Assembly: GCA_029237695.1 (NCBI GenBank)
Contig: CM055272.1
Location: 30,762,791 to 30,826,790, forward strand
Direction of reading: 5' to 3'
Length of the DNA stretch: 64,000 nt
Source of the DNA: Conchocele bisecta
Lineage: Eukaryota; Mollusca; Bivalvia; Lucinida; Thyasiridae
Part shown: positions 1 through 64,000 of the stretch, piece by piece
Layout of the letters: the number at the start of each line of letters is the position of its first letter
How positions within the stretch are numbered: position 1 is the stretch's first letter
Made by a program: the position numbers and the translations under genes
The notes under the pieces: generated by a model
What the model saw: the letters and a program-made list of their open reading frames with translations, nothing else
What the model was told of the DNA's origin: nothing
Databases searched by the model: none

Positions 1-1039
1 CGAGTGGAACTATTATGAAGTTATTGTTAAATATTTACTTACACAATACAATATTGTCATGGGTGCCTCTCAAATAAGACTAATGTCGCAATATACCTGC
101 ATGTATTAGGCAATGGACATGATGCACTAGTAATTGATGACGGTCATACACATTGGAACACACACGTTCTCGTATGACACATACTGTATTTCAGTAGTTA
201 TACAAGTTATACAGTTTTACTATATACATGATTTTATAAGTACAGGTGCCAACTACACATTTGAATCTTGTTCCTGCTGATGACTCGGAATGGGTTGAGG
301 GAATATTATTGGAATGCGCGATAAATAGTGTGCACATTATGTGGAACCTGGATTTCTCTCAGTTTCATCGGTTCTACTACCTAATTTTATTTTTGTGTCA
401 TTTACTTTATGTCATCTTGAAAGTGTATAACAATATATGTATCCTGTTTTACTCCAGCTTAGCTTGCTCGTATTATTTACAACTATCTTAATGTTCTGTA
501 TTTTAGTATTTACTGTGTCAACCATGGAATAATATGTGCCATTCAGCATGGTAGAAAATGTATATTTTCTATGTCCAATTTGCAAATTAATACCTACGAC
601 CTATAATATTGACAGTTATAATTATATTTATATATTTATTTTACTTAATTGTGTTTAAAGGCCTGTCAACAGCTGAGAGTAATACGTATATGTATCAGAG
701 ACGTTCATGTTGGAATACACAACATAGTAAACATGGTAATTGTCTTGGTTGCATAAATAGGAAATGGACATATAGAGAGACGAACAGACAATCATTCTGT
801 ATCTGAAATGTGTGTGGATAACTAATTTGTGACTGTGACGGGAGAAATGGGGCTCACGGGATTTGCAACCAGTGTGGCTCCTGATCAAATAGCACACTCC
901 TGTACCCTGATAACTGATAGGGATCTACACTGGTCACAATTTCTCTAGTCACAGCCACATACATGTATACAGGTGTTAGTAGCTACACGTTCATATGAAC
1001 CTTTCATAAGTATCTGGCAGCGTATAAAGTAAGACTAGA
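1..1039. other. AT-rich non-coding stretch, probably upstream intron
   Basis: No convincing exon, RNA gene or intact transposon is seen. Because the host gene at 4111-26755 enters the window already in mid-protein, this stretch is probably intronic. A fragment near 835-900 resembles the repeat seen at 18910-18990 (a 'CCAGTGT..CTGATCA' type segment), so at least part of it is old repeat. Confidence 0.4.
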
Positions 1040-2750
1040 TGGCCGTGGCCTGCATGTCGCGCCTTGGGGCGAGGCATGGACACTAAAAAAAGAGATATAG
1101 AAGACGGAAAAACTTTAACCAAGCAACTTTAACCGGACACACGTACGTACGTACGTACGTACGGACGGACGGACGGACGGACGGACGGACGGACGGACGT
1201 CAAAGTGCCGATTATATCGCGCTTTCCGCAAGGGGTCGCGACAAAAACTTTAAGCAAAAACTTTAACCAAAAATTTCAAAGTAATTAGACCTTGATATTG
1301 GGCACAGGGGCCGCACGGGAGTGGGGTAGAATGAAAATATAGATATATAGATGATGATAAACACCCATGTGAAGTTTCAAGGTAATGGACAAAGCAGGTG
1401 CAGAGATATAGTACATGAAACAACTTTAACCAAAAACTTCAAAGTAATTTGACATTGGACATAGGGGCTGCACGGGTGGGGGGTAAAATTAAAATATGGA
1501 TGATGATAAACAGGCATGTGAAGGTTCAAGGTAATGGGCAAAGTAGGTGCATATATATATTACATGAACAAAGTTTAACCAAAAACTTTAACCAAAAACT
1601 TCAAAGTAATTTGACCTTGACATTGGTCACAGGGGCCGCACGGGAGCGGGGTAGAATGAAAATATCGATGATGATAAACACCCATGTGAAGTTTCAAGGT
1701 AATGGGCAAAGCAGGTGCAGAGATATAGTACATGAAAAAATTTTAACCAAAAACTTCAAAGTAATTTGACCTTGACATTGGACATAGGGGCTGCACGGGT
1801 GGGGAATAAAGTTAAAATATGGATGATGATAAACAGGCATGTGAAGGTTCAAGGTAATGGGCAAAATAGGTGCATATACATAGTACATGAACAAAGTTTA
1901 ACCAAAAACTTTAACAAAAAACTTCAAAGTAATTTGACCTTGACATTGGGCACAGGGGCCGCACGGGTGGGGGTTGAATTAAGATGTAGATGATGATAAA
2001 CACCCATGTGAAGTTTCAAGGTAATGGGCGAAGCAGATGCAGATATATAGTATAACGAAAAACATCTAACCAAAAAACTTTAACCAAAAACTTTAACAAA
2101 CACTTCAAAGTAATTTGACCTTGACATTGGGCACAGGGGCCCCACGGGAGGGGGTAGAATTAAAATATGTGAAGTTTCAAGGTAATGGGCAAAGCAGTCG
2201 CAGAGATATAGTATAAGGAAAAACTTTAACCAAAAAACTTTAACCAAAAACTTTAACCAAAAACTTTAACCGGACACACGTACGTACGTACGTACGTACG
2301 TACGCCAAAGTGCCGACTATATCGCGCTTTCCGCAAGCGGGCGCGACAAAAATGATTTTGTTATGGGTGGGGGGTAGAATGAAAATATGGATGATGATAA
2401 ACAGGCATGTGAAGGTTCAAGGTAATGGGCAGACAAGGTGTATAGATATAGTACATGAGAAAACTTTAACCAAAAACTATAACCAAAAACTTCAAAGTAA
2501 TTTGACCTTGACATTGGGCACAGGGGCCGCACGGGAGGGGGTAGAATGAAAATATAGATGATGATAAACACCCATGTGAAGTTTCAAGGTAATGGGCAAA
2601 ACAGTTGCAAAGATATGGTATAGCGAAACACTTTAACCAAACAACTTTAACCAAACAACTTTAACCAAAAACTTTAACCGGACACACGTACGTACGTACG
2701 CCAAAGTGCCGACTATATCGCGCTTTCCGCAAGCGGGCGCGACAAAAAAA
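1040..2750. repeat. Satellite-bearing element, about 160-bp units with ACGT/ACGG microsatellites
   Basis: At least six diverged units carry a core like CAAAGTAATTTGACCTTGAC (about 1275, 1440, 1605, 1760, 1930, 2110, 2490), spaced roughly 155-185 bp. Runs of ACGT and ACGG lie at 1141-1200, 2277-2305 and 2683-2700, each followed by the same segment containing ATATCGCGCTTTCCGC. A microsatellite next to tandem units of about 160 bp is the build of bivalve 'pearl'/Helentron-associated (HINE-type) elements; that assignment is inference. Confidence 0.65.
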
Positions 2751-3650
2751 ATGAGTACATGTAAAATGGTATTGTAAATTCAGTGGGTGGGGAATATGCA
2801 GTTAAAACTACTTTGTTTTAACATTGCATCATCTGCTGTAGACATTATGTAATCAGAACATGGGCATTCACTATATATTGAAAACACTAGTAAGTACAAT
2901 TACCATTGATACAATTAATAGGCACCGAGAGAGATTTGTATAATGAGATATATAGTGTAGTTGTTAACATCACTAAGCAAATACGAAGCGGACGGACAGA
3001 CGGACAAACACTCGGACACACTGTATCCGAAGTGTGCACGGATAACTATCAGTAGTGCCTAAGTAGTTGCATATGCATTTAACAATTTATAAGTAAGTGA
3101 CAGTGCATAACATAAATGAAATTCATTACATGTAAAATTCCAATTGTAAAATTTGTGGGTGGGGAATGGTGAACCATACTTTGCTTTTAACATTGTATCA
3201 TAGACTGCAGACATCAGATAATCGGCATATATGTAATTAACATGTCTAATGAACACTACCAGGTACCATTGACATGAAGAAAATACAAAAATACCATACT
3301 TTTATGGAGTTATTAAGGTAGGTGTTTTACCATTGAAATTCAGTGTGTGTAACAAAACGTGCAAAATTCTTCATCTGAATTAGCAGATATTATTGATCTG
3401 AACATTATTTCATTGTATAGTTATGAACACATTAGAAAACATACAAAACTGCCATATCAGTTGTTTCTAATGATAAAAAACAGTCGATGTTCAATGAAAA
3501 ATGAAATTTTTCATAATGGCGAAAAGTCCGAGGGTGGTATACTTCAAATTGGAGCCAAACATTCATCCAGCGGGTTACAGATCGCACACATACGGCATAC
3601 AACTGGTAATTTAATGTAGTTTCATAAAAAAACATGTCTGCAAAAATCTC

Positions 3651-3698
3651 ACAAGGGGGGGGGGAGAGGGGGGGGGGTGGGGGCGGGGGGCGGGGGAG
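3651..3698 (+). repeat. G-rich tract, candidate G-quadruplex
   Basis: About 48 bases almost wholly G on the + strand, with five or more runs of at least four G separated by single A, T or C. It lies in what is probably an intron, about 410 bp before the first visible exon. Confidence 0.75.
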
Positions 3699-3906
3699 GG
3701 TTTCCATTTCTGGCTGACGGCCTAATATACTGTTTGTCATTTATTCAGTTTACTGCGTCTTGCTTCTAACCAGTGATATAAGCCATGCAGTAGGGTACAA
3801 GCTGATCAGTTTAATTGAATGACTGTAGTTTTCCGTCCGTTCAAAGCAGGAGCCAGATATGGGCCCAACATACCATAATCTCTCTTTCACGTGCCACAGC
3901 CACATA

Positions 3907-4067
3907 CAGTCGAACCTCTCTAAACCGTATATATTTTACCGCCATTCACGTCCGATGATAATGTATGTTCATGATAGCAAAGCGACCAGACGTGTCTTGT
4001 AGTGAAACTCTCTAAACCGGACACCCTGGGGACCTCGCAGGGTGTCCAATTTAGAGAGGTTCAACTG
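3907..4067. mobile_element. pogo/Tigger-like MITE (family P, copy 1)
   Basis: The left end is TA then CAGTCGAACCTCTCTAAAC; the right end is the inverted form, GAGAGGTTCAACTG then TA. The right end also holds an inner palindrome (CACCCTGGGGACCTCGCAGGGTG). The 2-bp TA duplication and CAGTCGAAC-type terminus are typical of pogo/Tigger MITEs. It ends 43 bp before exon 1. Confidence 0.7.
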
Positions 4068-4110
4068 TACTTAAATGACACAATGATATTTTTATTTTGT
4101 TTTTGAACAG

Positions 4111-4220
4111 TGGAAGCAGAAGCGGGAGCGACGATGGAATGCCGATGGTGTTCAAACGCAGATCAACAAAGCCCAAACTGCCACCAACCCCCAAAACACC
4201 GACCGAGGAAGGAGGAGCAG
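4111..4220 (+). CDS. SH3BP2: SH3BP2-like exon (first visible): Ser/Pro-rich linker
   Basis: A T-rich tract and AG at 4109-4110 precede it; the donor GT is at 4221. The first base completes a codon from an unseen upstream exon, then 36 codons follow and one base is left over. It encodes GSRSGSDDG.. and KPKLPPTPKTPTEE, a likely disordered linker with SH3-ligand-like prolines. The other two frames also stay open inside the exon, but neither reads into exon 2: one would hit a stop there. The donor lies at the edge of MITE-derived sequence (see findings). Confidence 0.7.
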
Positions 4221-7200
4221 GTACGGTGAAGTCCCTCTAAACTGGACACATTGGGTACCTCCCATGGTGTCCGGTTTATAGAGACCCTACTTTAGTTTGG
4301 ATGGCCCTGTGGACCTCCCAGGGTGTCCGGTTCAGAGAGGCATCACTTTGCGTTGTGATGGTGCTGGGGACCTACCAGGGTGCCCGGTTCGGAGAGGCTT
4401 CACTTTAAGTTTGATGGTGCTGGGGACCTACCAGGGTGCCCGGTTCGGAGAGGCTTCACTTTAGGTTTGATGGTGCTGGGGACCTCCCAGGGTTTCCGGT
4501 TCGGAGAGGCTTCACTTTAGGCTTAATGGTGCTGGGGACCTCCCAGGGTGCCCGGTTCGGAGAGGCTTCACTATAGGTTTGATGGTGCTGGGGACCTCCC
4601 AGGGTTTCCGATTCGGAGAGGCTTCACTTTAGGCTTGATGGTGCTGGGGACCTCCCAGGGTTTCCGGTTCAGAGTGCCTTCAATTTGGGTTTGATGGTGC
4701 TGAGGACCTCCCAGGGTTTCCGGTTCGCAGAGGCTTGACTTTAGGCTTGATGGTGCTGGGGAACTCCCAGAGTTTCCGGTTCGGGGAGGCTTCACTTTAG
4801 GTTTGATGGTGCTGGGGAACTCCCAGGGTTTCCGGTTCAGAGTGCCTTCAATTAGGGTTTGATGGTGCTGGGGATCTCCCAGGGTTTCCGGTTCGCAGAG
4901 GCTTGACTTTAGGCTTGATGGTGCTGGGGAACTCCCAGGGTTTCCGGTTCGGGGAGGCTTCACTTTAGGTTTGATGGTGCTGTGTCCGGTTCAGAGAGGC
5001 TTCACTTTAGATTTGATGGTGCTGGGGACCACCCAGGGTTTCCGGTTCAGAGAGGTTTCATTTTAGGCTTGATAGTGCTGGGGACCTCCCAGGGTGTCCG
5101 GTTCAGAGAGGCTTCACTTTTGGTTTGATGGTGCTGGGGACCTCTCAGGGTGTCCGGTTCGGAGAGGCTTCACTTTTGGTTTGATGGTGCTGGGGACCTC
5201 CCAGGGTGTCCGGTTCAGAGAGGCTTCACTTTTGGTTTGATGGTGCTGGGGACCTCCCAGGGTGTCCGGTTCGGAGAGGCTTCACTTTAGGTTTGATGGT
5301 GCTGGGGACCTACCAGGGTGTCCGGTTCAGAGAGGCTTCACTTTTGGTTTGATGGTGCTGGGGACCTCCCAGGGTGTCCGGTTCAGAGAGGCTTCACTTT
5401 TGGTTTGATGGTGCTGGGGACCTCCCAGGGTGTCCGGTTCAGAGAGGCTTCACTTTTGGTTTGATGGTGCTGGGGACCTCCCAGGGTGTCCGGTTCAGAG
5501 ATGCTTCACTTTAGGTTTGATGGTGCTGGGGACCTCCCAGGGTGTCCGGTTCGGAGAGGCTTCACTTTAGGTTTGATGGTGCTGGGGACCTCCCAGGGTG
5601 TCCGGTTCGGAGAGGCTTCACTTTAGGTTTGATGGTGCTGGGGACCTACCAGGGTGTCCGGTTCAGAGATGCTTCACTTTAGGTTTGATGGTGCTGGGGA
5701 CCTCCCAGGGTGTCTGAGGGTTTCAGGTTCGGAGACTGAGGCTTCACTTTAGGTTTGATGGTGCTGGGGACCTCCCAGGGTTTCCGGTTCGGAAATTACA
5801 ATGCGGTTAACCTATTTCTAATGCACTCCTTTACTGCTGGCGTAGGAATACATATTGAAATAATTTGTGACCGTTCATCAACAATGATATACCTGTAATG
5901 TATGACCATCAGCCAATCAGATTGCGTGATATTTATAGAGTGCATTAGAAGATGCAATAATGTTGGACCAAATCCAGTCTTCGACATGTTGACGCATGTA
6001 CCTAACTTATTGAAATACCGCTCCCGGATATACAAATGAATGGTTTCAGTATTCTGTTGTTAAGCAAGGTAGCATTATTTGACCTTTGACCTTGAAATTG
6101 ACCTTTAAAATCGAGTTGTCACCGCCAAAAAAATGATTTTGCCTGAAGAATAACTGTACCAAATTTGGTAATTTCTGCCAGTCAGTCACGATCACTAAGG
6201 GGCTGAGCAACTTCACGATATAAAGCATTTTGCCATGAATACACAGCCGTGTCTAGAAGATTTATACATTTATATATTAATTACAGTGGAACCTCTCTAA
6301 ACCGGACACAAATAAAACACCTGTGCTCCTATTTTTGATAAGTTTCTTGGTCATTTATCTCTGGTGATAATGTATGTTCGTGATCGCATAGCACACAATT
6401 ATGGCTCAGAATGATCAAATGCCTGATTTACAGTGAAACCTTTCTACGCCGGACACCCTGGGGACCTCACAGGGTGTCCGGATTGGACAGGTTTCACTAT
6501 AATGTTAAAGGATATCGTGGAATATACTGTTTTATTCCATTGGCCGCCTATGGCCGTATTTAAATCAAGTAGCCATTCCCAAAATTACAGGTTCGCTCCC
6601 ACAGAAGAATCCAGTAAGCGAGTATGATCTGGAGTCAGATGAAGACGGAGATATCGAACCCTATGACGATATCGACATAGTCGATCAGCAGCGCAATCCA
6701 AACCCAATCCAGCGGCCTGGGATCCCTTTGCCAGGTATGTGTAACGAACGTCATCAGGGGCTCATTTCACTAAACTTCGTGTGATAAAAATGTTCGTACG
6801 AAGATTTGTATGAATTTGCATCTCACATTAACGTGTTTTTCGAATGCTACCTACCCGTGGGTTCGTGTCATTAACCGTTTGAACCCGAAAGCCCGCTATA
6901 ACGGTTTATGCAAACAGTGCAGATCCAGATGAGCCGGCTCGTAACGAGCCGTCTCATCAGGATCTGCACTTTTTGAAAGTAATGTTCATAATTTTGAAAA
7001 CAAAAAACACCCCCTTTTCATAAATGGACTAGTCTGAAAATTATTTTGTGACAATTGGATTGGTTGAAAAATTAACATGCCAAATCCAATCCAGTTGCTT
7101 AGGGATGAAAGGGTTAAAGGTAGCACACCCACGAAGGAGTTTCCAAAATCGGCTGTAAGAATAAATGTTATTGTGGATTTCAGTTTTGCACTTACGAACT

Positions 7201-10200
7201 TATAGTCGTATGAAGTTTAAGGAAACGGGCCCCAGGTTAATCCTCAGAATGCAGGAAACATACATATTGTCGGCCTAGGCCCGCTTTGCCAGGTACACAA
7301 CAGCTTACGTTAAAATTTTAATGTGTCAAGATCTCAACGTGTCTCGACATATATTATCAATCTCGACTCGCAATCAGTCAGTTTGACTGACTGAGCCTGA
7401 GATGTAACACAGCACAGCTCAGGCTCAATCAATCAATCTTCTTGATTTCAGGCACAATATTCAAGCATTCTGCAAACGTACATTACAACATGTTCAGTTA
7501 CACACACGTGAAGACAAACTAATACAACATTTTAGGACTCGCCCTAGAATCTGCATTGTTCCATATCAACATTCATGTACTGACCTTACATCCACACGTA
7601 TATTACAAACATACTATAAACAAAATGTTCACACTTTAATAAAAAATGTTAGGACTTACCCGAACATGCGCAGTCTGATCAGTTCCATCAGCGAAACACC
7701 TAATACACGTCGGTCTACAGGAGTGTCACAAATGACTAAAGACCCACTTCACACATGAGACACAGTTTGATCAGGATCTGCACTGTTTCATCTGCAGAGC
7801 AACCATCCACCTTACAACCACAAGTATATTACAACAAATTCGTTATTACAACCACACACACACACGCACACACACACACACGTATATACAGTCGAACTTC
7901 GATGGGTCGAACAGCCTGCGGGTTAAGTTTTAGTTCGACCCATCCGTTGTTCGACCCATCGGGATTTTCTACTGTAACCATTACAGATCGACGAGTTGGT
8001 CAGTGTACTAAGTGAAACAAGTCGTCATTACGACACGTTGTTTCATATTTACCTGTATTTACCTGTATTTTTTAAATGCGCTTACATTTGCATTTACGGT
8101 TGATTCTCACAGTCGTTTATTAACAGAAACAGGCTTTAATAAAATAAAGAAAGCGGCAAACTCATGTGTGTTTTTATTTACATAGCCATTATACAGCAAT
8201 AGAACATGAGAACAACAGAAAATGATTACGAAATACAATTGGCGGACTTGATTGCCCCGTCCGATACGATCATGCCCAGTCGCCCCATCACTACTTCGGA
8301 CCCGGAACCACATTCACTGCATATCATAATTTACTATCACATGGAACCCAGTACAAGTTATACATGAAAGTTATACACGTCCGGTATTGAAGAAGTCTGT
8401 TATCTCGCCTTGCTTCGTAGTCTTCCGCTTCACCTGCTTATATGGCGAATAAATCAGATGACACAGCACACTCATTACTGATCATAGTAAAAACAGTTCA
8501 TGTTGATTTACAACTTAAAAGGCCAGATGCTTGGGTCATTAATTAAAACTGAGCGATATTTAATTCCACATGTCCCATAAATTACCACTTTAATTAACTA
8601 ACAACTTCGCCGACATTGGTCAATGCATAATTACCACGTATGCTGGTCACGACTGCCGTTATTGTATACGCTCAAATGACCACTTGAGATTTGTTTGACA
8701 ACCGGTTAACAATAGGTGTGAAAGTCAATCAACTAGTCTGGAGACAATCGTCTGACATGTTCGAGTTTTTGTGGTGTTTATAGTGGATTTATACACGACC
8801 GGGCGTGACAGCGATTCGAGGCATTGAGGGTTGTTCGACTTTCACAAGTTCGACCTATACCGGGTAGTTTTAACGTATTTATATAGGAATTCTGCCGGGA
8901 CCTAAAGGCTAGTTCGAGGCAAGCATGGCTGACGAGTTTACCAGGGTTCGACCCATCGAAGTTCAACTTTACAACATATGCATACAATACTACACAATTT
9001 AGTACTCACCGATGTTTACATTAAAGGTTCTGACGGTTGAATGACACACTCGAGAGGTGTGGTCAAGATACCACGCATAACGTGATCCCGAACGTGTCAA
9101 GATTGGTCATGATACCGTGTCACGATTGATAACGATAATACATGGCACGTGATCCCGAACGTGTCCCGACATGTCAGTCGTGACATAACGAGTCCCAATG
9201 TGTCAGTCGTGACATGATCTCGAACGTGTCCCAACAAGTCAACATTGGTCAACGATACTACGTGTCACGTGAACCCGATGTTTGAGGGCGCACAAACAAT
9301 TCATTTCATCCGACATTAGCGTGAATGTAATTAAACTGCACGAGTCCGGTGAAATGAATTCCATTCTGCATTGCGAGATATGCTGTCAGCTTCAACACAA
9401 CTTTGCGTATTTTGTGCAAAACGTGCAAGGGCGAGATTTGCGTTTGTTGATATAATAAAATAAAAATGTGTCCATTTTGTCGCGCAATATACGTATCACC
9501 ATGAACCCAACGTTTCCGATTACGATCGCTCGTGGGATATGCACGTAACGGAAGGAATTACGCTTGACTTCAAGACTTACATAGACACATACAAAACCGC
9601 AAGTCTTGAGGCTTAGCGCAATTCTTGCTTCACCAACTACACTGGTGATTCATGATGTGTTCCTCTCAGCCAGAAATGAAGTTTTATAATAATGTCACGT
9701 TCTTATAGGTTTTGGGAGGCCCTAATAATACCGAAATTCACAGTCCGGCGTCGTTCTAACATTTCTTCGGTTACGTGCATGTCCCACGCTTGATCGTACT
9801 GGAGACGTTGGGTTCATGGTGATCATTCACACGATGTACGTATATTGCGTGACAAATAGAGAATAGTAGGTTAGTGCCGTGAATGGGAAAACATATCTGG
9901 CAAGGCTTAGGAAACGGGATGGGTGAGGCTCTGCCGAGCACATCCCGTGTCCGTGCCGTGCCAGATATTTTCCCCATTCACAGCACATCCAGTGTCCGTA
10001 CCGTGCCAGATATTTTTCCCATTCACGGCACTAACCTACTATTCTATTTATCCCTTCAACACCTGCAAATGGCTTTAACATACAACAAAAATAACCCCAG
10101 TCACCGCACATATTCTTACGAAGTGATTCGGTCGTATTGACAGGATATCAAAAATGTTTCACGGCACCGTATTGTACGGCACGTACGCACTGTGTTGACG

Positions 10201-13200
10201 GGATGAAACTGGATACTTCTTATTTTATTATAGCAACAAACACAAATCTCGCCCTTGCACGTTTTTCACAAAATAAAGTTGTGTTGAAGTTGCAGCATAT
10301 CTCGCACTGCAGAATGGAATTATTTCACCGGAATCTCGTGCAAGAAAGTCGTGCGGTTCAATTACACTCATGCTAATGTTGGATCAATGAGTTGTGCGTC
10401 CGCATTCTACCTTATATAGTTCATCATGTCACGTAGTAGCGTGACAAATATTGGCAAGTTCGGGCTGACATGACCACTCTGTCATGACTGACACATTGGG
10501 GCACCTCGATAGGGCACGTAGTATCGTGACCAATCTCGACATGGTATCGTGAACACTCTGTCAAGAATGACACATTTGTGACCACGTGCAGCGTTCTTTC
10601 GTTACCAATCTTGACACGGTATGGTTACCAATCTTGACAAGTTCCGGATCACGTGATGCGTATTATCGTTACCAATCTTGGCAAGGTATCGTCACCAATC
10701 TTGACATGTTCGGGATCACGTGACCGAGTGTGTCATTTAACCGTTAGAAGCTGTAATGTAAGCATCGGTGAGTACTAACATTTTCTATTAGTGTATGAAT
10801 AGTTTGTATATACTGCACATTTATAGTATACGTGCAACTGTAATACTGAACAGTTTGTAAATACGTGTGGATCGGTGGATCGTTGTCGTCTGCAAACAAG
10901 TTGTGTGTGACTGTGAAAATGGGTATTATGCCATTTGTACTCCTGTAGCCTGACGCTTGTTAGCTGTTTCGTTGATGAAACAGATCCTGACCAGACTGTG
11001 CATGTCCGGGTCAGTCCTAACATTTTGTTTTAAAATGTGAACATTTATTATATATTGTACATTTATATTATACGTGGAACTGTAATACAGAACATGTTGT
11101 ATATACGTGTGGTTGTAATGGACCGTCTGCAAACAAGCTGTGTCTCATGTGTGAAATGGGTCTTATGATATTTGTGACAATCCTGTAGCCTGGCGCTTGT
11201 TAGTTGTTTCGTTGATGTAACTGATCAGACTGCGCATGTGCGGGTGAGTCGGAACCACGTCTGATGAGAAGGACCTGACCTACAATGTCCGCGAACGCTC
11301 ACCAGATAGGGTATACAAGTCAGCTTTGTATATGTCATGTATACATCACATTCTAAAAATAATTCGACGTTTACTGCTGCCCCGGAATATGCATGTGTAA
11401 ATCAGCTATTTGAATGGAGCGGATTATCAAAGTACCGAAAGTACTACATTTATATGCTTAAATTGCATGATCTTTCCGACGGAAATGTAACAATAACGTT
11501 CGACCATATCCAGTCGTGGGTAAACGTTTGCCGTGCACTCGGGAGCTGATTGAACCCGCGGCCTGCGGCCTTGGGGTTCAGACAGTTCCCTCGTGCCACG
11601 GCAAACGTTTACCACGGTTGGACATTGTCAAACCTTATATTGACATAATTAGCACAGGCGGTAGTGTATTATTAACAAGTGCAATTTTGGAGGTTAGCAA
11701 CAACAGATGCTTAAAATTAAATCTCATGATGTATTAACAGTAGTATATTAGTCGGTTTGGCCTCATGGACTGCGTATGCGCGGCAAATTAGCTAATGGGC
11801 ATGTCTAATTAGCATATTAATAGAGGTATGTGTGACTTGTCGCGTGATGGAGCCGTGCCAATTTCAAAAGTTCAGTGCGACCGTTGTTAACGGGTCTGAT
11901 GACGTAATGGCGCGTTCTAGTAACGTCATGAGACACAGGCATGCAGGTGTTGGCTTGGCCCTGGATGAGCATTGTCTAAAGCCATGTTCAAAGAGCACGC
12001 GCTGTACTTTTGAACACGACTGTGAGCGGTGTCGAACAACGGCACTAATTTAATTTATGTATTTAAAGAATACTTGAATATTGTAATTTAAATCAAGCAA
12101 GTTGATTGTCTGAGCCTGAGCTGTGCTACAGCTCAGTCTCAGACAATCAACTTGCTTGATTGCGAGTTTGCAGTGCCAATTGATGGTCAGAAACGTAAAT
12201 GAAATGGGCAAGACCAGCACCAGCACTGCTTGCGAGGAGCAGCACGCGTCTGGCTGGCTCTACAATGGCTTCAAGTGACAAACTGCCCATTTATATTCAC
12301 GACTACGACAGTGGAGGGGGCATTTAGTGTTACCCTTGTCCGTCCGTCCGTCCGTGTCCGTCCGTCTAGTCCGTCACAATGTTAAAGTTCTTGTTTGAGT
12401 TTGTATTTCAATTATAGTTTTAGACCTACAGCCGCCATACTTGTACATGTACAATGTCATGAGCCAGTGATGTGAACTATATCCCACAGTGAATCAAATG
12501 ATCTTTATGTGATCTTGACCTAACTACTAGTGCACTGTTTACATATTTATTTCCATAGTTATTCTTGTTTTAGCTTGTTTACTATTAAAGCAGTATGTGT
12601 GACACCCATGTTCTATGAACACATTTTCGTGTTATTCACGTTTACAAATTCCAGATATGCCAGGAGAAACGCCTCAACACTCACAGCTCCGGAAAGGCCC
12701 AGAAACATTGCCACGCCCTCCCCGTAACCTGGTAAGCCGGACGTCGACGACTGAACTACCGGGGTATGAGATTGCTGGGAAAAATGAGCAGGAAGACTAC
12801 GAAAATGCATGTGTGAGTACTTGTGCAAGGGCGTCGCCAGGAACCCCCTTTTTTAGGACTCGGATTCGGGGGCCGTTTCACAAAACTTTGTACGAATAAA
12901 ATGTTCGTAAGTGCAAACTCATGATAGTCTGTAAATTTCACATAAACAATGTTTTCTTGTAAACAATTGTTGGATTTACATTTATTGATCATAGTCTGCA
13001 TAAGCAGCCTATGCTCAATAAATGTAAATCCCTCAATTGAAATTTCCAGAGGATCCTAAATTTTCACTTACGAACATTTTATTCGTACGAAGTTTTGTGA
13101 AACGGCCCCCTGTAGCCGATTTCATGAACATTGCAAAGTATACTTTACTAGCAAAGTATACTTTGAGGGAGTAATCATTTATTTTTCCTGAAATGCATTA

Positions 13201-14205
13201 TTTCATATAGAACTAACAAATGCATATATTTCATGATTAAAAGTATGCAGAATTATTATACTGAATGTATTACATTATCACAGCCAAATTGGCTGTGATA
13301 ATGTAATAAATTCAGTATAATAAAAATTAATAAATTTATCATAAAATTGAAAATTTCTCCCTCAAAGTATACTTTGCTACTAAAGTATACTTTGCAATGT
13401 TGATGAAATATGCTACATAAACGGCCCCCCTGGTCTTGAAGGAACTAGAATTGTAACCAAATAAGTACTGTAATGACCCTAAATATTCGAACACCATTTG
13501 TTTGGGAAAACCACAACAGTGAGCGTGCCGATATTTAGGGTTAACATGTCAGTAGTTTTCGTCTAATCATACTAACAATGTATGTGGCTATAATTTGTTT
13601 AGGGAATCCTATTTAATACATGTAGGGGTTTCACAAAGCAAATTGTGTCCGAATATTTAGAGTTACTACGTCTGAAACACGGTGTCATTAACTCTATGCA
13701 TGCTGGGAAACTAGCGGGATATAAATACGCGCAGTTCAAAAATAGCAGATAATGATGAATATTCATTATATTTGTCTTTATTATATACATACTTGCGTTT
13801 CCCATTGAAACACAATGCAACGCAAGACGTCAATATTTTGTCCATAGTGACGTCTCGTGAGTTCATATTGGTCAGTGCCGGAACTACGTTTCACATCGCA
13901 AAATAGTTCCTTCTAAATCACCACTAATTTGTTTCTTTTAATTATGTTTGGTATCATCTTTGAGGCGCAAATAAATTGCGAGTGATTTACGTCAACGCCC
14001 TGCAGATTATTGCTATGTAGTTCAACCCTTTGAACCCGACAATCCGCTAGAGCGGTATTTGGAAACAGGACAGCTCGTGACGAGCCATCTCATCTGGATC
14101 TACATTTTTTGCAAGTAATTTTCATATTTTTAGAACAAACACACCCCCTTTTTAGCTCGACTATTCGAAGAATAAGTAGAGCTTATGTTGTCATCCCGGC
14201 GTCGG

Positions 14206-14244
<39 letters not shown>

Positions 14245-17200
14245 ACGCCTTGGTTAAGTTTTTTTTTAGTCAAGCTTGTATATGGAATACTACTGGCCCT
14301 ACACCCACCATACTTGGACAACTTCATCTCCTAGTGATGTACATCAATAACCCCTGATCTATATTTGACCTTGACCTACATTTCCTCTTGAATTACTTGG
14401 TTAATTCCCCTTGGTTAAGGTTTTTAGTCAACCTTGGTTAAGGTTTTTAGTCAAGTTTGTATATGCAATACTATTGGCCCTACACCCACCATACTTGGAC
14501 AACTTCATCTCCTAGTGATGCACATCAATAACCCCTGATCTATATTTGACCTTGACCTACATTTCCTCTTGAATTACTTACTTAATTCCCCTTGGTTAAG
14601 GTTTTTACTCAACCTTGGTTAAGGTTTTTTTTCAAGCTTGCACATTGAATACTATTGTGCATCCAGACACCATACTTCGACAACCTTTTCTCATAGGTAT
14701 GTACATCAATAACCCCTGATCTATATTTGACCTTCGCCTACATTTCCTCTTCAATTACTTACTTAATTCCTTTTGGTTAATGTTTTTAGTCAACCTTCTA
14801 TATGGAATACTACTGGCCCTACACCCACCATACTTGGACAACTTCATCTCCTAGTGATGTACATCAACAACTCCTGATCTATATTTGACCTTGACCTACA
14901 TTTCCTCTTGAATTGCTTAATTCCCCTTGGTTAACGTTTTTAGTCAAGCTTGTAGATGGAATACTCCTGGCCCTACACCAACCATACTTGGACAACTTCA
15001 TCTCCTAGTGATGTACATCAACAACCCCTGACCTATATTTGACCTTGACCTACATTTAACCTTGAATTACTTACTTAATTCCCCTTGGTTACGGTTTTTA
15101 CTCGACCTTGGTTAAGCTTTTTACTCAAGCTTGTACATGGAATACTATTGTGCATACAGACACCATAATTGGACAACCTTTTCTCATAGTGATGTACATC
15201 AATAACCCCTGATCTATATTTCACATTGACCTACATTTCCTCTTGAATTACTTAATTAATTATCTTTGGTTAAGGTTTTTAGTCAAGCTTGTAGATGGAA
15301 TACTTATGGCCCTACACCAACCATACTTGGACAACTTCATCTCCTAGTGATGTACATCAACAACCCCTGACCTATATTTGACCTTGACCTACATTTAACC
15401 TTAAATTACTTACTTAATTCCCCTTGGTTAAGGTTTTTACTCAACCTTGGTTAAGGTTTTTTGTCAAGCTTGTAGATGGAATACTATTGTGCATACAGAC
15501 ACCATACTTGGATAGCTTTTTCTCATATTGATGTACAGTACATCAATAACCCCTGACCTTTATTTTACCTTCACCTACATTTAACCTTCAATTACTTGGT
15601 TAATGTTTATAGTCAAGCTTGTATATGGAATACTTCTGGGCCTACGTCAACCATACTTGGACAACTTCATCTCCTAGTGATGTACATCAATAATCCCTGA
15701 CCTATATTTCACCTTGACCTACTTTTATCCTTGGATTACTTAGTTATCTCCCCTTGGTTACGTTTTTTACTCAAGCTTGTATATGGAATACTCCTGGGCC
15801 TACAGCAACCATACTTGGAAAACCACGCATCTACGTCCAAGGTCAAGGTCACTGTTGAAGGTCAAAGGTCAAACCTATTGAAATTCCCTTCCGCTCTATA
15901 TCTTCTACACCGATGCATGGATTATCAAATGGCTTGGCACAAATGTTTCTCATGATGAGAAGGTGTGTCGCCATCAATAACCACGCACCTACGTCCGAGG
16001 TCAAGGTCACAGTTGAAGGTCAAAGGTCAAACCTATTGAAATTCCCTTCCGCTCTATATCTTCTACACTGATGCATGGATTATCAAATTGCTAACCACGC
16101 ACCTACGTTCAAGGTCACAGTTGAAGGTCAAACCTATTGAAATTCCCTTCCGCTCTATATCTTCTACACCGATGCATGGATTATCAAATGGCTTGGCACA
16201 GATGTTTCTCATGTTGAGAAGGTGTGTCACAATCAATAACCACGCACCTACGTCCAAGGTCAAGGTCACAGTTGAAGGTCAAAGGTCAAACCTATTGAAA
16301 TTTCCTTCCGCTCTATATCTTCTACACCGATGCATGGATTATCAAATGCATTGGCACAAATGTTTCTCAGGATGAGAAGGTGTGTCGCGATCAATAACCA
16401 CGCACCTACATCCAAGGTCAAGGTCACAGTTGAAGCTCAAAGGTAAAACATATTGAAATTCCCAAATGGCTTGGCACAAATGTTTCTCACGATGAGAAGG
16501 TGTGTCGCGATCAATAACCACGCACCTACGTCCAAGGTCAAGGTCACTGTTGAAGGTCAAAGGTCAAACCTATTGAACTTCCCTTCCTCTATATGTCTTC
16601 TACACCGATGCATGGATTATCAAATGGCTTGGCACAAATGTTTCTCATGATGAGAAGGTGTGTCCCGATCAATAACCACGCACCTACGTCCGAGGTCAAG
16701 GTCACAGTTGAAGGTCAAAGGTCAAACCTATTGAAATTCCCTTCCGCTCTATATCTTCTACACTGATGCATGGATTATCAAATTGCTAACCACGCACCTA
16801 CGTCCAAGGTCACAGTTGAAGGTCAAAGGTCAAACCTATTGAAATTCCCTTCCGCTCTATATCTTCTACACCGATGCATGGATTATCAAATGGCTTGGCA
16901 CAGATGTTTCTCATGATGAGAAGGTGTGTCCCAATCAATAACCACGCACCTACGTCCAAGGTCAAGGTTACAGTTGAAGGTCAAAGGTCAAACCTATTGA
17001 AATTCCCTTCCGCTCTATATCTTCTACACCGATGCATGCATTATCAAATGCCTTGGCACAAATGTTTCTCAGGATGAGAAGGTGTGTCTCGATCAATAAC
17101 CACGCACCTACGTCCAAGGTCAAGGTCATAGTTGAAGGTCAAAGGTCAAACCTATTGAAATTCCCTTCCGCTCTATATCTTCTACACCGATGCATGGATT

Positions 17201-20200
17201 ATCACACTATGCCCAGGGTCAAGGTCACAGACTTGATGCGTTTGAAACCTTAACGCTCGGCTAAGTGGCTTATGATCAAAAATGCCTCGTTTTCTTTGGC
17301 TGCCAGTGGGGGTATTCGTGTGCCGACAGGCCACATTTCTAGTTTCCCTTGGTTAATGTTTTTAGTCAACCTTGGTTAAGGTTTTTATGTAGGCCGCAGC
17401 CACCTTCTTTGTCAAGCTATGTGTACATCGACACCCTCGTAGTCGAGCTATGCTGTTCTCCTACAGCTCTTCTTTATAAATGAACTAGTCTGAAAATCAT
17501 TTTCTGACGATTGAATTGGTTGCAAAATTAACATATCGAACTCCATTCCAGTTACTTAGAATGGGTTAATGCGCCAAATGAAAATTATATTCCGCAGTTG
17601 TTGCGTGTGGTGCAGCCTATGGAACCGTCCTGGTACCAATGCTAAAATATATGTATCCTAATTAGGAGATACTAACTCCTAATTAGGATACATTATCTCC
17701 TAATTACGAGTTAATATTTCTTAATTAGGACGCTTCCATAGCAGCCTTATAGTGCAACCAGTTGCATATAAAGCGGAAAACATGCAGCTAACACAGAGTT
17801 AAAGTTGGCGTCCCACATCACAAGTTGTAATATAGGGAGACATAGTTGTTTCGTCCATTATGTACTGAGATATAACATTTTTTGGGCAAAATAATCATTC
17901 ATTTATCATTACCGGACGTGTTAATTGATATTATTATCATTTTTACATCGAACTTGAATTGCCACTTTGACATCAGGAGCGATAACCGTGATTCCTTAAA
18001 CTGAAACAGCTACTTTTTATCTCTATTTATTTTTTGTATGTGCAATTATCATACATGTACATGTACTTTATAATAATTTATGTCGATAAAATATTTATTC
18101 ATGTGACTCGGTTAGTTGATATAAATAATTTAAAAATGTCCTGCCTCATTTGCATATCAGAATAGCCTGATAACACCGCGCGTCTCTATCTATAGTTACC
18201 GAATTATACACTTATTGAATTCCTATAAATTACATGTTGTGACTAACAGATGGCAACCACAAACTGTAATGAACAATCACTGTTGCAGATGTTTGAACCC
18301 GAGGAGTACGTACTTGACAGTAGTGATCCGACTCGGGCGACAGGGTATGTTTTGTTTTCTTTATTACACTCTTGCGAGTTATTTGTATGGGTTTCGCTGT
18401 GAAAGAAAACCCGTAATGAACTCCTTACAAATAATACACCGTGAAGAGAACACCCGTAATTGCGCGCCTGTTTTCTTGGAAACCACGAGCTACCATGCAA
18501 AATGTTTACTTTTTATTACAGTCAAAATAAAGTTATTTGAAAACTTGGAAAGGGTTTCAACTAATCTAGAATATTAACATGATTAATGTGATTGAACACA
18601 TTCCAAACATGCAGTCAAATATATCTGGTTCATAGAAACAGCTGCGTAATTTGGATTTCAAAAAATTGCATTTGACGTCACACAACGTAACGCTAAAACG
18701 CGGGAAAACACGTCATTGTGTAACTATTCATGCGCACATCACAATTCATTGCTTATAATCTCAAAAATAGACTAAATGTGCATATATATCCGCCGTGGAA
18801 GTGTAATAAATAGGATATTCCATCGTACATGTTTGAATAGAGGAAATAATACACTCGTGTCCGTCGGCTTCCGTGAAAGCAACTCGTTCGCTACGCTCAC
18901 TCGTTCATTACGGACATGGGACTTGTGGGTTTTGCGACCAGTGTAGATCCAGATCAGCCTGTGCATCCGCACAGTCTGATCAGGATCTGCACGGTTCGTC
19001 ATTTCATCAGTGAAACACTCGCCATGCTTCTAACAAGCAACATAGAGCTCGTTATCAGGCTACATGCGTGTGCTATTAGATCAGTAGCCTATTTCATCAA
19101 CATTGCAAAGTATACTTTAGTAGCAAAGTATACTTTGAGGGAGAAATTTTCAATTTTATGATAAATGTATTAATTTTTATTATACTGAATTTATTGCATT
19201 ATCACAGCCATTATGGCTGTGATAATGTAATACATTCAGTATAATAATTCTGCATACTTTTAATCATGCAATACATGCATTTGTTAGTTCTATATGAAAT
19301 AATGCATTTCAGGAAAAATAAATGATTACTCCCTCAAAGTATACTTTGCTAGTAAAGTATACTTTGCAATGTTGATGAAATAGGCTACAGGAGCTACACT
19401 GGTCACAAATATCTTATAACAACCACATATTATGATTTGAGCAATGGCTTCACTGCTCCGCCGCTGCCTTAGATGTATCTAGTTTGTATTAACTGCTATT
19501 TGGTAATAATATTTTCTTTTGTCTCTTTTCGACCGGAAATAAAAGAAACAAGCCATATGATGTGTACTAATTTTCTGTAAATGACATCGAAAGAACGCGG
19601 CATTATAATTATTTATTTGTCATTTACTTTGTTCGTCAACTTCGACGTCATATACAGAAAATATCACAGTTTCTGTGAATATTGTATATGAACAATCACA
19701 CAAAATCACATGGGTTGTTTCATTAATGTGGGAAATGGCAAGTTCAAAAGAAACACATGTGTCGATAAGGTAAATATAGCTTGGAAATTAAAAAAAACAA
19801 CACAACAAATAGTGTAAATTCCAAAAATAATAAAACTATGTTATGCATTTGATTTGTCCTATTAAAAAAACGTCTAGAGAATGTTTGCTACTACTAACAA
19901 GTTGTGTAAATAGAGGATCTTACATGAGTGATGATTAATATGATATTTATTTAACGACTTTACTGATTTCATGAGGCTAGCCTCGTTTCTTATGAAATCA
20001 GTAAAGTCGTTAAATAAATATCATATTAAATCAAAACACATGTTAGAATTTATTAGCACATCATCATAAGTTGAAGTTGTACTGATGTTTTCTGTGGCTG
20101 GCTCATTTGCATATTTATTACACCAGTATATTATTATTTGTATTACACTGTGTTAATACACTGCGAAAGCCCATTTTATGCAATACAATAACATATGGAC

Positions 20201-23200
20201 ATGTCTTTGTTTTATTTACCCCGTGCATGACTGTACCACAAGGAATACTCAAGGTTTGGACGCTCAGCCATTATTTTCTCTGGTGCTGCACTTAACTAAA
20301 ATAAGTCGCCTCCGATATGTTACCTACGGCTACAATTTGACCCATTAAAAAGTGTGAGCAACCGAAGTACATACACACAATTGTTGCGTGTAGGTCAACA
20401 TTTAGTATACTGTGTATTTTATACCTATATAATCATTGATGTACAACTAGTAAATTGTAAAAAATTAAAGAATAGGGGAAACATTTTCCCGTGGAAGCTA
20501 TCGTTTCTCTTGTTGTTGTTCTACATTCAACATAACGAAATGAAGCTTTCAAATTTACAAGATATACATGTAAATGTCAGATAAACATCTCGACACGGTA
20601 AACCAACCAATGTATGCATGTGTTTGTTCTTTATCAATAATTTATCGATACAGCTTTGACAGTTTTGTATCGCTAACATTTCAAACACGCCGGATAACAG
20701 ATTGCAAAAATCACTCTTCCATGTGTTACATTAAAGAGATGGGATTAAATTGCTACCCTCGCGACTGGTATTGAGCGGGGTAGCCATTTTGTTTCAACTG
20801 CACTCTGCGCCGGCGTAAGGCCATACCCAAGGTGCATGAAATCTTGCCCACTCCAAAGTAAGTATTATGTGATATTTTCCTTAATATGAAACGGATTTTG
20901 ATGAAATATGGCGCAGCAAACGCGTCCTCGTGAGCTGCATTTGGTCGTTCAGTGAGTTCGGCACAGACTTATGTCGTTTTGGCGAAGAATCGATTTCCGT
21001 GTCTACCGAGTCGGAAATCGATTCTTCGCAAGCACGACAGAGAAGTTTGGGCCACATCACAGAGACCATCAAATGCAGCTTAACAAGACGCGTTTGATGC
21101 GCCATATTTCCTCAAAATCCGTTACGTAATAAGGACAATATAAAATAATACGTACTTTGAATCGGATGAATTCTGGAAGTTTCAGTACTTGTTGTTGTTG
21201 TTAGTACCACGTGATTATACACCTTGATACCATATATTTTCTATGTTAAGGACCAACTATATACCTCATCATCGTTTGATTCAAAGATAATTGCTTCGTA
21301 AATGTGAATAATGTATAACATGCATGTATATTATGTGAACACTGCCTCGTTACTGTATCCTATACGGCACATGGGGTGGCCAAGTCGGCCATCATTGTGT
21401 TTTCCAGCCATCAGCTAGTTTCACATGTTCTGCCGGTTGACAAAGAACTAAAAATGTGAAGTAGAACATATGATCACATCAATGTTTATCTAGGGATGAT
21501 GCTTCATTACGCACACCCCCACATCCAAATTCTCAAGGCCAAGGTCATTTATTTACTTGTAATGTTTACCGGTTTTGTAACAGAAATGCGTTAAAGTTAT
21601 TGTTTTTTTCACAATATATGCTGTATGTGTCGAATGCACGAAGTGGTGCAACTGTACGATTGCTTGTACATACAAAGATGGCGGAGATGGAAACTCAATG
21701 CTCCATATAGTATACTGTGTCAAGACAATATTCACATACGTTATATTAATATTTTACATCACTCTTATGAAGCAATTATCATTGAAGTCAAATGTATCTA
21801 TCTATCACCTATTACCTTAAGCGTCCATCCAGTTGACCAAAACCTGCCTACGTATCCTTTAACAACAAACAAGGCCTTGACAAAAACAACTATTGTATAC
21901 TTATGTTAAAAACTTCCTCAACCCTGGAAGTTTTTAGCATACATTTAAATTTCCGCAATCAATCTTTAGAAACAAAAACGATAAACATACTCTATCAAAC
22001 TGGACATTCACGAACAGATTTAACACTTGGACAAGTCCCCAATCAGTTTTCATATTACTTCACTAGTAAATATTGTAAAATAGCATAAACAGTGTGTTTG
22101 TTTTTTCATAGAACTACTTTCAAAACCTACCCGCACGCGGACGCTTACCAGAGAAAGAACATGCTATGGACACGGTGCCGTGAAACATTTTTGATATCCA
22201 GTCAATACAATTTTTGCATTTTACAGCCATTTGAAGGTGTTGACGGGATAAATAGAGCCTCGCCCATCCCGTTTCCTGAGCCTTGCCAGATATTTTTTCC
22301 CATTCACGGCACTAACCTACTATTCTCTATTTCACCTCCACTCACATCCGCAAATATAGGTCTGTCCATTCACATGTCCATTGTTTATATGACTCCGCAG
22401 TCTGTTCTGATTGCAGATTGCTTCAAGCGAAGCGTGTGGGCACGTTTCTTGTCCGCAACACCCAGACTGGGCCTGGTAAGGTATGTTTGGTCAATCGTCG
22501 GATACACAGGTGTAAGACTCGGACCTGTGACATCAACAATGAACATTAAACAAATCCTATTACTCCACCCACCTGGTATCGTACTGTACGTTACATACTC
22601 ATGTAGAAATGTGATTGTAGACTATATACGTAACATACAGAACGGAACTAGGTGGGTGGGGTAAATTTTCAATGGACATTGTATGTCAAAAGTTCGAGTC
22701 TTCCACCTTTGCTCGGATAAAAAGATTAACACAGTAACACAGCTTAATGCTCAGACAATCAAGTTACTTGATTTCAAGCACATTCTTCAAGTATTTTTAA
22801 ATAAGGAAGTTGACGATATTGGCAAGATTAGCGTAGGCTGTAGTGTAGGAGGTGAGTTGTGTCACAGACGTTGACAACATGGGCGACAAAACCGCGCTTG
22901 AAATGTACAGTTCGAGTGATTATCATAGATCTCTTGACTTTGTCTTGTACTTTTAAACACAATTTTTGTCGTCTGTCGTTTTTATTAATTTCCAATTTTC
23001 TCAACAAAAACATGGTTTGACAGGAATTTAGAATCATTTCCATTGGAAATGATTCTAAAGGGCTGTCAAACCATGTTTTTCTTGAGAAAAAAGAGAGAAC
23101 ATAAGACACAGCAGCAGACGATAATGTTCAGTTCCCGCCTTTTACGGGTTACAACCTCACAATGCTGTTGGATTGAGCAAAGTTCCGAGTCAGCAATTAA

Positions 23201-26200
23201 AGGTACATGCTCACTCAGTAGACACAAAATGTTCTTTATAGGAATTAAATAAGTGTATAATTGTATCACTATTCCACCAGTTATAACATTATGAGTGGCC
23301 GCTATACAGGTATAATCATTTAGTAATACATGTTATAATTCACCATTATTTTGATGTGCAATGATCATACTTTATAATCTGTCGAAAATATTTATTTTTC
23401 AGGTTACGCATTTAATTAGTATAAATAATTAAAAAATATCATGCCTTATTTGCATATGAAAATAGCGTGATACCACTGCGAGTCACTATCAGTAAAAACA
23501 ATATTACTAAATGATTATATCTGTATAGCGGGCACTCGTAATCTTTAGAACTGGAGGAATAGTGACACAATTATACACTTATTTAATTCCTATAACAACA
23601 GTTTGTGCCTACTTAGTGGGCATGTACATGTACCTTTAACCCTTACACCGCTATCTTATTTCGTTTATTTTCTATTTTCCATTTTCACTTTATAATAATT
23701 TACAACATGCTTTGACAGCACTTCAGAATCGTTTCCATTGGAAATGATTCTGAAATGCTGTCAAAGCATGTTTTTTTTAGAAATAAGGCAAGATATAGAA
23801 GCAACAGCAGACGACAATTGTTGTGAGTAGCGGTCTAAAGGTGACAATTGTTGTGAGTAGCGGTCTAAAGATGACAATTGTTGTGTGTAGCGGTCTAAAG
23901 GTGACAATTGTTGTGAGTAGCGGTCTAAAGATGACAACTGTTGTGAGTAGCGGTCTAAAGGTGACAATTGTTGTGAGTAGCGGTCTAAAGATGATCTAAT
24001 ATTCGATGTATCCACTGATCTGTATTTTCAGGTGCTGAACGTAAAAGCCGACACGTTGGTAAAAAAATTCAAAATTACAGAAAAGGTATATAAGTGTATA
24101 CTGTATACTCGTATATGGTACATTGTATACGTCCATTATACTCATTGACCCTTTAAATTCAGTCATACTTTCAAATTATATACAATTATATACATGTACT
24201 ACTCAGGGGCGGATCTGGAGTGGGGGGGGGGGGTCCGGAGTTGCAACCCCCCCCCCCCCCCCCCGTTCAGCCACGGAGTTTACATAGATCGCAGTTTACC
24301 ACCAGTTGGAGTCTGAATTTAAATGCCGTAAAACACAGGAAAGTGCATTTTGAAGAGCTCGAAAATAGGACAACCCACTAGTTGCGAACGGTAACTCTTG
24401 CAATTACTCCCGTACGGGAGTAGATTGCAGGAGTTACCTTCGCAACTCGACAACCCCCGTTCCCCAAATGCTGGATCCGCCCCTGTTATTGTCTGTTCTG
24501 CCGGCGAGATATACAGTATCATGTGCTTAGTTGCTGCATGCTCAGTAAATGACATATATTAACAATCACATCATTTTTATTTAATAAAATTTACAAAAAG
24601 AAATATGCTTTATATTCAAGTAGATACTGTCAGAAACTATGACAAATAGGGGAGATAATTTGGTTCGGCATGTTTTGGCATTTTCGTTAGACATGTACCA
24701 GTAAGGAATAATTGTAACATTTCTTTATTTTTAATTGTGAAATTCCACATTTAGAAAGAATAATAACCATTATTTAATTTTAAAAGTTTATTTTTATAAA
24801 TGTCGGAACATGTATATCCTGTGACGTAGTTTCAATGCCAGCCGCTGACTGTTTTCAGCCACCACCAGGCTTGTCATAGGAGATTAAATGCATCTTACAA
24901 TCATAATAACAATAATTAAACCTACATGTTCAGTCTATTTCACAAAACCTGATTATATTTACAGCTACACTGCTACATGTATATAAACAATGTGATAAAA
25001 TATACGTGTTGCATTGTGGATGTAGCCATAATATTTTGGCATGCTTTGTGAAACAGACAGTATTCACTGTTACAGTTTTATTTGAGACAAGCCATGTGAT
25101 TTAATATCTATGAACATGTTTCATGAAAAGAATTAAATTTGATAAAATTTAGGATATTTTCTACTTCAAACGTTGATAAAATGTTCCGAGCAAATGTAGA
25201 ATAAATTTCCGCATTGCTATGAAAATGTTGTCAATTTTTGACCTCAATTACACAGGGTATGGGATCACGTGGTCTATTGTTTACACTGCAGTAATGGCGG
25301 CGCCCGTGAGGTCTCGGGTAAATCGTATTGTTCATCAATACGACTGCGGTTTCTTCCTTTTAATGATGACCACGTTCTAGCCGTTAATGCTACGAGTCCG
25401 TCAATACCAAATTTAGCAGTATTACTTGTGTAGTTAGTCTGAACACTCTGCAGGGAAATCGGACCAAGTTTAAACAACGTTCGATTCAGGCCGATTCATA
25501 TTTCTCTGCAGAATGCTACAGACAATATCGCAGTTTCTGTAAATAGTTTTCATGAACAATCGCACTTATTATTTCACCCCTGCCTTCGTTAATTTTGCCC
25601 AGATGTAAACGTTTCTGGACATATATTTGCAATATCAACTCGCAATCAAGTAGTTTGATTGACTGTGCCCGAGCTGCAGGACAGCTCAGTCTCAGCCAAG
25701 CCAAATGCTTGCTTTCAAGCACACTAGTATTGTGTAATATAAATTGAACATATATTAGCAAGATTAGCGTAGGCGGTGGTGTAATTACAAAATTACATGG
25801 CTTGTTGTACTTTATTTAAGGAATAAAACAATGGGTTGTTGCGTTTACTGGGGTTCACTATACATTTGGTCTGTTTAAAGTGCGTGGAGTCTGAAAGACT
25901 CCTCGCAAACTTTAAACAGACCATATGTATTGTACACTCCAGTAAAAGCAATATATGGTTTTGTAACGTATATTTGTACTGAATTTTCTGGTACAGTCGA
26001 ACGTCTCTACAACAACACACTCTCTATAACAGCCGCTATTTTATATCCCAAGTGGATGATTTCCTCTGTATCTAACCCTTAGACTGCTGAGCACGAAACA
26101 TATTGTCTGCTTTTGCTTTGCATTCTTTCTCAATAAAAACATGTTTTGACAATGTTTTAGAATCATTTCCATTGAAAATGATTTTAAAATGTTTCCAAAG

Positions 26201-26755
26201 CATGTTTTTGTTGAGAAATATCGAGCAAAATAAATAAACAGCGGACGACACAATTTAATTCAGCATTAACCTCCGTACAACAGCCACCTCTCTACAACAG
26301 CCATGTTTGCGTCTTCCCATGGGTGGCTGTTGTAGAGAGGTTGCACTGTAGTTTCAAAAATGTAAAGAACCAAATATCGCGTTAATATTAAGAATAATAT
26401 TGTATTACGTCAATCTGTCGCAATTCCTGGAACAGCGACGTTGCCGGTCAATAGCGTGCAGTTATTGACAACCGCCTGAAGTTTATGGACGTCAAGCGAA
26501 CTTTAACCAATCAACAGCATGGCGCGACGGCATGTGGGTCTAATGTATTGTATTGGGATGTAAACGCAGTACGTCGAATGGGCGTTTGAATTATGAGTTT
26601 ATAGACGGTGTACATATTTTCAGGACGACGGTACGGTGTCTCTGGATAAGACTGAATTCTTCAAAAACATCGGTCAAATGGTGACAGTTTATACACAGAA
26701 GTCGCTTCCCAATCAAGAGTTACAGCTGCAACTATACAAAGGATACAACTCATAA
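4111..26755 (+). CDS. SH3BP2: SH3BP2-like SH2 adaptor, C-terminal 238 residues, seven exons
   Basis: The spliced CDS is 4111-4220, 6591-6734, 12655-12812, 18289-18344, 22417-22480, 24032-24085 and 26624-26755. All introns are GT-AG and the phases agree throughout, giving 238 residues and a TAA stop. Residues 1-36 are Ser/Lys/Pro-rich (KPKLPPTPKTPTEE); 46-66 are acidic with YDDID; 86-137 hold a second Pro stretch (LPRPPRN) and the tyrosine sites GYEIAG and DYENA. Residues about 143-236 form an SH2 domain with the phosphotyrosine-binding Arg in TFLVRNT (Arg169) and the later strand FKITEKDDG. SH3BP2 in other animals is a cytoplasmic adaptor with PH, Pro-rich and C-terminal SH2 parts, in tyrosine-kinase signalling to Vav, PLC-gamma and Src-family kinases. 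The PH end would be upstream of the window. The alternative is another Pro-rich C-terminal-SH2 adaptor (SLP-76/BLNK type); the SH2 sequence favours SH3BP2. Confidence 0.75.
4223..5797. repeat. 56-bp minisatellite, about 27 copies, built from a MITE end
   Basis: Head-to-tail units of about 56-57 bp, each with GGGGACCTCCCAGGGTGTCC, then GGTTC(A/G)GAGAGGCTTCACTT and GGTTTGATGGTGCTG. The first unit (from 4223) still looks like a complete MITE terminus, ACGGTGAAGTCCCTCTAAAC. The GAGAGG..TTCACT and GGTGTCC pieces match the ends of family-P MITEs at 3907-4067, 6284-6499 and 56014-56532. Long reverse-strand open frames here are repeat artefacts. Confidence 0.85.
5798..6283. other. Intron sequence, nothing recognised
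   Basis: Non-coding sequence between the minisatellite and the next MITE inside the first visible intron. No exon-like reading frame with splice sites and no repeat shared with the rest of the window is seen. Confidence 0.4.
6284..6499. mobile_element. pogo/Tigger-like MITE (family P, copy 2)
   Basis: TA then CAGTGGAACCTCTCTAAAC at the left; GGACAGGTTTCACT and TA at the right, with the inner palindrome ACCCTGGGGACCTCACAGGGT near 6450-6478. The central 100 bp (GATAAGTTTCTTGGTCATTT..) recurs at 56055-56150, so both are one subfamily. It ends 91 bp before exon 2. Confidence 0.7.
6591..6734 (+). CDS. SH3BP2: SH3BP2-like exon: acidic Tyr-containing segment
   Basis: AG at 6589-6590 (AAAATTACAG), donor GT at 6735 (CCAG|GTATGT). 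It completes a Gly codon from exon 1, reads 47 codons, and leaves one base. It encodes SEYDLESDEDGDIEPYDDID, an acidic stretch with two tyrosines that could be kinase targets, then QRPGIPLP. An in-frame join with both neighbours supports the exon. Confidence 0.75.
6757..7233. mobile_element. Foldback MITE family B, copy 1 (interrupted)
   Basis: The left end has TTTCACTAAACTTCG and the right end has GTATGAAGTTTAAGGAAAC followed by GGGCCCC. Other copies are 12868-13110, 57702-57950, 63044-63263 and 63711-63881, whose cores pair GTTCGTAAGTGC with GCACTTACGAAC. This copy is split by a family-C MITE at 6871-7117. Confidence 0.6.
6871..7117. mobile_element. TTAA-flanked MITE family C, copy 1
   Basis: The ends are TTAACCGTTTGAACCC and GATGAAAGGGTTAA, imperfect inverted repeats flanked by TTAA. 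Inside is a palindrome around GATGAGCCGGCTCGTAACGA. The TTAA duplication with CCCTTT termini is piggyBac-like. Copies are at 14021-17569 (split) and 62639-62883. Nested in family-B copy 1. Confidence 0.7.
7889..8969. mobile_element. pogo/Tigger-like MITE (family P, copy 3, 1.08 kb)
   Basis: TA then CAGTCGAACTTCGATGGGTC at the left, and GACCCATCGAAGTTCAACTT then TA at the right. Subterminal GTTCGACCCATC motifs repeat at both ends. The interior has no transposase. It is inserted in the left arm of the large inverted repeat. Confidence 0.7.
9858..10045. repeat. Foldback repeat family D, copy 1
   Basis: The arm AATAGTAGGTTAGTGCCGTG with GAATGGGAAAA and ATATCTGGCA is repeated inverted up to CACTAACCTACTATTCT. 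The right arm holds an extra partial duplication (GCACATCC..GTGTCCG twice). Copies are at 29265-29409 (complete), 22255-22336, 42425-42516, 50755-50846 and 51032-51067 (halves). Confidence 0.75.
11503..11625. repeat. Foldback, about 50-bp arms
   Basis: GTGGGTAAACGTTTGCCGTG is mirrored by CACGGCAAACGTTTACCAC, with a GC-rich palindromic centre near CCGCGGCCTGCGG. Intronic; no protein is proposed. Confidence 0.7.
12092..12163. repeat. Hairpin repeat family L
   Basis: A near-perfect palindrome: AATCAAGCAAGTTGATTGTC with CTGAGCCTGAGCTGT, mirrored by ACAGCTCAGTCTCAGACAAT and CAACTTGCTTGATT. Weaker relatives are at 7366-7450, 22745-22790 and 25630-25720. Confidence 0.7.
12655..12812 (+). CDS. SH3BP2: SH3BP2-like exon: second Pro-rich and Tyr-motif segment
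   Basis: AG at 12653-12654 (AAATTCCAG), donor GT at 12813 (ATGT|GTGAGT). The first two bases complete an Asp codon from exon 2, then 52 codons follow. It encodes LPRPPRNL, ELPGYEIAGKNEQEDYENAC; the last tyrosine motif sits just before the SH2 domain. An earlier GTAAGC at 12731 could be an alternative donor, but only the longer exon joins exon 4 in phase 0. Confidence 0.75.
12868..13110. mobile_element. Foldback MITE family B, copy 2
   Basis: GGCCGTTTCACAAAACTTTG at the left, mirrored by CAAAGT-type sequence ending TTTTGTGAAACGGCCCCC at the right. The core pairs GGATTTACATTTATTGATCA with its inverted form AATAAATGTAAATC. It begins 55 bp after the exon 3 donor and abuts a family-A MITE. Confidence 0.8.
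13113..13415. mobile_element. Palindromic MITE family A, copy 1
   Basis: About 303 bp. The ends are TAGCCGATTTCATGAACATT and AATGTTGATGAAATATGCTA. A GCAAAGTATACTTTGAGGGA motif occurs at both ends in inverted form, and the centre is the perfect palindrome TATCACAGCCAAATTGGCTGTGATA. Other copies are 19085-19387, 56154-56456 and a 3' fragment at 42527-42599. Confidence 0.85.
13800..13930 (+). repeat. Dispersed repeat family K, copy 1
   Basis: Contains ACGTCTCGTGAGTTCATATT and TTCCTTCTAAATCACCAC. A reverse-complement copy is at 31290-31415, with the same order and about 85-90% similarity by eye. Nature unknown. Confidence 0.6.
14154..17470. mobile_element. Satellite-bearing insertion (HINE/pearl-like), two arrays
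   Basis: It starts AGCTCGACTATTCGAAGAAT, then a GGCGTC microsatellite (14201-14242), array 1 (14243-15815, units 155-180 bp, core TACTTGGACAACTTCATCTC), array 2 (15820-17215), and an end carrying GTAGTCGAGCTA and CCTACAGCTCT. The terminal AGCTCGACTA motif appears inverted at the other end. No transposase or helicase is encoded, so it is non-autonomous; the HINE/pearl label is inference from build. Confidence 0.6.
15820..17215 (+). repeat. Satellite array 2, about 158-bp units
   Basis: Nine or so units with CCACGCACCTACGTCCAAGG, repeated AAGGTCAAGGTCACAGTTGA, and GATGCATGGATTATCAAATG (15912, 16071, 16171, 16330, 16608, 16765, 16876, 17034, 17193). Most units are about 158 bp; three carry internal deletions. 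Many short open frames here are periodic artefacts. Confidence 0.9.
17655..17705. repeat. Short AT-rich palindrome
   Basis: TATCCTAATTAGGAGATACT mirrored around AACTCCTAATTAGGATA, with further CTCCTAATTA copies behind it. Intronic. Confidence 0.6.
17805..18245. mobile_element. Degenerate TTAA element of family E-prime
   Basis: It begins GTTAAAGTTGGCGTCCCACA, with interior segments shared with 51640-51960 and 56820-57060 (GCGATAACCGTG; CTCATTTGCATAT..AATAGCCTGATA). It ends within 45 bp of the exon 4 acceptor. Confidence 0.5.
18289..18344 (+). CDS. SH3BP2: SH3BP2-like exon: start of the SH2 domain
   Basis: AG at 18287-18288 (CTGTTGCAG), donor GT at 18345 (CAGG|GTATGT). 56 bp: 18 codons in phase 0 plus two bases. 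It encodes MFEPEEYVLDSSDPTRAT, leading into the first SH2 strand and helix. The two leftover bases and the first base of exon 5 make Gly. Confidence 0.65.
18360..18866. repeat. Dispersed repeat family G, copy 1 (about 505 bp)
   Basis: From TTATTACACTCTTGCGAG to AATAATACACTCGTGTCCGT, with GGGTTTCGCTGTGAAAGAAA and TCTAGAATATTAACATGATT inside. A closely similar copy is at 26905-27412 in the same orientation. No conserved protein. Confidence 0.75.
19085..19387. mobile_element. Palindromic MITE family A, copy 2 (intact, CAG duplication)
   Basis: The ends are TAGCCTATTTCATCAACATT and AATGTTGATGAAATAGGCTA, a 20-bp perfect inverted terminal repeat, flanked by CAG (19082-19084 and 19388-19390). The core is TATCACAGCCATTATGGCTGTGATA. 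Confidence 0.9.
19937..20028. repeat. Perfect foldback, about 40-bp arms
   Basis: AATATGATATTTATTTAACG with ACTTTACTGATTTCAT, a GAGGCTAGCCTC loop region, then the exact mirror. A related half-copy is at 32620-32690. Confidence 0.85.
20846..21235. mobile_element. Foldback MITE family M, copy 1 (uninterrupted)
   Basis: The palindrome is built on CGGATTTTGATGAAATATGG and CCATATTTCCTCAAAATCCG, with core GAAGAATCGATTTCCGTGTC mirrored. The outer arms are CACTCCAAAGTAAGTATTAT and AATAATACGTACTTTGAATC. It gives the uninterrupted version of the site occupied at 43158-48355. Confidence 0.8.
22255..22336. repeat. Half copy of foldback repeat D
   Basis: CCCATCCCGTTTCCTGAGCC through CCCATTCACGGCACTAACCT, matching the right arm of 29265-29409. 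It lies 80 bp upstream of exon 5. Confidence 0.65.
22417..22480 (+). CDS. SH3BP2: SH2 core exon with the FLVR arginine
   Basis: AG at 22415-22416 (GATTGCAG), donor GT at 22481 (TAAG|GTATGT). One base completes Gly, then 21 codons: LLQAKRVGTFLVRNTQTGPG and a Lys. FLVR is the invariant phosphotyrosine-binding motif of SH2 domains. An alternative acceptor at 22399-22400 and donor at 22476 exist but break the frame. Confidence 0.8.
22965..23135. mobile_element. Hairpin element family F, copy 1
   Basis: GTCGTCTG at the left and CAGACGA at the right. The arms AACATGGTTTGACAG / CTGTCAAACCATGTT enclose the perfect core AGAATCATTTCCATTGGAAA. Other copies are 23640-24000, 26075-26270, 52065-52270 and 55397-55502. 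Confidence 0.75.
23201..23635. mobile_element. TTAA-flanked MITE family E, copy 1 (intact)
   Basis: TTAA (23197-23200) then AGGTACATGCTCACTCAGTA at the left; GGGCATGTACATGTACCT then TTAA (23636-23639) at the right. The inverted arms run about 90 bp (AATTAAATAAGTGTATAATT..CACTATTCCACCAGTT). Copies or parts at 32723-32815, 55000-55392 and 56718-57700. Confidence 0.85.
23640..24000. mobile_element. Hairpin element F, copy 2, with expanded right end
   Basis: It starts CCCTTACACCGCTATC directly after the TTAA that closes element E. The hairpin core AGAATCGTTTCCATTGGAAA is at 23726-23752. The right end CAGACGACAATTG is followed by six 30-bp repeats instead of the normal terminus. Confidence 0.65.
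23812..23998. repeat. 30-bp minisatellite, six copies
   Basis: The unit GACAATTGTTGTGAGTAGCG plus GTCTAAAGRT is repeated six times. A period divisible by three keeps a reverse frame open (..LDRYSQQLS..), which is not taken as a gene. It ends 33 bp before exon 6. The unit resembles the missing terminus of hairpin element F copy 2. Confidence 0.9.
24032..24085 (+). CDS. SH3BP2: SH3BP2-like exon: central SH2 strands
   Basis: AG at 24030-24031 (TATTTTCAG), donor GT at 24086 (AAAAG|GTATAT). Exactly 18 codons, phase 0: VLNVKADTLVKKFKITEK. In SH2 domains this follows FLVR as strands C and D. Confidence 0.8.
24204..24485. mobile_element. hAT-like MITE with G-run/C-run arms
   Basis: The ends are CAGGGGCGGATCTGGAG and GCTGGATCCGCCCCTG, typical of hAT non-autonomous elements. 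Inside, a 13-base G run (24221-24233) faces an 18-base C run (24247-24264). A second palindrome, CTCCCGTACGGGAG, is near 24406-24420. No clear 8-bp duplication is seen. Confidence 0.6.
24930..25062. mobile_element. Foldback MITE family I, short copy
   Basis: CAGTCTATTTCACAAAACC at the left and GGCATGCTTTGTGAAACAGA at the right. Longer relatives are 54287-54776, 55503-55965 and 57063-57585. Confidence 0.6.
25837..25956. repeat. Foldback around GGTCTGTTTAAAG
   Basis: TACTGGGGTTCACTATACAT and TGGTCTGTTTAAAGT are mirrored at the right by ACTTTAAACAGACCA and ATGTATTGTACACTCCAGTA. A diverged half lies at 42875-42945. Confidence 0.7.
25994..26348. mobile_element. pogo/Tigger-like MITE (family P, copy 4) with a nested hairpin
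   Basis: TA then CAGTCGAACGTCTCTACAAC at the left; GTTGTAGAGAGGTTGCACTG then TA at the right. A family-F hairpin (about 26075-26270, ACCCTTAGACTGCTGAGC..) occupies its middle. Confidence 0.75.
26624..26755 (+). CDS. SH3BP2: SH3BP2-like terminal exon: end of SH2 and stop
   Basis: AG at 26622-26623 (ATTTTCAG). 43 codons and TAA: DDGTVSLDKTEFFKNIGQMV, VTVYTQKSLP, and the end LYKGYNS. The FFKNI..MV..Y pattern is the second SH2 helix. The sequence after the stop shows no clear AATAAA in the next 250 bp, so the transcript end is not assigned. Confidence 0.8.
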   Translation, partial: DDGTVSLDKTEFFKNIGQMVTVYTQKSLPNQELQLQLYKGYNS

Positions 26756-26904
26756 ACTGGCATTATTTCATAAAATTGGCTTTTGTAGTGTAATAAGTAT
26801 AGGTTATTTGATTTGTATGTGGATATATGAACGAGTTCCACAGCGTGCGATATTGCACGACTTTAGGAGCGCAATATCGTTGCGCGGGGGAAAGAGTGGC
26901 ATTT

Positions 26905-27412
26905 ATTACACTCTAAAACTTGCACATTATTTGCACGGGTTTCGCTGTGAGAGAAAACCCGTAATCAACTCCTTACAAATAATACACAGTGAAGAGAACG
27001 CCCTTAATTGCGCGCCTGTTTTCTTAGAAACCACGAGCTACCATGCAAAATGTTTAATTTTTATTAGTCAAAGTTAAGTTATTTGAAAATTTGGGAAGGG
27101 TCTCGACTAATCTAGAATGTTAATGTGATTGAACACATTCCAAACATGCAATCAAATATATCTGGTTCAGAAACAGCTGCGTAATTTGGATTTCAAAAAG
27201 TTTACATGACGTCACATTTGACGACACACAACATAATGTCAAAACGCGGGGAAACACGTCATTGTTATACTATTCATGCGCACATCACAATTCACTGATT
27301 ATAATCTCAAAAATAGACTATATGTGCATAAATAATCGCCGTGGAAGTGTAATAAATAGGATTTTACATCTAACATGTTTGAATAGCGGAAATAATACAA
27401 TCGTGTCCGTCT
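26905..27412. repeat. Dispersed repeat family G, copy 2
   Basis: From TTATTACACTCTAAAACTTG to AATAATACAATCGTGTCCGT; direct-orientation copy of 18360-18866. The 3' end of the reverse-strand LINE copy abuts it. Confidence 0.75.
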
Positions 27413-27836
27413 TTAATTGTTTAAACATATTTTATTGTTCTAAATTTACAATGTCACTTTACAGCTAATAAATACAGGTTAATTTAGAACAGCAAACGGG
27501 TTGGGCTACAAGTTTTAGCAACATTAGTTACAGCCCGTCCCAATTGCTTATTGCATATATATAAAGTGGTATAATAGTGGTATGTAAATAATTATCATGA
27601 TGTTTACATATTTTGTAGAGCAAGTATATATACAAACATATATATACACATATATACACACATATATATATATATACATGTATATATATACACATATATA
27701 TACACAAATATATCGATGTGCACATGAGCACATCAGTCTAGGTGTTGGAACAATATGTTTTTCATAAACAGTCATATTAATGTGCTCACGATAATAAACA
27801 ATAAAACAGGATAAGTGTTCAATGCTTTGTTATTTC

Positions 27837-28612
27837 AGATGCCCTTTCGATGCAAATGTTAATCGTTCCCAAAATTCGTTCGCAAGATGTGGTGGGCGGT
27901 AGACATTACACACAATAATTTCCCTGTTTGTATCCGTAATTTCAATACATATTGATTCCGGTAATATTGTTTCAAGATCAGTTATTCTTTTAGACACAAT
28001 AGAGGCTGCAACATAAATAAGTAAACCTCCAGAATGTGCGGAATTATCTTTTCTAAATAAAGTGTTAAATCCCTCAAGCAGTAGTGTTTCGGTTAAGTGC
28101 GTTTCCGTGAAACATAAAATATCGAAATCTAAGTAATTTTCTTAAACGTAATCTAATTTATTTCTAATGCTTCTAATATTCTGATGTATAGTTGATAGAC
28201 ATGAATCGTCTTTGCCATTTGGACCAGGATTCATTTCAATATCTCCTGATAATATACAAAGTTTTATTAAAAACAAGTAATAGTCTATATTCAGTAAAAT
28301 ATTACTGTTGTAGAAATGTTTGGCTCCACTGTTAGTATATGACTGAATATTGGTTTCAGAATGGTATAGATAACTCATGATAATATTAAGTAGTATCAAA
28401 CATGATATACATGATTGAATTAAGATTGCGATATGGCAGCTGGTTGTAGCAAAATAGTAGATTGATTTAACGGCGTATTGTGTTACATATTTCAAATCCT
28501 TGAACATGCATGTCATAGGAGTTATATGTATTACGTATGCTTTCGGAAGTCCCTGCGTTCGGTTATAGAAGTTTGCAATTGCCGCTCGCCATGCTACTGT
28601 GTCATTAACCAT
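27837..28612 (-). pseudogene. LINE ORF2 N-terminal part with 2A-like motif and endonuclease
   Basis: It starts at ATG 28612 (MVNDTVAWRAAIANF). A hydrophobic stretch (YYLFLIKLCILS) runs straight into GDIEMNPGP (28246-28220), the D-V/I-E-x-N-P-G-P pattern at which ribosomes skip a peptide bond before the final Pro. Then an APE-type endonuclease start: HQNIRSIRNK, an in-frame TAA at 28144-28142, FDILCFTETHL, SGGLLIYV, NVYRPP, EFWERL. The frame ends at the internal deletion. Residue order matches the 38141 copy throughout. Confidence 0.8.
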
Positions 28613-28847
28613 TTGAAAGTAACGTTACATCGATATGCGATGGCGACATAATGGAAATGTAGTGATGACGACAGGTTACTCTACATGTAAGCGGTGGAAA
28701 ACATGAAGGTGCAACAAGAACATACAGAACAAATACATGTAGTAGCAATACATATACAAATTCTGACATGGTGGAGGTGAGTGGTAAACCCCTACTGAGC
28801 GTTATTATAATAATAACCAGGTTCCGATACTGCAATCTTGTTCTCAT
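28605..28847 (-). CDS. Small hydrophobic ORF overlapping LINE ORF2 start
   Basis: 80 codons rich in Val, Leu, Ile (VYVLLLHVFVLYVLVAP), ending ..HIDVTLLSNG. Its TAA lies inside the ORF2 start region, an 8-nt overlap reading ATGGTTAA. The + strand copy at 37909-38148 has the same relation and a similar end (HLADVTKKPNG), so the frame looks conserved at least in its last 16 codons. The true start could be the inner ATG at the MSEF or MSPS codons. Function unknown. Confidence 0.45.
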   Translation of the reverse strand: MRTRLQYRNLVIIIITLSRGLPLTSTMSEFVYVLLLHVFVLYVLVAPSCFPPLTCRVTCRHHYISIMSPSHIDVTLLSNG

Positions 28848-29264
28848 ATTGGTATAGCATCATCCCACTGGCATCACTGGCACGTATTCTTGTTATTGTT
28901 ATAACCTGGTTAATTGACCACCTCCAAATTACACACGGAGGTTGCCATACAGGTTACGGCAATAATAAACATGAACTGATCGATTCCCTCACACTGTTGG
29001 CGAAAGCGAAAGTTGGCGAGAGAATCGAACTGTATGAATTACACTAGCTACACTAGTATTGAAACAACTATTGTTAATCGAGGAATATCTAGATCAGTCA
29101 GTGGGAGTATGACTTGCCACATTGTTTTCCAATAATATAGCCGAAATGCAGTATTTCGAAGAAACAAGACAACACGATGTCATCAGATCTAGCGGATCAG
29201 GATATACGTGGTTCGAATATTGTATGTCCATCACAATCTTTTCTGGCACCATTCATACGATATA

Positions 29265-29409
29265 TAGAGAATAGTAGGTTAGTGCCGTGAATGGGAAAAA
29301 ATATCTGGCAAGGCTCAGGAAACGGGATGGGCGAGGCTTTGCCGAGCACATCCCGTTTCCGTGCCGCGCCAGATATTTTTTCCCATTCACGGCACTAACC
29401 TACTATTCT
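29265..29409. repeat. Foldback repeat family D, copy 2 (complete)
   Basis: AGAGAATAGTAGGTTAGTGC through GGGATGGGCGAGGC, mirrored by GCACATCCCGTTTCCGTGCC through CACTAACCTACTATTCT. The flank at 29456-29528 carries the segment (GTTTCACGGCACCGTG) that accompanies copies at 10150, 22160 and 50630. Confidence 0.8.
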
Positions 29410-29529
29410 ATTTATCCCGCCAACACCTACAAATGGCTGTAAAATGCAAAAATAGTATTGACTGGATATCAAAAATGTTTCACGGCACCGTGTTTCACGG
29501 CACATACGCACTGTGTTGACGGGATAAAA

Positions 29530-30980
29530 AATATTTACTATTTACGCAGTGTAGAATTTGAATATGTGTTACAGTCATTTTCTTCAGTCTGATTTGGATC
29601 TACTCTACTCCACAGTTTTGGTCGAATGCAGGAAACTGTAGCCTTTTTACACTAATTCATGGTGGAATAAACAATGTACCTATTTCACATGTCATATATG
29701 ATCAAGGTATACTCTGGTTATGCTTCACATAACATTTCTCTGTCATGGTCAACACAACCTGTACTCGATATATCACGACAGTGGTATAAATAGAACAAAT
29801 AACTTATCAACTTATAATATAACGGGTTATCGACTGAAAATAAAACGAAAAGAAGAACAGTAGATGCAATGCCTCTGGCACATTCAAACAATATGTATAT
29901 GCTCATTATTACAATGGTAAATCAATAGCGAACAGTGCAGGTCATGATCAGACTCCGCATCCACGCACACAGACCTGGGACTAGCTAGTCTGGTCGCATA
30001 CATGTAAGGTACCTTTCTCGGCCGTGGCCGCAAAAGTACAATAGCACTACGTAAATACTACTACCTAGTTGTTGGTGACGTGATTTTTGAATGAACAACC
30101 CGCCAAGAAAGGGACACTACGATACTTACAGACGTTTGCCTATACAATTCTGAAGCACACGTTCATTGTGAATATAATATAACCTTGTCTGTTTCATGTT
30201 GTATTTATTACATAGCGAACAGTATTTGTCCTGATCTGATTGAGCATCCACACATTCTGATCTGGGGCTACGCTCGTCACATTATCTGCAATGTACATTT
30301 TTCTCAATGGAGTGCCGAAGTGGACACTAATACATATCATGAGTTGCATTCAATACCTGTGCTGTAATTGAAATAAGTTATTCTTGATGGATGTACTAAC
30401 GTAATAATCAGGTTACGCTCACATCAGGTTACTTAAAATTGTTGACTGATGAGGGTCTAAACCGTTAGAGAATCAAGTATTCTTAAATAAATAATTAATA
30501 ATATACTGCCTGTCTATAGGCCAGGTCTATCTAATCAGGGGTCTACAATTCCACAGACCATACATATTCATCAGCGATAAGATGGTACATATCATAAGTA
30601 TACTTTTGTCACAAGTGGTCTTGTGTTTAATCGTGATTGATATCGATACATGTAGCACGGATTGTGGCTACTCAACCATCGCGACAATAATATTGCATAG
30701 AATTATGCGTATTCAGAACCTAACAAACTACACACAACGGTCAACTGGTCGTGGCTATCAATGCTAGATACATTGTGTATACTTGGATATAATGAGAAGA
30801 ATTCATCATCCTAAACTAACAGATCTCCAGAGATAAGCTGCGTATTTTCGTAAATACCCAATTAAATTTGCCAAAACCCAACCGAAATCAGAAGTAGCGA
30901 GTATCAAAAAGAAATAACAAATGTGTGGTACATTTATCATGCTACAGAAAACAATAAACAGACCACAAATGTAGCATATT
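29530..30980. other. AT-rich stretch without recognised gene
   Basis: No coding frame longer than about 62 codons and no splice-site-bounded conserved peptide is seen. No repeat shared with the rest of the window is recognised here. Confidence 0.4.
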
Positions 30981-30984
30981 TTTC

Positions 30985-31080
30985 TTATTTTCCATGAAAA
31001 CACATCTTGGCATTCCACCAGAATTGTCTCCAAGGAGACAATTCTAATGAAATGCCAAGACATGTTTTCATTTCGAAGCA
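30985..31080. repeat. Hairpin related in build to family F
   Basis: CATGAAAACACATCTTGGCA with core CAGAATTGTCTCCAAGGAGA is mirrored to ATGTTTTCAT. The arms and central GTCTCCAAGGAGAC differ from family F, so it is a sister family at most. Confidence 0.6.
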
Positions 31081-31289
31081 AGCTACTCAACAACCGCCGT
31101 CTGCCGATGTGTATAGTGTGATTTTAGTTTAGCCAATTAAAGTATTGAAATATTCAAAATGTACGATGGAATATCATCTATACATTTGTATATCCATATA
31201 CAAATCAAATAACCTTTATAGTGTATACGTAAATCATTTGCAATTTATATGCGCTTCAAACAAATATACAAAGTATACATAAAATAAAC

Positions 31290-31415
31290 CAATTCGTGGT
31301 GATTTAGAAGGAACTTTTTTGCGATGTGAAGCGTAGTTCCAGCACTGACAAATATGAACTCACGAGACGTCAATGTGGGAGAAATATTGCGTTGCATTGT
31401 GTATGAATGGGAAAC
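31290..31415 (-). repeat. Dispersed repeat family K, copy 2
   Basis: Reverse complement of 13800-13930: GTGGTGATTTAGAAGGAACT and AATATGAACTCACGAGACGT. Just beyond, 31469-31496 is a perfect palindrome, TTAGCCGATCTAT and its mirror. Confidence 0.6.
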
Positions 31416-32410
31416 GAAAGTCCGTCTATAATAGCACAGTGTATTACAAGTCATACTATGGTTATTATTAGCCGATCTATTTATAGATCGGCTAATATAT
31501 TGATCATCCATTTCTCCTTTTCTCCGCTATTCGGTAATCTACGAACGCGAATTTTGCTGTATCACTTCCAAATTTCATCAACCGATAAAGTTTGCATTTT
31601 TGGCAATTATCTCCGTTTAAAACTTTAAATATAGCCAAATAACACAATTTTGAATACGTAATGAGCTGAACGCCGGAAGAGGTTTAACCCGGAAGTTATT
31701 GTTGTTGAAGTCCATAGTTGGCTCTAATGGCCATATACGCCAACATACGCCGATTATTGGGCTAATTTAAAGCTTTTATTTATTAAACAGAACAAGTTTC
31801 AGCCACGTATAATCGCGTAAAATGTGTTTATTCGGCTAAATTATATTAATCGACCTCTGCTCAAAATCTCCTCCGACTAAATGATGATGATGTCATTCTG
31901 TCTAATAATATTGACCAATCAGTATGAATAGATGCGTCTATGCACCAAAATAGCCGTGTAGAAATCCATTATTTTGTTGGCTTGGAATTTCCAATAAAAT
32001 GGCGGAAAATACGGAAAGAAGAATGAATGTGAATGTAATTGTATTTCACCAATAAAAATTATACCAAACGAAAGCTTGTTCAATTTTCTTCAAATGATAT
32101 GCAGGCTACCAAGAGGTAAAATAGCAATATATGATAGTAATTACATGATTAAGCAGGACAGTAACACATTTACTGCAGTAATCATATCCCCTGTGTAAAT
32201 AGCCTGACAGTGGCTGTGTAGATAAGCCATTTAGGCTGGGGCATGATAAAGGTTAACCTGTTATGCTCCATTAAGAAGTAATAAGCTTATGGCAAATCAT
32301 ATTACTTTGGGGCCGAGCTACTAAAGTGACTGGTGTGGCATGGAAATATTGAGTTCTGATTTTGGGAATTTTCCTCATCGTGGACCCGTTTAATGTGGGA
32401 TAGTACAACC

Positions 32411-32960
32411 CGTTGGCCCGGCCTTAAATGACCTTAGCTGCTGATAGGCCGTTAAACACCAATACTCACTCGCTCATTCATCCCCCCCCCTCCCGAGACT
32501 CAGTAACTACTAAAATGCGGACATATATTGAACCCTGATTTGATCGGCTAATAACATCATGCTCTGCATGACTTTTCATTTTGTTATTCAATAAATATAA
32601 TCTCACATTTGTGTTTATTCAATATGATATTTATTAAACTCCCCTGACTCACCATAGCCTCGTTTCTAATGAAATCAGTAAACTCGTTTATCGAATAGTT
32701 ACCATAGTAAGTATCTTATTAAAGGTACATGCCCACTCAGTAAGCACAACATGTTCTTTACAGGAATTAAATAAGTGTATAATTGTGTCACTATTCCACC
32801 AGTTCCAAAGATTACGAGTGGCACACCCCTAAATCCCTGGTTCAAACACATATTTTCGCTTGATTATCCCGTCACATCCATTGGCGAGACTGATTGTTTG
32901 TTTGTTAGTTGGGGTTTAACGTCCTATCAGCAGATACTGTCATTTAAGGCCAGGTCAATA
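32411..32960. repeat. Two inverted SINE-tail-like fragments flanking a family-E piece
   Basis: CTTAAATGACCTTAGCTGCT..GCCGTTAAACACC (about 32424-32462) reads as the reverse strand, and GGTTTAACGTCCTATCAGCA..GTCATTTAAGGCC (about 32911-32952) as the forward strand of one repeat widespread in molluscs (V-/Meta-SINE type, from general knowledge). Between them at 32723-32815 lies the left end of a family-E element (TTAA then AGGTACATGCCCACTCAGTA). Confidence 0.5.
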
Positions 32961-33598
32961 TATAACGTATACAAATGGAGGGAAACTCCCAAAATCAGAA
33001 CTGAATATTTACAATAAAAAAACTATATATTCAGCCCTGACATCAGAATAATCCTGATCTGATGCCAGGTCCTCGCCACACCAGAATCACTTGCCCCCCT
33101 CCCAAAAACAGTAGGATCAGTAATAATCTAACTACTTTTATAATGGGCAATAACCCAATTCAACTCACAGGTAACAAATGTGCAACAGTGATGGCGATAG
33201 TGACAGGTCGGGTGTAAATTTGCGCGCGGTAAATTGGATAGTTTAGTGCGTCATTCTCACTCCAAATGTGTTTTTTTCTATAAAAATACAAAAACAAATG
33301 TGTAGAATCACAAAACATTGGTTTATATCGTAAAAAAATACAATAAAGATGATTAATTGTGTTTTTTCTCGAGAACAATAGAAGCGGGCAAAGTGAACTG
33401 ACATTACTGTGAACAAAGTATGAGCTTTGGTCACTGTCAGGTGCAAGCCATAGGTGTACTACATATTGTGACAGTGCGTTATACATGGATATTCAGTGGA
33501 ATAAATTGTAAAAATATATATGGACATTATATGGAGTACGTCTAGTTAAAAGGTAATATTTATCTACCATTCTCCCAGTTGAAAAATCAACAACTAGC

Positions 33599-34725
33599 AT
33601 GTCTCATTTGGCTTTGGAATCAGACCAACAATTGAGCGATGTCAGTGACATTGAAACAGTCTCGGCATCACAATCTTTGATACGAAAACGCAAACAGTGC
33701 GCGACCTCCCCAGCCGGCTCCTTGGAAGTCCAGACGTTAAAGCGTCATAACTCAGTACCGGATATAAGAATCACGCCAGTCAGCTCAAAAAAACGTGCAC
33801 TAACGGCAACAAAAACGCCGAAGAGTAGGACTCCCAAATCTAAGCTACCCGCCTCCGCACCATTTCGCGAGATGTTCATAAGTACATTCAAGGACCCATC
33901 ATTCCAAGAGGGTATCTCACCAATGATAGGCAACCTTGTGACCCCATTAATTGAACAGTCTATCAAACGGGCCGTTGACTCTGCCATCACAGGTGTGAGA
34001 AACGAAGTTGTAAAACCACTGGCAGAATCCAACGATAAACTAACACAGCTGGTTAAGGAACAAAATGTCACGATTCAACGACAGCAGTCCCGAATATCAG
34101 AGCTAGAGTCGGAGCACGACCTTGTATGCACAGAACTTGACGAGCTCAAGTTATCCGTGAATGACCTTGAACAGTATGGCCGCCGAAACAACTTGCGGAT
34201 ATCTATATGATGACCGGCCCCCCTAACGCCACCGAAGCTGAGATAACCGAACACACCGTGAAGTTTATAAACGAGTCGGTATTAAAGGCGACACCTGGAT
34301 CTGATATTGCACCCATAACCTCTGATCAGATCGACAGGTGCCACCCAGTTAGTCAAATGATTCGTGGTACGCGAAGTTTCCTTATCAAATTTGACAAATA
34401 CCACACCAAACAGACAATATACAAGGCCAAAGCTAATTTAAAGGGCGATATCCACAAACGATACATCTCAGAAGATTTAACGCGCCACAACTACTCGGTA
34501 GTACAGGAATTAACACGTCTGAGACGATCCGGGCATATTGTGTCATTCTGGACACGAGACGGAACGATCTACGCCAAACAGTCACCAGACGATCGACCAG
34601 CCAAAATTCGCACAGAATATGACATCAACGACCTAATTGGGAGACAAAATCGACCCCCACCGCACGTTGTCCGTCGCGAGAGCGAACGCGAGCATATGAG
34701 TACTCACGCCCCCTTACGCCAGTGA
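33599..34725 (+). pseudogene. LINE ORF1-type nucleic-acid-binding protein, one frameshift
   Basis: Frame 1 (33599-34210) encodes a basic N-terminus (RKRKQ, SSKKRAL, TPKSRTPKSK), a coiled coil at about residues 140-190 (heptad Leu/Ile in VTIQRQQSRISELESEHDLV), then DLEQYGRRNNLRIS. Frame 2 (34207-34725) continues as an RRM-like region: RCHPV, RGTRSFLIKFDKYHTKQTIY, SEDLTRHNYSVVQELTRLRR, SFWTRDGTIYAK. This is the coiled-coil/RRM/C-terminal layout of ORF1p (Transposase_22-like) of CR1/L1-type LINEs, an RNA-binding chaperone. The frames overlap as ATGA at 34207-34210; a 1-nt indel is the simplest reading. Same strand as ORF2 at 38141 but 3.4 kb away. Confidence 0.75.
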
Positions 34726-34989
34726 ACGGGGTCTACACTGCCTGCCGTGCAGCCAGTATAACTATTCTTATTTCAACGCATTATGACTTGTTTATACATA
34801 ACCATATTCGCGAAGAAAGCCGCCCACTTGGTGTTGGAGTACTGACCAGTCCGTCCTGGATCTCACATTTTGGTTTCGCAGTGAGATTTGCGATGAACAT
34901 CGTAAACATGTAGTCAGCTGTTTTGGAATCCCATCCTTCCCTTCACATGCGATATTTCAATGTCCGAAGGGAAGCCGTCTGGGATCCTG

Positions 34990-37350
34990 CTTCCGCTTTA
35001 AGAAATGACAGACAGTGTACACCCTGATCTGAATATACATTCGGTTATATACTGATCTGGGTCTATACTGATTGTAAATCATGTATCATCCATTCATCCA
35101 TTACTCGTCATGTCATGTCACGTCATTCTGCAACAAACCTGGCTGATGTTCTGGTTTAAGAAGTGACAAACAGCGTACACCCTTATCAGATTATACATTC
35201 GTGTATATGCTGATCTGGGGATACACTGGTTGTATGTAAATCATGTATCGTTCATTTATCCACTACTCGTCATGTCACGTCATTTTTCAATAAACCTGGC
35301 TGATGTTCCATTTTAAGAAGTGACAAACAGCGTTCACCCTGATCGGATTGTACATTCGTGTACATGTCTGGTCTGGGTCTACACTGGTTGTATAGCATGT
35401 ATCGTTCATTCATATAATACTCGTCATGTCATGTCACGTCATTCTTCAATATATCTGGCTGATGTTCCGTTTTAAGAGGTGACAAACAGCGTACACCCAG
35501 ATAAGAATATGCATTCGTGTACATGCTGATCTGGGTCTACACTGGTTGTAATCATGTATCGTTCATTTATTCAATACTCGTCATGTCATGTCACGTCATT
35601 CTTCAATACACCTGGCTGATGTTACGTTTTAAGAGGATACAAACAGCGTACACCCTGAGAAGGGTGTACATTCGTGTATATCCTGGTCTGGGTCTACACT
35701 GGTTGTAAATCATGTATCGTTCATTCATACAATACTCGCCATGTCTTTTCACGTCATTCTTCAATAAACCTGGCTGATGTTCCGTTTTAAGAGGAAACAA
35801 GCAGCGTACACCCTGATAAGAATATGCATTTGTGTATATGCTGATCTGGGTCTACACCGGTTGTAAATCATGTATCGCTCACTCTTCCAATATTCGTCAT
35901 GTCATTTCACGTCATTCTTCAATAAACCTGGCCGATGCTCCGTTTTAAGAGGTGACAAACTGCGTACACCCTGATAGGAATATACATTCGTGCATATGCT
36001 GATCTGGGTCTACACTGGTTGTAAATCTTGTATCGCTCACTCTTCCAACACTCGTCGTGTAGTCACGTCATTCTTCAATAAAGCTGACTGATGTTCCGTT
36101 TTAAGAGGTAACAAACAGCGTACACCCTGATAGGAATATACGTTCGTGTATATGCTGATTTGGGTCTACACTGGTTGTAAATCATGTATTGCTCACTCTT
36201 CCAATACTCGTCATGTAGTCACGTCATTCTTCAATAAACCTGGCTGATGTTCCGTTTTAAGAGGCAACAAACAGCGTGGACCCTGATAAGAATATACATT
36301 TGTGTATATGCTGATCTGGGTCTACACTGGTTGTAAATCATGTATCGCTCACTCTTCCAATACTCGTCATGCAGTCACGTTATTCTTCAATAAACCTGGC
36401 CGATGTTCTGTTTTAAGAGGTAACAAACAGCGTACACCCTGATAAGAATATACATTCGTGTATATGCTGATCTGGGTCTACACGGGTTGTAAATCATGTA
36501 TCGTTCATTTATTCAATACTCGTCATGTCATGTCACGTCATTCTTCAATAAACCTGGCTGATGTTCCGTTTTAAGAGGTAACAAACAGCGTACACCCTGA
36601 TATGAATATACATGCGTGTATATGCTGATCTGGGTCTACACCGGTTGTAAATCATGTATCGTTCATCTATCCAATACTCGTCATGTCATTTCACGTCATT
36701 ATTCAATAAACCTGGCTGATGTTCCGTTTTAACAGGTAACAAACAGCGTACACCCTGATAGGAATATACATTCGTATATATGCTGATCTGGGTCTACACT
36801 GGTTGTAAATCATGTATTGTTCATTTATCCACTACTCGTCATGTCACGTCATTCTTCAAAAACCTGGCTGATGTTCCGTTCTGGGAAGTAACAAACTGCG
36901 TACACCCTGATCGGATTATACATTCGTGTACATGCTGGTCTGGGTCTACACTGGTTATACACCATGTATGGTTCATTTATCCACTACTCGTTCTGTCGTT
37001 ATGTCGTGTCACGTTTTTCTCCAATAAACCTGTATGTTGTTCCGTTTAAAGAAGTAACAAACGGCGTATATCCTGATTAGAATATACATTCGTGTATATC
37101 CTGATCTTGGTATACACGGGTTGTAAATCTTGTGTTCATTGCACACTACTTGTACTGTCACGTCACGTCATACTTTGATAAAACAAGACTGATATTTTGT
37201 TTTAAGAAGTAACAACAGTGTATACCCTGATCAGATCATGCATTCTACTTTGGTATAAATTATTTGTAAACGACGAATGGTTCATACATTCACTAGATGC
37301 TGTCATGCCACGTCATACTTTAATAAACTAGACTGGTGTTCTGTATTGAG
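34990..37350 (+). repeat. 158-bp satellite array, about 15 units
   Basis: Units carry GACAAACAGCGTACACCCTG, TGCTGATCTGGGTCTACACT, ACTCGTCATGTCATGTCACG and CCTGGCTGATGTTCCGTTTT. Measured spacings are 157, 159 and about 158 bp. The units degrade after 37050, with remnants to about 37560. It lies between the ORF1-type gene and LINE ORF2, both in the same direction. Confidence 0.9.
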
Positions 37351-37908
37351 AACCAACACACAGAGTGTGCCCAGATCTTATTACCCATCTGTGGCTAACC
37401 TTGTCTGGGCCCATACTGGTTTGTGAAGCATGTAGGGCCGTTTTTCCCCCACTACTTGTCATGCATGTAGGGTCATTTTCCCCACTATTTTGCATTGCCG
37501 CATCTGACCTGCACGGGATGTCCACTATGTAATGGTCACTCATGTAATTTGTTGTTTACCTGTCACTTGATAGTTTCGAGATGAACGTGAGTGAATTTTG
37601 TTCCCAATACTGTGATACAATTGTGCTAAATCAAATGAAATGTATCGTTTTTACTCAGTGACACATGTGAGCGTTTTTTACGCCTGTATTATTATAGCAA
37701 TACAGAAAGCATTATACTTCTGAATTAATGCATGAGCGACCAGGGTGGCCTCTGGTCTGCTCGACACATGATCTGATCGGGGTCTAGTCTAATCTGGTCG
37801 TTAACTGACTTATATTCAACACGGATTACTTAGCAGTTTATATTGGAGATGAGAGTGGCTCATTGAACTATCCATCCCGCCACATAAACATAATCACACG
37901 TTAGCAAA

Positions 37909-38148
37909 ATGTATGTTACATGTGCGCTTTCATATCAGCTTGTTGCTGTTCTACTAGTCTCTGTGTTTCTTACTCGCTTTGTCCTCTGTCTATCAGTCAA
38001 ACTTCTTTGTCGTCTGAATGTCACTATTATATGTGCATGCATTATATTGGGGGGACTTGTGAATATACATGGTTGGATGAGGTTGGCAATGTGTACATCT
38101 ATGGCGGCCGTCCACCTAGCTGATGTAACTAAAAAGCCGAATGGGTAA
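37909..38148 (+). CDS. Small hydrophobic ORF overlapping LINE ORF2 start
   Basis: 79 codons with long hydrophobic runs (LVAVLLVSVFLTRFVLCLSV, TIICACIILGGLV). It ends ..VHLADVTKKPNG with TAA at 38146-38148, overlapping the ORF2 ATG (38141) as ATGGGTAA. Codon-by-codon comparison with the reverse-strand copy shows a shared ending (Met, three codons, His, Leu/Ile, Asp-Val-Thr, four codons, Asn-Gly, stop). It could be a membrane peptide, or it could act only through translation coupling. Confidence 0.45.
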   Translation: MYVTCALSYQLVAVLLVSVFLTRFVLCLSVKLLCRLNVTIICACIILGGLVNIHGWMRLAMCTSMAAVHLADVTKKPNG

Positions 38149-41100
38149 TGATATAACTTCCTGGAGGGCTGCCATAGGTAACTTTAATTGTAGGAAACGT
38201 CCGATATGCATTGCGTCTACAATATATTTAAATATTTTCAATATATTATTGAATGTTTTAACGGATATAGGTAATTGTTTGACTAATCTAGCTAATTGTA
38301 GAGGCCCCAGATTATTACTCAATCTAAATATGTGTCTAACAATAGTATCTTTTATTTTGCTACTGATATCTGGTGATGTAGAAAGAAACCCAGGGCCTGA
38401 ACATGAGAGTGGATGTTTTTCAATTTTACATTTAAATATAAGAAGTATCCGTAATAAGGTGAGTTATATCGAGGACACTTTCACAGATTTTGATATTCTA
38501 TGTTTTACAGAAACTCACTTAACGGGCGCTATAGAAACCAGCAGTTTACAACTTAATGGGTATAGCCTACCATTCCGAAAGGACAAGTCGCCACATTCTG
38601 GGGGAATATTAGTATATGTTGCAGACCATTTGTTAGCAAATAGAATGCAGAATTTAGAAATATTTTGGGATGAAACTGTCTGGATTCAGGTTAAAACAAG
38701 CCGCAAGACATTTTTGAATGGCACGATTTACCGCCCCCCGTCATCCAATATAGAATTTTGGGAACTGTTCAATCGCAATATATAATTGGTATGTGATATA
38801 ACAAATAATATCATTATTGTTGGCGATCTAAATGAAGATCAATTAAATGTACATAACCACAAATTAAAAGATGTTATGATTATGAATTCATTGAAAAACA
38901 TAATTACATCCGCAACGCGTGAAACAGCCACTACTTCAACCTTGTTAGATCCAATTATTGTTAACCAAGAACAGAACATTCTCAAAAGCGATGTGTTGGC
39001 TGTTTTGCCAGACATAAGCGATCATAAGGCTACATGTGTCATTATACCTGCTGATAGTTCACACAATACTTCATACAAACGAACTGTATGGAACTATAAA
39101 AGAGCAGACTTTGTTAAATTTAACGAACTCATGCTTAACACTGATTGGACAAATTTAAATAATGGCAGTGTAGATGATGCATCTAATATATTTACATCTA
39201 AATTCATTGAGCTAGCTAAGCGATGCATTCCATGCAGTCAAGTCACAGTACGGCCTAATGATAAACCATGGTATGATTCCGATATTCGTAAAATAAGCAA
39301 ATTAAGAGACAAATTAAGTAAGAAAGCAATACAATTTGGAAGGGTGGACGACTGGAATAAATACAAAACAACTCGGAACAAAGTTAATAATATGAAAAAA
39401 CATGCAAGAGAAGCATTTTACAATGACTTAGAGTTTAATTTAACAGAATCATTTTCAAATAACAAAAGATACTTCTGGAAGCTAGTTCGACATTTTGTGA
39501 AAGATAGCAAATCAAGTGGAACTATTCCACCATTAAAAACGACTGACGGTAATAGTGAAATTGTCTGTTTTTCTGATGTTGAAAAAGCTAATTGTCTAAA
39601 CAACTTCTTCGTTTCAATATCAACGGTTGACGATAGCAACTCTACTTTACCGCCGCTTGAATTAAAAACTAACCAAGTTCTTGATATGATTAATATAAAC
39701 GAATCTTAGGTCAGAGATACTATAAAGATTTTACAAACTAATAAAGCTTGTGGACACGATTTAGTTAGTCATAGAATGCTAAAAGGAACTATTACATCTG
39801 TCTCAAAACCTCTAGCGATCCTCTTCAATAGATCTGTCAATGAATGTCAGTTTCCGATGGCGTGGAAATTGGCAAATGTAATTCCCTTATTTAAAAAAGG
39901 GTGTCCGCAGACGCCTTCAAATTATCGACCTATATCGTTATTAAGCTGTCTAGGTAAGGTAATGGAGAGAATAATGTTTAAACATATATATAATCACTTG
40001 CACTCACATAATTTGATTTACAATAGACAATCTGGTTTTATACCAGGACATTCTACGGTATACCAACTTATAGACATTCACCATCAAATATGTCAGGCAT
40101 TTGATGAAAGGCAATCTACATGTATAGTATTTTGTGATATTTCTAAGACTTTCGATAGGGTATGGAATAGGGGATTACTATTTAAGTTACGGCAAAATGG
40201 ATTAAATGGTTGTATCTTACACTGGATCGAAAACTACTTGTCGGATAGGAAACAGTCTGTATCAATACGGTCTACAACCTCAGATACCAAGTTAATAACT
40301 GCTGGCGTACCGCAAGGCTCGGTGCTCGGTCCTTTACTATTTCTAATATATGTCAACGATATAACTGACCATCTACTAAGTATTGTTCGATTATTTGCTG
40401 ATGACAGTTCTCTATCATTTTCCACAACAAATACTGATGACCTAGAAGGCATAATAAATTATGACCTACTAACTATTGCTGACTGGGCTAAACAATGGTT
40501 GGTCAGTTTCAATCCTAACAAGACTGAAGCGATGCTTTTAACCCTAAGACTACTCGATCGACCTGTAAACCTAATCTTTCAAAACACGCCTATAACCTTT
40601 GTCGACGACCATAAACATCTCGGTGTAACGCTGAGCAATAACTGGAAATGGCATACACATATACAAAATATAATTAATTCGACTGCGAGAGTGTTGGGAA
40701 TAATGCGAAACCTAAAATTTAAGATAAGCAGACAGTCTTTAAACCAAATATATATATATTATATGAGACCTATACTCGAATATGCTTCGTCGGTCTGGGA
40801 TGGATGTACAGAATATGAAAAAGATTCATTGGAAAAAATTCAGAATGAAGCTGCGAGAATAGTAACCGGTTTAACACGGTCAGTGTCACTTGATAATTTA
40901 AGGAAAGAAGTTGGATGGCAACTTTTATCTGTTCGACGTAGTATTCAAAAGCTTTCGATCATGTACAAAGCAACCAACAATCAAGTACCTAGTTATATCT
41001 CCAACCTGATTCTTCCCACTGTTAATAACGTATCTCGTTACAACCTTAGAAACCAATTTGATATAAATGTCCCGACTACTCGACTGGAAGTATACAAACA

Positions 41101-41554
41101 ATCATTTATGCCATCTGTGGTACAACTCTGGAATGAAACTGATCCTTCAATGAGAAATGTAGATAGTCTTAGACACTTTACAGCATGCGCCAAACAATTA
41201 TACACTCAATATGAAATACCACCATATTACTTAGTGGGAGACAGGTTTTCGTCAGTTATGCATGCAAGACTTCGTAATAAATGTAGCAGTCTCAATTCCG
41301 ATCTTTGCAATAACCATATCAGAGAAACTCCCTACTGCGAGTGTAGCGAAATTGTAGAAGACGCTGAACATTACTTCTTTGAATGCAACAAATATCATGC
41401 ACAGCGTCTCATTCTACGCCAGTCACTGCAACGATTTCATAACCTGAACGCGCACATGCTTTTGAACGGCATACCTGAACAAAACAATGAAAACAATATT
41501 ATTATCTTCAATTCTGTACAAAATTATATTAAAACTACAAAACGATTTGAGTAA
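38141..41554 (+). pseudogene. LINE ORF2: 2A-like peptide, APE endonuclease, reverse transcriptase
   Basis: One frame of 1,137 codons with just two in-frame stops (TAA 38783-38785, TAG 39707-39709) and no frameshift. Residues 1-77 end in a signal-like hydrophobic stretch; GDVERNPGP (78-86) is a 2A-like skipping motif. Endonuclease motifs in order: LNIRSIRNK, CFTETHL, SGGILVYV, TIYRPP, VGDLNED, ISDHKAT. Reverse transcriptase: NYRPISLLSCLGK, SGFIPGHST, FCDISKTFDRVWN, AGVPQGSVLGPLLF, FADD at 40394-40405, and HLGVTLS. The C-terminus holds YCECSEIVEDAEHYFFEC, a Cys/His knuckle-like end. The enzyme would nick DNA and prime reverse transcription of its own RNA. Two lone stops suggest a fairly young copy. 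Confidence 0.9.
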
Positions 41555-42097
41555 CTTCGTTGATAGATGTATGTAACGTAATCCATATCGGATGTATTCC
41601 ATTCGATTTGCTAATATCATCCACAACCACCGGTTATTAATGATCACTGAAATTTATTGCAACTAGCACTAATACATTGATGGATTTTCTCATGTAGTAT
41701 ATGTACTTGGCGACAAAAACAACTTTTATTCTTTCTCCAAATCTCATATCTCACTATCCACCTCTTCTCTACCTTTCTGTCCGTTTTCATTCCATACATT
41801 ATGTAAACATATATTTATCGCTTGATAATTGGTTTGTATCCGTGTTTATATGCCTGTATACATGTATTCATGTATCGCCATTGCTGTTGAATTATTGTAC
41901 TTTGTAACACTTAGGTGAGGGCTGTAACTAATGTTGAGAGAACTTGTAGCCCGAGCCTATTGTATTTATATGCAATAAACTATGTTTAAACTAAGGTAAC
42001 AAAAGAGCCAAAGTTAAAAACGTACCTGAGGGCCAAACCAGGCTATCGCGATTAATATAAGGAGGAACCCATACCGTTAAGTTACGCCGTCGCGTAT

Positions 42098-42420
42098 GGT
42101 GTACGAACGGGGTCAAAACTAAACTTGCAAACTGCACCTGTAAATGTATAGCTGCACTTGTAAAATGTACAGCTGCAGCTGTAAATGTATAGCTGCACCT
42201 GTATTTTTCATAGCTGCAACTATAAATGTATAGCTGCACCTGTATTTTTCATAACTGCAACTATAAATGTATAGCTGCACCTGCATTTGTTATAGCTGCA
42301 GCTGTAAATGTATAGGTGCACATTTTGTATGTTTTACAGTTGTAGCTATACATTTACAGGTGCAGCTGTAAAATAATGCAGGTGCACCTGCAAGTTTAGT
42401 TTTGACCCCGTTCGTACACC
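42098..42420. mobile_element. Short inverted-repeat element filled with 30-34-bp tandem repeats
   Basis: Perfect terminal inverted repeats of about 32 bp: GGTGTACGAACGGGGTCAAA at the left, TTTGACCCCGTTCGTACACC at the right. Between them are some eight units of the type GCTGCACCTGTAAATGTATA, partly inverted toward the right. It starts about 108 bp after the LINE end. Confidence 0.8.
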
Positions 42421-42424
42421 ACAA

Positions 42425-42599
42425 ATAGAATAGGTTAGTGCTGTGAATGGGAAAAATATCTGGCGCGGCACGGAAACGGGATGTGTTCGGCAGAGCCTCG
42501 CCCATCCCGTTTCCTAAATGTATCCTTAAATTGAAAATTTCTCCCTCAAAGTATACTTTGCTAGATAAGTATACTTTGCAATGTTTGTGACATAGGCTA
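42425..42599. repeat. Half copy of repeat D joined to a 3' fragment of MITE A
   Basis: 42425-42516 is the left arm of foldback D (AATAGGTTAGTGCTGTGAAT). 42527-42599 is the last 73 bp of family A (TTGAAAATTTCTCCCTCAAA to CATAGGCTA). Both are truncated near 42520, which marks a rearrangement point. Confidence 0.7.
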
Positions 42600-43674
42600 C
42601 AGCAACTGTGATAAGCACATACTTTGTAAATTGCTCTGTACTAGTACATGTATACGTAAAGGCAAATTATTTTGTTTTTTAAATCACAATACTATACCAA
42701 CTTGAGAAAGATGTTCCCACTATAGATGATAGTGTAATTATTTTAGCTATTTGTTCCTGATCTATTTTATACCGTTCTCGGCTTATTTGAGACCCAGTGC
42801 CTTTGATACGGGAAGTCGGATACACAGGGTTTACCTCGGCTGTCATTGGTACTGCTTTATAAACTATGTGTGGGTGGGCTGTTGCGTTTATTGTATTATG
42901 AACAACAGTTGGTCTGTTTAATGTGCGTGGAGTCCGAAGGCAGTGGTCACATCTATGTTATACTTATATCACATCACATTTACGAACCAATTATGTTAAA
43001 TGATCAGATGATCAGGGGTCACACCGATCCTCGTTGACTATCTTGATATGTATTTTTTTTTAAACAAATACCATATTCAAAGTATATGATCACGTGGTTT
43101 ACAACAACAACAACACGTACTGAAAGTACATGTACGTATTCTTTTATTTTGTCCTTATAGTCATGGCCCTGTCATAAAGATCCGTATACACTTTCATTAG
43201 CATAGACTTTGACAGCTGATTTGAATATGGGATACCCCAGTGTCAAGAATCTACTAGGTGGATTATGTGATTTTCAAGCATGTCCGATACAGCTATGATG
43301 TTAAAAAAACATATTAGACGTTGCCTATTTACCGTAACGCAAGATGGCCGCCATCAAAATTCCAGAAAAATGTCAACATGTGTAAGCCTTGATATGAGCG
43401 TAGTAGATGAGTTTGGTGTCCATAATGATGTATACCAAATATAGCGAAAGTGTAAAAAATCATTTTAGATGTTACCTAGTTGCAATATTCAAGATGGCCG
43501 CCATAAAACAGTTTGATAGCAATTATAAGCAATTGGTACATATACATATATGAATGTATACATATTTCGATTGGAACGTAGTAGACTGATGCATTGCAAA
43601 ACATACAGCATGACAGTCAATACAAACATCAATCAAATGGCTTAAACTCCCATGCCACTGACCAAATAGTCTGA

Positions 43675-46600
43675 TTACTTATTTGGGCACACGGATTTTT
43701 GTTGTTTATGACAAAAGCTAACGCATTTTTTTCTGACCTGTTTACATGGACAGCGCTTTGTGTAACACATTTCTGTGCATTTACAGATGACAAGCTCCTC
43801 ATGTGGTAGTGGATTGACACATTTTGCAGGCAAGATGGTGCCATAATCACTCACCCAACCATAGTTCATTGGATCTGGAGTAGAATGGGTGTCGTTTAGA
43901 AGACACAGGACATTAAGCACAACAAGAAATGCTCTATGGATATGACCATGAATCACACTGCTATATAGGGGTATGGCTTACAGAGGGTTCGGTGGCGATG
44001 CTCGGATATGCCACTCTACCCGAAGCTCGTATTTGACTGCACCAGCCCACACATGAACCATATATTCCACAGCCTTCTGACCCATTGCTTCAGTTAACTG
44101 ATCTGACTCTGCAAAGTCGGCTAGGAATTAATGCGATTCACAGGAGACAGATGTGTGTTTTGTGCTAAACTTGCTCATAGTATCTTCGCCAGTGAGGACA
44201 TGTGCTTTAAATATGACCCTGCACAGTCGCACTATCAACGTATCGGCGATAACATGAGTGGTAGATGACGCCTATGCTCACCGGAGCCAAACTCTACCAA
44301 AAATTCCTGAAGTACCTTCTCACGTAATTGAGGCATAAACCGAAGTAAGGCCACTATTGTATCTGTATCATTGGAGATCAAAAGCACCCACACACTCACT
44401 CCCACGACCCACTTCCCAACCACAGTGCAGAACAATGCGATCATCGGCTTCTTGTACATCACACGTCAGCGCTTCGATAGGTACCGCATTTTTAGATGAC
44501 AGTGGTGTTGATGCTCTGTAAGCATATAACATGTGGGCTGGAAGAACTGCCTCGTCTGTGATGCATCCACTAAGCACGATGATCAGCTTGGCCAGTTCGG
44601 AAGTTGGTGCCAGCTGGCGAGCCAGCTGCTGAAACTGGATTGTATTGGTTGGTGATGTGCAGTATTGGGACATCATTTGTGATTTATATGAGGTAAACAG
44701 ACCCTACTCCTCCAGCAAGACGGAGCCTTTCCCCAGATTTAATGACGACTGCAGGTAACTATCAAACACGACGTGGAGACTGGCCCTCGAACAAACTGCA
44801 TGGCCTGCATATAGGGCACAGCTAATTGCGGGATTGAATGTTCCAAATGATGTTCATTTTGGAAATGACCGAATTTTAGACATGATTTCTAAGATAACGC
44901 ATACATTTCCCCTAGTAATTGTTTTGTCATCTGTTACATACTTTTGCGGGAATCCTCGCACTTTTGTCAGGTTTGGATGGGAGGTCACCTTCAAATAGTG
45001 TTGAAGTTTGGATGATATCATGGCCATATATAGAGTTGAATGCCATCCCCCGATCTTTGACGATCTCAATGTCACGCTGAGCTGCTGTTATTAGCTTGGA
45101 TGACAGAGTCACATGAGCTGTAGCTTCATTGGCAGCTAGTTTGTAGTACATTTGTGGCAGGTTTCTTTTTGATATGGCGGCAGACGTATTTTAGTATTTT
45201 GTAGGAACCGCTCTTACATGAATTCTTTGACCAGTATATCTCCATTCTCTAACATCTGGAGCAGCCGTACAGCCACTTGATCTTCTACCAATTGTGTTAT
45301 GGAACTTAATGCCCTCACTTTGGATTAAGTATGGATTGCCTCTATCTCAAACAACGTCCAGACGCCTTGTCAAATTTTCATTGAGCTTATCAGCTTTGCA
45401 ACCAGTAAGTTCATTATGCACCCTTGCTGATTCGCGGTGATTCATCGATACATCACTCATCATTTCCCGGAAAATATTTGAGACAAGTAAAATTTCGTGG
45501 AATATAAGCTTCCACTCGACTGTGATTGCGAGGTTTCTAGTTTGTCCCTCAATACCACCTGTACTCTTTGGCGATCTCTGGATCAATTTTTCCAGCTTCA
45601 TATATGGTGCAACAGCATTAAAAGAATCCTCAGCCCGATCCGTCACAATCAACTGACCACTCATGAAGTACTGGTAGATCTTGTGATTGGTTGCTTCTAA
45701 CTGTGGTAGGGACGGGGTGTGGCTCCCTGTCGGGAATGTACTTCGCGTTGTTGTTTAAGTTGGTATCTGCTATTTATCCCTCCACTAGGCACGTGATCGT
45801 TCCCATGTTCTGATTTTCGGATGTATAGTTGGGACTGGGGATGTTGTGGTCTGTTGTGAATGGTGGCTGGAGTGGTACTGGGGGACTGTACTGTGACTGA
45901 ATGGGACTGAGAAAATTATATGTGATTCTCAGACGTAATTGCAACTATCAGTCAGGATTGTCCCAGGTATGGGGCAATCCGGCTTGATTTATTTACGCCA
46001 GAGGGCCAGAGTATTAAAAGGGAAAAGCAAATCAATTATATTTCAATCTTTTATCATTTGTACTGTTTCACAAGAGTATTTATTAGCAGGAAATAATAGA
46101 AAAGAATAGTTTCTGTGAATGTGAAGTTAACTCAGTATCGGGTGGATTTAGCTAATTATATCCCACATGACTGGCAGTGTATTTGAATCTTCCCCCATTC
46201 TGGCAGAGTTGATCTGCACTGAATAGGAGATTTAAAGTATTTCCCGGAAAATATTTGACACAAGTAGAATTTCGTGGAATATAAGCTTCCACTCGACTGT
46301 GATTGCGAGGTTTCTAGTTTGTCCCTCAATACCACCTGTACTCTTTTGCGATCTCTGGATCAATTGTTCCAGCTTCATCTATGGTGCAACAGCATTAAAA
46401 GAATCCGTCACAACCAACTGACCACTCATGAAGTGCTGGAAGATCTTGGAATTGGTTGCTTCTAACACATTTGCCGATTCCAGGTAGAAGGTACCGTAGT
46501 AGAGGTAATATAGAGAGTCGCTCTCCTGAAAGATCGTCAGAGATTTTTCTATAGAGGCCATGTATACAAGAGGGAAGTTTCCTTCTCGATCTGATGTTAC

Positions 46601-47340
46601 AGCATGCTTCATGACGCTAGCTATGTGCTGAAACTGTTGTAAGTACTGGCCCATCTCAGACTTTGCACAACATTCATTAATGAAACACTCAAATTGTTCA
46701 TGATGTTCTGAAGATTGATGGACAAGCTCTGCTAACTTCTCGACTGACAACTTCTCACAAAATGCACGATGTACCTCGACTGCACAGGTCATTATATTAG
46801 CATTGATCTTGTGACCACTGTGTAACAACCACTGCCAGATAGCCTCCCGTGTCAACAAACTGTTCAGGTCTGAAACCATCATTATTCATTGGAAGGAGTG
46901 AACATAATGACTGCCTTCCAACACAGAGTTCAATTTCAGTCTACCAAACACTTCCGTCTCGATAAGAGCATCCTCAATCCTCTAATATACCGCCTAGCAC
47001 ACATCATGCGGATTTCGACCCATTGAAACATTCCCATTATGCCATGAACATAGGAAAATTAATTTGGTTCAGTTATCATGATATCAGCCACAGTATGAAA
47101 TACACCCACATAACAAAATGCAGGTATGAGGGACTGAGATGGGGTTGAGTTGCGGACGGAAACAGTATATAACAGAGCATGCGAACCACCTCGTGTAGGC
47201 AGTGTACAATAAGTAGCATGACACTTTGGTAGTCCTAACGTGATGAAGGATATAAGAAACTCGCGCTGATCTGCTTCACGGAGAGCAGACACACACTCAA
47301 TATGCTTGGTTTCACTGATGATTTGGGGGTGAGTGGGCAC
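43675..47340 (-). pseudogene. Decayed protein of element 1: FEN/XPG-like acidic motifs and Cys-rich tail
   Basis: Pieces read on the - strand from 47340 down to 43675, broken by stops and frameshifts. In order: HPQIISETKHIECVSALREA (47340-47059); 46882-46379 with FQESDSLYYLYYGTFYLESA and FMSGQLVVTD; MKLEKLIQRS and STGGIEGQTRNLAITVEWKL (45664-45347); GHDIIQTSTLFEGDLPSKPD (45151-44927); HVVFDSYLQSSL near 44757-44775; EADDRIVLHC (near 44451); SNDTDTIVALLRFMP (near 44375) and VEFGSGEHRRHLPL; and a tail CKCTEMCYTKRCPCKQVRKK (43956-43675). VVFD, EADD and NDTD resemble the metal-binding blocks of PIN/FEN1-type nucleases. I recognise this as a multicopy uncharacterised invertebrate family; its role is not known to me. 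Confidence 0.6.
45462..46466. repeat. Internal direct duplication in the element-1 gene
   Basis: 45462-45701 and 46239-46466 are near-identical (TTCCACTCGACTGTGATTGC and following), about 777 bp apart. The 537 bp between (45702-46238) are unlike the gene. The second copy joins the upstream part of the gene smoothly, so a partial duplication plus insertion is likely. Confidence 0.8.
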
Positions 47341-48767
47341 TTCTTGTCATGGTAGTTTCACAGGCGTCCACGCTGTATCCAACAATCTGATTATGAATAT
47401 CCATAAATACAGAATAAGTAGTAAAATGGTACCATATTGCATGGTCTGACATATTAACCTCAATACATGTTTGCCATTTATGTATAACATTATTTTAAGC
47501 CATTTGACTGATGTTTTTTATTGACCGTCATGCTGCAATTTTGGTAATGCATCAGTTTAGTTTACAAGTTCATTGTCAATGTCAATGTTACTATATACAG
47601 TACTATACAAATGGGATTGGATTGAAAGCAAGCTTATTTAAATCATGTCCCTTTAATGCATCAGTTTACTACGTTCCAATCAAAGTTTACGTTCATTTGT
47701 TTTACAGACTTTTGTGGCGGCCATCTTGGATTCTGATAACAAGACAACATCTAAAATGTATATTGATACCACTGATGTGCCCCGTATGCATGGAAACTCC
47801 ATAATACACAAACACAATGTACCAATTGCTTATATTCCCATCAAAATTAGCACATCATTGCCTGTTTGGAGGATATTTTATGGCGGCCATCTGGAATTGT
47901 GCAACTAGGTAACATCTAAATGATTTTTTACACAATAGCTATATATGGTATACATGGAAACATAATTATGGACGCCAAGCTCATTCATCTACTACGCTCA
48001 TATCAAGAATTACACAGGTTTACATTTTTTGTCGACTTTTGATGGCGGACATCTTGGATTACGGTAAATAGGCAACGTCATGACATCACAGCTGCATCGG
48101 ACATGCCTATAAATCACATAATTGACACCAAACTCATCAATATACTACATTCCTATCCAAAGTTATATGCGTTTCAGTTTTGATACATGCCTGCCGGCAG
48201 CCATCTTGGAAAATGGCCGCTCCCTGACTCATGCTATGAATTTTGGAATTCCACCTAGTAGATTCTTGACACTGGGGGTATTCCATATTCAAATCAGCTG
48301 TCAAAGTCTATGCTAATGCAAATATATACGGGTCGCTATGGCAGGGCCTGGACTATTATTCTGTAACGGATTTTGATGAAATATAGCGCATCAAACGCGT
48401 CTTGTAAATCTGCATTTGGTGGTCTCCGTACTTGGGACAAACTTCTGTCATTTTTGCAAAGAATCAATTTCCGTGTCACTGACACGGAAATCGATTCTTC
48501 GCAAAAACGACACGAAAATGTGCCGAACTCCCGGGACCACTAAATGCAGCTCATGAATACGCGTTTGCTGCGCCATATTTCATCAAAATCAGTCGACTAT
48601 TAAGGAAAATATCAAATAATACTTACTTTGGAGTGGGCGCCCTGTCTACCAACACTTTGAGCCATTGATGTTGTTGTTGTAACCATGTGATCATGCACCT
48701 TGATATTGAATCATCACTCAGGTGAAATCCACTACATGTATGTAGCACGGTCTGAGTACATGATATC

Positions 48768-48948
48768 ACAGGTGAAAGACTCGCACCTAGGACCCAATAA
48801 ATGGCTCATTCGAAAAGCGTTACCCAACCCCCCCCCCCCCCCATTTGCATACACTATACATTATAGCCTAGTGCATGGAAATGGGTGGGTGGGGTAACGT
48901 TTTCCATATGAGCCATTTATTGGGTCCTATGTCCGAGAATTTCACCTC
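48768..48948. mobile_element. Foldback element with CAGGTGAAA ends and poly-C arm
   Basis: ACCTAGGACCCAATAAATGG with CTCATTCGAAAAGCGTTACC is mirrored by GTGGGGTAACGTTTTCCATA and GAGCCATTTATTGGGTCCTA. A run of 14 C (48829-48842) faces GGGTGGGTGGGG on the other arm. The ATG-bearing frames inside are incidental. Confidence 0.7.
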
Positions 48949-49099
48949 TGGATGGTATCTGCAGCCAATGTTGTTGTTGTTGTTGTTGATCGTTCCGTTC
49001 GTCGTAGGACAACCCCTTGATGAGTTGGAAAGAGGGCTTTATATTTGCTTTAATCCGTCACCAAGGAATCCGCTACCACTACGCAATTAATACCATCAC

Positions 49100-50365
49100 C
49101 GGTGTACTGAAATACTAGTTCACAATTTTCTTAGCCTTATCGTGTGTCACACCCCTTTCGTTTTCTTCTAGCTAGAATTATTTCGAGCATTTTGTATCAC
49201 TTTGGACCATGATCCATGGGCGTCGACATCCTTTTGAATAGGGCGTTCGACTTTCAGCCATGAAGCAACCGAAATATGTAAGGGGTCCAGGGTTTGGTTA
49301 TGTATGAACAACAACTAGCTCCCGGACAAATAGTTTTGGGCCTAATTTAAGAAGGCACATGCTGATCTGGATCAACACTGGTCGCATATGCCATGCACTC
49401 CATTTCGTCAGTCAACGTCGTATCAATGCGGTTATAATCAGAGTTTATCTTCATTCATTCATTCGGCTCATATTTAAGGGTGGGAATTGGCTCGGACACC
49501 TTCCATACCCGGGATATATAGCCCAGTAAAGAAGCAGGCCGATGGTCGTCGGTCTGATTTATATTTCTGAATTTTGATAAATGTTGCATTTATAATTCAG
49601 GCTCCAAAAATGTGCGTCAAATATAGGAGAATCTATGCAGGTATGGTAACCTATAATTTTAGGCCTCCTATAGCACCCATCAGCTTATATGTGTGTGATA
49701 TAGTATGGCTGGGTATCGATTATAGATGATTGAGGGGAACCCATACTAGTTTACGTGATTTGTGCGTTTTGAGTGGCATACGGACTGGTCAAATGAAATT
49801 AAGTGGCGAGTGTACTATCTGAGTCACTAATGTCTAGCAAGTGTGCTCTACGTAATTAACTTATAGTCACATTTAGTCCCAATCCTACATAATCACCATC
49901 AAGAAGAGAAGAGAAGAAGAAAGTGATTTCTGACGGTATGGTATTTGACGTGCCACCCTCACCCTATGTTAGTGTGCTGTATCAGAATGCTATATTAACC
50001 TATCATGATAACCGTGGTTGCTGATTTTGTGTTGTTAATTGGGTTTTATATATATATATTTGTTTTTGTTATTTACTAGCATTTATTTAATTTTAGTTTA
50101 GTTTTGAGTCACCTACCACACCGTCAGATTTTGACCGAAATAGACTAATACACATTAAATCGTTTGATTTTTGTCTATATTGGAGTAATGCAGATTGTCA
50201 ATTTCGACATAAAAAGCAATTACTCCTGGTGGAGGAAACCTCCAGCTTCCCCGGTAGCTCCGGAGTCCCTGTAGTAAAGCTCAATTTCATTGAATTAGTG
50301 GACCACATCAACCCATCCATACACCCGCCAACTACACACCACATCACTTAGCCCAGCCCCCATTC
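49100..50365. other. Non-coding stretch, nothing recognised
   Basis: No open frame of interest and no clear inverted-repeat element; short TATATA and AAGAGAAGAG runs only. Confidence 0.4.
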
Positions 50366-50374
50366 AATCAATCA

Positions 50375-50590
50375 CACAAACGCACGCACGCACGCACACT
50401 CAAGCAGGCAGGCACACACAGACGTACATACACAGACGTACATACACATATACATATGTACACACACATATATACCCATACACACATATACACACATACA
50501 TATATATATATATGCATACACACACCCACACACACACACACATACATACATATATATATATACATACACACACCCACACACACACACAGA
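50375..50590. repeat. CA/TA-rich microsatellite cluster
   Basis: Mixed (CACA)n, (CATA)n and (GCAC)n repeats. The long Cys/Tyr/Val-rich reverse frames here are repeat artefacts. It is followed by a family-D fragment (50600-50846) with GTGCCGTGAAACTGTGTTGA. Confidence 0.9.
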
Positions 50591-51236
50591 GTTTATCTCG
50601 TCAATACAGTGCGTATGTACCGTGAAACACGGTGCCGTGAAACTGTGTTGATATCCAGTCAATACGACTTAATCACTGCTTATGAACATGTGCGGTGGCT
50701 GGGGTTATTATTTTGCATTTTAAAGCCATTTGTATGTGTTGACGGGATAAATAGAATAGTAGGTTAGTGCCGTGAATGGGAAATAATAAATAATATCTGG
50801 CGCGGCACGGAAACGGGATGTGCTCGGGAGAGCCTTGCCCATCCTAATGATTAAATCGAAAACCGTATATACCATAATCCTGGTCTAGACTGATCACAAG
50901 GTTGTTTTACACTATAAATCAGTTATATGCAATGCATAATTTTACAACAACGTTGTGTTTTTAAAGCTTCATGTCACAGTTTCAAAAGGGGAAATCACCA
51001 ATATTTTCACCAATATTCTGTATTGCGATGTTTTCCCATTCACGGCACTAACCTACTATTCTCTATTTGAACAGTGTCCCGTTGTCATATTTCTCAATGT
51101 ACACTAACTATAAATTATTCTCCAATTTGTTATCGCATGAGGTAGTAAGTTAATAAATTTGTTTTAGCTTATTTTGTTTTCATCGTCTATAAATACATTA
51201 AATATAGCATGAGGTCGTAAAGTCAGGTGTCAAGTT

Positions 51237-52060
51237 AAAGTTGGTGCCCCATCTAGTAGGCATAGCATGTGTACGTTATATAGGAATGAATGGCCTTTTT
51301 GTGGAATTTATCGGGGATATAAACTTGGAAAAGTCGCGGGAATACTGGACGAAGGCCGGAAGGCCTCGTCCAGTATTCCCGCGACTTTTCCAAGTTTATA
51401 TCCCCGATAAATTCAACAAAAAGGCCATTCATTCCTTATAATTCCAGCATTTGAAATAAATTCATCAAGAAAATGTGTTTATTTTCTATTTTCTTAAGAA
51501 TTATTTTAACTGCGCCTCACGGTTACGGAAAGTAGTTCGGCGTGGGAGTTTACTGGGATATACATTTTGGACAGAGACTTGCTACGGGCCAATCAAATGT
51601 TAGGGAATTGTGTAAATATTTGTGTGCTGGAATTATTATGAGTTAAATAGGTGTATACTTGTGTAACTATTCCACGAATTTTAAAAGTTATGACTTGCCC
51701 GCTATACATATATAATCATTTAGTAATCCTTATTTTACTGATAGTGACTCGCGGGGGTATGAAGCTATTTTGATATGCAAATTAGGTAGGACATTTTTAA
51801 ATTATAAAAATTAAATCATTATCGCCAGAATATAAAAGTATGATCATTGTACATACAAAATAAATGCAGAGAATAGCTATTAATTTCCGTTAACATTTTG
51901 TATTTAGGGAAACACGGTTATCGCCCCTGATATCGGTGTGGCAGTTCATGATTGATATACGATGTATAATAATGCCAATTATATCGTCGGGAAATGTCTA
52001 ACAAATGGACGAAAATAATATGCCTCCCTATATTATAACCTGGAACGTGGGACTCTAGCT
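51237..52060. mobile_element. TTAA-flanked element of family E-prime with a nested palindrome
   Basis: TTAAAGTTGGTGCCCCATC at the left; GTGGGACTCTAGC then TTAA (52061-52064) at the right, imperfect inverted ends. The interior (AGTGACTCGCGGGGGTATGA, TGATATGCAAATTAGG) matches 17805-18245. A 156-bp palindrome sits at 51284-51439. Confidence 0.6.
51284..51439. repeat. Near-perfect 156-bp palindrome
   Basis: Arms of about 75 bp (GGAATGAATGGCCTTTTTGT.. and ..CGCGGGAATACTGGACGA) are mirrored with about one mismatch around GGCCGGAAGGCC. Cruciform-forming on DNA and hairpin-forming on RNA. Confidence 0.9.
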
Positions 52061-52064
52061 TTAA

Positions 52065-52270
52065 CCCTTAGATTGCGGGAAACGAAAATAGTCGTCTGCT
52101 GTTGTGTTAGATTTTATCTTCTTTCTCAATATAAGCATGGTTTGACAGCACTTTAGAATCATTTCCATTGGAAATGATTCTAAAGTGTTGTCAAAACATG
52201 TGTTTTAAAAGTAAAATGGAAAATAAAAAATAAAGAGCAGACGACAAAAATTAATTCAGCACTGTAAGGG
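52065..52270. mobile_element. Hairpin element family F, intact, TTAA-flanked
   Basis: TTAA (52061-52064) then CCCTTAGATTGC at the left; CACTGTAAGGG then TTAA (52271-52274) at the right. GTCGTCTGCT is mirrored by AGCAGACGAC. The core GAATCATTTCCATTGGAAAT is mirrored. CCCT termini with TTAA are piggyBac-like. Confidence 0.8.
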
Positions 52271-52294
52271 TTAAACAAGACAGTTTAAATTGTA

Positions 52295-53875
52295 TACTCA
52301 ACAAAACTAGAAACGTCCCTGTTTTATAGCCGGTGTAGCTCTGTCTATGTATGTACCACATGTTCAAAGTACATGTATTTTAAACCGTGGCGATGTTCAG
52401 AATACGATCGTGTAGAGTTTAGCCGATACACACAGTTTACATAGCGGCCAGTGACCGGAACGTTGATTTCCACTTTTTGCACGTGCACGCTATACTTGTC
52501 ATCGATAAGGTGATTCAGTTCATGTCGTACCATTCATGCGATAGGGGCTATTCGGAAAATTAAAAAACTTTTTTAATTTTTCACTGTTTTCGATATGCCA
52601 CGGCATTCCGAAAACGAGCGAAATCAGGCAATTGGGATGTTTGCGGGTGGGATGGCCGCCAGGGCGGTCGCGCCTCGGTTTGGTTGCTGTCGGAAGACGA
52701 TTGATCGTCTTGCAGCCCGGTACCAGCAGACTGGGGCTGTTCACGACCGGCAGCGACCGGTGGTAGGCCTCGTGTAACGACGGCTAGAGCCGATCGTTAC
52801 ATTACGTTGACGCACTTACGTCAACGTCGATTGGCAGCCACAGTCACTGCTAGGCGATACGGTGTCTCAGGGCAGACCATTCGCAACCGGTTACGTCGTA
52901 ACGCCCAACCAATCCGGGCACGCCGCCCGTACACTGGTCAGATAATGACACAACGTCACCGTGCTGCCAGACTGTTATGGGCGCGACGTCATCTGAACTG
53001 GAGAAGGGCTGACTGGAACCGAGTTTTGTTCACCGATGAATCTCGGTTCACAGTTAGTCATGCTGACGGAAGATTACGGGTATACAGGCGTAAAAATGAA
53101 AGATTCACCGATTGTTGCATTGTTGAGAAGAACAGGTTTGGGGGAGGGAGCGTAATGGTCTGGGGTGGGATCATGGGAAACCGGAAGACAGATTTGGTTG
53201 TTGTACAGGGCAACATCAATGCACAACGTTATGTTGCAGATGTGCTAAATGCACATGCCATACCATTTATCCGTCAGCATGATCCTGGCGTGACATTGAT
53301 GCACGACAATGCCCGCCCTCACGTAGCCAGGGTCACCACTCAATACTTACAGCAAAACAACGTCGACGTCATGCCATGGCCCGCGGTCTCCCCGGATCTC
53401 AATCCCATTGAGCACATATGGGATGAGCTGGGCCGCAAAGCACGAGCTAACCATCAGATTGACAATGTTCGCGATCTTACACGGGCGTTACAACGGAAAT
53501 GGAGGAATTTGCCCAACGCACTGGTATTGCGTTGCGTCACGTCGATGCGGCGTAGGATCATTGCATGCATTCATGCAAATGGTGGCCACACTCGGTACTA
53601 ACGAGATTTACTGAATTTGCCACATTACTTATTGAAATTCCATCTCTAAACATTAAGTAACACATTTCTGAGTTTTTGTGATTTTTGATTTTGACCCCTA
53701 CCGCCCTTGGCCGGTTATCTCTCGAATATTTAACAAGATATCCAAATGCAATTTATTGGCTTTGATACAGAAATGAATGAACTTGTCTTTCCATTTTGAT
53801 TTTTAAAAGTAACCCTTTTGGTTTTTGATGAATCTTTCCTTAAACATGGAGGGACGTTTCTAGTTTTGCTCAGTA
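52295..53875 (+). mobile_element. Tc1-like transposon, 1,581 bp, intact ends
   Basis: 26-bp terminal inverted repeats (TACTCAACAAAACTAGAAAC.. left; ..GTTTCTAGTTTTGCTCAGTA right) differ at two positions and are flanked by TA (52293-52294, 53876-53877). It encodes one DD34E transposase with a single frameshift. Length, TA target and end structure are standard for Tc1/mariner. Confidence 0.95.
52595..53601 (+). pseudogene. Tc1-family DD34E transposase, one frameshift
   Basis: The N-terminal part (52595-52777) is a helix-turn-helix DNA-binding domain (RHSENERNQAIGMF, APRFGCCRKTIDRL). The frame is lost near 52757-52768, just before the Gly-Arg-Pro-Arg type linker, and resumes as TARADRYITLTHLRQRRLAA and a second helix-turn-helix (YGVSGQTIRNRLRR). 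The catalytic core has LFTDESRF (first Asp), HDNARPHVA (second Asp) and SPDLNPIEHIWDELGRK (Glu), with 34 residues between the last two. A 1-nt loss is the only visible lesion, so this copy is recently dead or trans-mobilised. Confidence 0.93.
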
Positions 53876-54286
53876 TATATCCACACTCCTGCCAATATAC
53901 ACAGTATCTGCATTAAATTGTATTATCGATATATATGCGTGTGTACTAAATTTGTATACGACCCGGAACAAGGAATCAATTTTAAAGTGGTGTATTAATA
54001 GAAGGCAGATTAGTATGTCAATTTGTACGTGTTCTGTGTCGCATTAAGACACGCCATCTACTTGAAAGTAAAGTGTTATTAAATCATAAGCGATTGTTGA
54101 AACAAAATACATGCTTAGAAAGGTAGACACGTGTACTGGAGCGAGAAAAGGACATTGAGGATCTACTTCACATAAGGTCAATGTCATTTGTATGCACAGG
54201 ATTGTGATAACTTAAACCTAAATTATTCAAAATATAAATACTTAGGTATGTATTTACGCAGTAGATGGTACATTTAGCTTGCACTA

Positions 54287-54776
54287 CTGTCTGTTTCACG
54301 AAACCTTCCCAAATTTTACGGCCATATAAACAATGAAAACACGTTGTTGTTTTTTTTAGATAATATTAAATTTTATCAAAATTTACGAATGAGCCTTTTA
54401 TTACGAAAAATTGATTTGTCTATGGGAATTTAACATAGGGGGAAAAGAGGTGGAGGAGTTGTGGGCGGAGTAAAAAAATAAAAGAAAATGGAATTTGACT
54501 CTGAAACCTATCTAGATTGCTTAGAAATGGTCTAACTAAGAAAATAAAAGTTAAATTTTGAAAATCGGTCCAGCATTTCTGAAATTAAACATTTTCCCAA
54601 TGTTAGCTGTGAAGATGTCTATGGGGATTTAACATTTCGCAATATAATCAATATTGGACAAAGTTGATGATATACAAAGAACGATCATTCTTAAAGTTTG
54701 CTTTAATTTAATATTTTCGAGAAAGAAAAGTGGTTATATGGCCGTAAAATCTGGGCAGGCTTCGTGAAACAGACAG
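54287..54776. mobile_element. Foldback MITE family I, full copy
   Basis: TA then CTGTCTGTTTCACGAAACC at the left; GGCTTCGTGAAACAGACAG then TA at the right. CAAATTTTACGGCCATATAA is mirrored by TTATATGGCCGTAAAATCTG. About 490 bp, no coding. Confidence 0.85.
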
Positions 54777-54999
54777 TAATCAGTATGCACATGTATAGAT
54801 CATGATATAAGAAGGTACACGTTCATTAATTTTCTACTTTAACACATTCAGCTGAAGGTCAACGTGTGTTCACAACATATATGTGGGTGTGACTGGAGAA
54901 ATGGGCCTTATGTGTTGTGCAACAAATGTAGCCCTAGATCAGCCTGCGCATCCCGTATGGATGAAAACATGGATGCTCAAATGTTTTATGAAGAGATTA

Positions 55000-55502
55000 A
55001 AGTTAAATGCCCACAACATGTCCTTTATAGGAATTAAATAAGTGTATAATTGTGTCACTATTCCACCAGTTATAAAAGATACGAGTAAATTTAACTGACT
55101 CGATGACCTTGCATGTCGGGACCGACCGATAGGAGCACAAAGTTGCCTTGCCCAAGGGCAGGCCGAATCTGCCATTCGGAGCAGGTCGATGATCTACCTA
55201 CTGAGATAATGTGGCCACCTTAAACTTGCGAGTACCCACTATACAGATATAATAATTTAGTAATATTTATCTTACTGATAGTGACTCGCAGTCAATGGTG
55301 AATGAATGCTTGTACATGTATTGCCAGAAAATGTCTCAGATGATGTCTCTGACATAAAGAACATGTTGTGCCTACTCAGTGGACAGGTACCTTTAACCCT
55401 CACTTTGCTGAATTGAATTGTGTCGTCTGCTGGAAATGTTTTATTTTCAATATTTCTCGATAAAAACCTGTTTTGACAGCACATGAGAATCGTCTCCAAT
55501 GG
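55000..55502. mobile_element. MITE E followed by truncated hairpin F sharing one TTAA
   Basis: Element E runs from about 55000 to 55392 (GTGCCTACTCAGTGGACAGG, then TACCT and TTAA at 55393-55396), with extra non-E sequence at 55098-55210. Hairpin F starts at 55397 (CCCTCACTTTGC) and stops mid-hairpin at 55502, where a family-I element begins. Confidence 0.65.
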
Positions 55503-55965
55503 AGCAAAATTTAAGAATGAGCCTTCTTTGTATTTCGTGAAATTTGGTCAAATATTGGTTTTATTACGAAAAATTTATTTCTCTATGGGAATTTAACATG
55601 GGGGAAAAAGAGGTAGAGGAGTTGTGGGAGGAGTCAAAAAACGAAACCTAGCTAGATAGCTTGGAAATGATCTAACTAAGAAAACAAAAGTTAAATTTTA
55701 AAAATCGGTCCAGTATTTCTGAAATTCTAAAAAATGTCCCCATGTTAAATCCCCATAGACATCTTCACTCTGTGAAGATTTCTATGGGGATTTAACATGG
55801 GGAAATTGTTTTTTCGCAATAAAATCAATATTTGACCAAATTTCACGAAATAAAAAGAAGTCTCATTCTTAAATTTTCTTTTAATTTAATATTATCGAAA
55901 ACAAGATTGTTTTTGAATTGTTTATATGGCCGCACAATTTGGGCAGCTTTCGTGAAACAGACAGT
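55503..55965. mobile_element. MITE family I, left-truncated copy
   Basis: It starts at AAATTTAAGAATGAGCC and ends GTGAAACAGACAG then TA. It contains the CCCATGTTAAATCCCCATAG palindrome, ATGGGGATTTAACATGGGG, shared with 57200-57260. Confidence 0.75.
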
Positions 55966-56013
55966 AGAACAACAGTTACAAAATGTGTTTTTTTTTCTGT
56001 TGTGGTATACATA

Positions 56014-56532
56014 CAGAGGAACCTCTACACCAGACAACAAGAAAACATCTGTGATCATATTTTTGATGAGTTTCTTGGTCATTTATCTCAGGTGATAATG
56101 TCTGTTTATGATCGCATAGCACAAAGCTATGACTCAGAATGATCAAATACCTGTAGCCGATTTCACCAACACTGCAAAGTATACTTTTCTAGCAAAGAAT
56201 GCTTTGAGGGAGTAATCATTTATTTTTCCTGAAATGCATTATTTCATGTAGAACTAACGACTGCATATATTTGATGATTAAAAGTATGCAGAATTATTAT
56301 ACTGAATTTATTACATTATCACAGCCAAAATGGCTGTGATAATGTAATACATTCAGTATAATAAAAAATAATAAATTCATCCTAAAATTGAAAATTTCTC
56401 CCTCAAAGTATACTTCGCTCGAAAAGTTTACTTTGCAATGTTGGTGAAATAGGCTACTGATTTACAGTGAAACCTCTCTAAAGCGGACACCCTGGGAGGT
56501 CCCAGGGTGTCCATATTAGAGAGGTTTCACTG
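56014..56532. mobile_element. pogo-like MITE P, copy 5, split by a family-A MITE
   Basis: TA then CAGAGGAACCTCTACACCAG at the left; AGAGAGGTTTCACTG then TA at the right. Reading CAAATACCTG (56144-56153) straight to ATTTACAGTG (56460) rebuilds the continuous sequence seen at 6415-6435, so the 303-bp insert is later. Confidence 0.85.
56154..56456. mobile_element. Palindromic MITE family A, copy 3 (CTG duplication)
   Basis: TAGCCGATTTCACCAACACT to TGTTGGTGAAATAGGCTA, flanked by CTG (56151-56153 and 56457-56459). The uninterrupted site in MITE P copy 2 has CTG once, which confirms a 3-bp duplication. Confidence 0.92.
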
Positions 56533-56717
56533 TAACACGTTTTTGTTCCACTGTATATGCCATACTGCACTAATACAGCAGGTAATACTGGCCTATCGCT
56601 GTCTCGGATGACAACAGAAGTACATACACAAGTACAAGATACACATGCTTACGGAAGTAACCACTGCATATTCATCGTACCGACGTTCACAAATCCACAG
56701 AGCCCGTATTTATGTTA

Positions 56718-57700
56718 AAGGTACATGCCCACTCAGTAGGCACAAACTGTTCTTTATATCAGAGACATCATCTGAGATATTTTTTGGCAAAATGAAACAT
56801 TAATTCACCAGTACCCCACGTATTGATTGGCAGTATTATACAGTTTATATCAGACGTAAATGTCCACACTGATATCAGGGGCGATAACCGTGTTTCCTTA
56901 AAATGTTAACGGACGTGACTATTGATTCTCTGCATTTATTTTTGATTTTATTGTTTCAGGTGAAGCATTTAAATAGTATAAATAAATTAAATATAGCATG
57001 CCTCATTTGCATTTGAGTATAGCCTGATACCACCGCGCATCACTATCAGTAAAATACATATTACTGTTGTCTGTTTCACGAAAGCTGCCCAAATTTTACG
57101 GCTATATAAACAATTCAAAAACAAGATTTCTTTTGATAATATTAAATTAAATGAAAAATTAAGAATGAGCCTTCTTTTTATTTCGTGAAATTTGGTCAAA
57201 CATTGATTTTATTGCGAAAAAACAATTTCCCCATGTCTATGGGGATTTAACATGGGGAAATTCTTTTGAATTTTAGAAATACTGGACCGATTTTTGAAAT
57301 TTAACTTTTGTTTTCTTAGTTAGATCACATCCAAGCTATCTAGCCAGGTTTCGGAGTCAATTTCCAATTGTTTTCGTTTTTTGACTCCTCCCACACTTTT
57401 TTGTTAAATTCCCATAGACAAATCAATTTTTCGTAATAAAATCAATATTTGACCGAATTTCACGAAATAAAAAGAAGGCTCATTCTTGAATTTTCCTTTA
57501 ATTTAATATTATCGAAACAAATATTTTATTTGAATTGTCTATATAGCCGTAAAATTTGGGCAGGTTTCGTGAAACAGATCGTAAATGATTATATGTGTAT
57601 AGCGGGCACTCGAAATTGTAGAACTGGTGGAATAGTGACACAATTATACACTTATTTACTTATTATAAACAACATACTGGGTGGGCATGTATGTACCTTT
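56718..57700. mobile_element. MITE family E, split by a family-I MITE
   Basis: Left end GTTAAAGGTACATGCCCACT; right end TGGGTGGGCATGTATGTACC. The family-I copy at 57063-57585 (CTGTTTCACGAAAGCTGCCC .. GGTTTCGTGAAACAGATCG) lies in the middle; E sequence resumes at TAAATGATTATATG. Confidence 0.75.
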
Positions 57701-57701
57701 G

Positions 57702-57950
57702 AAGGCACTGGGGCCCGTTTCACTAAACTTCGTACGACTAAATTGTTCGTAAGGATCGTCTGGAAATTTCAATGAATGGATTTACATTTATTGAGCATAT
57801 GCTGCATATGCAGCTTATGCTCAACAAATGTGAATCCAATAATTGTTTGCAAGAAAACGTTGTTAATGTGAAATTTACAGACTATCATAAGTTTGCACTT
57901 ACGAACATTTTAGTCGTACGAAGTTTAGTGAAACGGGCCACAGTGCCTTT
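57702..57950. mobile_element. Foldback MITE family B, copy 3
   Basis: AAGGCACTGGGGCCCGTTTC to GAAACGGGCCACAGTGCCTT, with ACTAAACTTCGTACGACTAA mirrored and the core TGCATATGCAGCTTATGCTC. Confidence 0.85.
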
Positions 57951-58021
57951 AAAGGAACATGCCCATGTATGCACAGAATTAAGATAACTTCCTAATTTGT
58001 TCAAAATACATAGAAGATATT

Positions 58022-58093
58022 CGTGGTGTGACATGTCCATATTTCACGAGTGCCTAACGGCACTCGTGAAATATGGACATTTCACACCACTCG
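58022..58093. repeat. Hairpin, about 33-bp arms
   Basis: CGTGGTGTGACATGTCCATA and TTTCACGAGTGCC are mirrored by GGCACTCGTGAAATATGGAC and ATTTCACACCACTCG. The centre is TAAC. Confidence 0.85.
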
Positions 58094-59318
58094 ATGAACA
58101 TATATGTCATATTCGTTGCAAAAATATCAATATTCTATTTATTATATACCGCTCCATGGAAATTAGCAGTTTTTTTTAGACTGTATACGGTAATGAATGT
58201 GTATTTGCAGCCGGCACTGCAGATGCGCGTTATGAATATAGATAGCGGAAGTAGTCGTATTTTCACCGGAAGTTGTTTATTTCATCGATGAGAGCATATT
58301 ACTTTTATTTACATCGTATAACTATGTATTTCATGGGTAGGTATATAATAAAAATAGGTATTTGCGTGTAGTTCAAGTAACATAGTATACCACTATTCGT
58401 CCGTCCATCCGTCCCGTTTTTTGGCTATCCGTTATATTTCTGCAACCCTAAGTCTGATTGACTTGAAACTACACATACCTTTGTATCACCATGTATTTTT
58501 TTATTCCATAGCCCACACAGTATAATCGGAGCTCACGCCCGCTGTCAATGTCAAATTGCTTAAAAGTTTTTGTGTTACAGTCTTGACAAAACTTGCTTTA
58601 ACGTTTTTGAATACTTATCGTTTCTACAAGCCTACCTGTAATAGTCGGGTGATTTATGTAAAGTCGTGCGATATGTCTGCCGAAAGTGATTTGTTTGGCT
58701 AAAAGTATTATTTAGGGACTTAGTAAGCAGCAAAAACGTGGTGGCAATTTTACTTTTCATTTTTGATTCTTTTACGGGCCCGCGAAAATACCCCACCCAC
58801 TTATTTTCTATTATACACGGGATCATATTTGCACCAGCTCTATATACGTGATAAAAATAATATTTGTACCCAGACAATTTATATTATGACACACAATAGA
58901 CAAGGTAATATCATAAATGTCTATGTACGTTGTATACATCCGTGAAAATACCCCACCCACCAATTTACCTGTATGAATATTTGTGTTAGTTGACATTTTA
59001 ATAGATGTGAGTAAGTCTTGGACAATACACTTTTTCTTTGTTCTAAATTGATGTATTGTGTCCCAGATAGACACACTAATGGACGACCCGGCATTTCAAT
59101 TCGTATGCGATGTTCTGTTACCCCCCCCCCCCCCCTCACTGCTGCACTATTTAATTTATAAAATAGCGTCAATATATAACGAATAGTGTAAGTTGAGTGG
59201 CGGTGTATCTACCTATTATATTTGAATATTGCATATGTAATACTATAATATACTGGCATTAGCATGCCAACATATGAAAGAGAAAATAAAAAGAGCAGGA
59301 AAAGAAGTAACATATATA

Positions 59319-59347
59319 TCGTGTTATATATATATATATATTAACAC
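59319..59347. repeat. TA-rich hairpin
   Basis: CGTGTTATATATATATATA is mirrored to TTAACACG. It lies in the part of the element from which the gene's C-terminus is missing. Confidence 0.6.
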
Positions 59348-59759
59348 GATGCCAAAGCAATATATGAACCACAAGGGCAACATTCTGAGCGTACATCGGT
59401 AATCGCAGATTCTTCAAAAGACGCAGAGGTACACGCAGCTGTGTACGGTTCCCCTAATTCCTAATTGACAAAAAATAACACAACAGACACAAACCGACAA
59501 CCGAAATAATTATATATGAGAATGCGACGAATGCGCCATATAATACAAATGTCAATAAAGTCCTAACAAACAAACGCCTCATCCAAGTATAAATGACAGA
59601 CGATAATAAGTTGCTGGAGGTCAATCGATGAGTCCAAATATAGGTAGACCACGTGTATTATCATATCCTAGCCTCGTGTTCGTGCATAATAGCTACATGA
59701 TAAAGTTCACATGCATGCATGTCAATATAATAATGTATCTTGGTGCGCAAACTAGACAT

Positions 59760-59846
59760 GTAGTGTGGCTCAGTGGTAATGAAGCGGGAGAATATCCGTT
59801 TGCAGAACTTTTATTCATTTTATTTGGTCGAGAGTTCGAACCTCAC
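59760..59846 (+). ncRNA. tRNA-like segment (SINE head or tRNA pseudogene)
   Basis: TGTGGCTCAGTGGTAATG resembles an A box (TRGCNNAGYNGG) and GAGTTCGAACCTC a B box with a 7-nt TTCGAAC loop on a 3-bp stem. About 65 bp separate the boxes. The acceptor and anticodon arms are poor, so an active tRNA is unlikely; a SINE promoter remnant is the better guess. Confidence 0.35.
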
Positions 59847-60143
59847 AAACTCATTACTTTTGCCGATATAATTCTGTTCTTTTTATGACTTATTGCTGGA
59901 GAAGGGAATAAGTGAAACGGCGATGTGACATGATCGGCGAGAACATACTCTTCAAGTATACAGATATGAAATGTGCATTCAGTTATTAGCTTTCTTCAAA
60001 GTGAGACCAACGTTCTACATGTAATCTCATGCTTTGTTAAATGAACGCAATTTGTATGAGCAACACGTACGCATAAAAAATAAATATATAATAAAATATA
60101 AAGAAATCAAAATATATGTGTATATACATGTATGTATGCAAAA

Positions 60144-61771
60144 CTAAGTTTTATAAGACACATTGCGTATGTTCATGCAATCATGTATTATGAATTTCCC
60201 TGGCTGTGTCTTACCCGCACGCTTGACTCTTGTCTTTTCCTTCAGTGAGCCACTAGTGTATCTGTCAAATATTACTCTTCCTTCGGAATAACCGGTCATC
60301 AGTTTCGATATGCGTTGCAAAAACGCATCCCCAAAGTCTGATATTGTGTCCATTCCAGGTACTTTTGTTATGGATTGAACGACGGCCTGTGCATCTATTA
60401 TTATCACATTCTCTCCGGCATCAGTGGGCACACACATATCGTTGTCCTTGTCAGTATTGTTATCGAGATTGGCATCGGAAGTTGTACTACACATTGCAAT
60501 GTCCTCGCCTGTCTGAACTGGATTTTCTACTGTTCTAATTGTAAGTTCTCCTAACTCGGCAACATTAGTATTCTCATTAGATGCAGCTGAAGTTTTGTAC
60601 CAGCCTCTGTAGCTTGTCCGAACTTTTCTATTTCCTTCATAAGTGAGTCTTTTTCCGATGGTAGCAGCAATGTTCCGTCAGTAGCAAAGAGAGATCGTGG
60701 TGTTATAGCCATCTCATAATTTCCGATTGTTTCCCCCAGCTTCGACATCATGTCTGGGCGTGCCTGTTGAACGACTAAAAACCGCGCAAGTAATTGACGA
60801 TCTTCACGAAGCTTCACTACTTTGTTGCCGATTGCTACATTTGATTTTGTCAAACATGTGCTGTGTGTTTTCAGCTTCAATTTTTCAATTCTATCCCAAA
60901 CAGATAGCGCAGATGCCGTTCTCAATCGCGTTTCTACCAACTATTAATACCGTTCAGTTCCCTTCTCATCTCTGTTAAGAATGTCGTACACTGCAGTGTC
61001 TGGTAAAGGCATCATAGAAACTATGTTTGCCAGTGGCAGCTTGTTTTCGAATGGATTTCCATCGCAGTGGCTTTCTCTAGACATATTTTGATTGTTGCTG
61101 CATTTCTTGCAGCTCGTGTGCCAAATGTCCCAGACAATTGATAATGTTCTTCAGGGCGTGAGCTGCTACCGGATGAATACAATGACTGAAGCTCACCGAC
61201 GATGCGTGTCATTTCGGGAGCTGTGAGTAGGAATCGATTGAGCGTTGGTTCACTTTTAGTTATACCAGTAATGCCTCCAACCACCTGCTCTAGAGTCTGA
61301 TCCACAAACAGATTGGTAAATGGTATACCAGTTTTCTTCACACAAAAATCACCTTCTTCGAGTGCTTTCCATGTTTCAGGTCATTCGGTCTTGAGCTCGT
61401 TCATCTGGGCAATGTGTACTGGAATCAAGCGTGTGTAGTTGTATAAATCATGCGCGAATCAGTATTTTACTTGCTCATCGAGGGCTGACAAATATTCGTT
61501 CCAATTGCCCTGCCTACATGCGCGGATCAGGTGAAGAAGGCACTCGACCTGGTGTAAATAGTTCATGATTCTCCACTAGCCTCGTCTGTCGTGTCTTTGT
61601 CAAGTATATCTGCGTAGTTGGCGCAAATGTCGTTGAAACATTTGTTACAGTGTGGGCTCGCACAACCCATCCTTTTTTTGCTATTTTACACTGGTTCACA
61701 TCAGTCGTCTTCAAACGGTAAGTTTTGTCACGTATACAAAGCGTGTGCAAAAATGTAAGCGATATTAACAT
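60144..61771 (-). pseudogene. Decayed protein of element 2, same family as element 1
   Basis: It begins at ATG 61771, directly against a GGGTGGGG terminal motif. Pieces: 61771-61514; then NWNEYLSALDEQVKY, FAHDLYNYTRLIPVHIAQMN and PETWKALEEGDFCVKKTGIP across two stops; FTNLFVDQTLEQVVGGITGI and LNRFLLTAPEMTRIVGELQS (to 61021); 60940-60551 with AITPRSLFATDGTLLLPSEK; 60494-60144 with NVIIIDAQAVVQSI, SDFGDAFLQRISKLMTGYSE, VIFDRYTSGSLKEKTRVKR, HDCMNIRNVS. Alignment with element 1 runs through YY/YN..LEQ..GGI.G.T..E and VxFDxYxxxSL. The EAD / DTD and Cys-rich parts are missing; the gene is cut at 60144. The IDA and VIFD..KR blocks match the first two acidic blocks of FEN1-type nucleases. Confidence 0.6.
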
Positions 61772-62359
61772 AGTGGGTGGGGTATTTTCGCGGGCCGTAA
61801 GCGATTAAAAATGAAAAATGAAACTGCCACCTAAGAAATTTCGTATGCGTTCGTTAAGAATACCATGTTAAAGTTTACATAATTGCTACACACAACATGT
61901 ACATATACATTTACAAAACACCAACAATATTCATACTGGCAAATAGGTGGGTGGGTATTTTCGCGTCGGTATACAGAAAAAAAAACAACTCGTCATTGGA
62001 ATATTAATTAATTGATTTTAAATCATCCGACGATAACATCACACTCAAAATATCAGTTTCATCATGTAAGTAAAGCTGATGCGAACGCGAACCCGTGTGT
62101 AACAGTAAAAAAGTGGGTGGGGTATTTTCGTCGGCCTGTAAAAAGTGTTAAAAAATAAAAAGTAAAATTGCCACCACGTTTTATCTGTTTAATAAGTCCA
62201 TCAACAACACTTTTAGCAAAGAAAATCAATTTCGGCAGACATATCGCACGGGAGCCTGTATCCTACCGTCCAGTACTACTAAAAAGTCCAATTCACTTGA
62301 AACATTATATTCGTGTAACGTGTTTATATTACCCTTCATATATTCATTCCAGAGCCTAC

Positions 62360-62640
62360 GGAACAATTCTTTCCCTCAATTTAACAATTCGTTCCCACGA
62401 TTTAACAATTTGTTCCCACGAATTAACGATTCGTTCCCTCGAATTAACAATTAATTCCCACGAAATAACAATTCGTTCCCTCGAATTGACAATTCGTTCA
62501 TACGAAATAACAATTCGTTCCCTGCATTTAACAATTCAAACAGGAACGGGAACGAATTGTTAATTCGTGGGAACGAATTAATTCGAGGGAACGAATTGTT
62601 AAATTCGAGGGAAGGAACTGTTATTTCGTGGGAACGAATT
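62360..62640. repeat. 21-bp tandem repeat array with an inverted half
   Basis: Eight units like ATTCGTTCCCTCGAATTAACA run to about 62535, followed by inverted units (GAACGAATTGTTAATTCGTG). A multiple-of-three period leaves an open frame (LTIRS(H/L)(E/D) repeats) that is not taken as a gene. It ends exactly at the TTAA of the next MITE. Confidence 0.85.
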
Positions 62641-62883
62641 AACCCTTTGAACCCGAAAGCCCGCTATATCGGTTTATGTAAACAGTGCAGATCCAGATGA
62701 GCCGGCTCGTAACGAGCCGTCTCATCAGAATCTGCACTGTTTGAAAGTAATTTTCATATTTTTGGGAACAACAAATACACCCTTTTTATAAATGGAAGTC
62801 TGAAAATCATTTTGCGATGATTGGATTGGTTGCAAAATTAACATATCGCAGCCCATTCAGTTACTTAGGGTTGAAAGGGTTAA
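62639..62883. mobile_element. TTAA-flanked MITE family C, copy 3 (intact)
   Basis: TTAACCCTTTGAACCC at the left, GGGTTGAAAGGGTTAA at the right. The internal palindrome is around GATGAGCCGGCTCGTAACGA. Confidence 0.85.
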
Positions 62884-63043
62884 TGAAAACAAATTCTACG
62901 TCCTCTGCGGGGCTCCGTGTGAGTCTACCCATTGCGCAAGGTCAATGTGAATTTGCGCAAACTGTGCGTTACAGTTTTTGGATTAACTTATCCATACATT
63001 CTATGGCTCGGCCACATTTTACAATGTCACGGTCAAATCTGGG

Positions 63044-63263
63044 GGTCGTTTCACTAAACTTCGTACGACTAAGATGTTCGTAAGTGCAAATTTAGGATCG
63101 TCTGGAAATTTCAGTTAATGGATTTACATTTATCGACCATAGGTTGCATATGCTCAATAAATTAAATGCAATAAAAAAAATCTGTTAATGTGCAATTTAC
63201 AGACTATCATATTTTTGCACTTACGAACATTTTAGTCGTACGAAGTTTAGTGAAACGGCCCCC
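63044..63263. mobile_element. Foldback MITE family B, copy 4
   Basis: GGTCGTTTCACTAAACTTCG and TACGACTAAGATGTTCGTAA are mirrored by TTACGAACATTTTAGTCGTA and CGAAGTTTAGTGAAACGGCC. Confidence 0.9.
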
Positions 63264-63710
63264 TGAATAAGCAACATAATAAATAAGACACAAATTGGCG
63301 TAAGATATGGGGTTTTCAATGGACCTAATGTGGTGTAAGGATTGGTAGATCTACAGGTGTTTGAACAGCTGGTCAGTATGTTGTCATATGGGTAATTTGG
63401 TGAAATTTGAGTAGATTTGGGTGGATTTCGTTGGTTTTGGGGCAATTTGCATATATTGTGCAACTAGTAATGCTCAATCATTGCACACGACATAAATCGT
63501 CAATTATCTACAGTTACCGTTCCTAACTTTCGGACCCCGCTTTATACTGTCAGAATACCCACAAAGGAACGTACATTACCGTACTTATACGTGTACTAAC
63601 TCGCGGGAGGTGACGTAAGTTGTATGTTGGTAACAATACACCAAAACAACCAGATATACCGAAATAACTAAACAAACACCGATATATGAACCGTTCTTCA
63701 AGAACCCGCT

Positions 63711-63881
63711 GGCCGTTTCACTAAACTTCGTACGACTAAGATGTTCGTAAGTGTAAATTTAGGATATGCTAAATAAATCTAAATCCAATAAATATTTACA
63801 AGAAAACATTGTTAATGTAAAATTTACAGACATTCATAAGTTTGTACTTACGAACATTTTACGAAGTTTAGTGAAACGCGC
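63711..63881. mobile_element. Foldback MITE family B, copy 5 (shortened)
   Basis: GGCCGTTTCACTAAACTTCG to CGAAGTTTAGTGAAACG, with an internally deleted core of about 90 bp. Confidence 0.85.
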
Positions 63882-64000
63882 ACCTGTTGATAGATTATGA
63901 ATAGAGAAATTGGGGTTTATGGAACTTGTAGCTAGTCTAGCTCCTGATTTGCTAATGCATACATGCATAACGCTTTGACACATTACCGGGTGTTGTTTCT

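Follow-up and report, generated by a model that had tools for sequence, protein, structure and literature searches.

The 64-kb stretch of Conchocele bisecta DNA analysed here (the window) contains two inverted-repeat elements, E1 and E2, that follow one plan, as originally predicted: inverted ends, motifs near both ends and a gene on the - strand (Table 1). The predicted bounds of E1 proved exact, being framed by terminal inverted repeats (TIRs; arms as computed 43157-43238 and 48275-48356, 82 nt, 88% identity) and by TTA duplications. For E2, which had been placed at about 58665-62250, the inverted ends were confirmed (outer pair 58665-58764 and 62151-62250, 100 nt, 87%; inner pair 58770-58865 and 62048-62143, 96 nt, 79%) but the bounds were not: comparison with the copies L031, L033, L034, L035 and L038 set the true ends at 58642 and 62281, 23 and 31 bp farther out, with a right tip 2 bp shorter than in other copies. 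The claim that the ends of E1 and E2 have no obvious DNA similarity held in that blastn found no match between the two elements, though both begin with TAGT. A 21-bp satellite of units like AACAATTCGTTCCCTCGAATT, present in both orientations at 62341-62642, directly adjoins E2; units resembling these are found next to the full-length element of L041 (1-177) and also where L039 ends.

Table 1. Features of E1 and E2 in the window (coordinates of the 64-kb stretch).
Feature	Position	Strand	Basis or remark
E1	43158..48355, 5198 bp	.	decayed, probably Academ-type element; TIRs, target duplication, other copies, empty site
E1 left target duplication, TTA	43155..43157		flank comparison, empty-site relative at 21017-21227
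E1 right target duplication, TTA	48356..48358		flank comparison, empty-site relative
E1 left TIR, first letters TAGTCATGGCCCTG	43158..43238	+	inverted-repeat match to right arm
E1 right TIR, last letters GGACTA	48275..48355	-	inverted-repeat match to left arm
E1 left subterminal motifs AAGATGGCCGCCAT	43341..43504, at 43341, 43491	+	motif scan
E1 right subterminal motifs	47714..48207, at 47714, 47880, 48042, 48194	-	motif scan; spacing in other copies
E1 broken transposase/nuclease gene	43678..47346	-	N to C from 47346 to 43678; profile A1, 15 frames at E ≤ 1e-3
E1 C-terminal cysteine-rich (CXC) segment	43678..43977	-	profile A1, E 8.3e-33
E1 related empty site	21017..21227	-	E1-free copy of the repeat, 77% identity to joined flanks
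E2	58642..62281, 3640 bp	.	decayed non-autonomous element, probably of the same superfamily as E1; TIRs, copy comparison
E2 left terminal repeat, inner matched part	58665..58865	+	inverted-repeat match; copies in own genome
E2 right terminal repeat, inner matched part	62048..62250	-	inverted-repeat match
E2 left subterminal motifs CGAAAATACCCCACCCAC	58783..58960, at 58783, 58943	+	motif scan
E2 right subterminal motifs	61773..62130, at 61773, 62113, weaker third between	-	looser pattern
E2 gene remnant, protein middle only	60147..61575	-	profile A2, columns 798-1188 of 1551

Both elements carry remnants of one gene family. When the 1,670 stop-to-stop frames of at least 25 aa in the window were compared with three family profiles from which window sequence had been kept out, matches at E ≤ 1e-3 were confined to the two gene regions on the - strand, which bears out the proposed kinship of the E1 and E2 proteins. 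A tblastn search of E2 DNA with the E1 frames themselves gave nothing at E ≤ 0.01, so that the alignment drawn by eye shows with profiles only. The E1 gene has many frame breaks; its pieces begin past the first catalytic Asp, and the position of the second is occupied by Tyr (CYVGVF, by eye). It also contains an internal duplication (45462-45701 and 46239-46466; 168 nt at 97% and 64 nt at 92%), the two matched blocks being nearly equal in offset. The E2 remnant has neither of the catalytic Asp residues of the DDE domain nor the CXC tail, and little of the nuclease is left. Pfam searches with ten window frames returned nothing above cut-off. It is the absence or mutation of the catalytic N-terminal half that makes the window copies look like orphans. 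The original statement that no DDE motif is seen stands for these copies, but not for intact relatives, which have a D, D, E triad.

Copies of both elements are numerous elsewhere in the genome. The left end of E1 gave at least 78 matched pieces (40 scored of 224 candidates) and that of E2 at least 40 matches (40 of 40 scored, of 392 candidates). We examined 20 of 33 chosen E1 places, where 18 of 20 copies matched E1 frames by tblastn and 15 of 20 had both ends within 10 kb (within that distance the second end was not found in L009, L014, L016, L019 and L022), and 8 of 40 E2 places, where 7 of 8 copies matched the protein family and one end was not found in L032, L036 and L037. The gene is decayed in these copies as well: no profile match extends to the first catalytic Asp in any of the 20 E1 copies, and in 6 of the 8 E2 copies the gene starts past both catalytic Asp positions, L037 having the nuclease end only and L032 no gene that could be seen. 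E1 and E2 are presumably non-autonomous remnants, once moved in trans by full-length relatives. In L015 a diverged family member (3588-3935, +; 27-32% identity to E1/E2 frames) is nested in the E1 copy.

Target duplications were tallied over 19 independent two-ended sites (13 E1 and 6 E2, window copies included), copies with common flanks (L025 and L027 with L020; L028 with L024) being counted once per group. An exact 3-bp duplication was present at 15/19 sites and a 4-bp duplication at 2/19 (L013, L020), where mispaired flanks predict 1.17 and 0.17, respectively; the two sites without an exact duplication are L021 and that of E2 in the window (TAA and AAA). The E1 copies with common flanks lie at C10:24.6-25.0 Mb (L020, L025, L027) and C2:92.8-93.0 Mb (L024, L028), and probably arose by segmental duplication, not transposition. 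We also joined the flanks, removed one duplication and sought insertion-free relatives of the target repeat. Such relatives were found for E1 in the window (Table 1), for the E1 copy L010 (window 13108-12891 and elsewhere), for the E1 copy L015 (in L037) and for the E2 copy L033 (its own tandem neighbour); the L010 and L015 empty sites have small indels near the junction, and L012 (not spanned) and L024 versus L022 (poor) were left out of the count. Since the insertion-free relatives run through the junctions, E1 and E2 are true insertions. The palindromic repeat family that is the target of L010 elsewhere occurs in the window at 12891-13108, 57708-57918 and 63037-63240.

What the original prediction led one to expect was thus borne out in this genome, the family being multicopy and located inside inverted repeats with consistent duplications, and together with the empty sites these observations make it very likely that the shared gene is the mobility enzyme of E1 and E2, as had been suggested. 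It could instead be a host gene family caught repeatedly as a passenger in unrelated inverted-repeat elements and moved by an unrelated transposase, and the E1 and E2 copies without part of the DDE domain would suit such an origin. We consider it extremely improbable in view of the regularity with which the examined copies match the gene, the DDE triad in intact relatives, and the complete element L041, in which the family protein is the only frame of at least 300 aa.

An own-genome search with one relative gave at least 58 matches (39 scored of 12,272 first-look candidates). The element in L041 is 6,742 bp long (L041 212-6953). It runs from TAGTCC to GGACTA, its inverted repeats measure 252 nt and are 91% identical, its target duplication is TAT/TAT, and its left end is 78% identical to an E1 end over 68 bp. 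The DDE and nuclease residues are all present in its one open frame (1,446 aa), which has a cysteine-rich end. A comparable open frame (1,407 aa) in L040 shows the DDE and nuclease residues as in L041; terminal repeats were not found within the stretch examined there. Intact relatives, L041 among them, display a near-invariant D, D, E triad, an RNase-H-like strand order and, as far as predicted structure shows, a FEN1/XPG-type nuclease. Triad conservation and strand order argue for a DDD/E transposase in the autonomous element, one that is not intact in the window copies, and the DDE fold itself is predicted with middling structural scores: Foldseek gave no match for the DDE half at E ≤ 0.001, Hermes, ISCth4 and RAG1 rose in the VIA second look only, with middling VIA Z, and most VIA rows for the DDE model were winged-helix matches to residues 187-276. 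In the subfamily of E2 itself, the first Asp (D1) was aligned in 0/13 near relatives (the search covering proteins up to ~1,260 aa) and the second (D2) in 11/13.

Databases have little to say of these proteins. Five long relatives searched against Pfam-A at E ≤ 10 gave three DUF rows, all below cut-off, and no match to the Pfam CXC model; a PDB sequence search with one relative found no match. In the literature searched, no paper linked Academ with XPG, or CXC and PIN with a TIR transposon. The C-terminal cysteines are conserved, and UniRef names two relatives Tesmin/TSO1-like CXC. Among the 120 relatives listed, which span many animal records, nearly all are without a precomputed Pfam domain; where a name is given, it is mostly 'hypothetical', 'uncharacterized' or 'CXC'. 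This shows why such genes look like orphans, though they are transposase-like. In the viral library, eight rows matched by fold at E ≤ 0.001 and, where named, were XRN/FEN1/G5R-like nucleases. We see no sign of a virus link, since these matches concern the nuclease domain, and searches of viral contigs by sequence (E1-type alignment) and of plasmids by DNA (E2) found no relative and no match, respectively.

Is the DDE domain the part that cuts? The FEN1/XPG nuclease might do so in its place, as a PIN-nuclease transposase, which would be compatible with AcademX membership (see below). The nuclease acids are nearly invariant, the nuclease is kept in longer E2 copies, and in all E2 copies in which the gene can be detected the match leaves out both DDE Asp residues. 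We nevertheless regard a cutting nuclease as very unlikely: D1, D2 and E are just as invariant, short fixed duplications and defined ends typify DDE enzymes, and mobilisation in trans accounts for the E2 copies.

Academ elements have a Cys8 zinc finger, and the nuclease of their AcademX branch is of the XPG type. Within Academ, according to PMC10045372, AcademX makes duplications of 3 or 4 bp and encodes a nuclease, whereas AcademH makes duplications of 9 or 10 bp and has a helicase in place of the nuclease. The AcademX lineage (Kapitonov & Jurka 2010; Kojima 2020) is taken here as presented in PMC10045372 and PMC4455052. Among molluscs, Academ is described as almost exclusive to bivalves (100 curated consensus sequences, mean length 5,565 bp; PMC10294476), and Academ-1 appears in the repeat table of PMC8905726. 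Our elements agree with AcademX in the DDE transposase with an added nuclease, in the 3-4 bp target duplications (17/19 sites), in the animal hosts, in an element length near 5-7 kb and in bivalve abundance, and differ in that E1 and E2 are internally deleted. We therefore read E1 and E2, with a probability of roughly 0.87, as dead, internally deleted copies of two cut-and-paste transposon families of AcademX, the nuclease-bearing branch of the Academ superfamily, a name that best fits the features as described for that lineage and does not rest on a sequence match to a reference Academ.

The original prediction of an undescribed transposon class is not supported, since an overlooked transposase, the DDE triad accompanied by a FEN1/XPG nuclease, is what the intact relatives carry as far as sequence and predicted structure show. 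A superfamily still unnamed, with the DDE, FEN1/XPG and CXC plan but separate from the AcademX of Repbase, seems unlikely to us. The likeness to AcademX was set by description, the relatives are nearly all nameless or uninformatively named, and the five searched match no Pfam family above cut-off. On the other hand, duplication length, nuclease and bivalve abundance agree with the printed features of Academ and AcademX, and absence from Repbase would be surprising for a family in so many animal records. AcademH shares its superfamily with AcademX, and was rejected: no helicase was among the Pfam rows of the five relatives, 5-8 bp identical flanks occurred at 0/19 sites, and duplications of 9-10 bp at none (the window E1 right end and E2 left end being one base off in that comparison). 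Also rejected were KDZ (Kyakuja-Dileera-Zisupton), CMC and Harbinger, for which Pfam transposase models exist that the five long relatives did not match at E ≤ 10, and hAT, which duplicates 8 bp, as seen at 0/19 sites. Transib/RAG elements duplicate 5 bp; an XPG-type nuclease is not known in either hAT (Hermes) or RAG1/Transib. Under the AcademX reading, a little-known superfamily of animal transposons gains an anatomy that can be checked: exact ends, duplications and empty sites, the catalytic residues of the two enzymes and, from the same genome, an element of full length.

According to the mechanism we propose, an autonomous partner such as L041 would make one protein, ordered from N-terminal DNA-binding parts (a winged-helix-like stretch) through a DDE domain with a helical insertion and a FEN1/XPG-type nuclease to a CXC tail. 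Its likely binding sites are the TAGT ends together with the spaced motifs of the subterminal regions. The transposase would excise the element and join it to a target staggered by 3 bp, giving 3-bp and sometimes 4-bp duplications. The probable task of the nuclease is to trim flaps, or a single strand, at the ends or at the target; defective copies would be mobilised in trans.

The motif arrays are regular. In 15 E1 elements with 30 ends (L025, L027 and L028 from duplicated sites included, L013 left out), at least two motifs occur in 28/30 ends and 72/74 spacings are 150-170 bp (raw counts), with typical distances from the tip of 148, 310, 472 and 630; ends off these positions include L018 right, L021 left, both of L028 and the left end in the window. 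The E2 motif, unrelated to that of E1, is found in 12/12 ends of six elements, first at 141-153 bp and later mostly at 288-321 and 461-494, with 15/17 spacings of 155-174 bp (raw counts). At equal tolerance, window positions 1-42000 contain the E1 motif three times and the E2 motif 0 times. In L041 the E1 motif stands 147 bp inside either tip; the left end has no other copy, and the right end has a second one at 290, a spacing of 143 bp. Since the surrounding units are weakly similar tandem repeats in E1, less clearly in E2, the motif period may equal the unit length. A spacing of 150-175 bp common to two unrelated motif types is a testable oddity whose cause is unexplained; such arrays were not found described for AcademX in a limited search of papers other than the original Academ ones, nor did a search by title find any work on the end arrays of this gene family.

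The E1 motif consensus CCAAGATGGCCGCCaT includes a YY1-like core, and the E1 motif CCAAGATGGCCGCCAT has the core AAGATGGC, which we take to resemble the site of the host factor YY1. The sequence AAgATGGCggcg is given as a YY1-binding motif in PMC4669652. It is conceivable, though doubtful, that the ends are read in chromatin in a layout converged upon by different families: with nucleosomes in phase, the linkers between them might offer binding sites to the transposase, or to YY1 as a partner from the host, and the ends might be paired in this way. The distance from tip to first motif would then correspond to roughly one nucleosome core (147 bp), with the next motifs every ~160 bp.

The window contains other mobile sequences as well. 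An open 298-aa frame of a Tc1/mariner-type transposase lies at 52705-53601 (Pfam DDE_3, E 1.6e-16). LINE-like frames, including a 614-aa reverse-transcriptase-like frame (by eye), occupy 38129-41554 and 28142-28624, and the motifs GDVERNPGP and GDIEMNPGP, presumably 2A-like, are found upstream of or near them.
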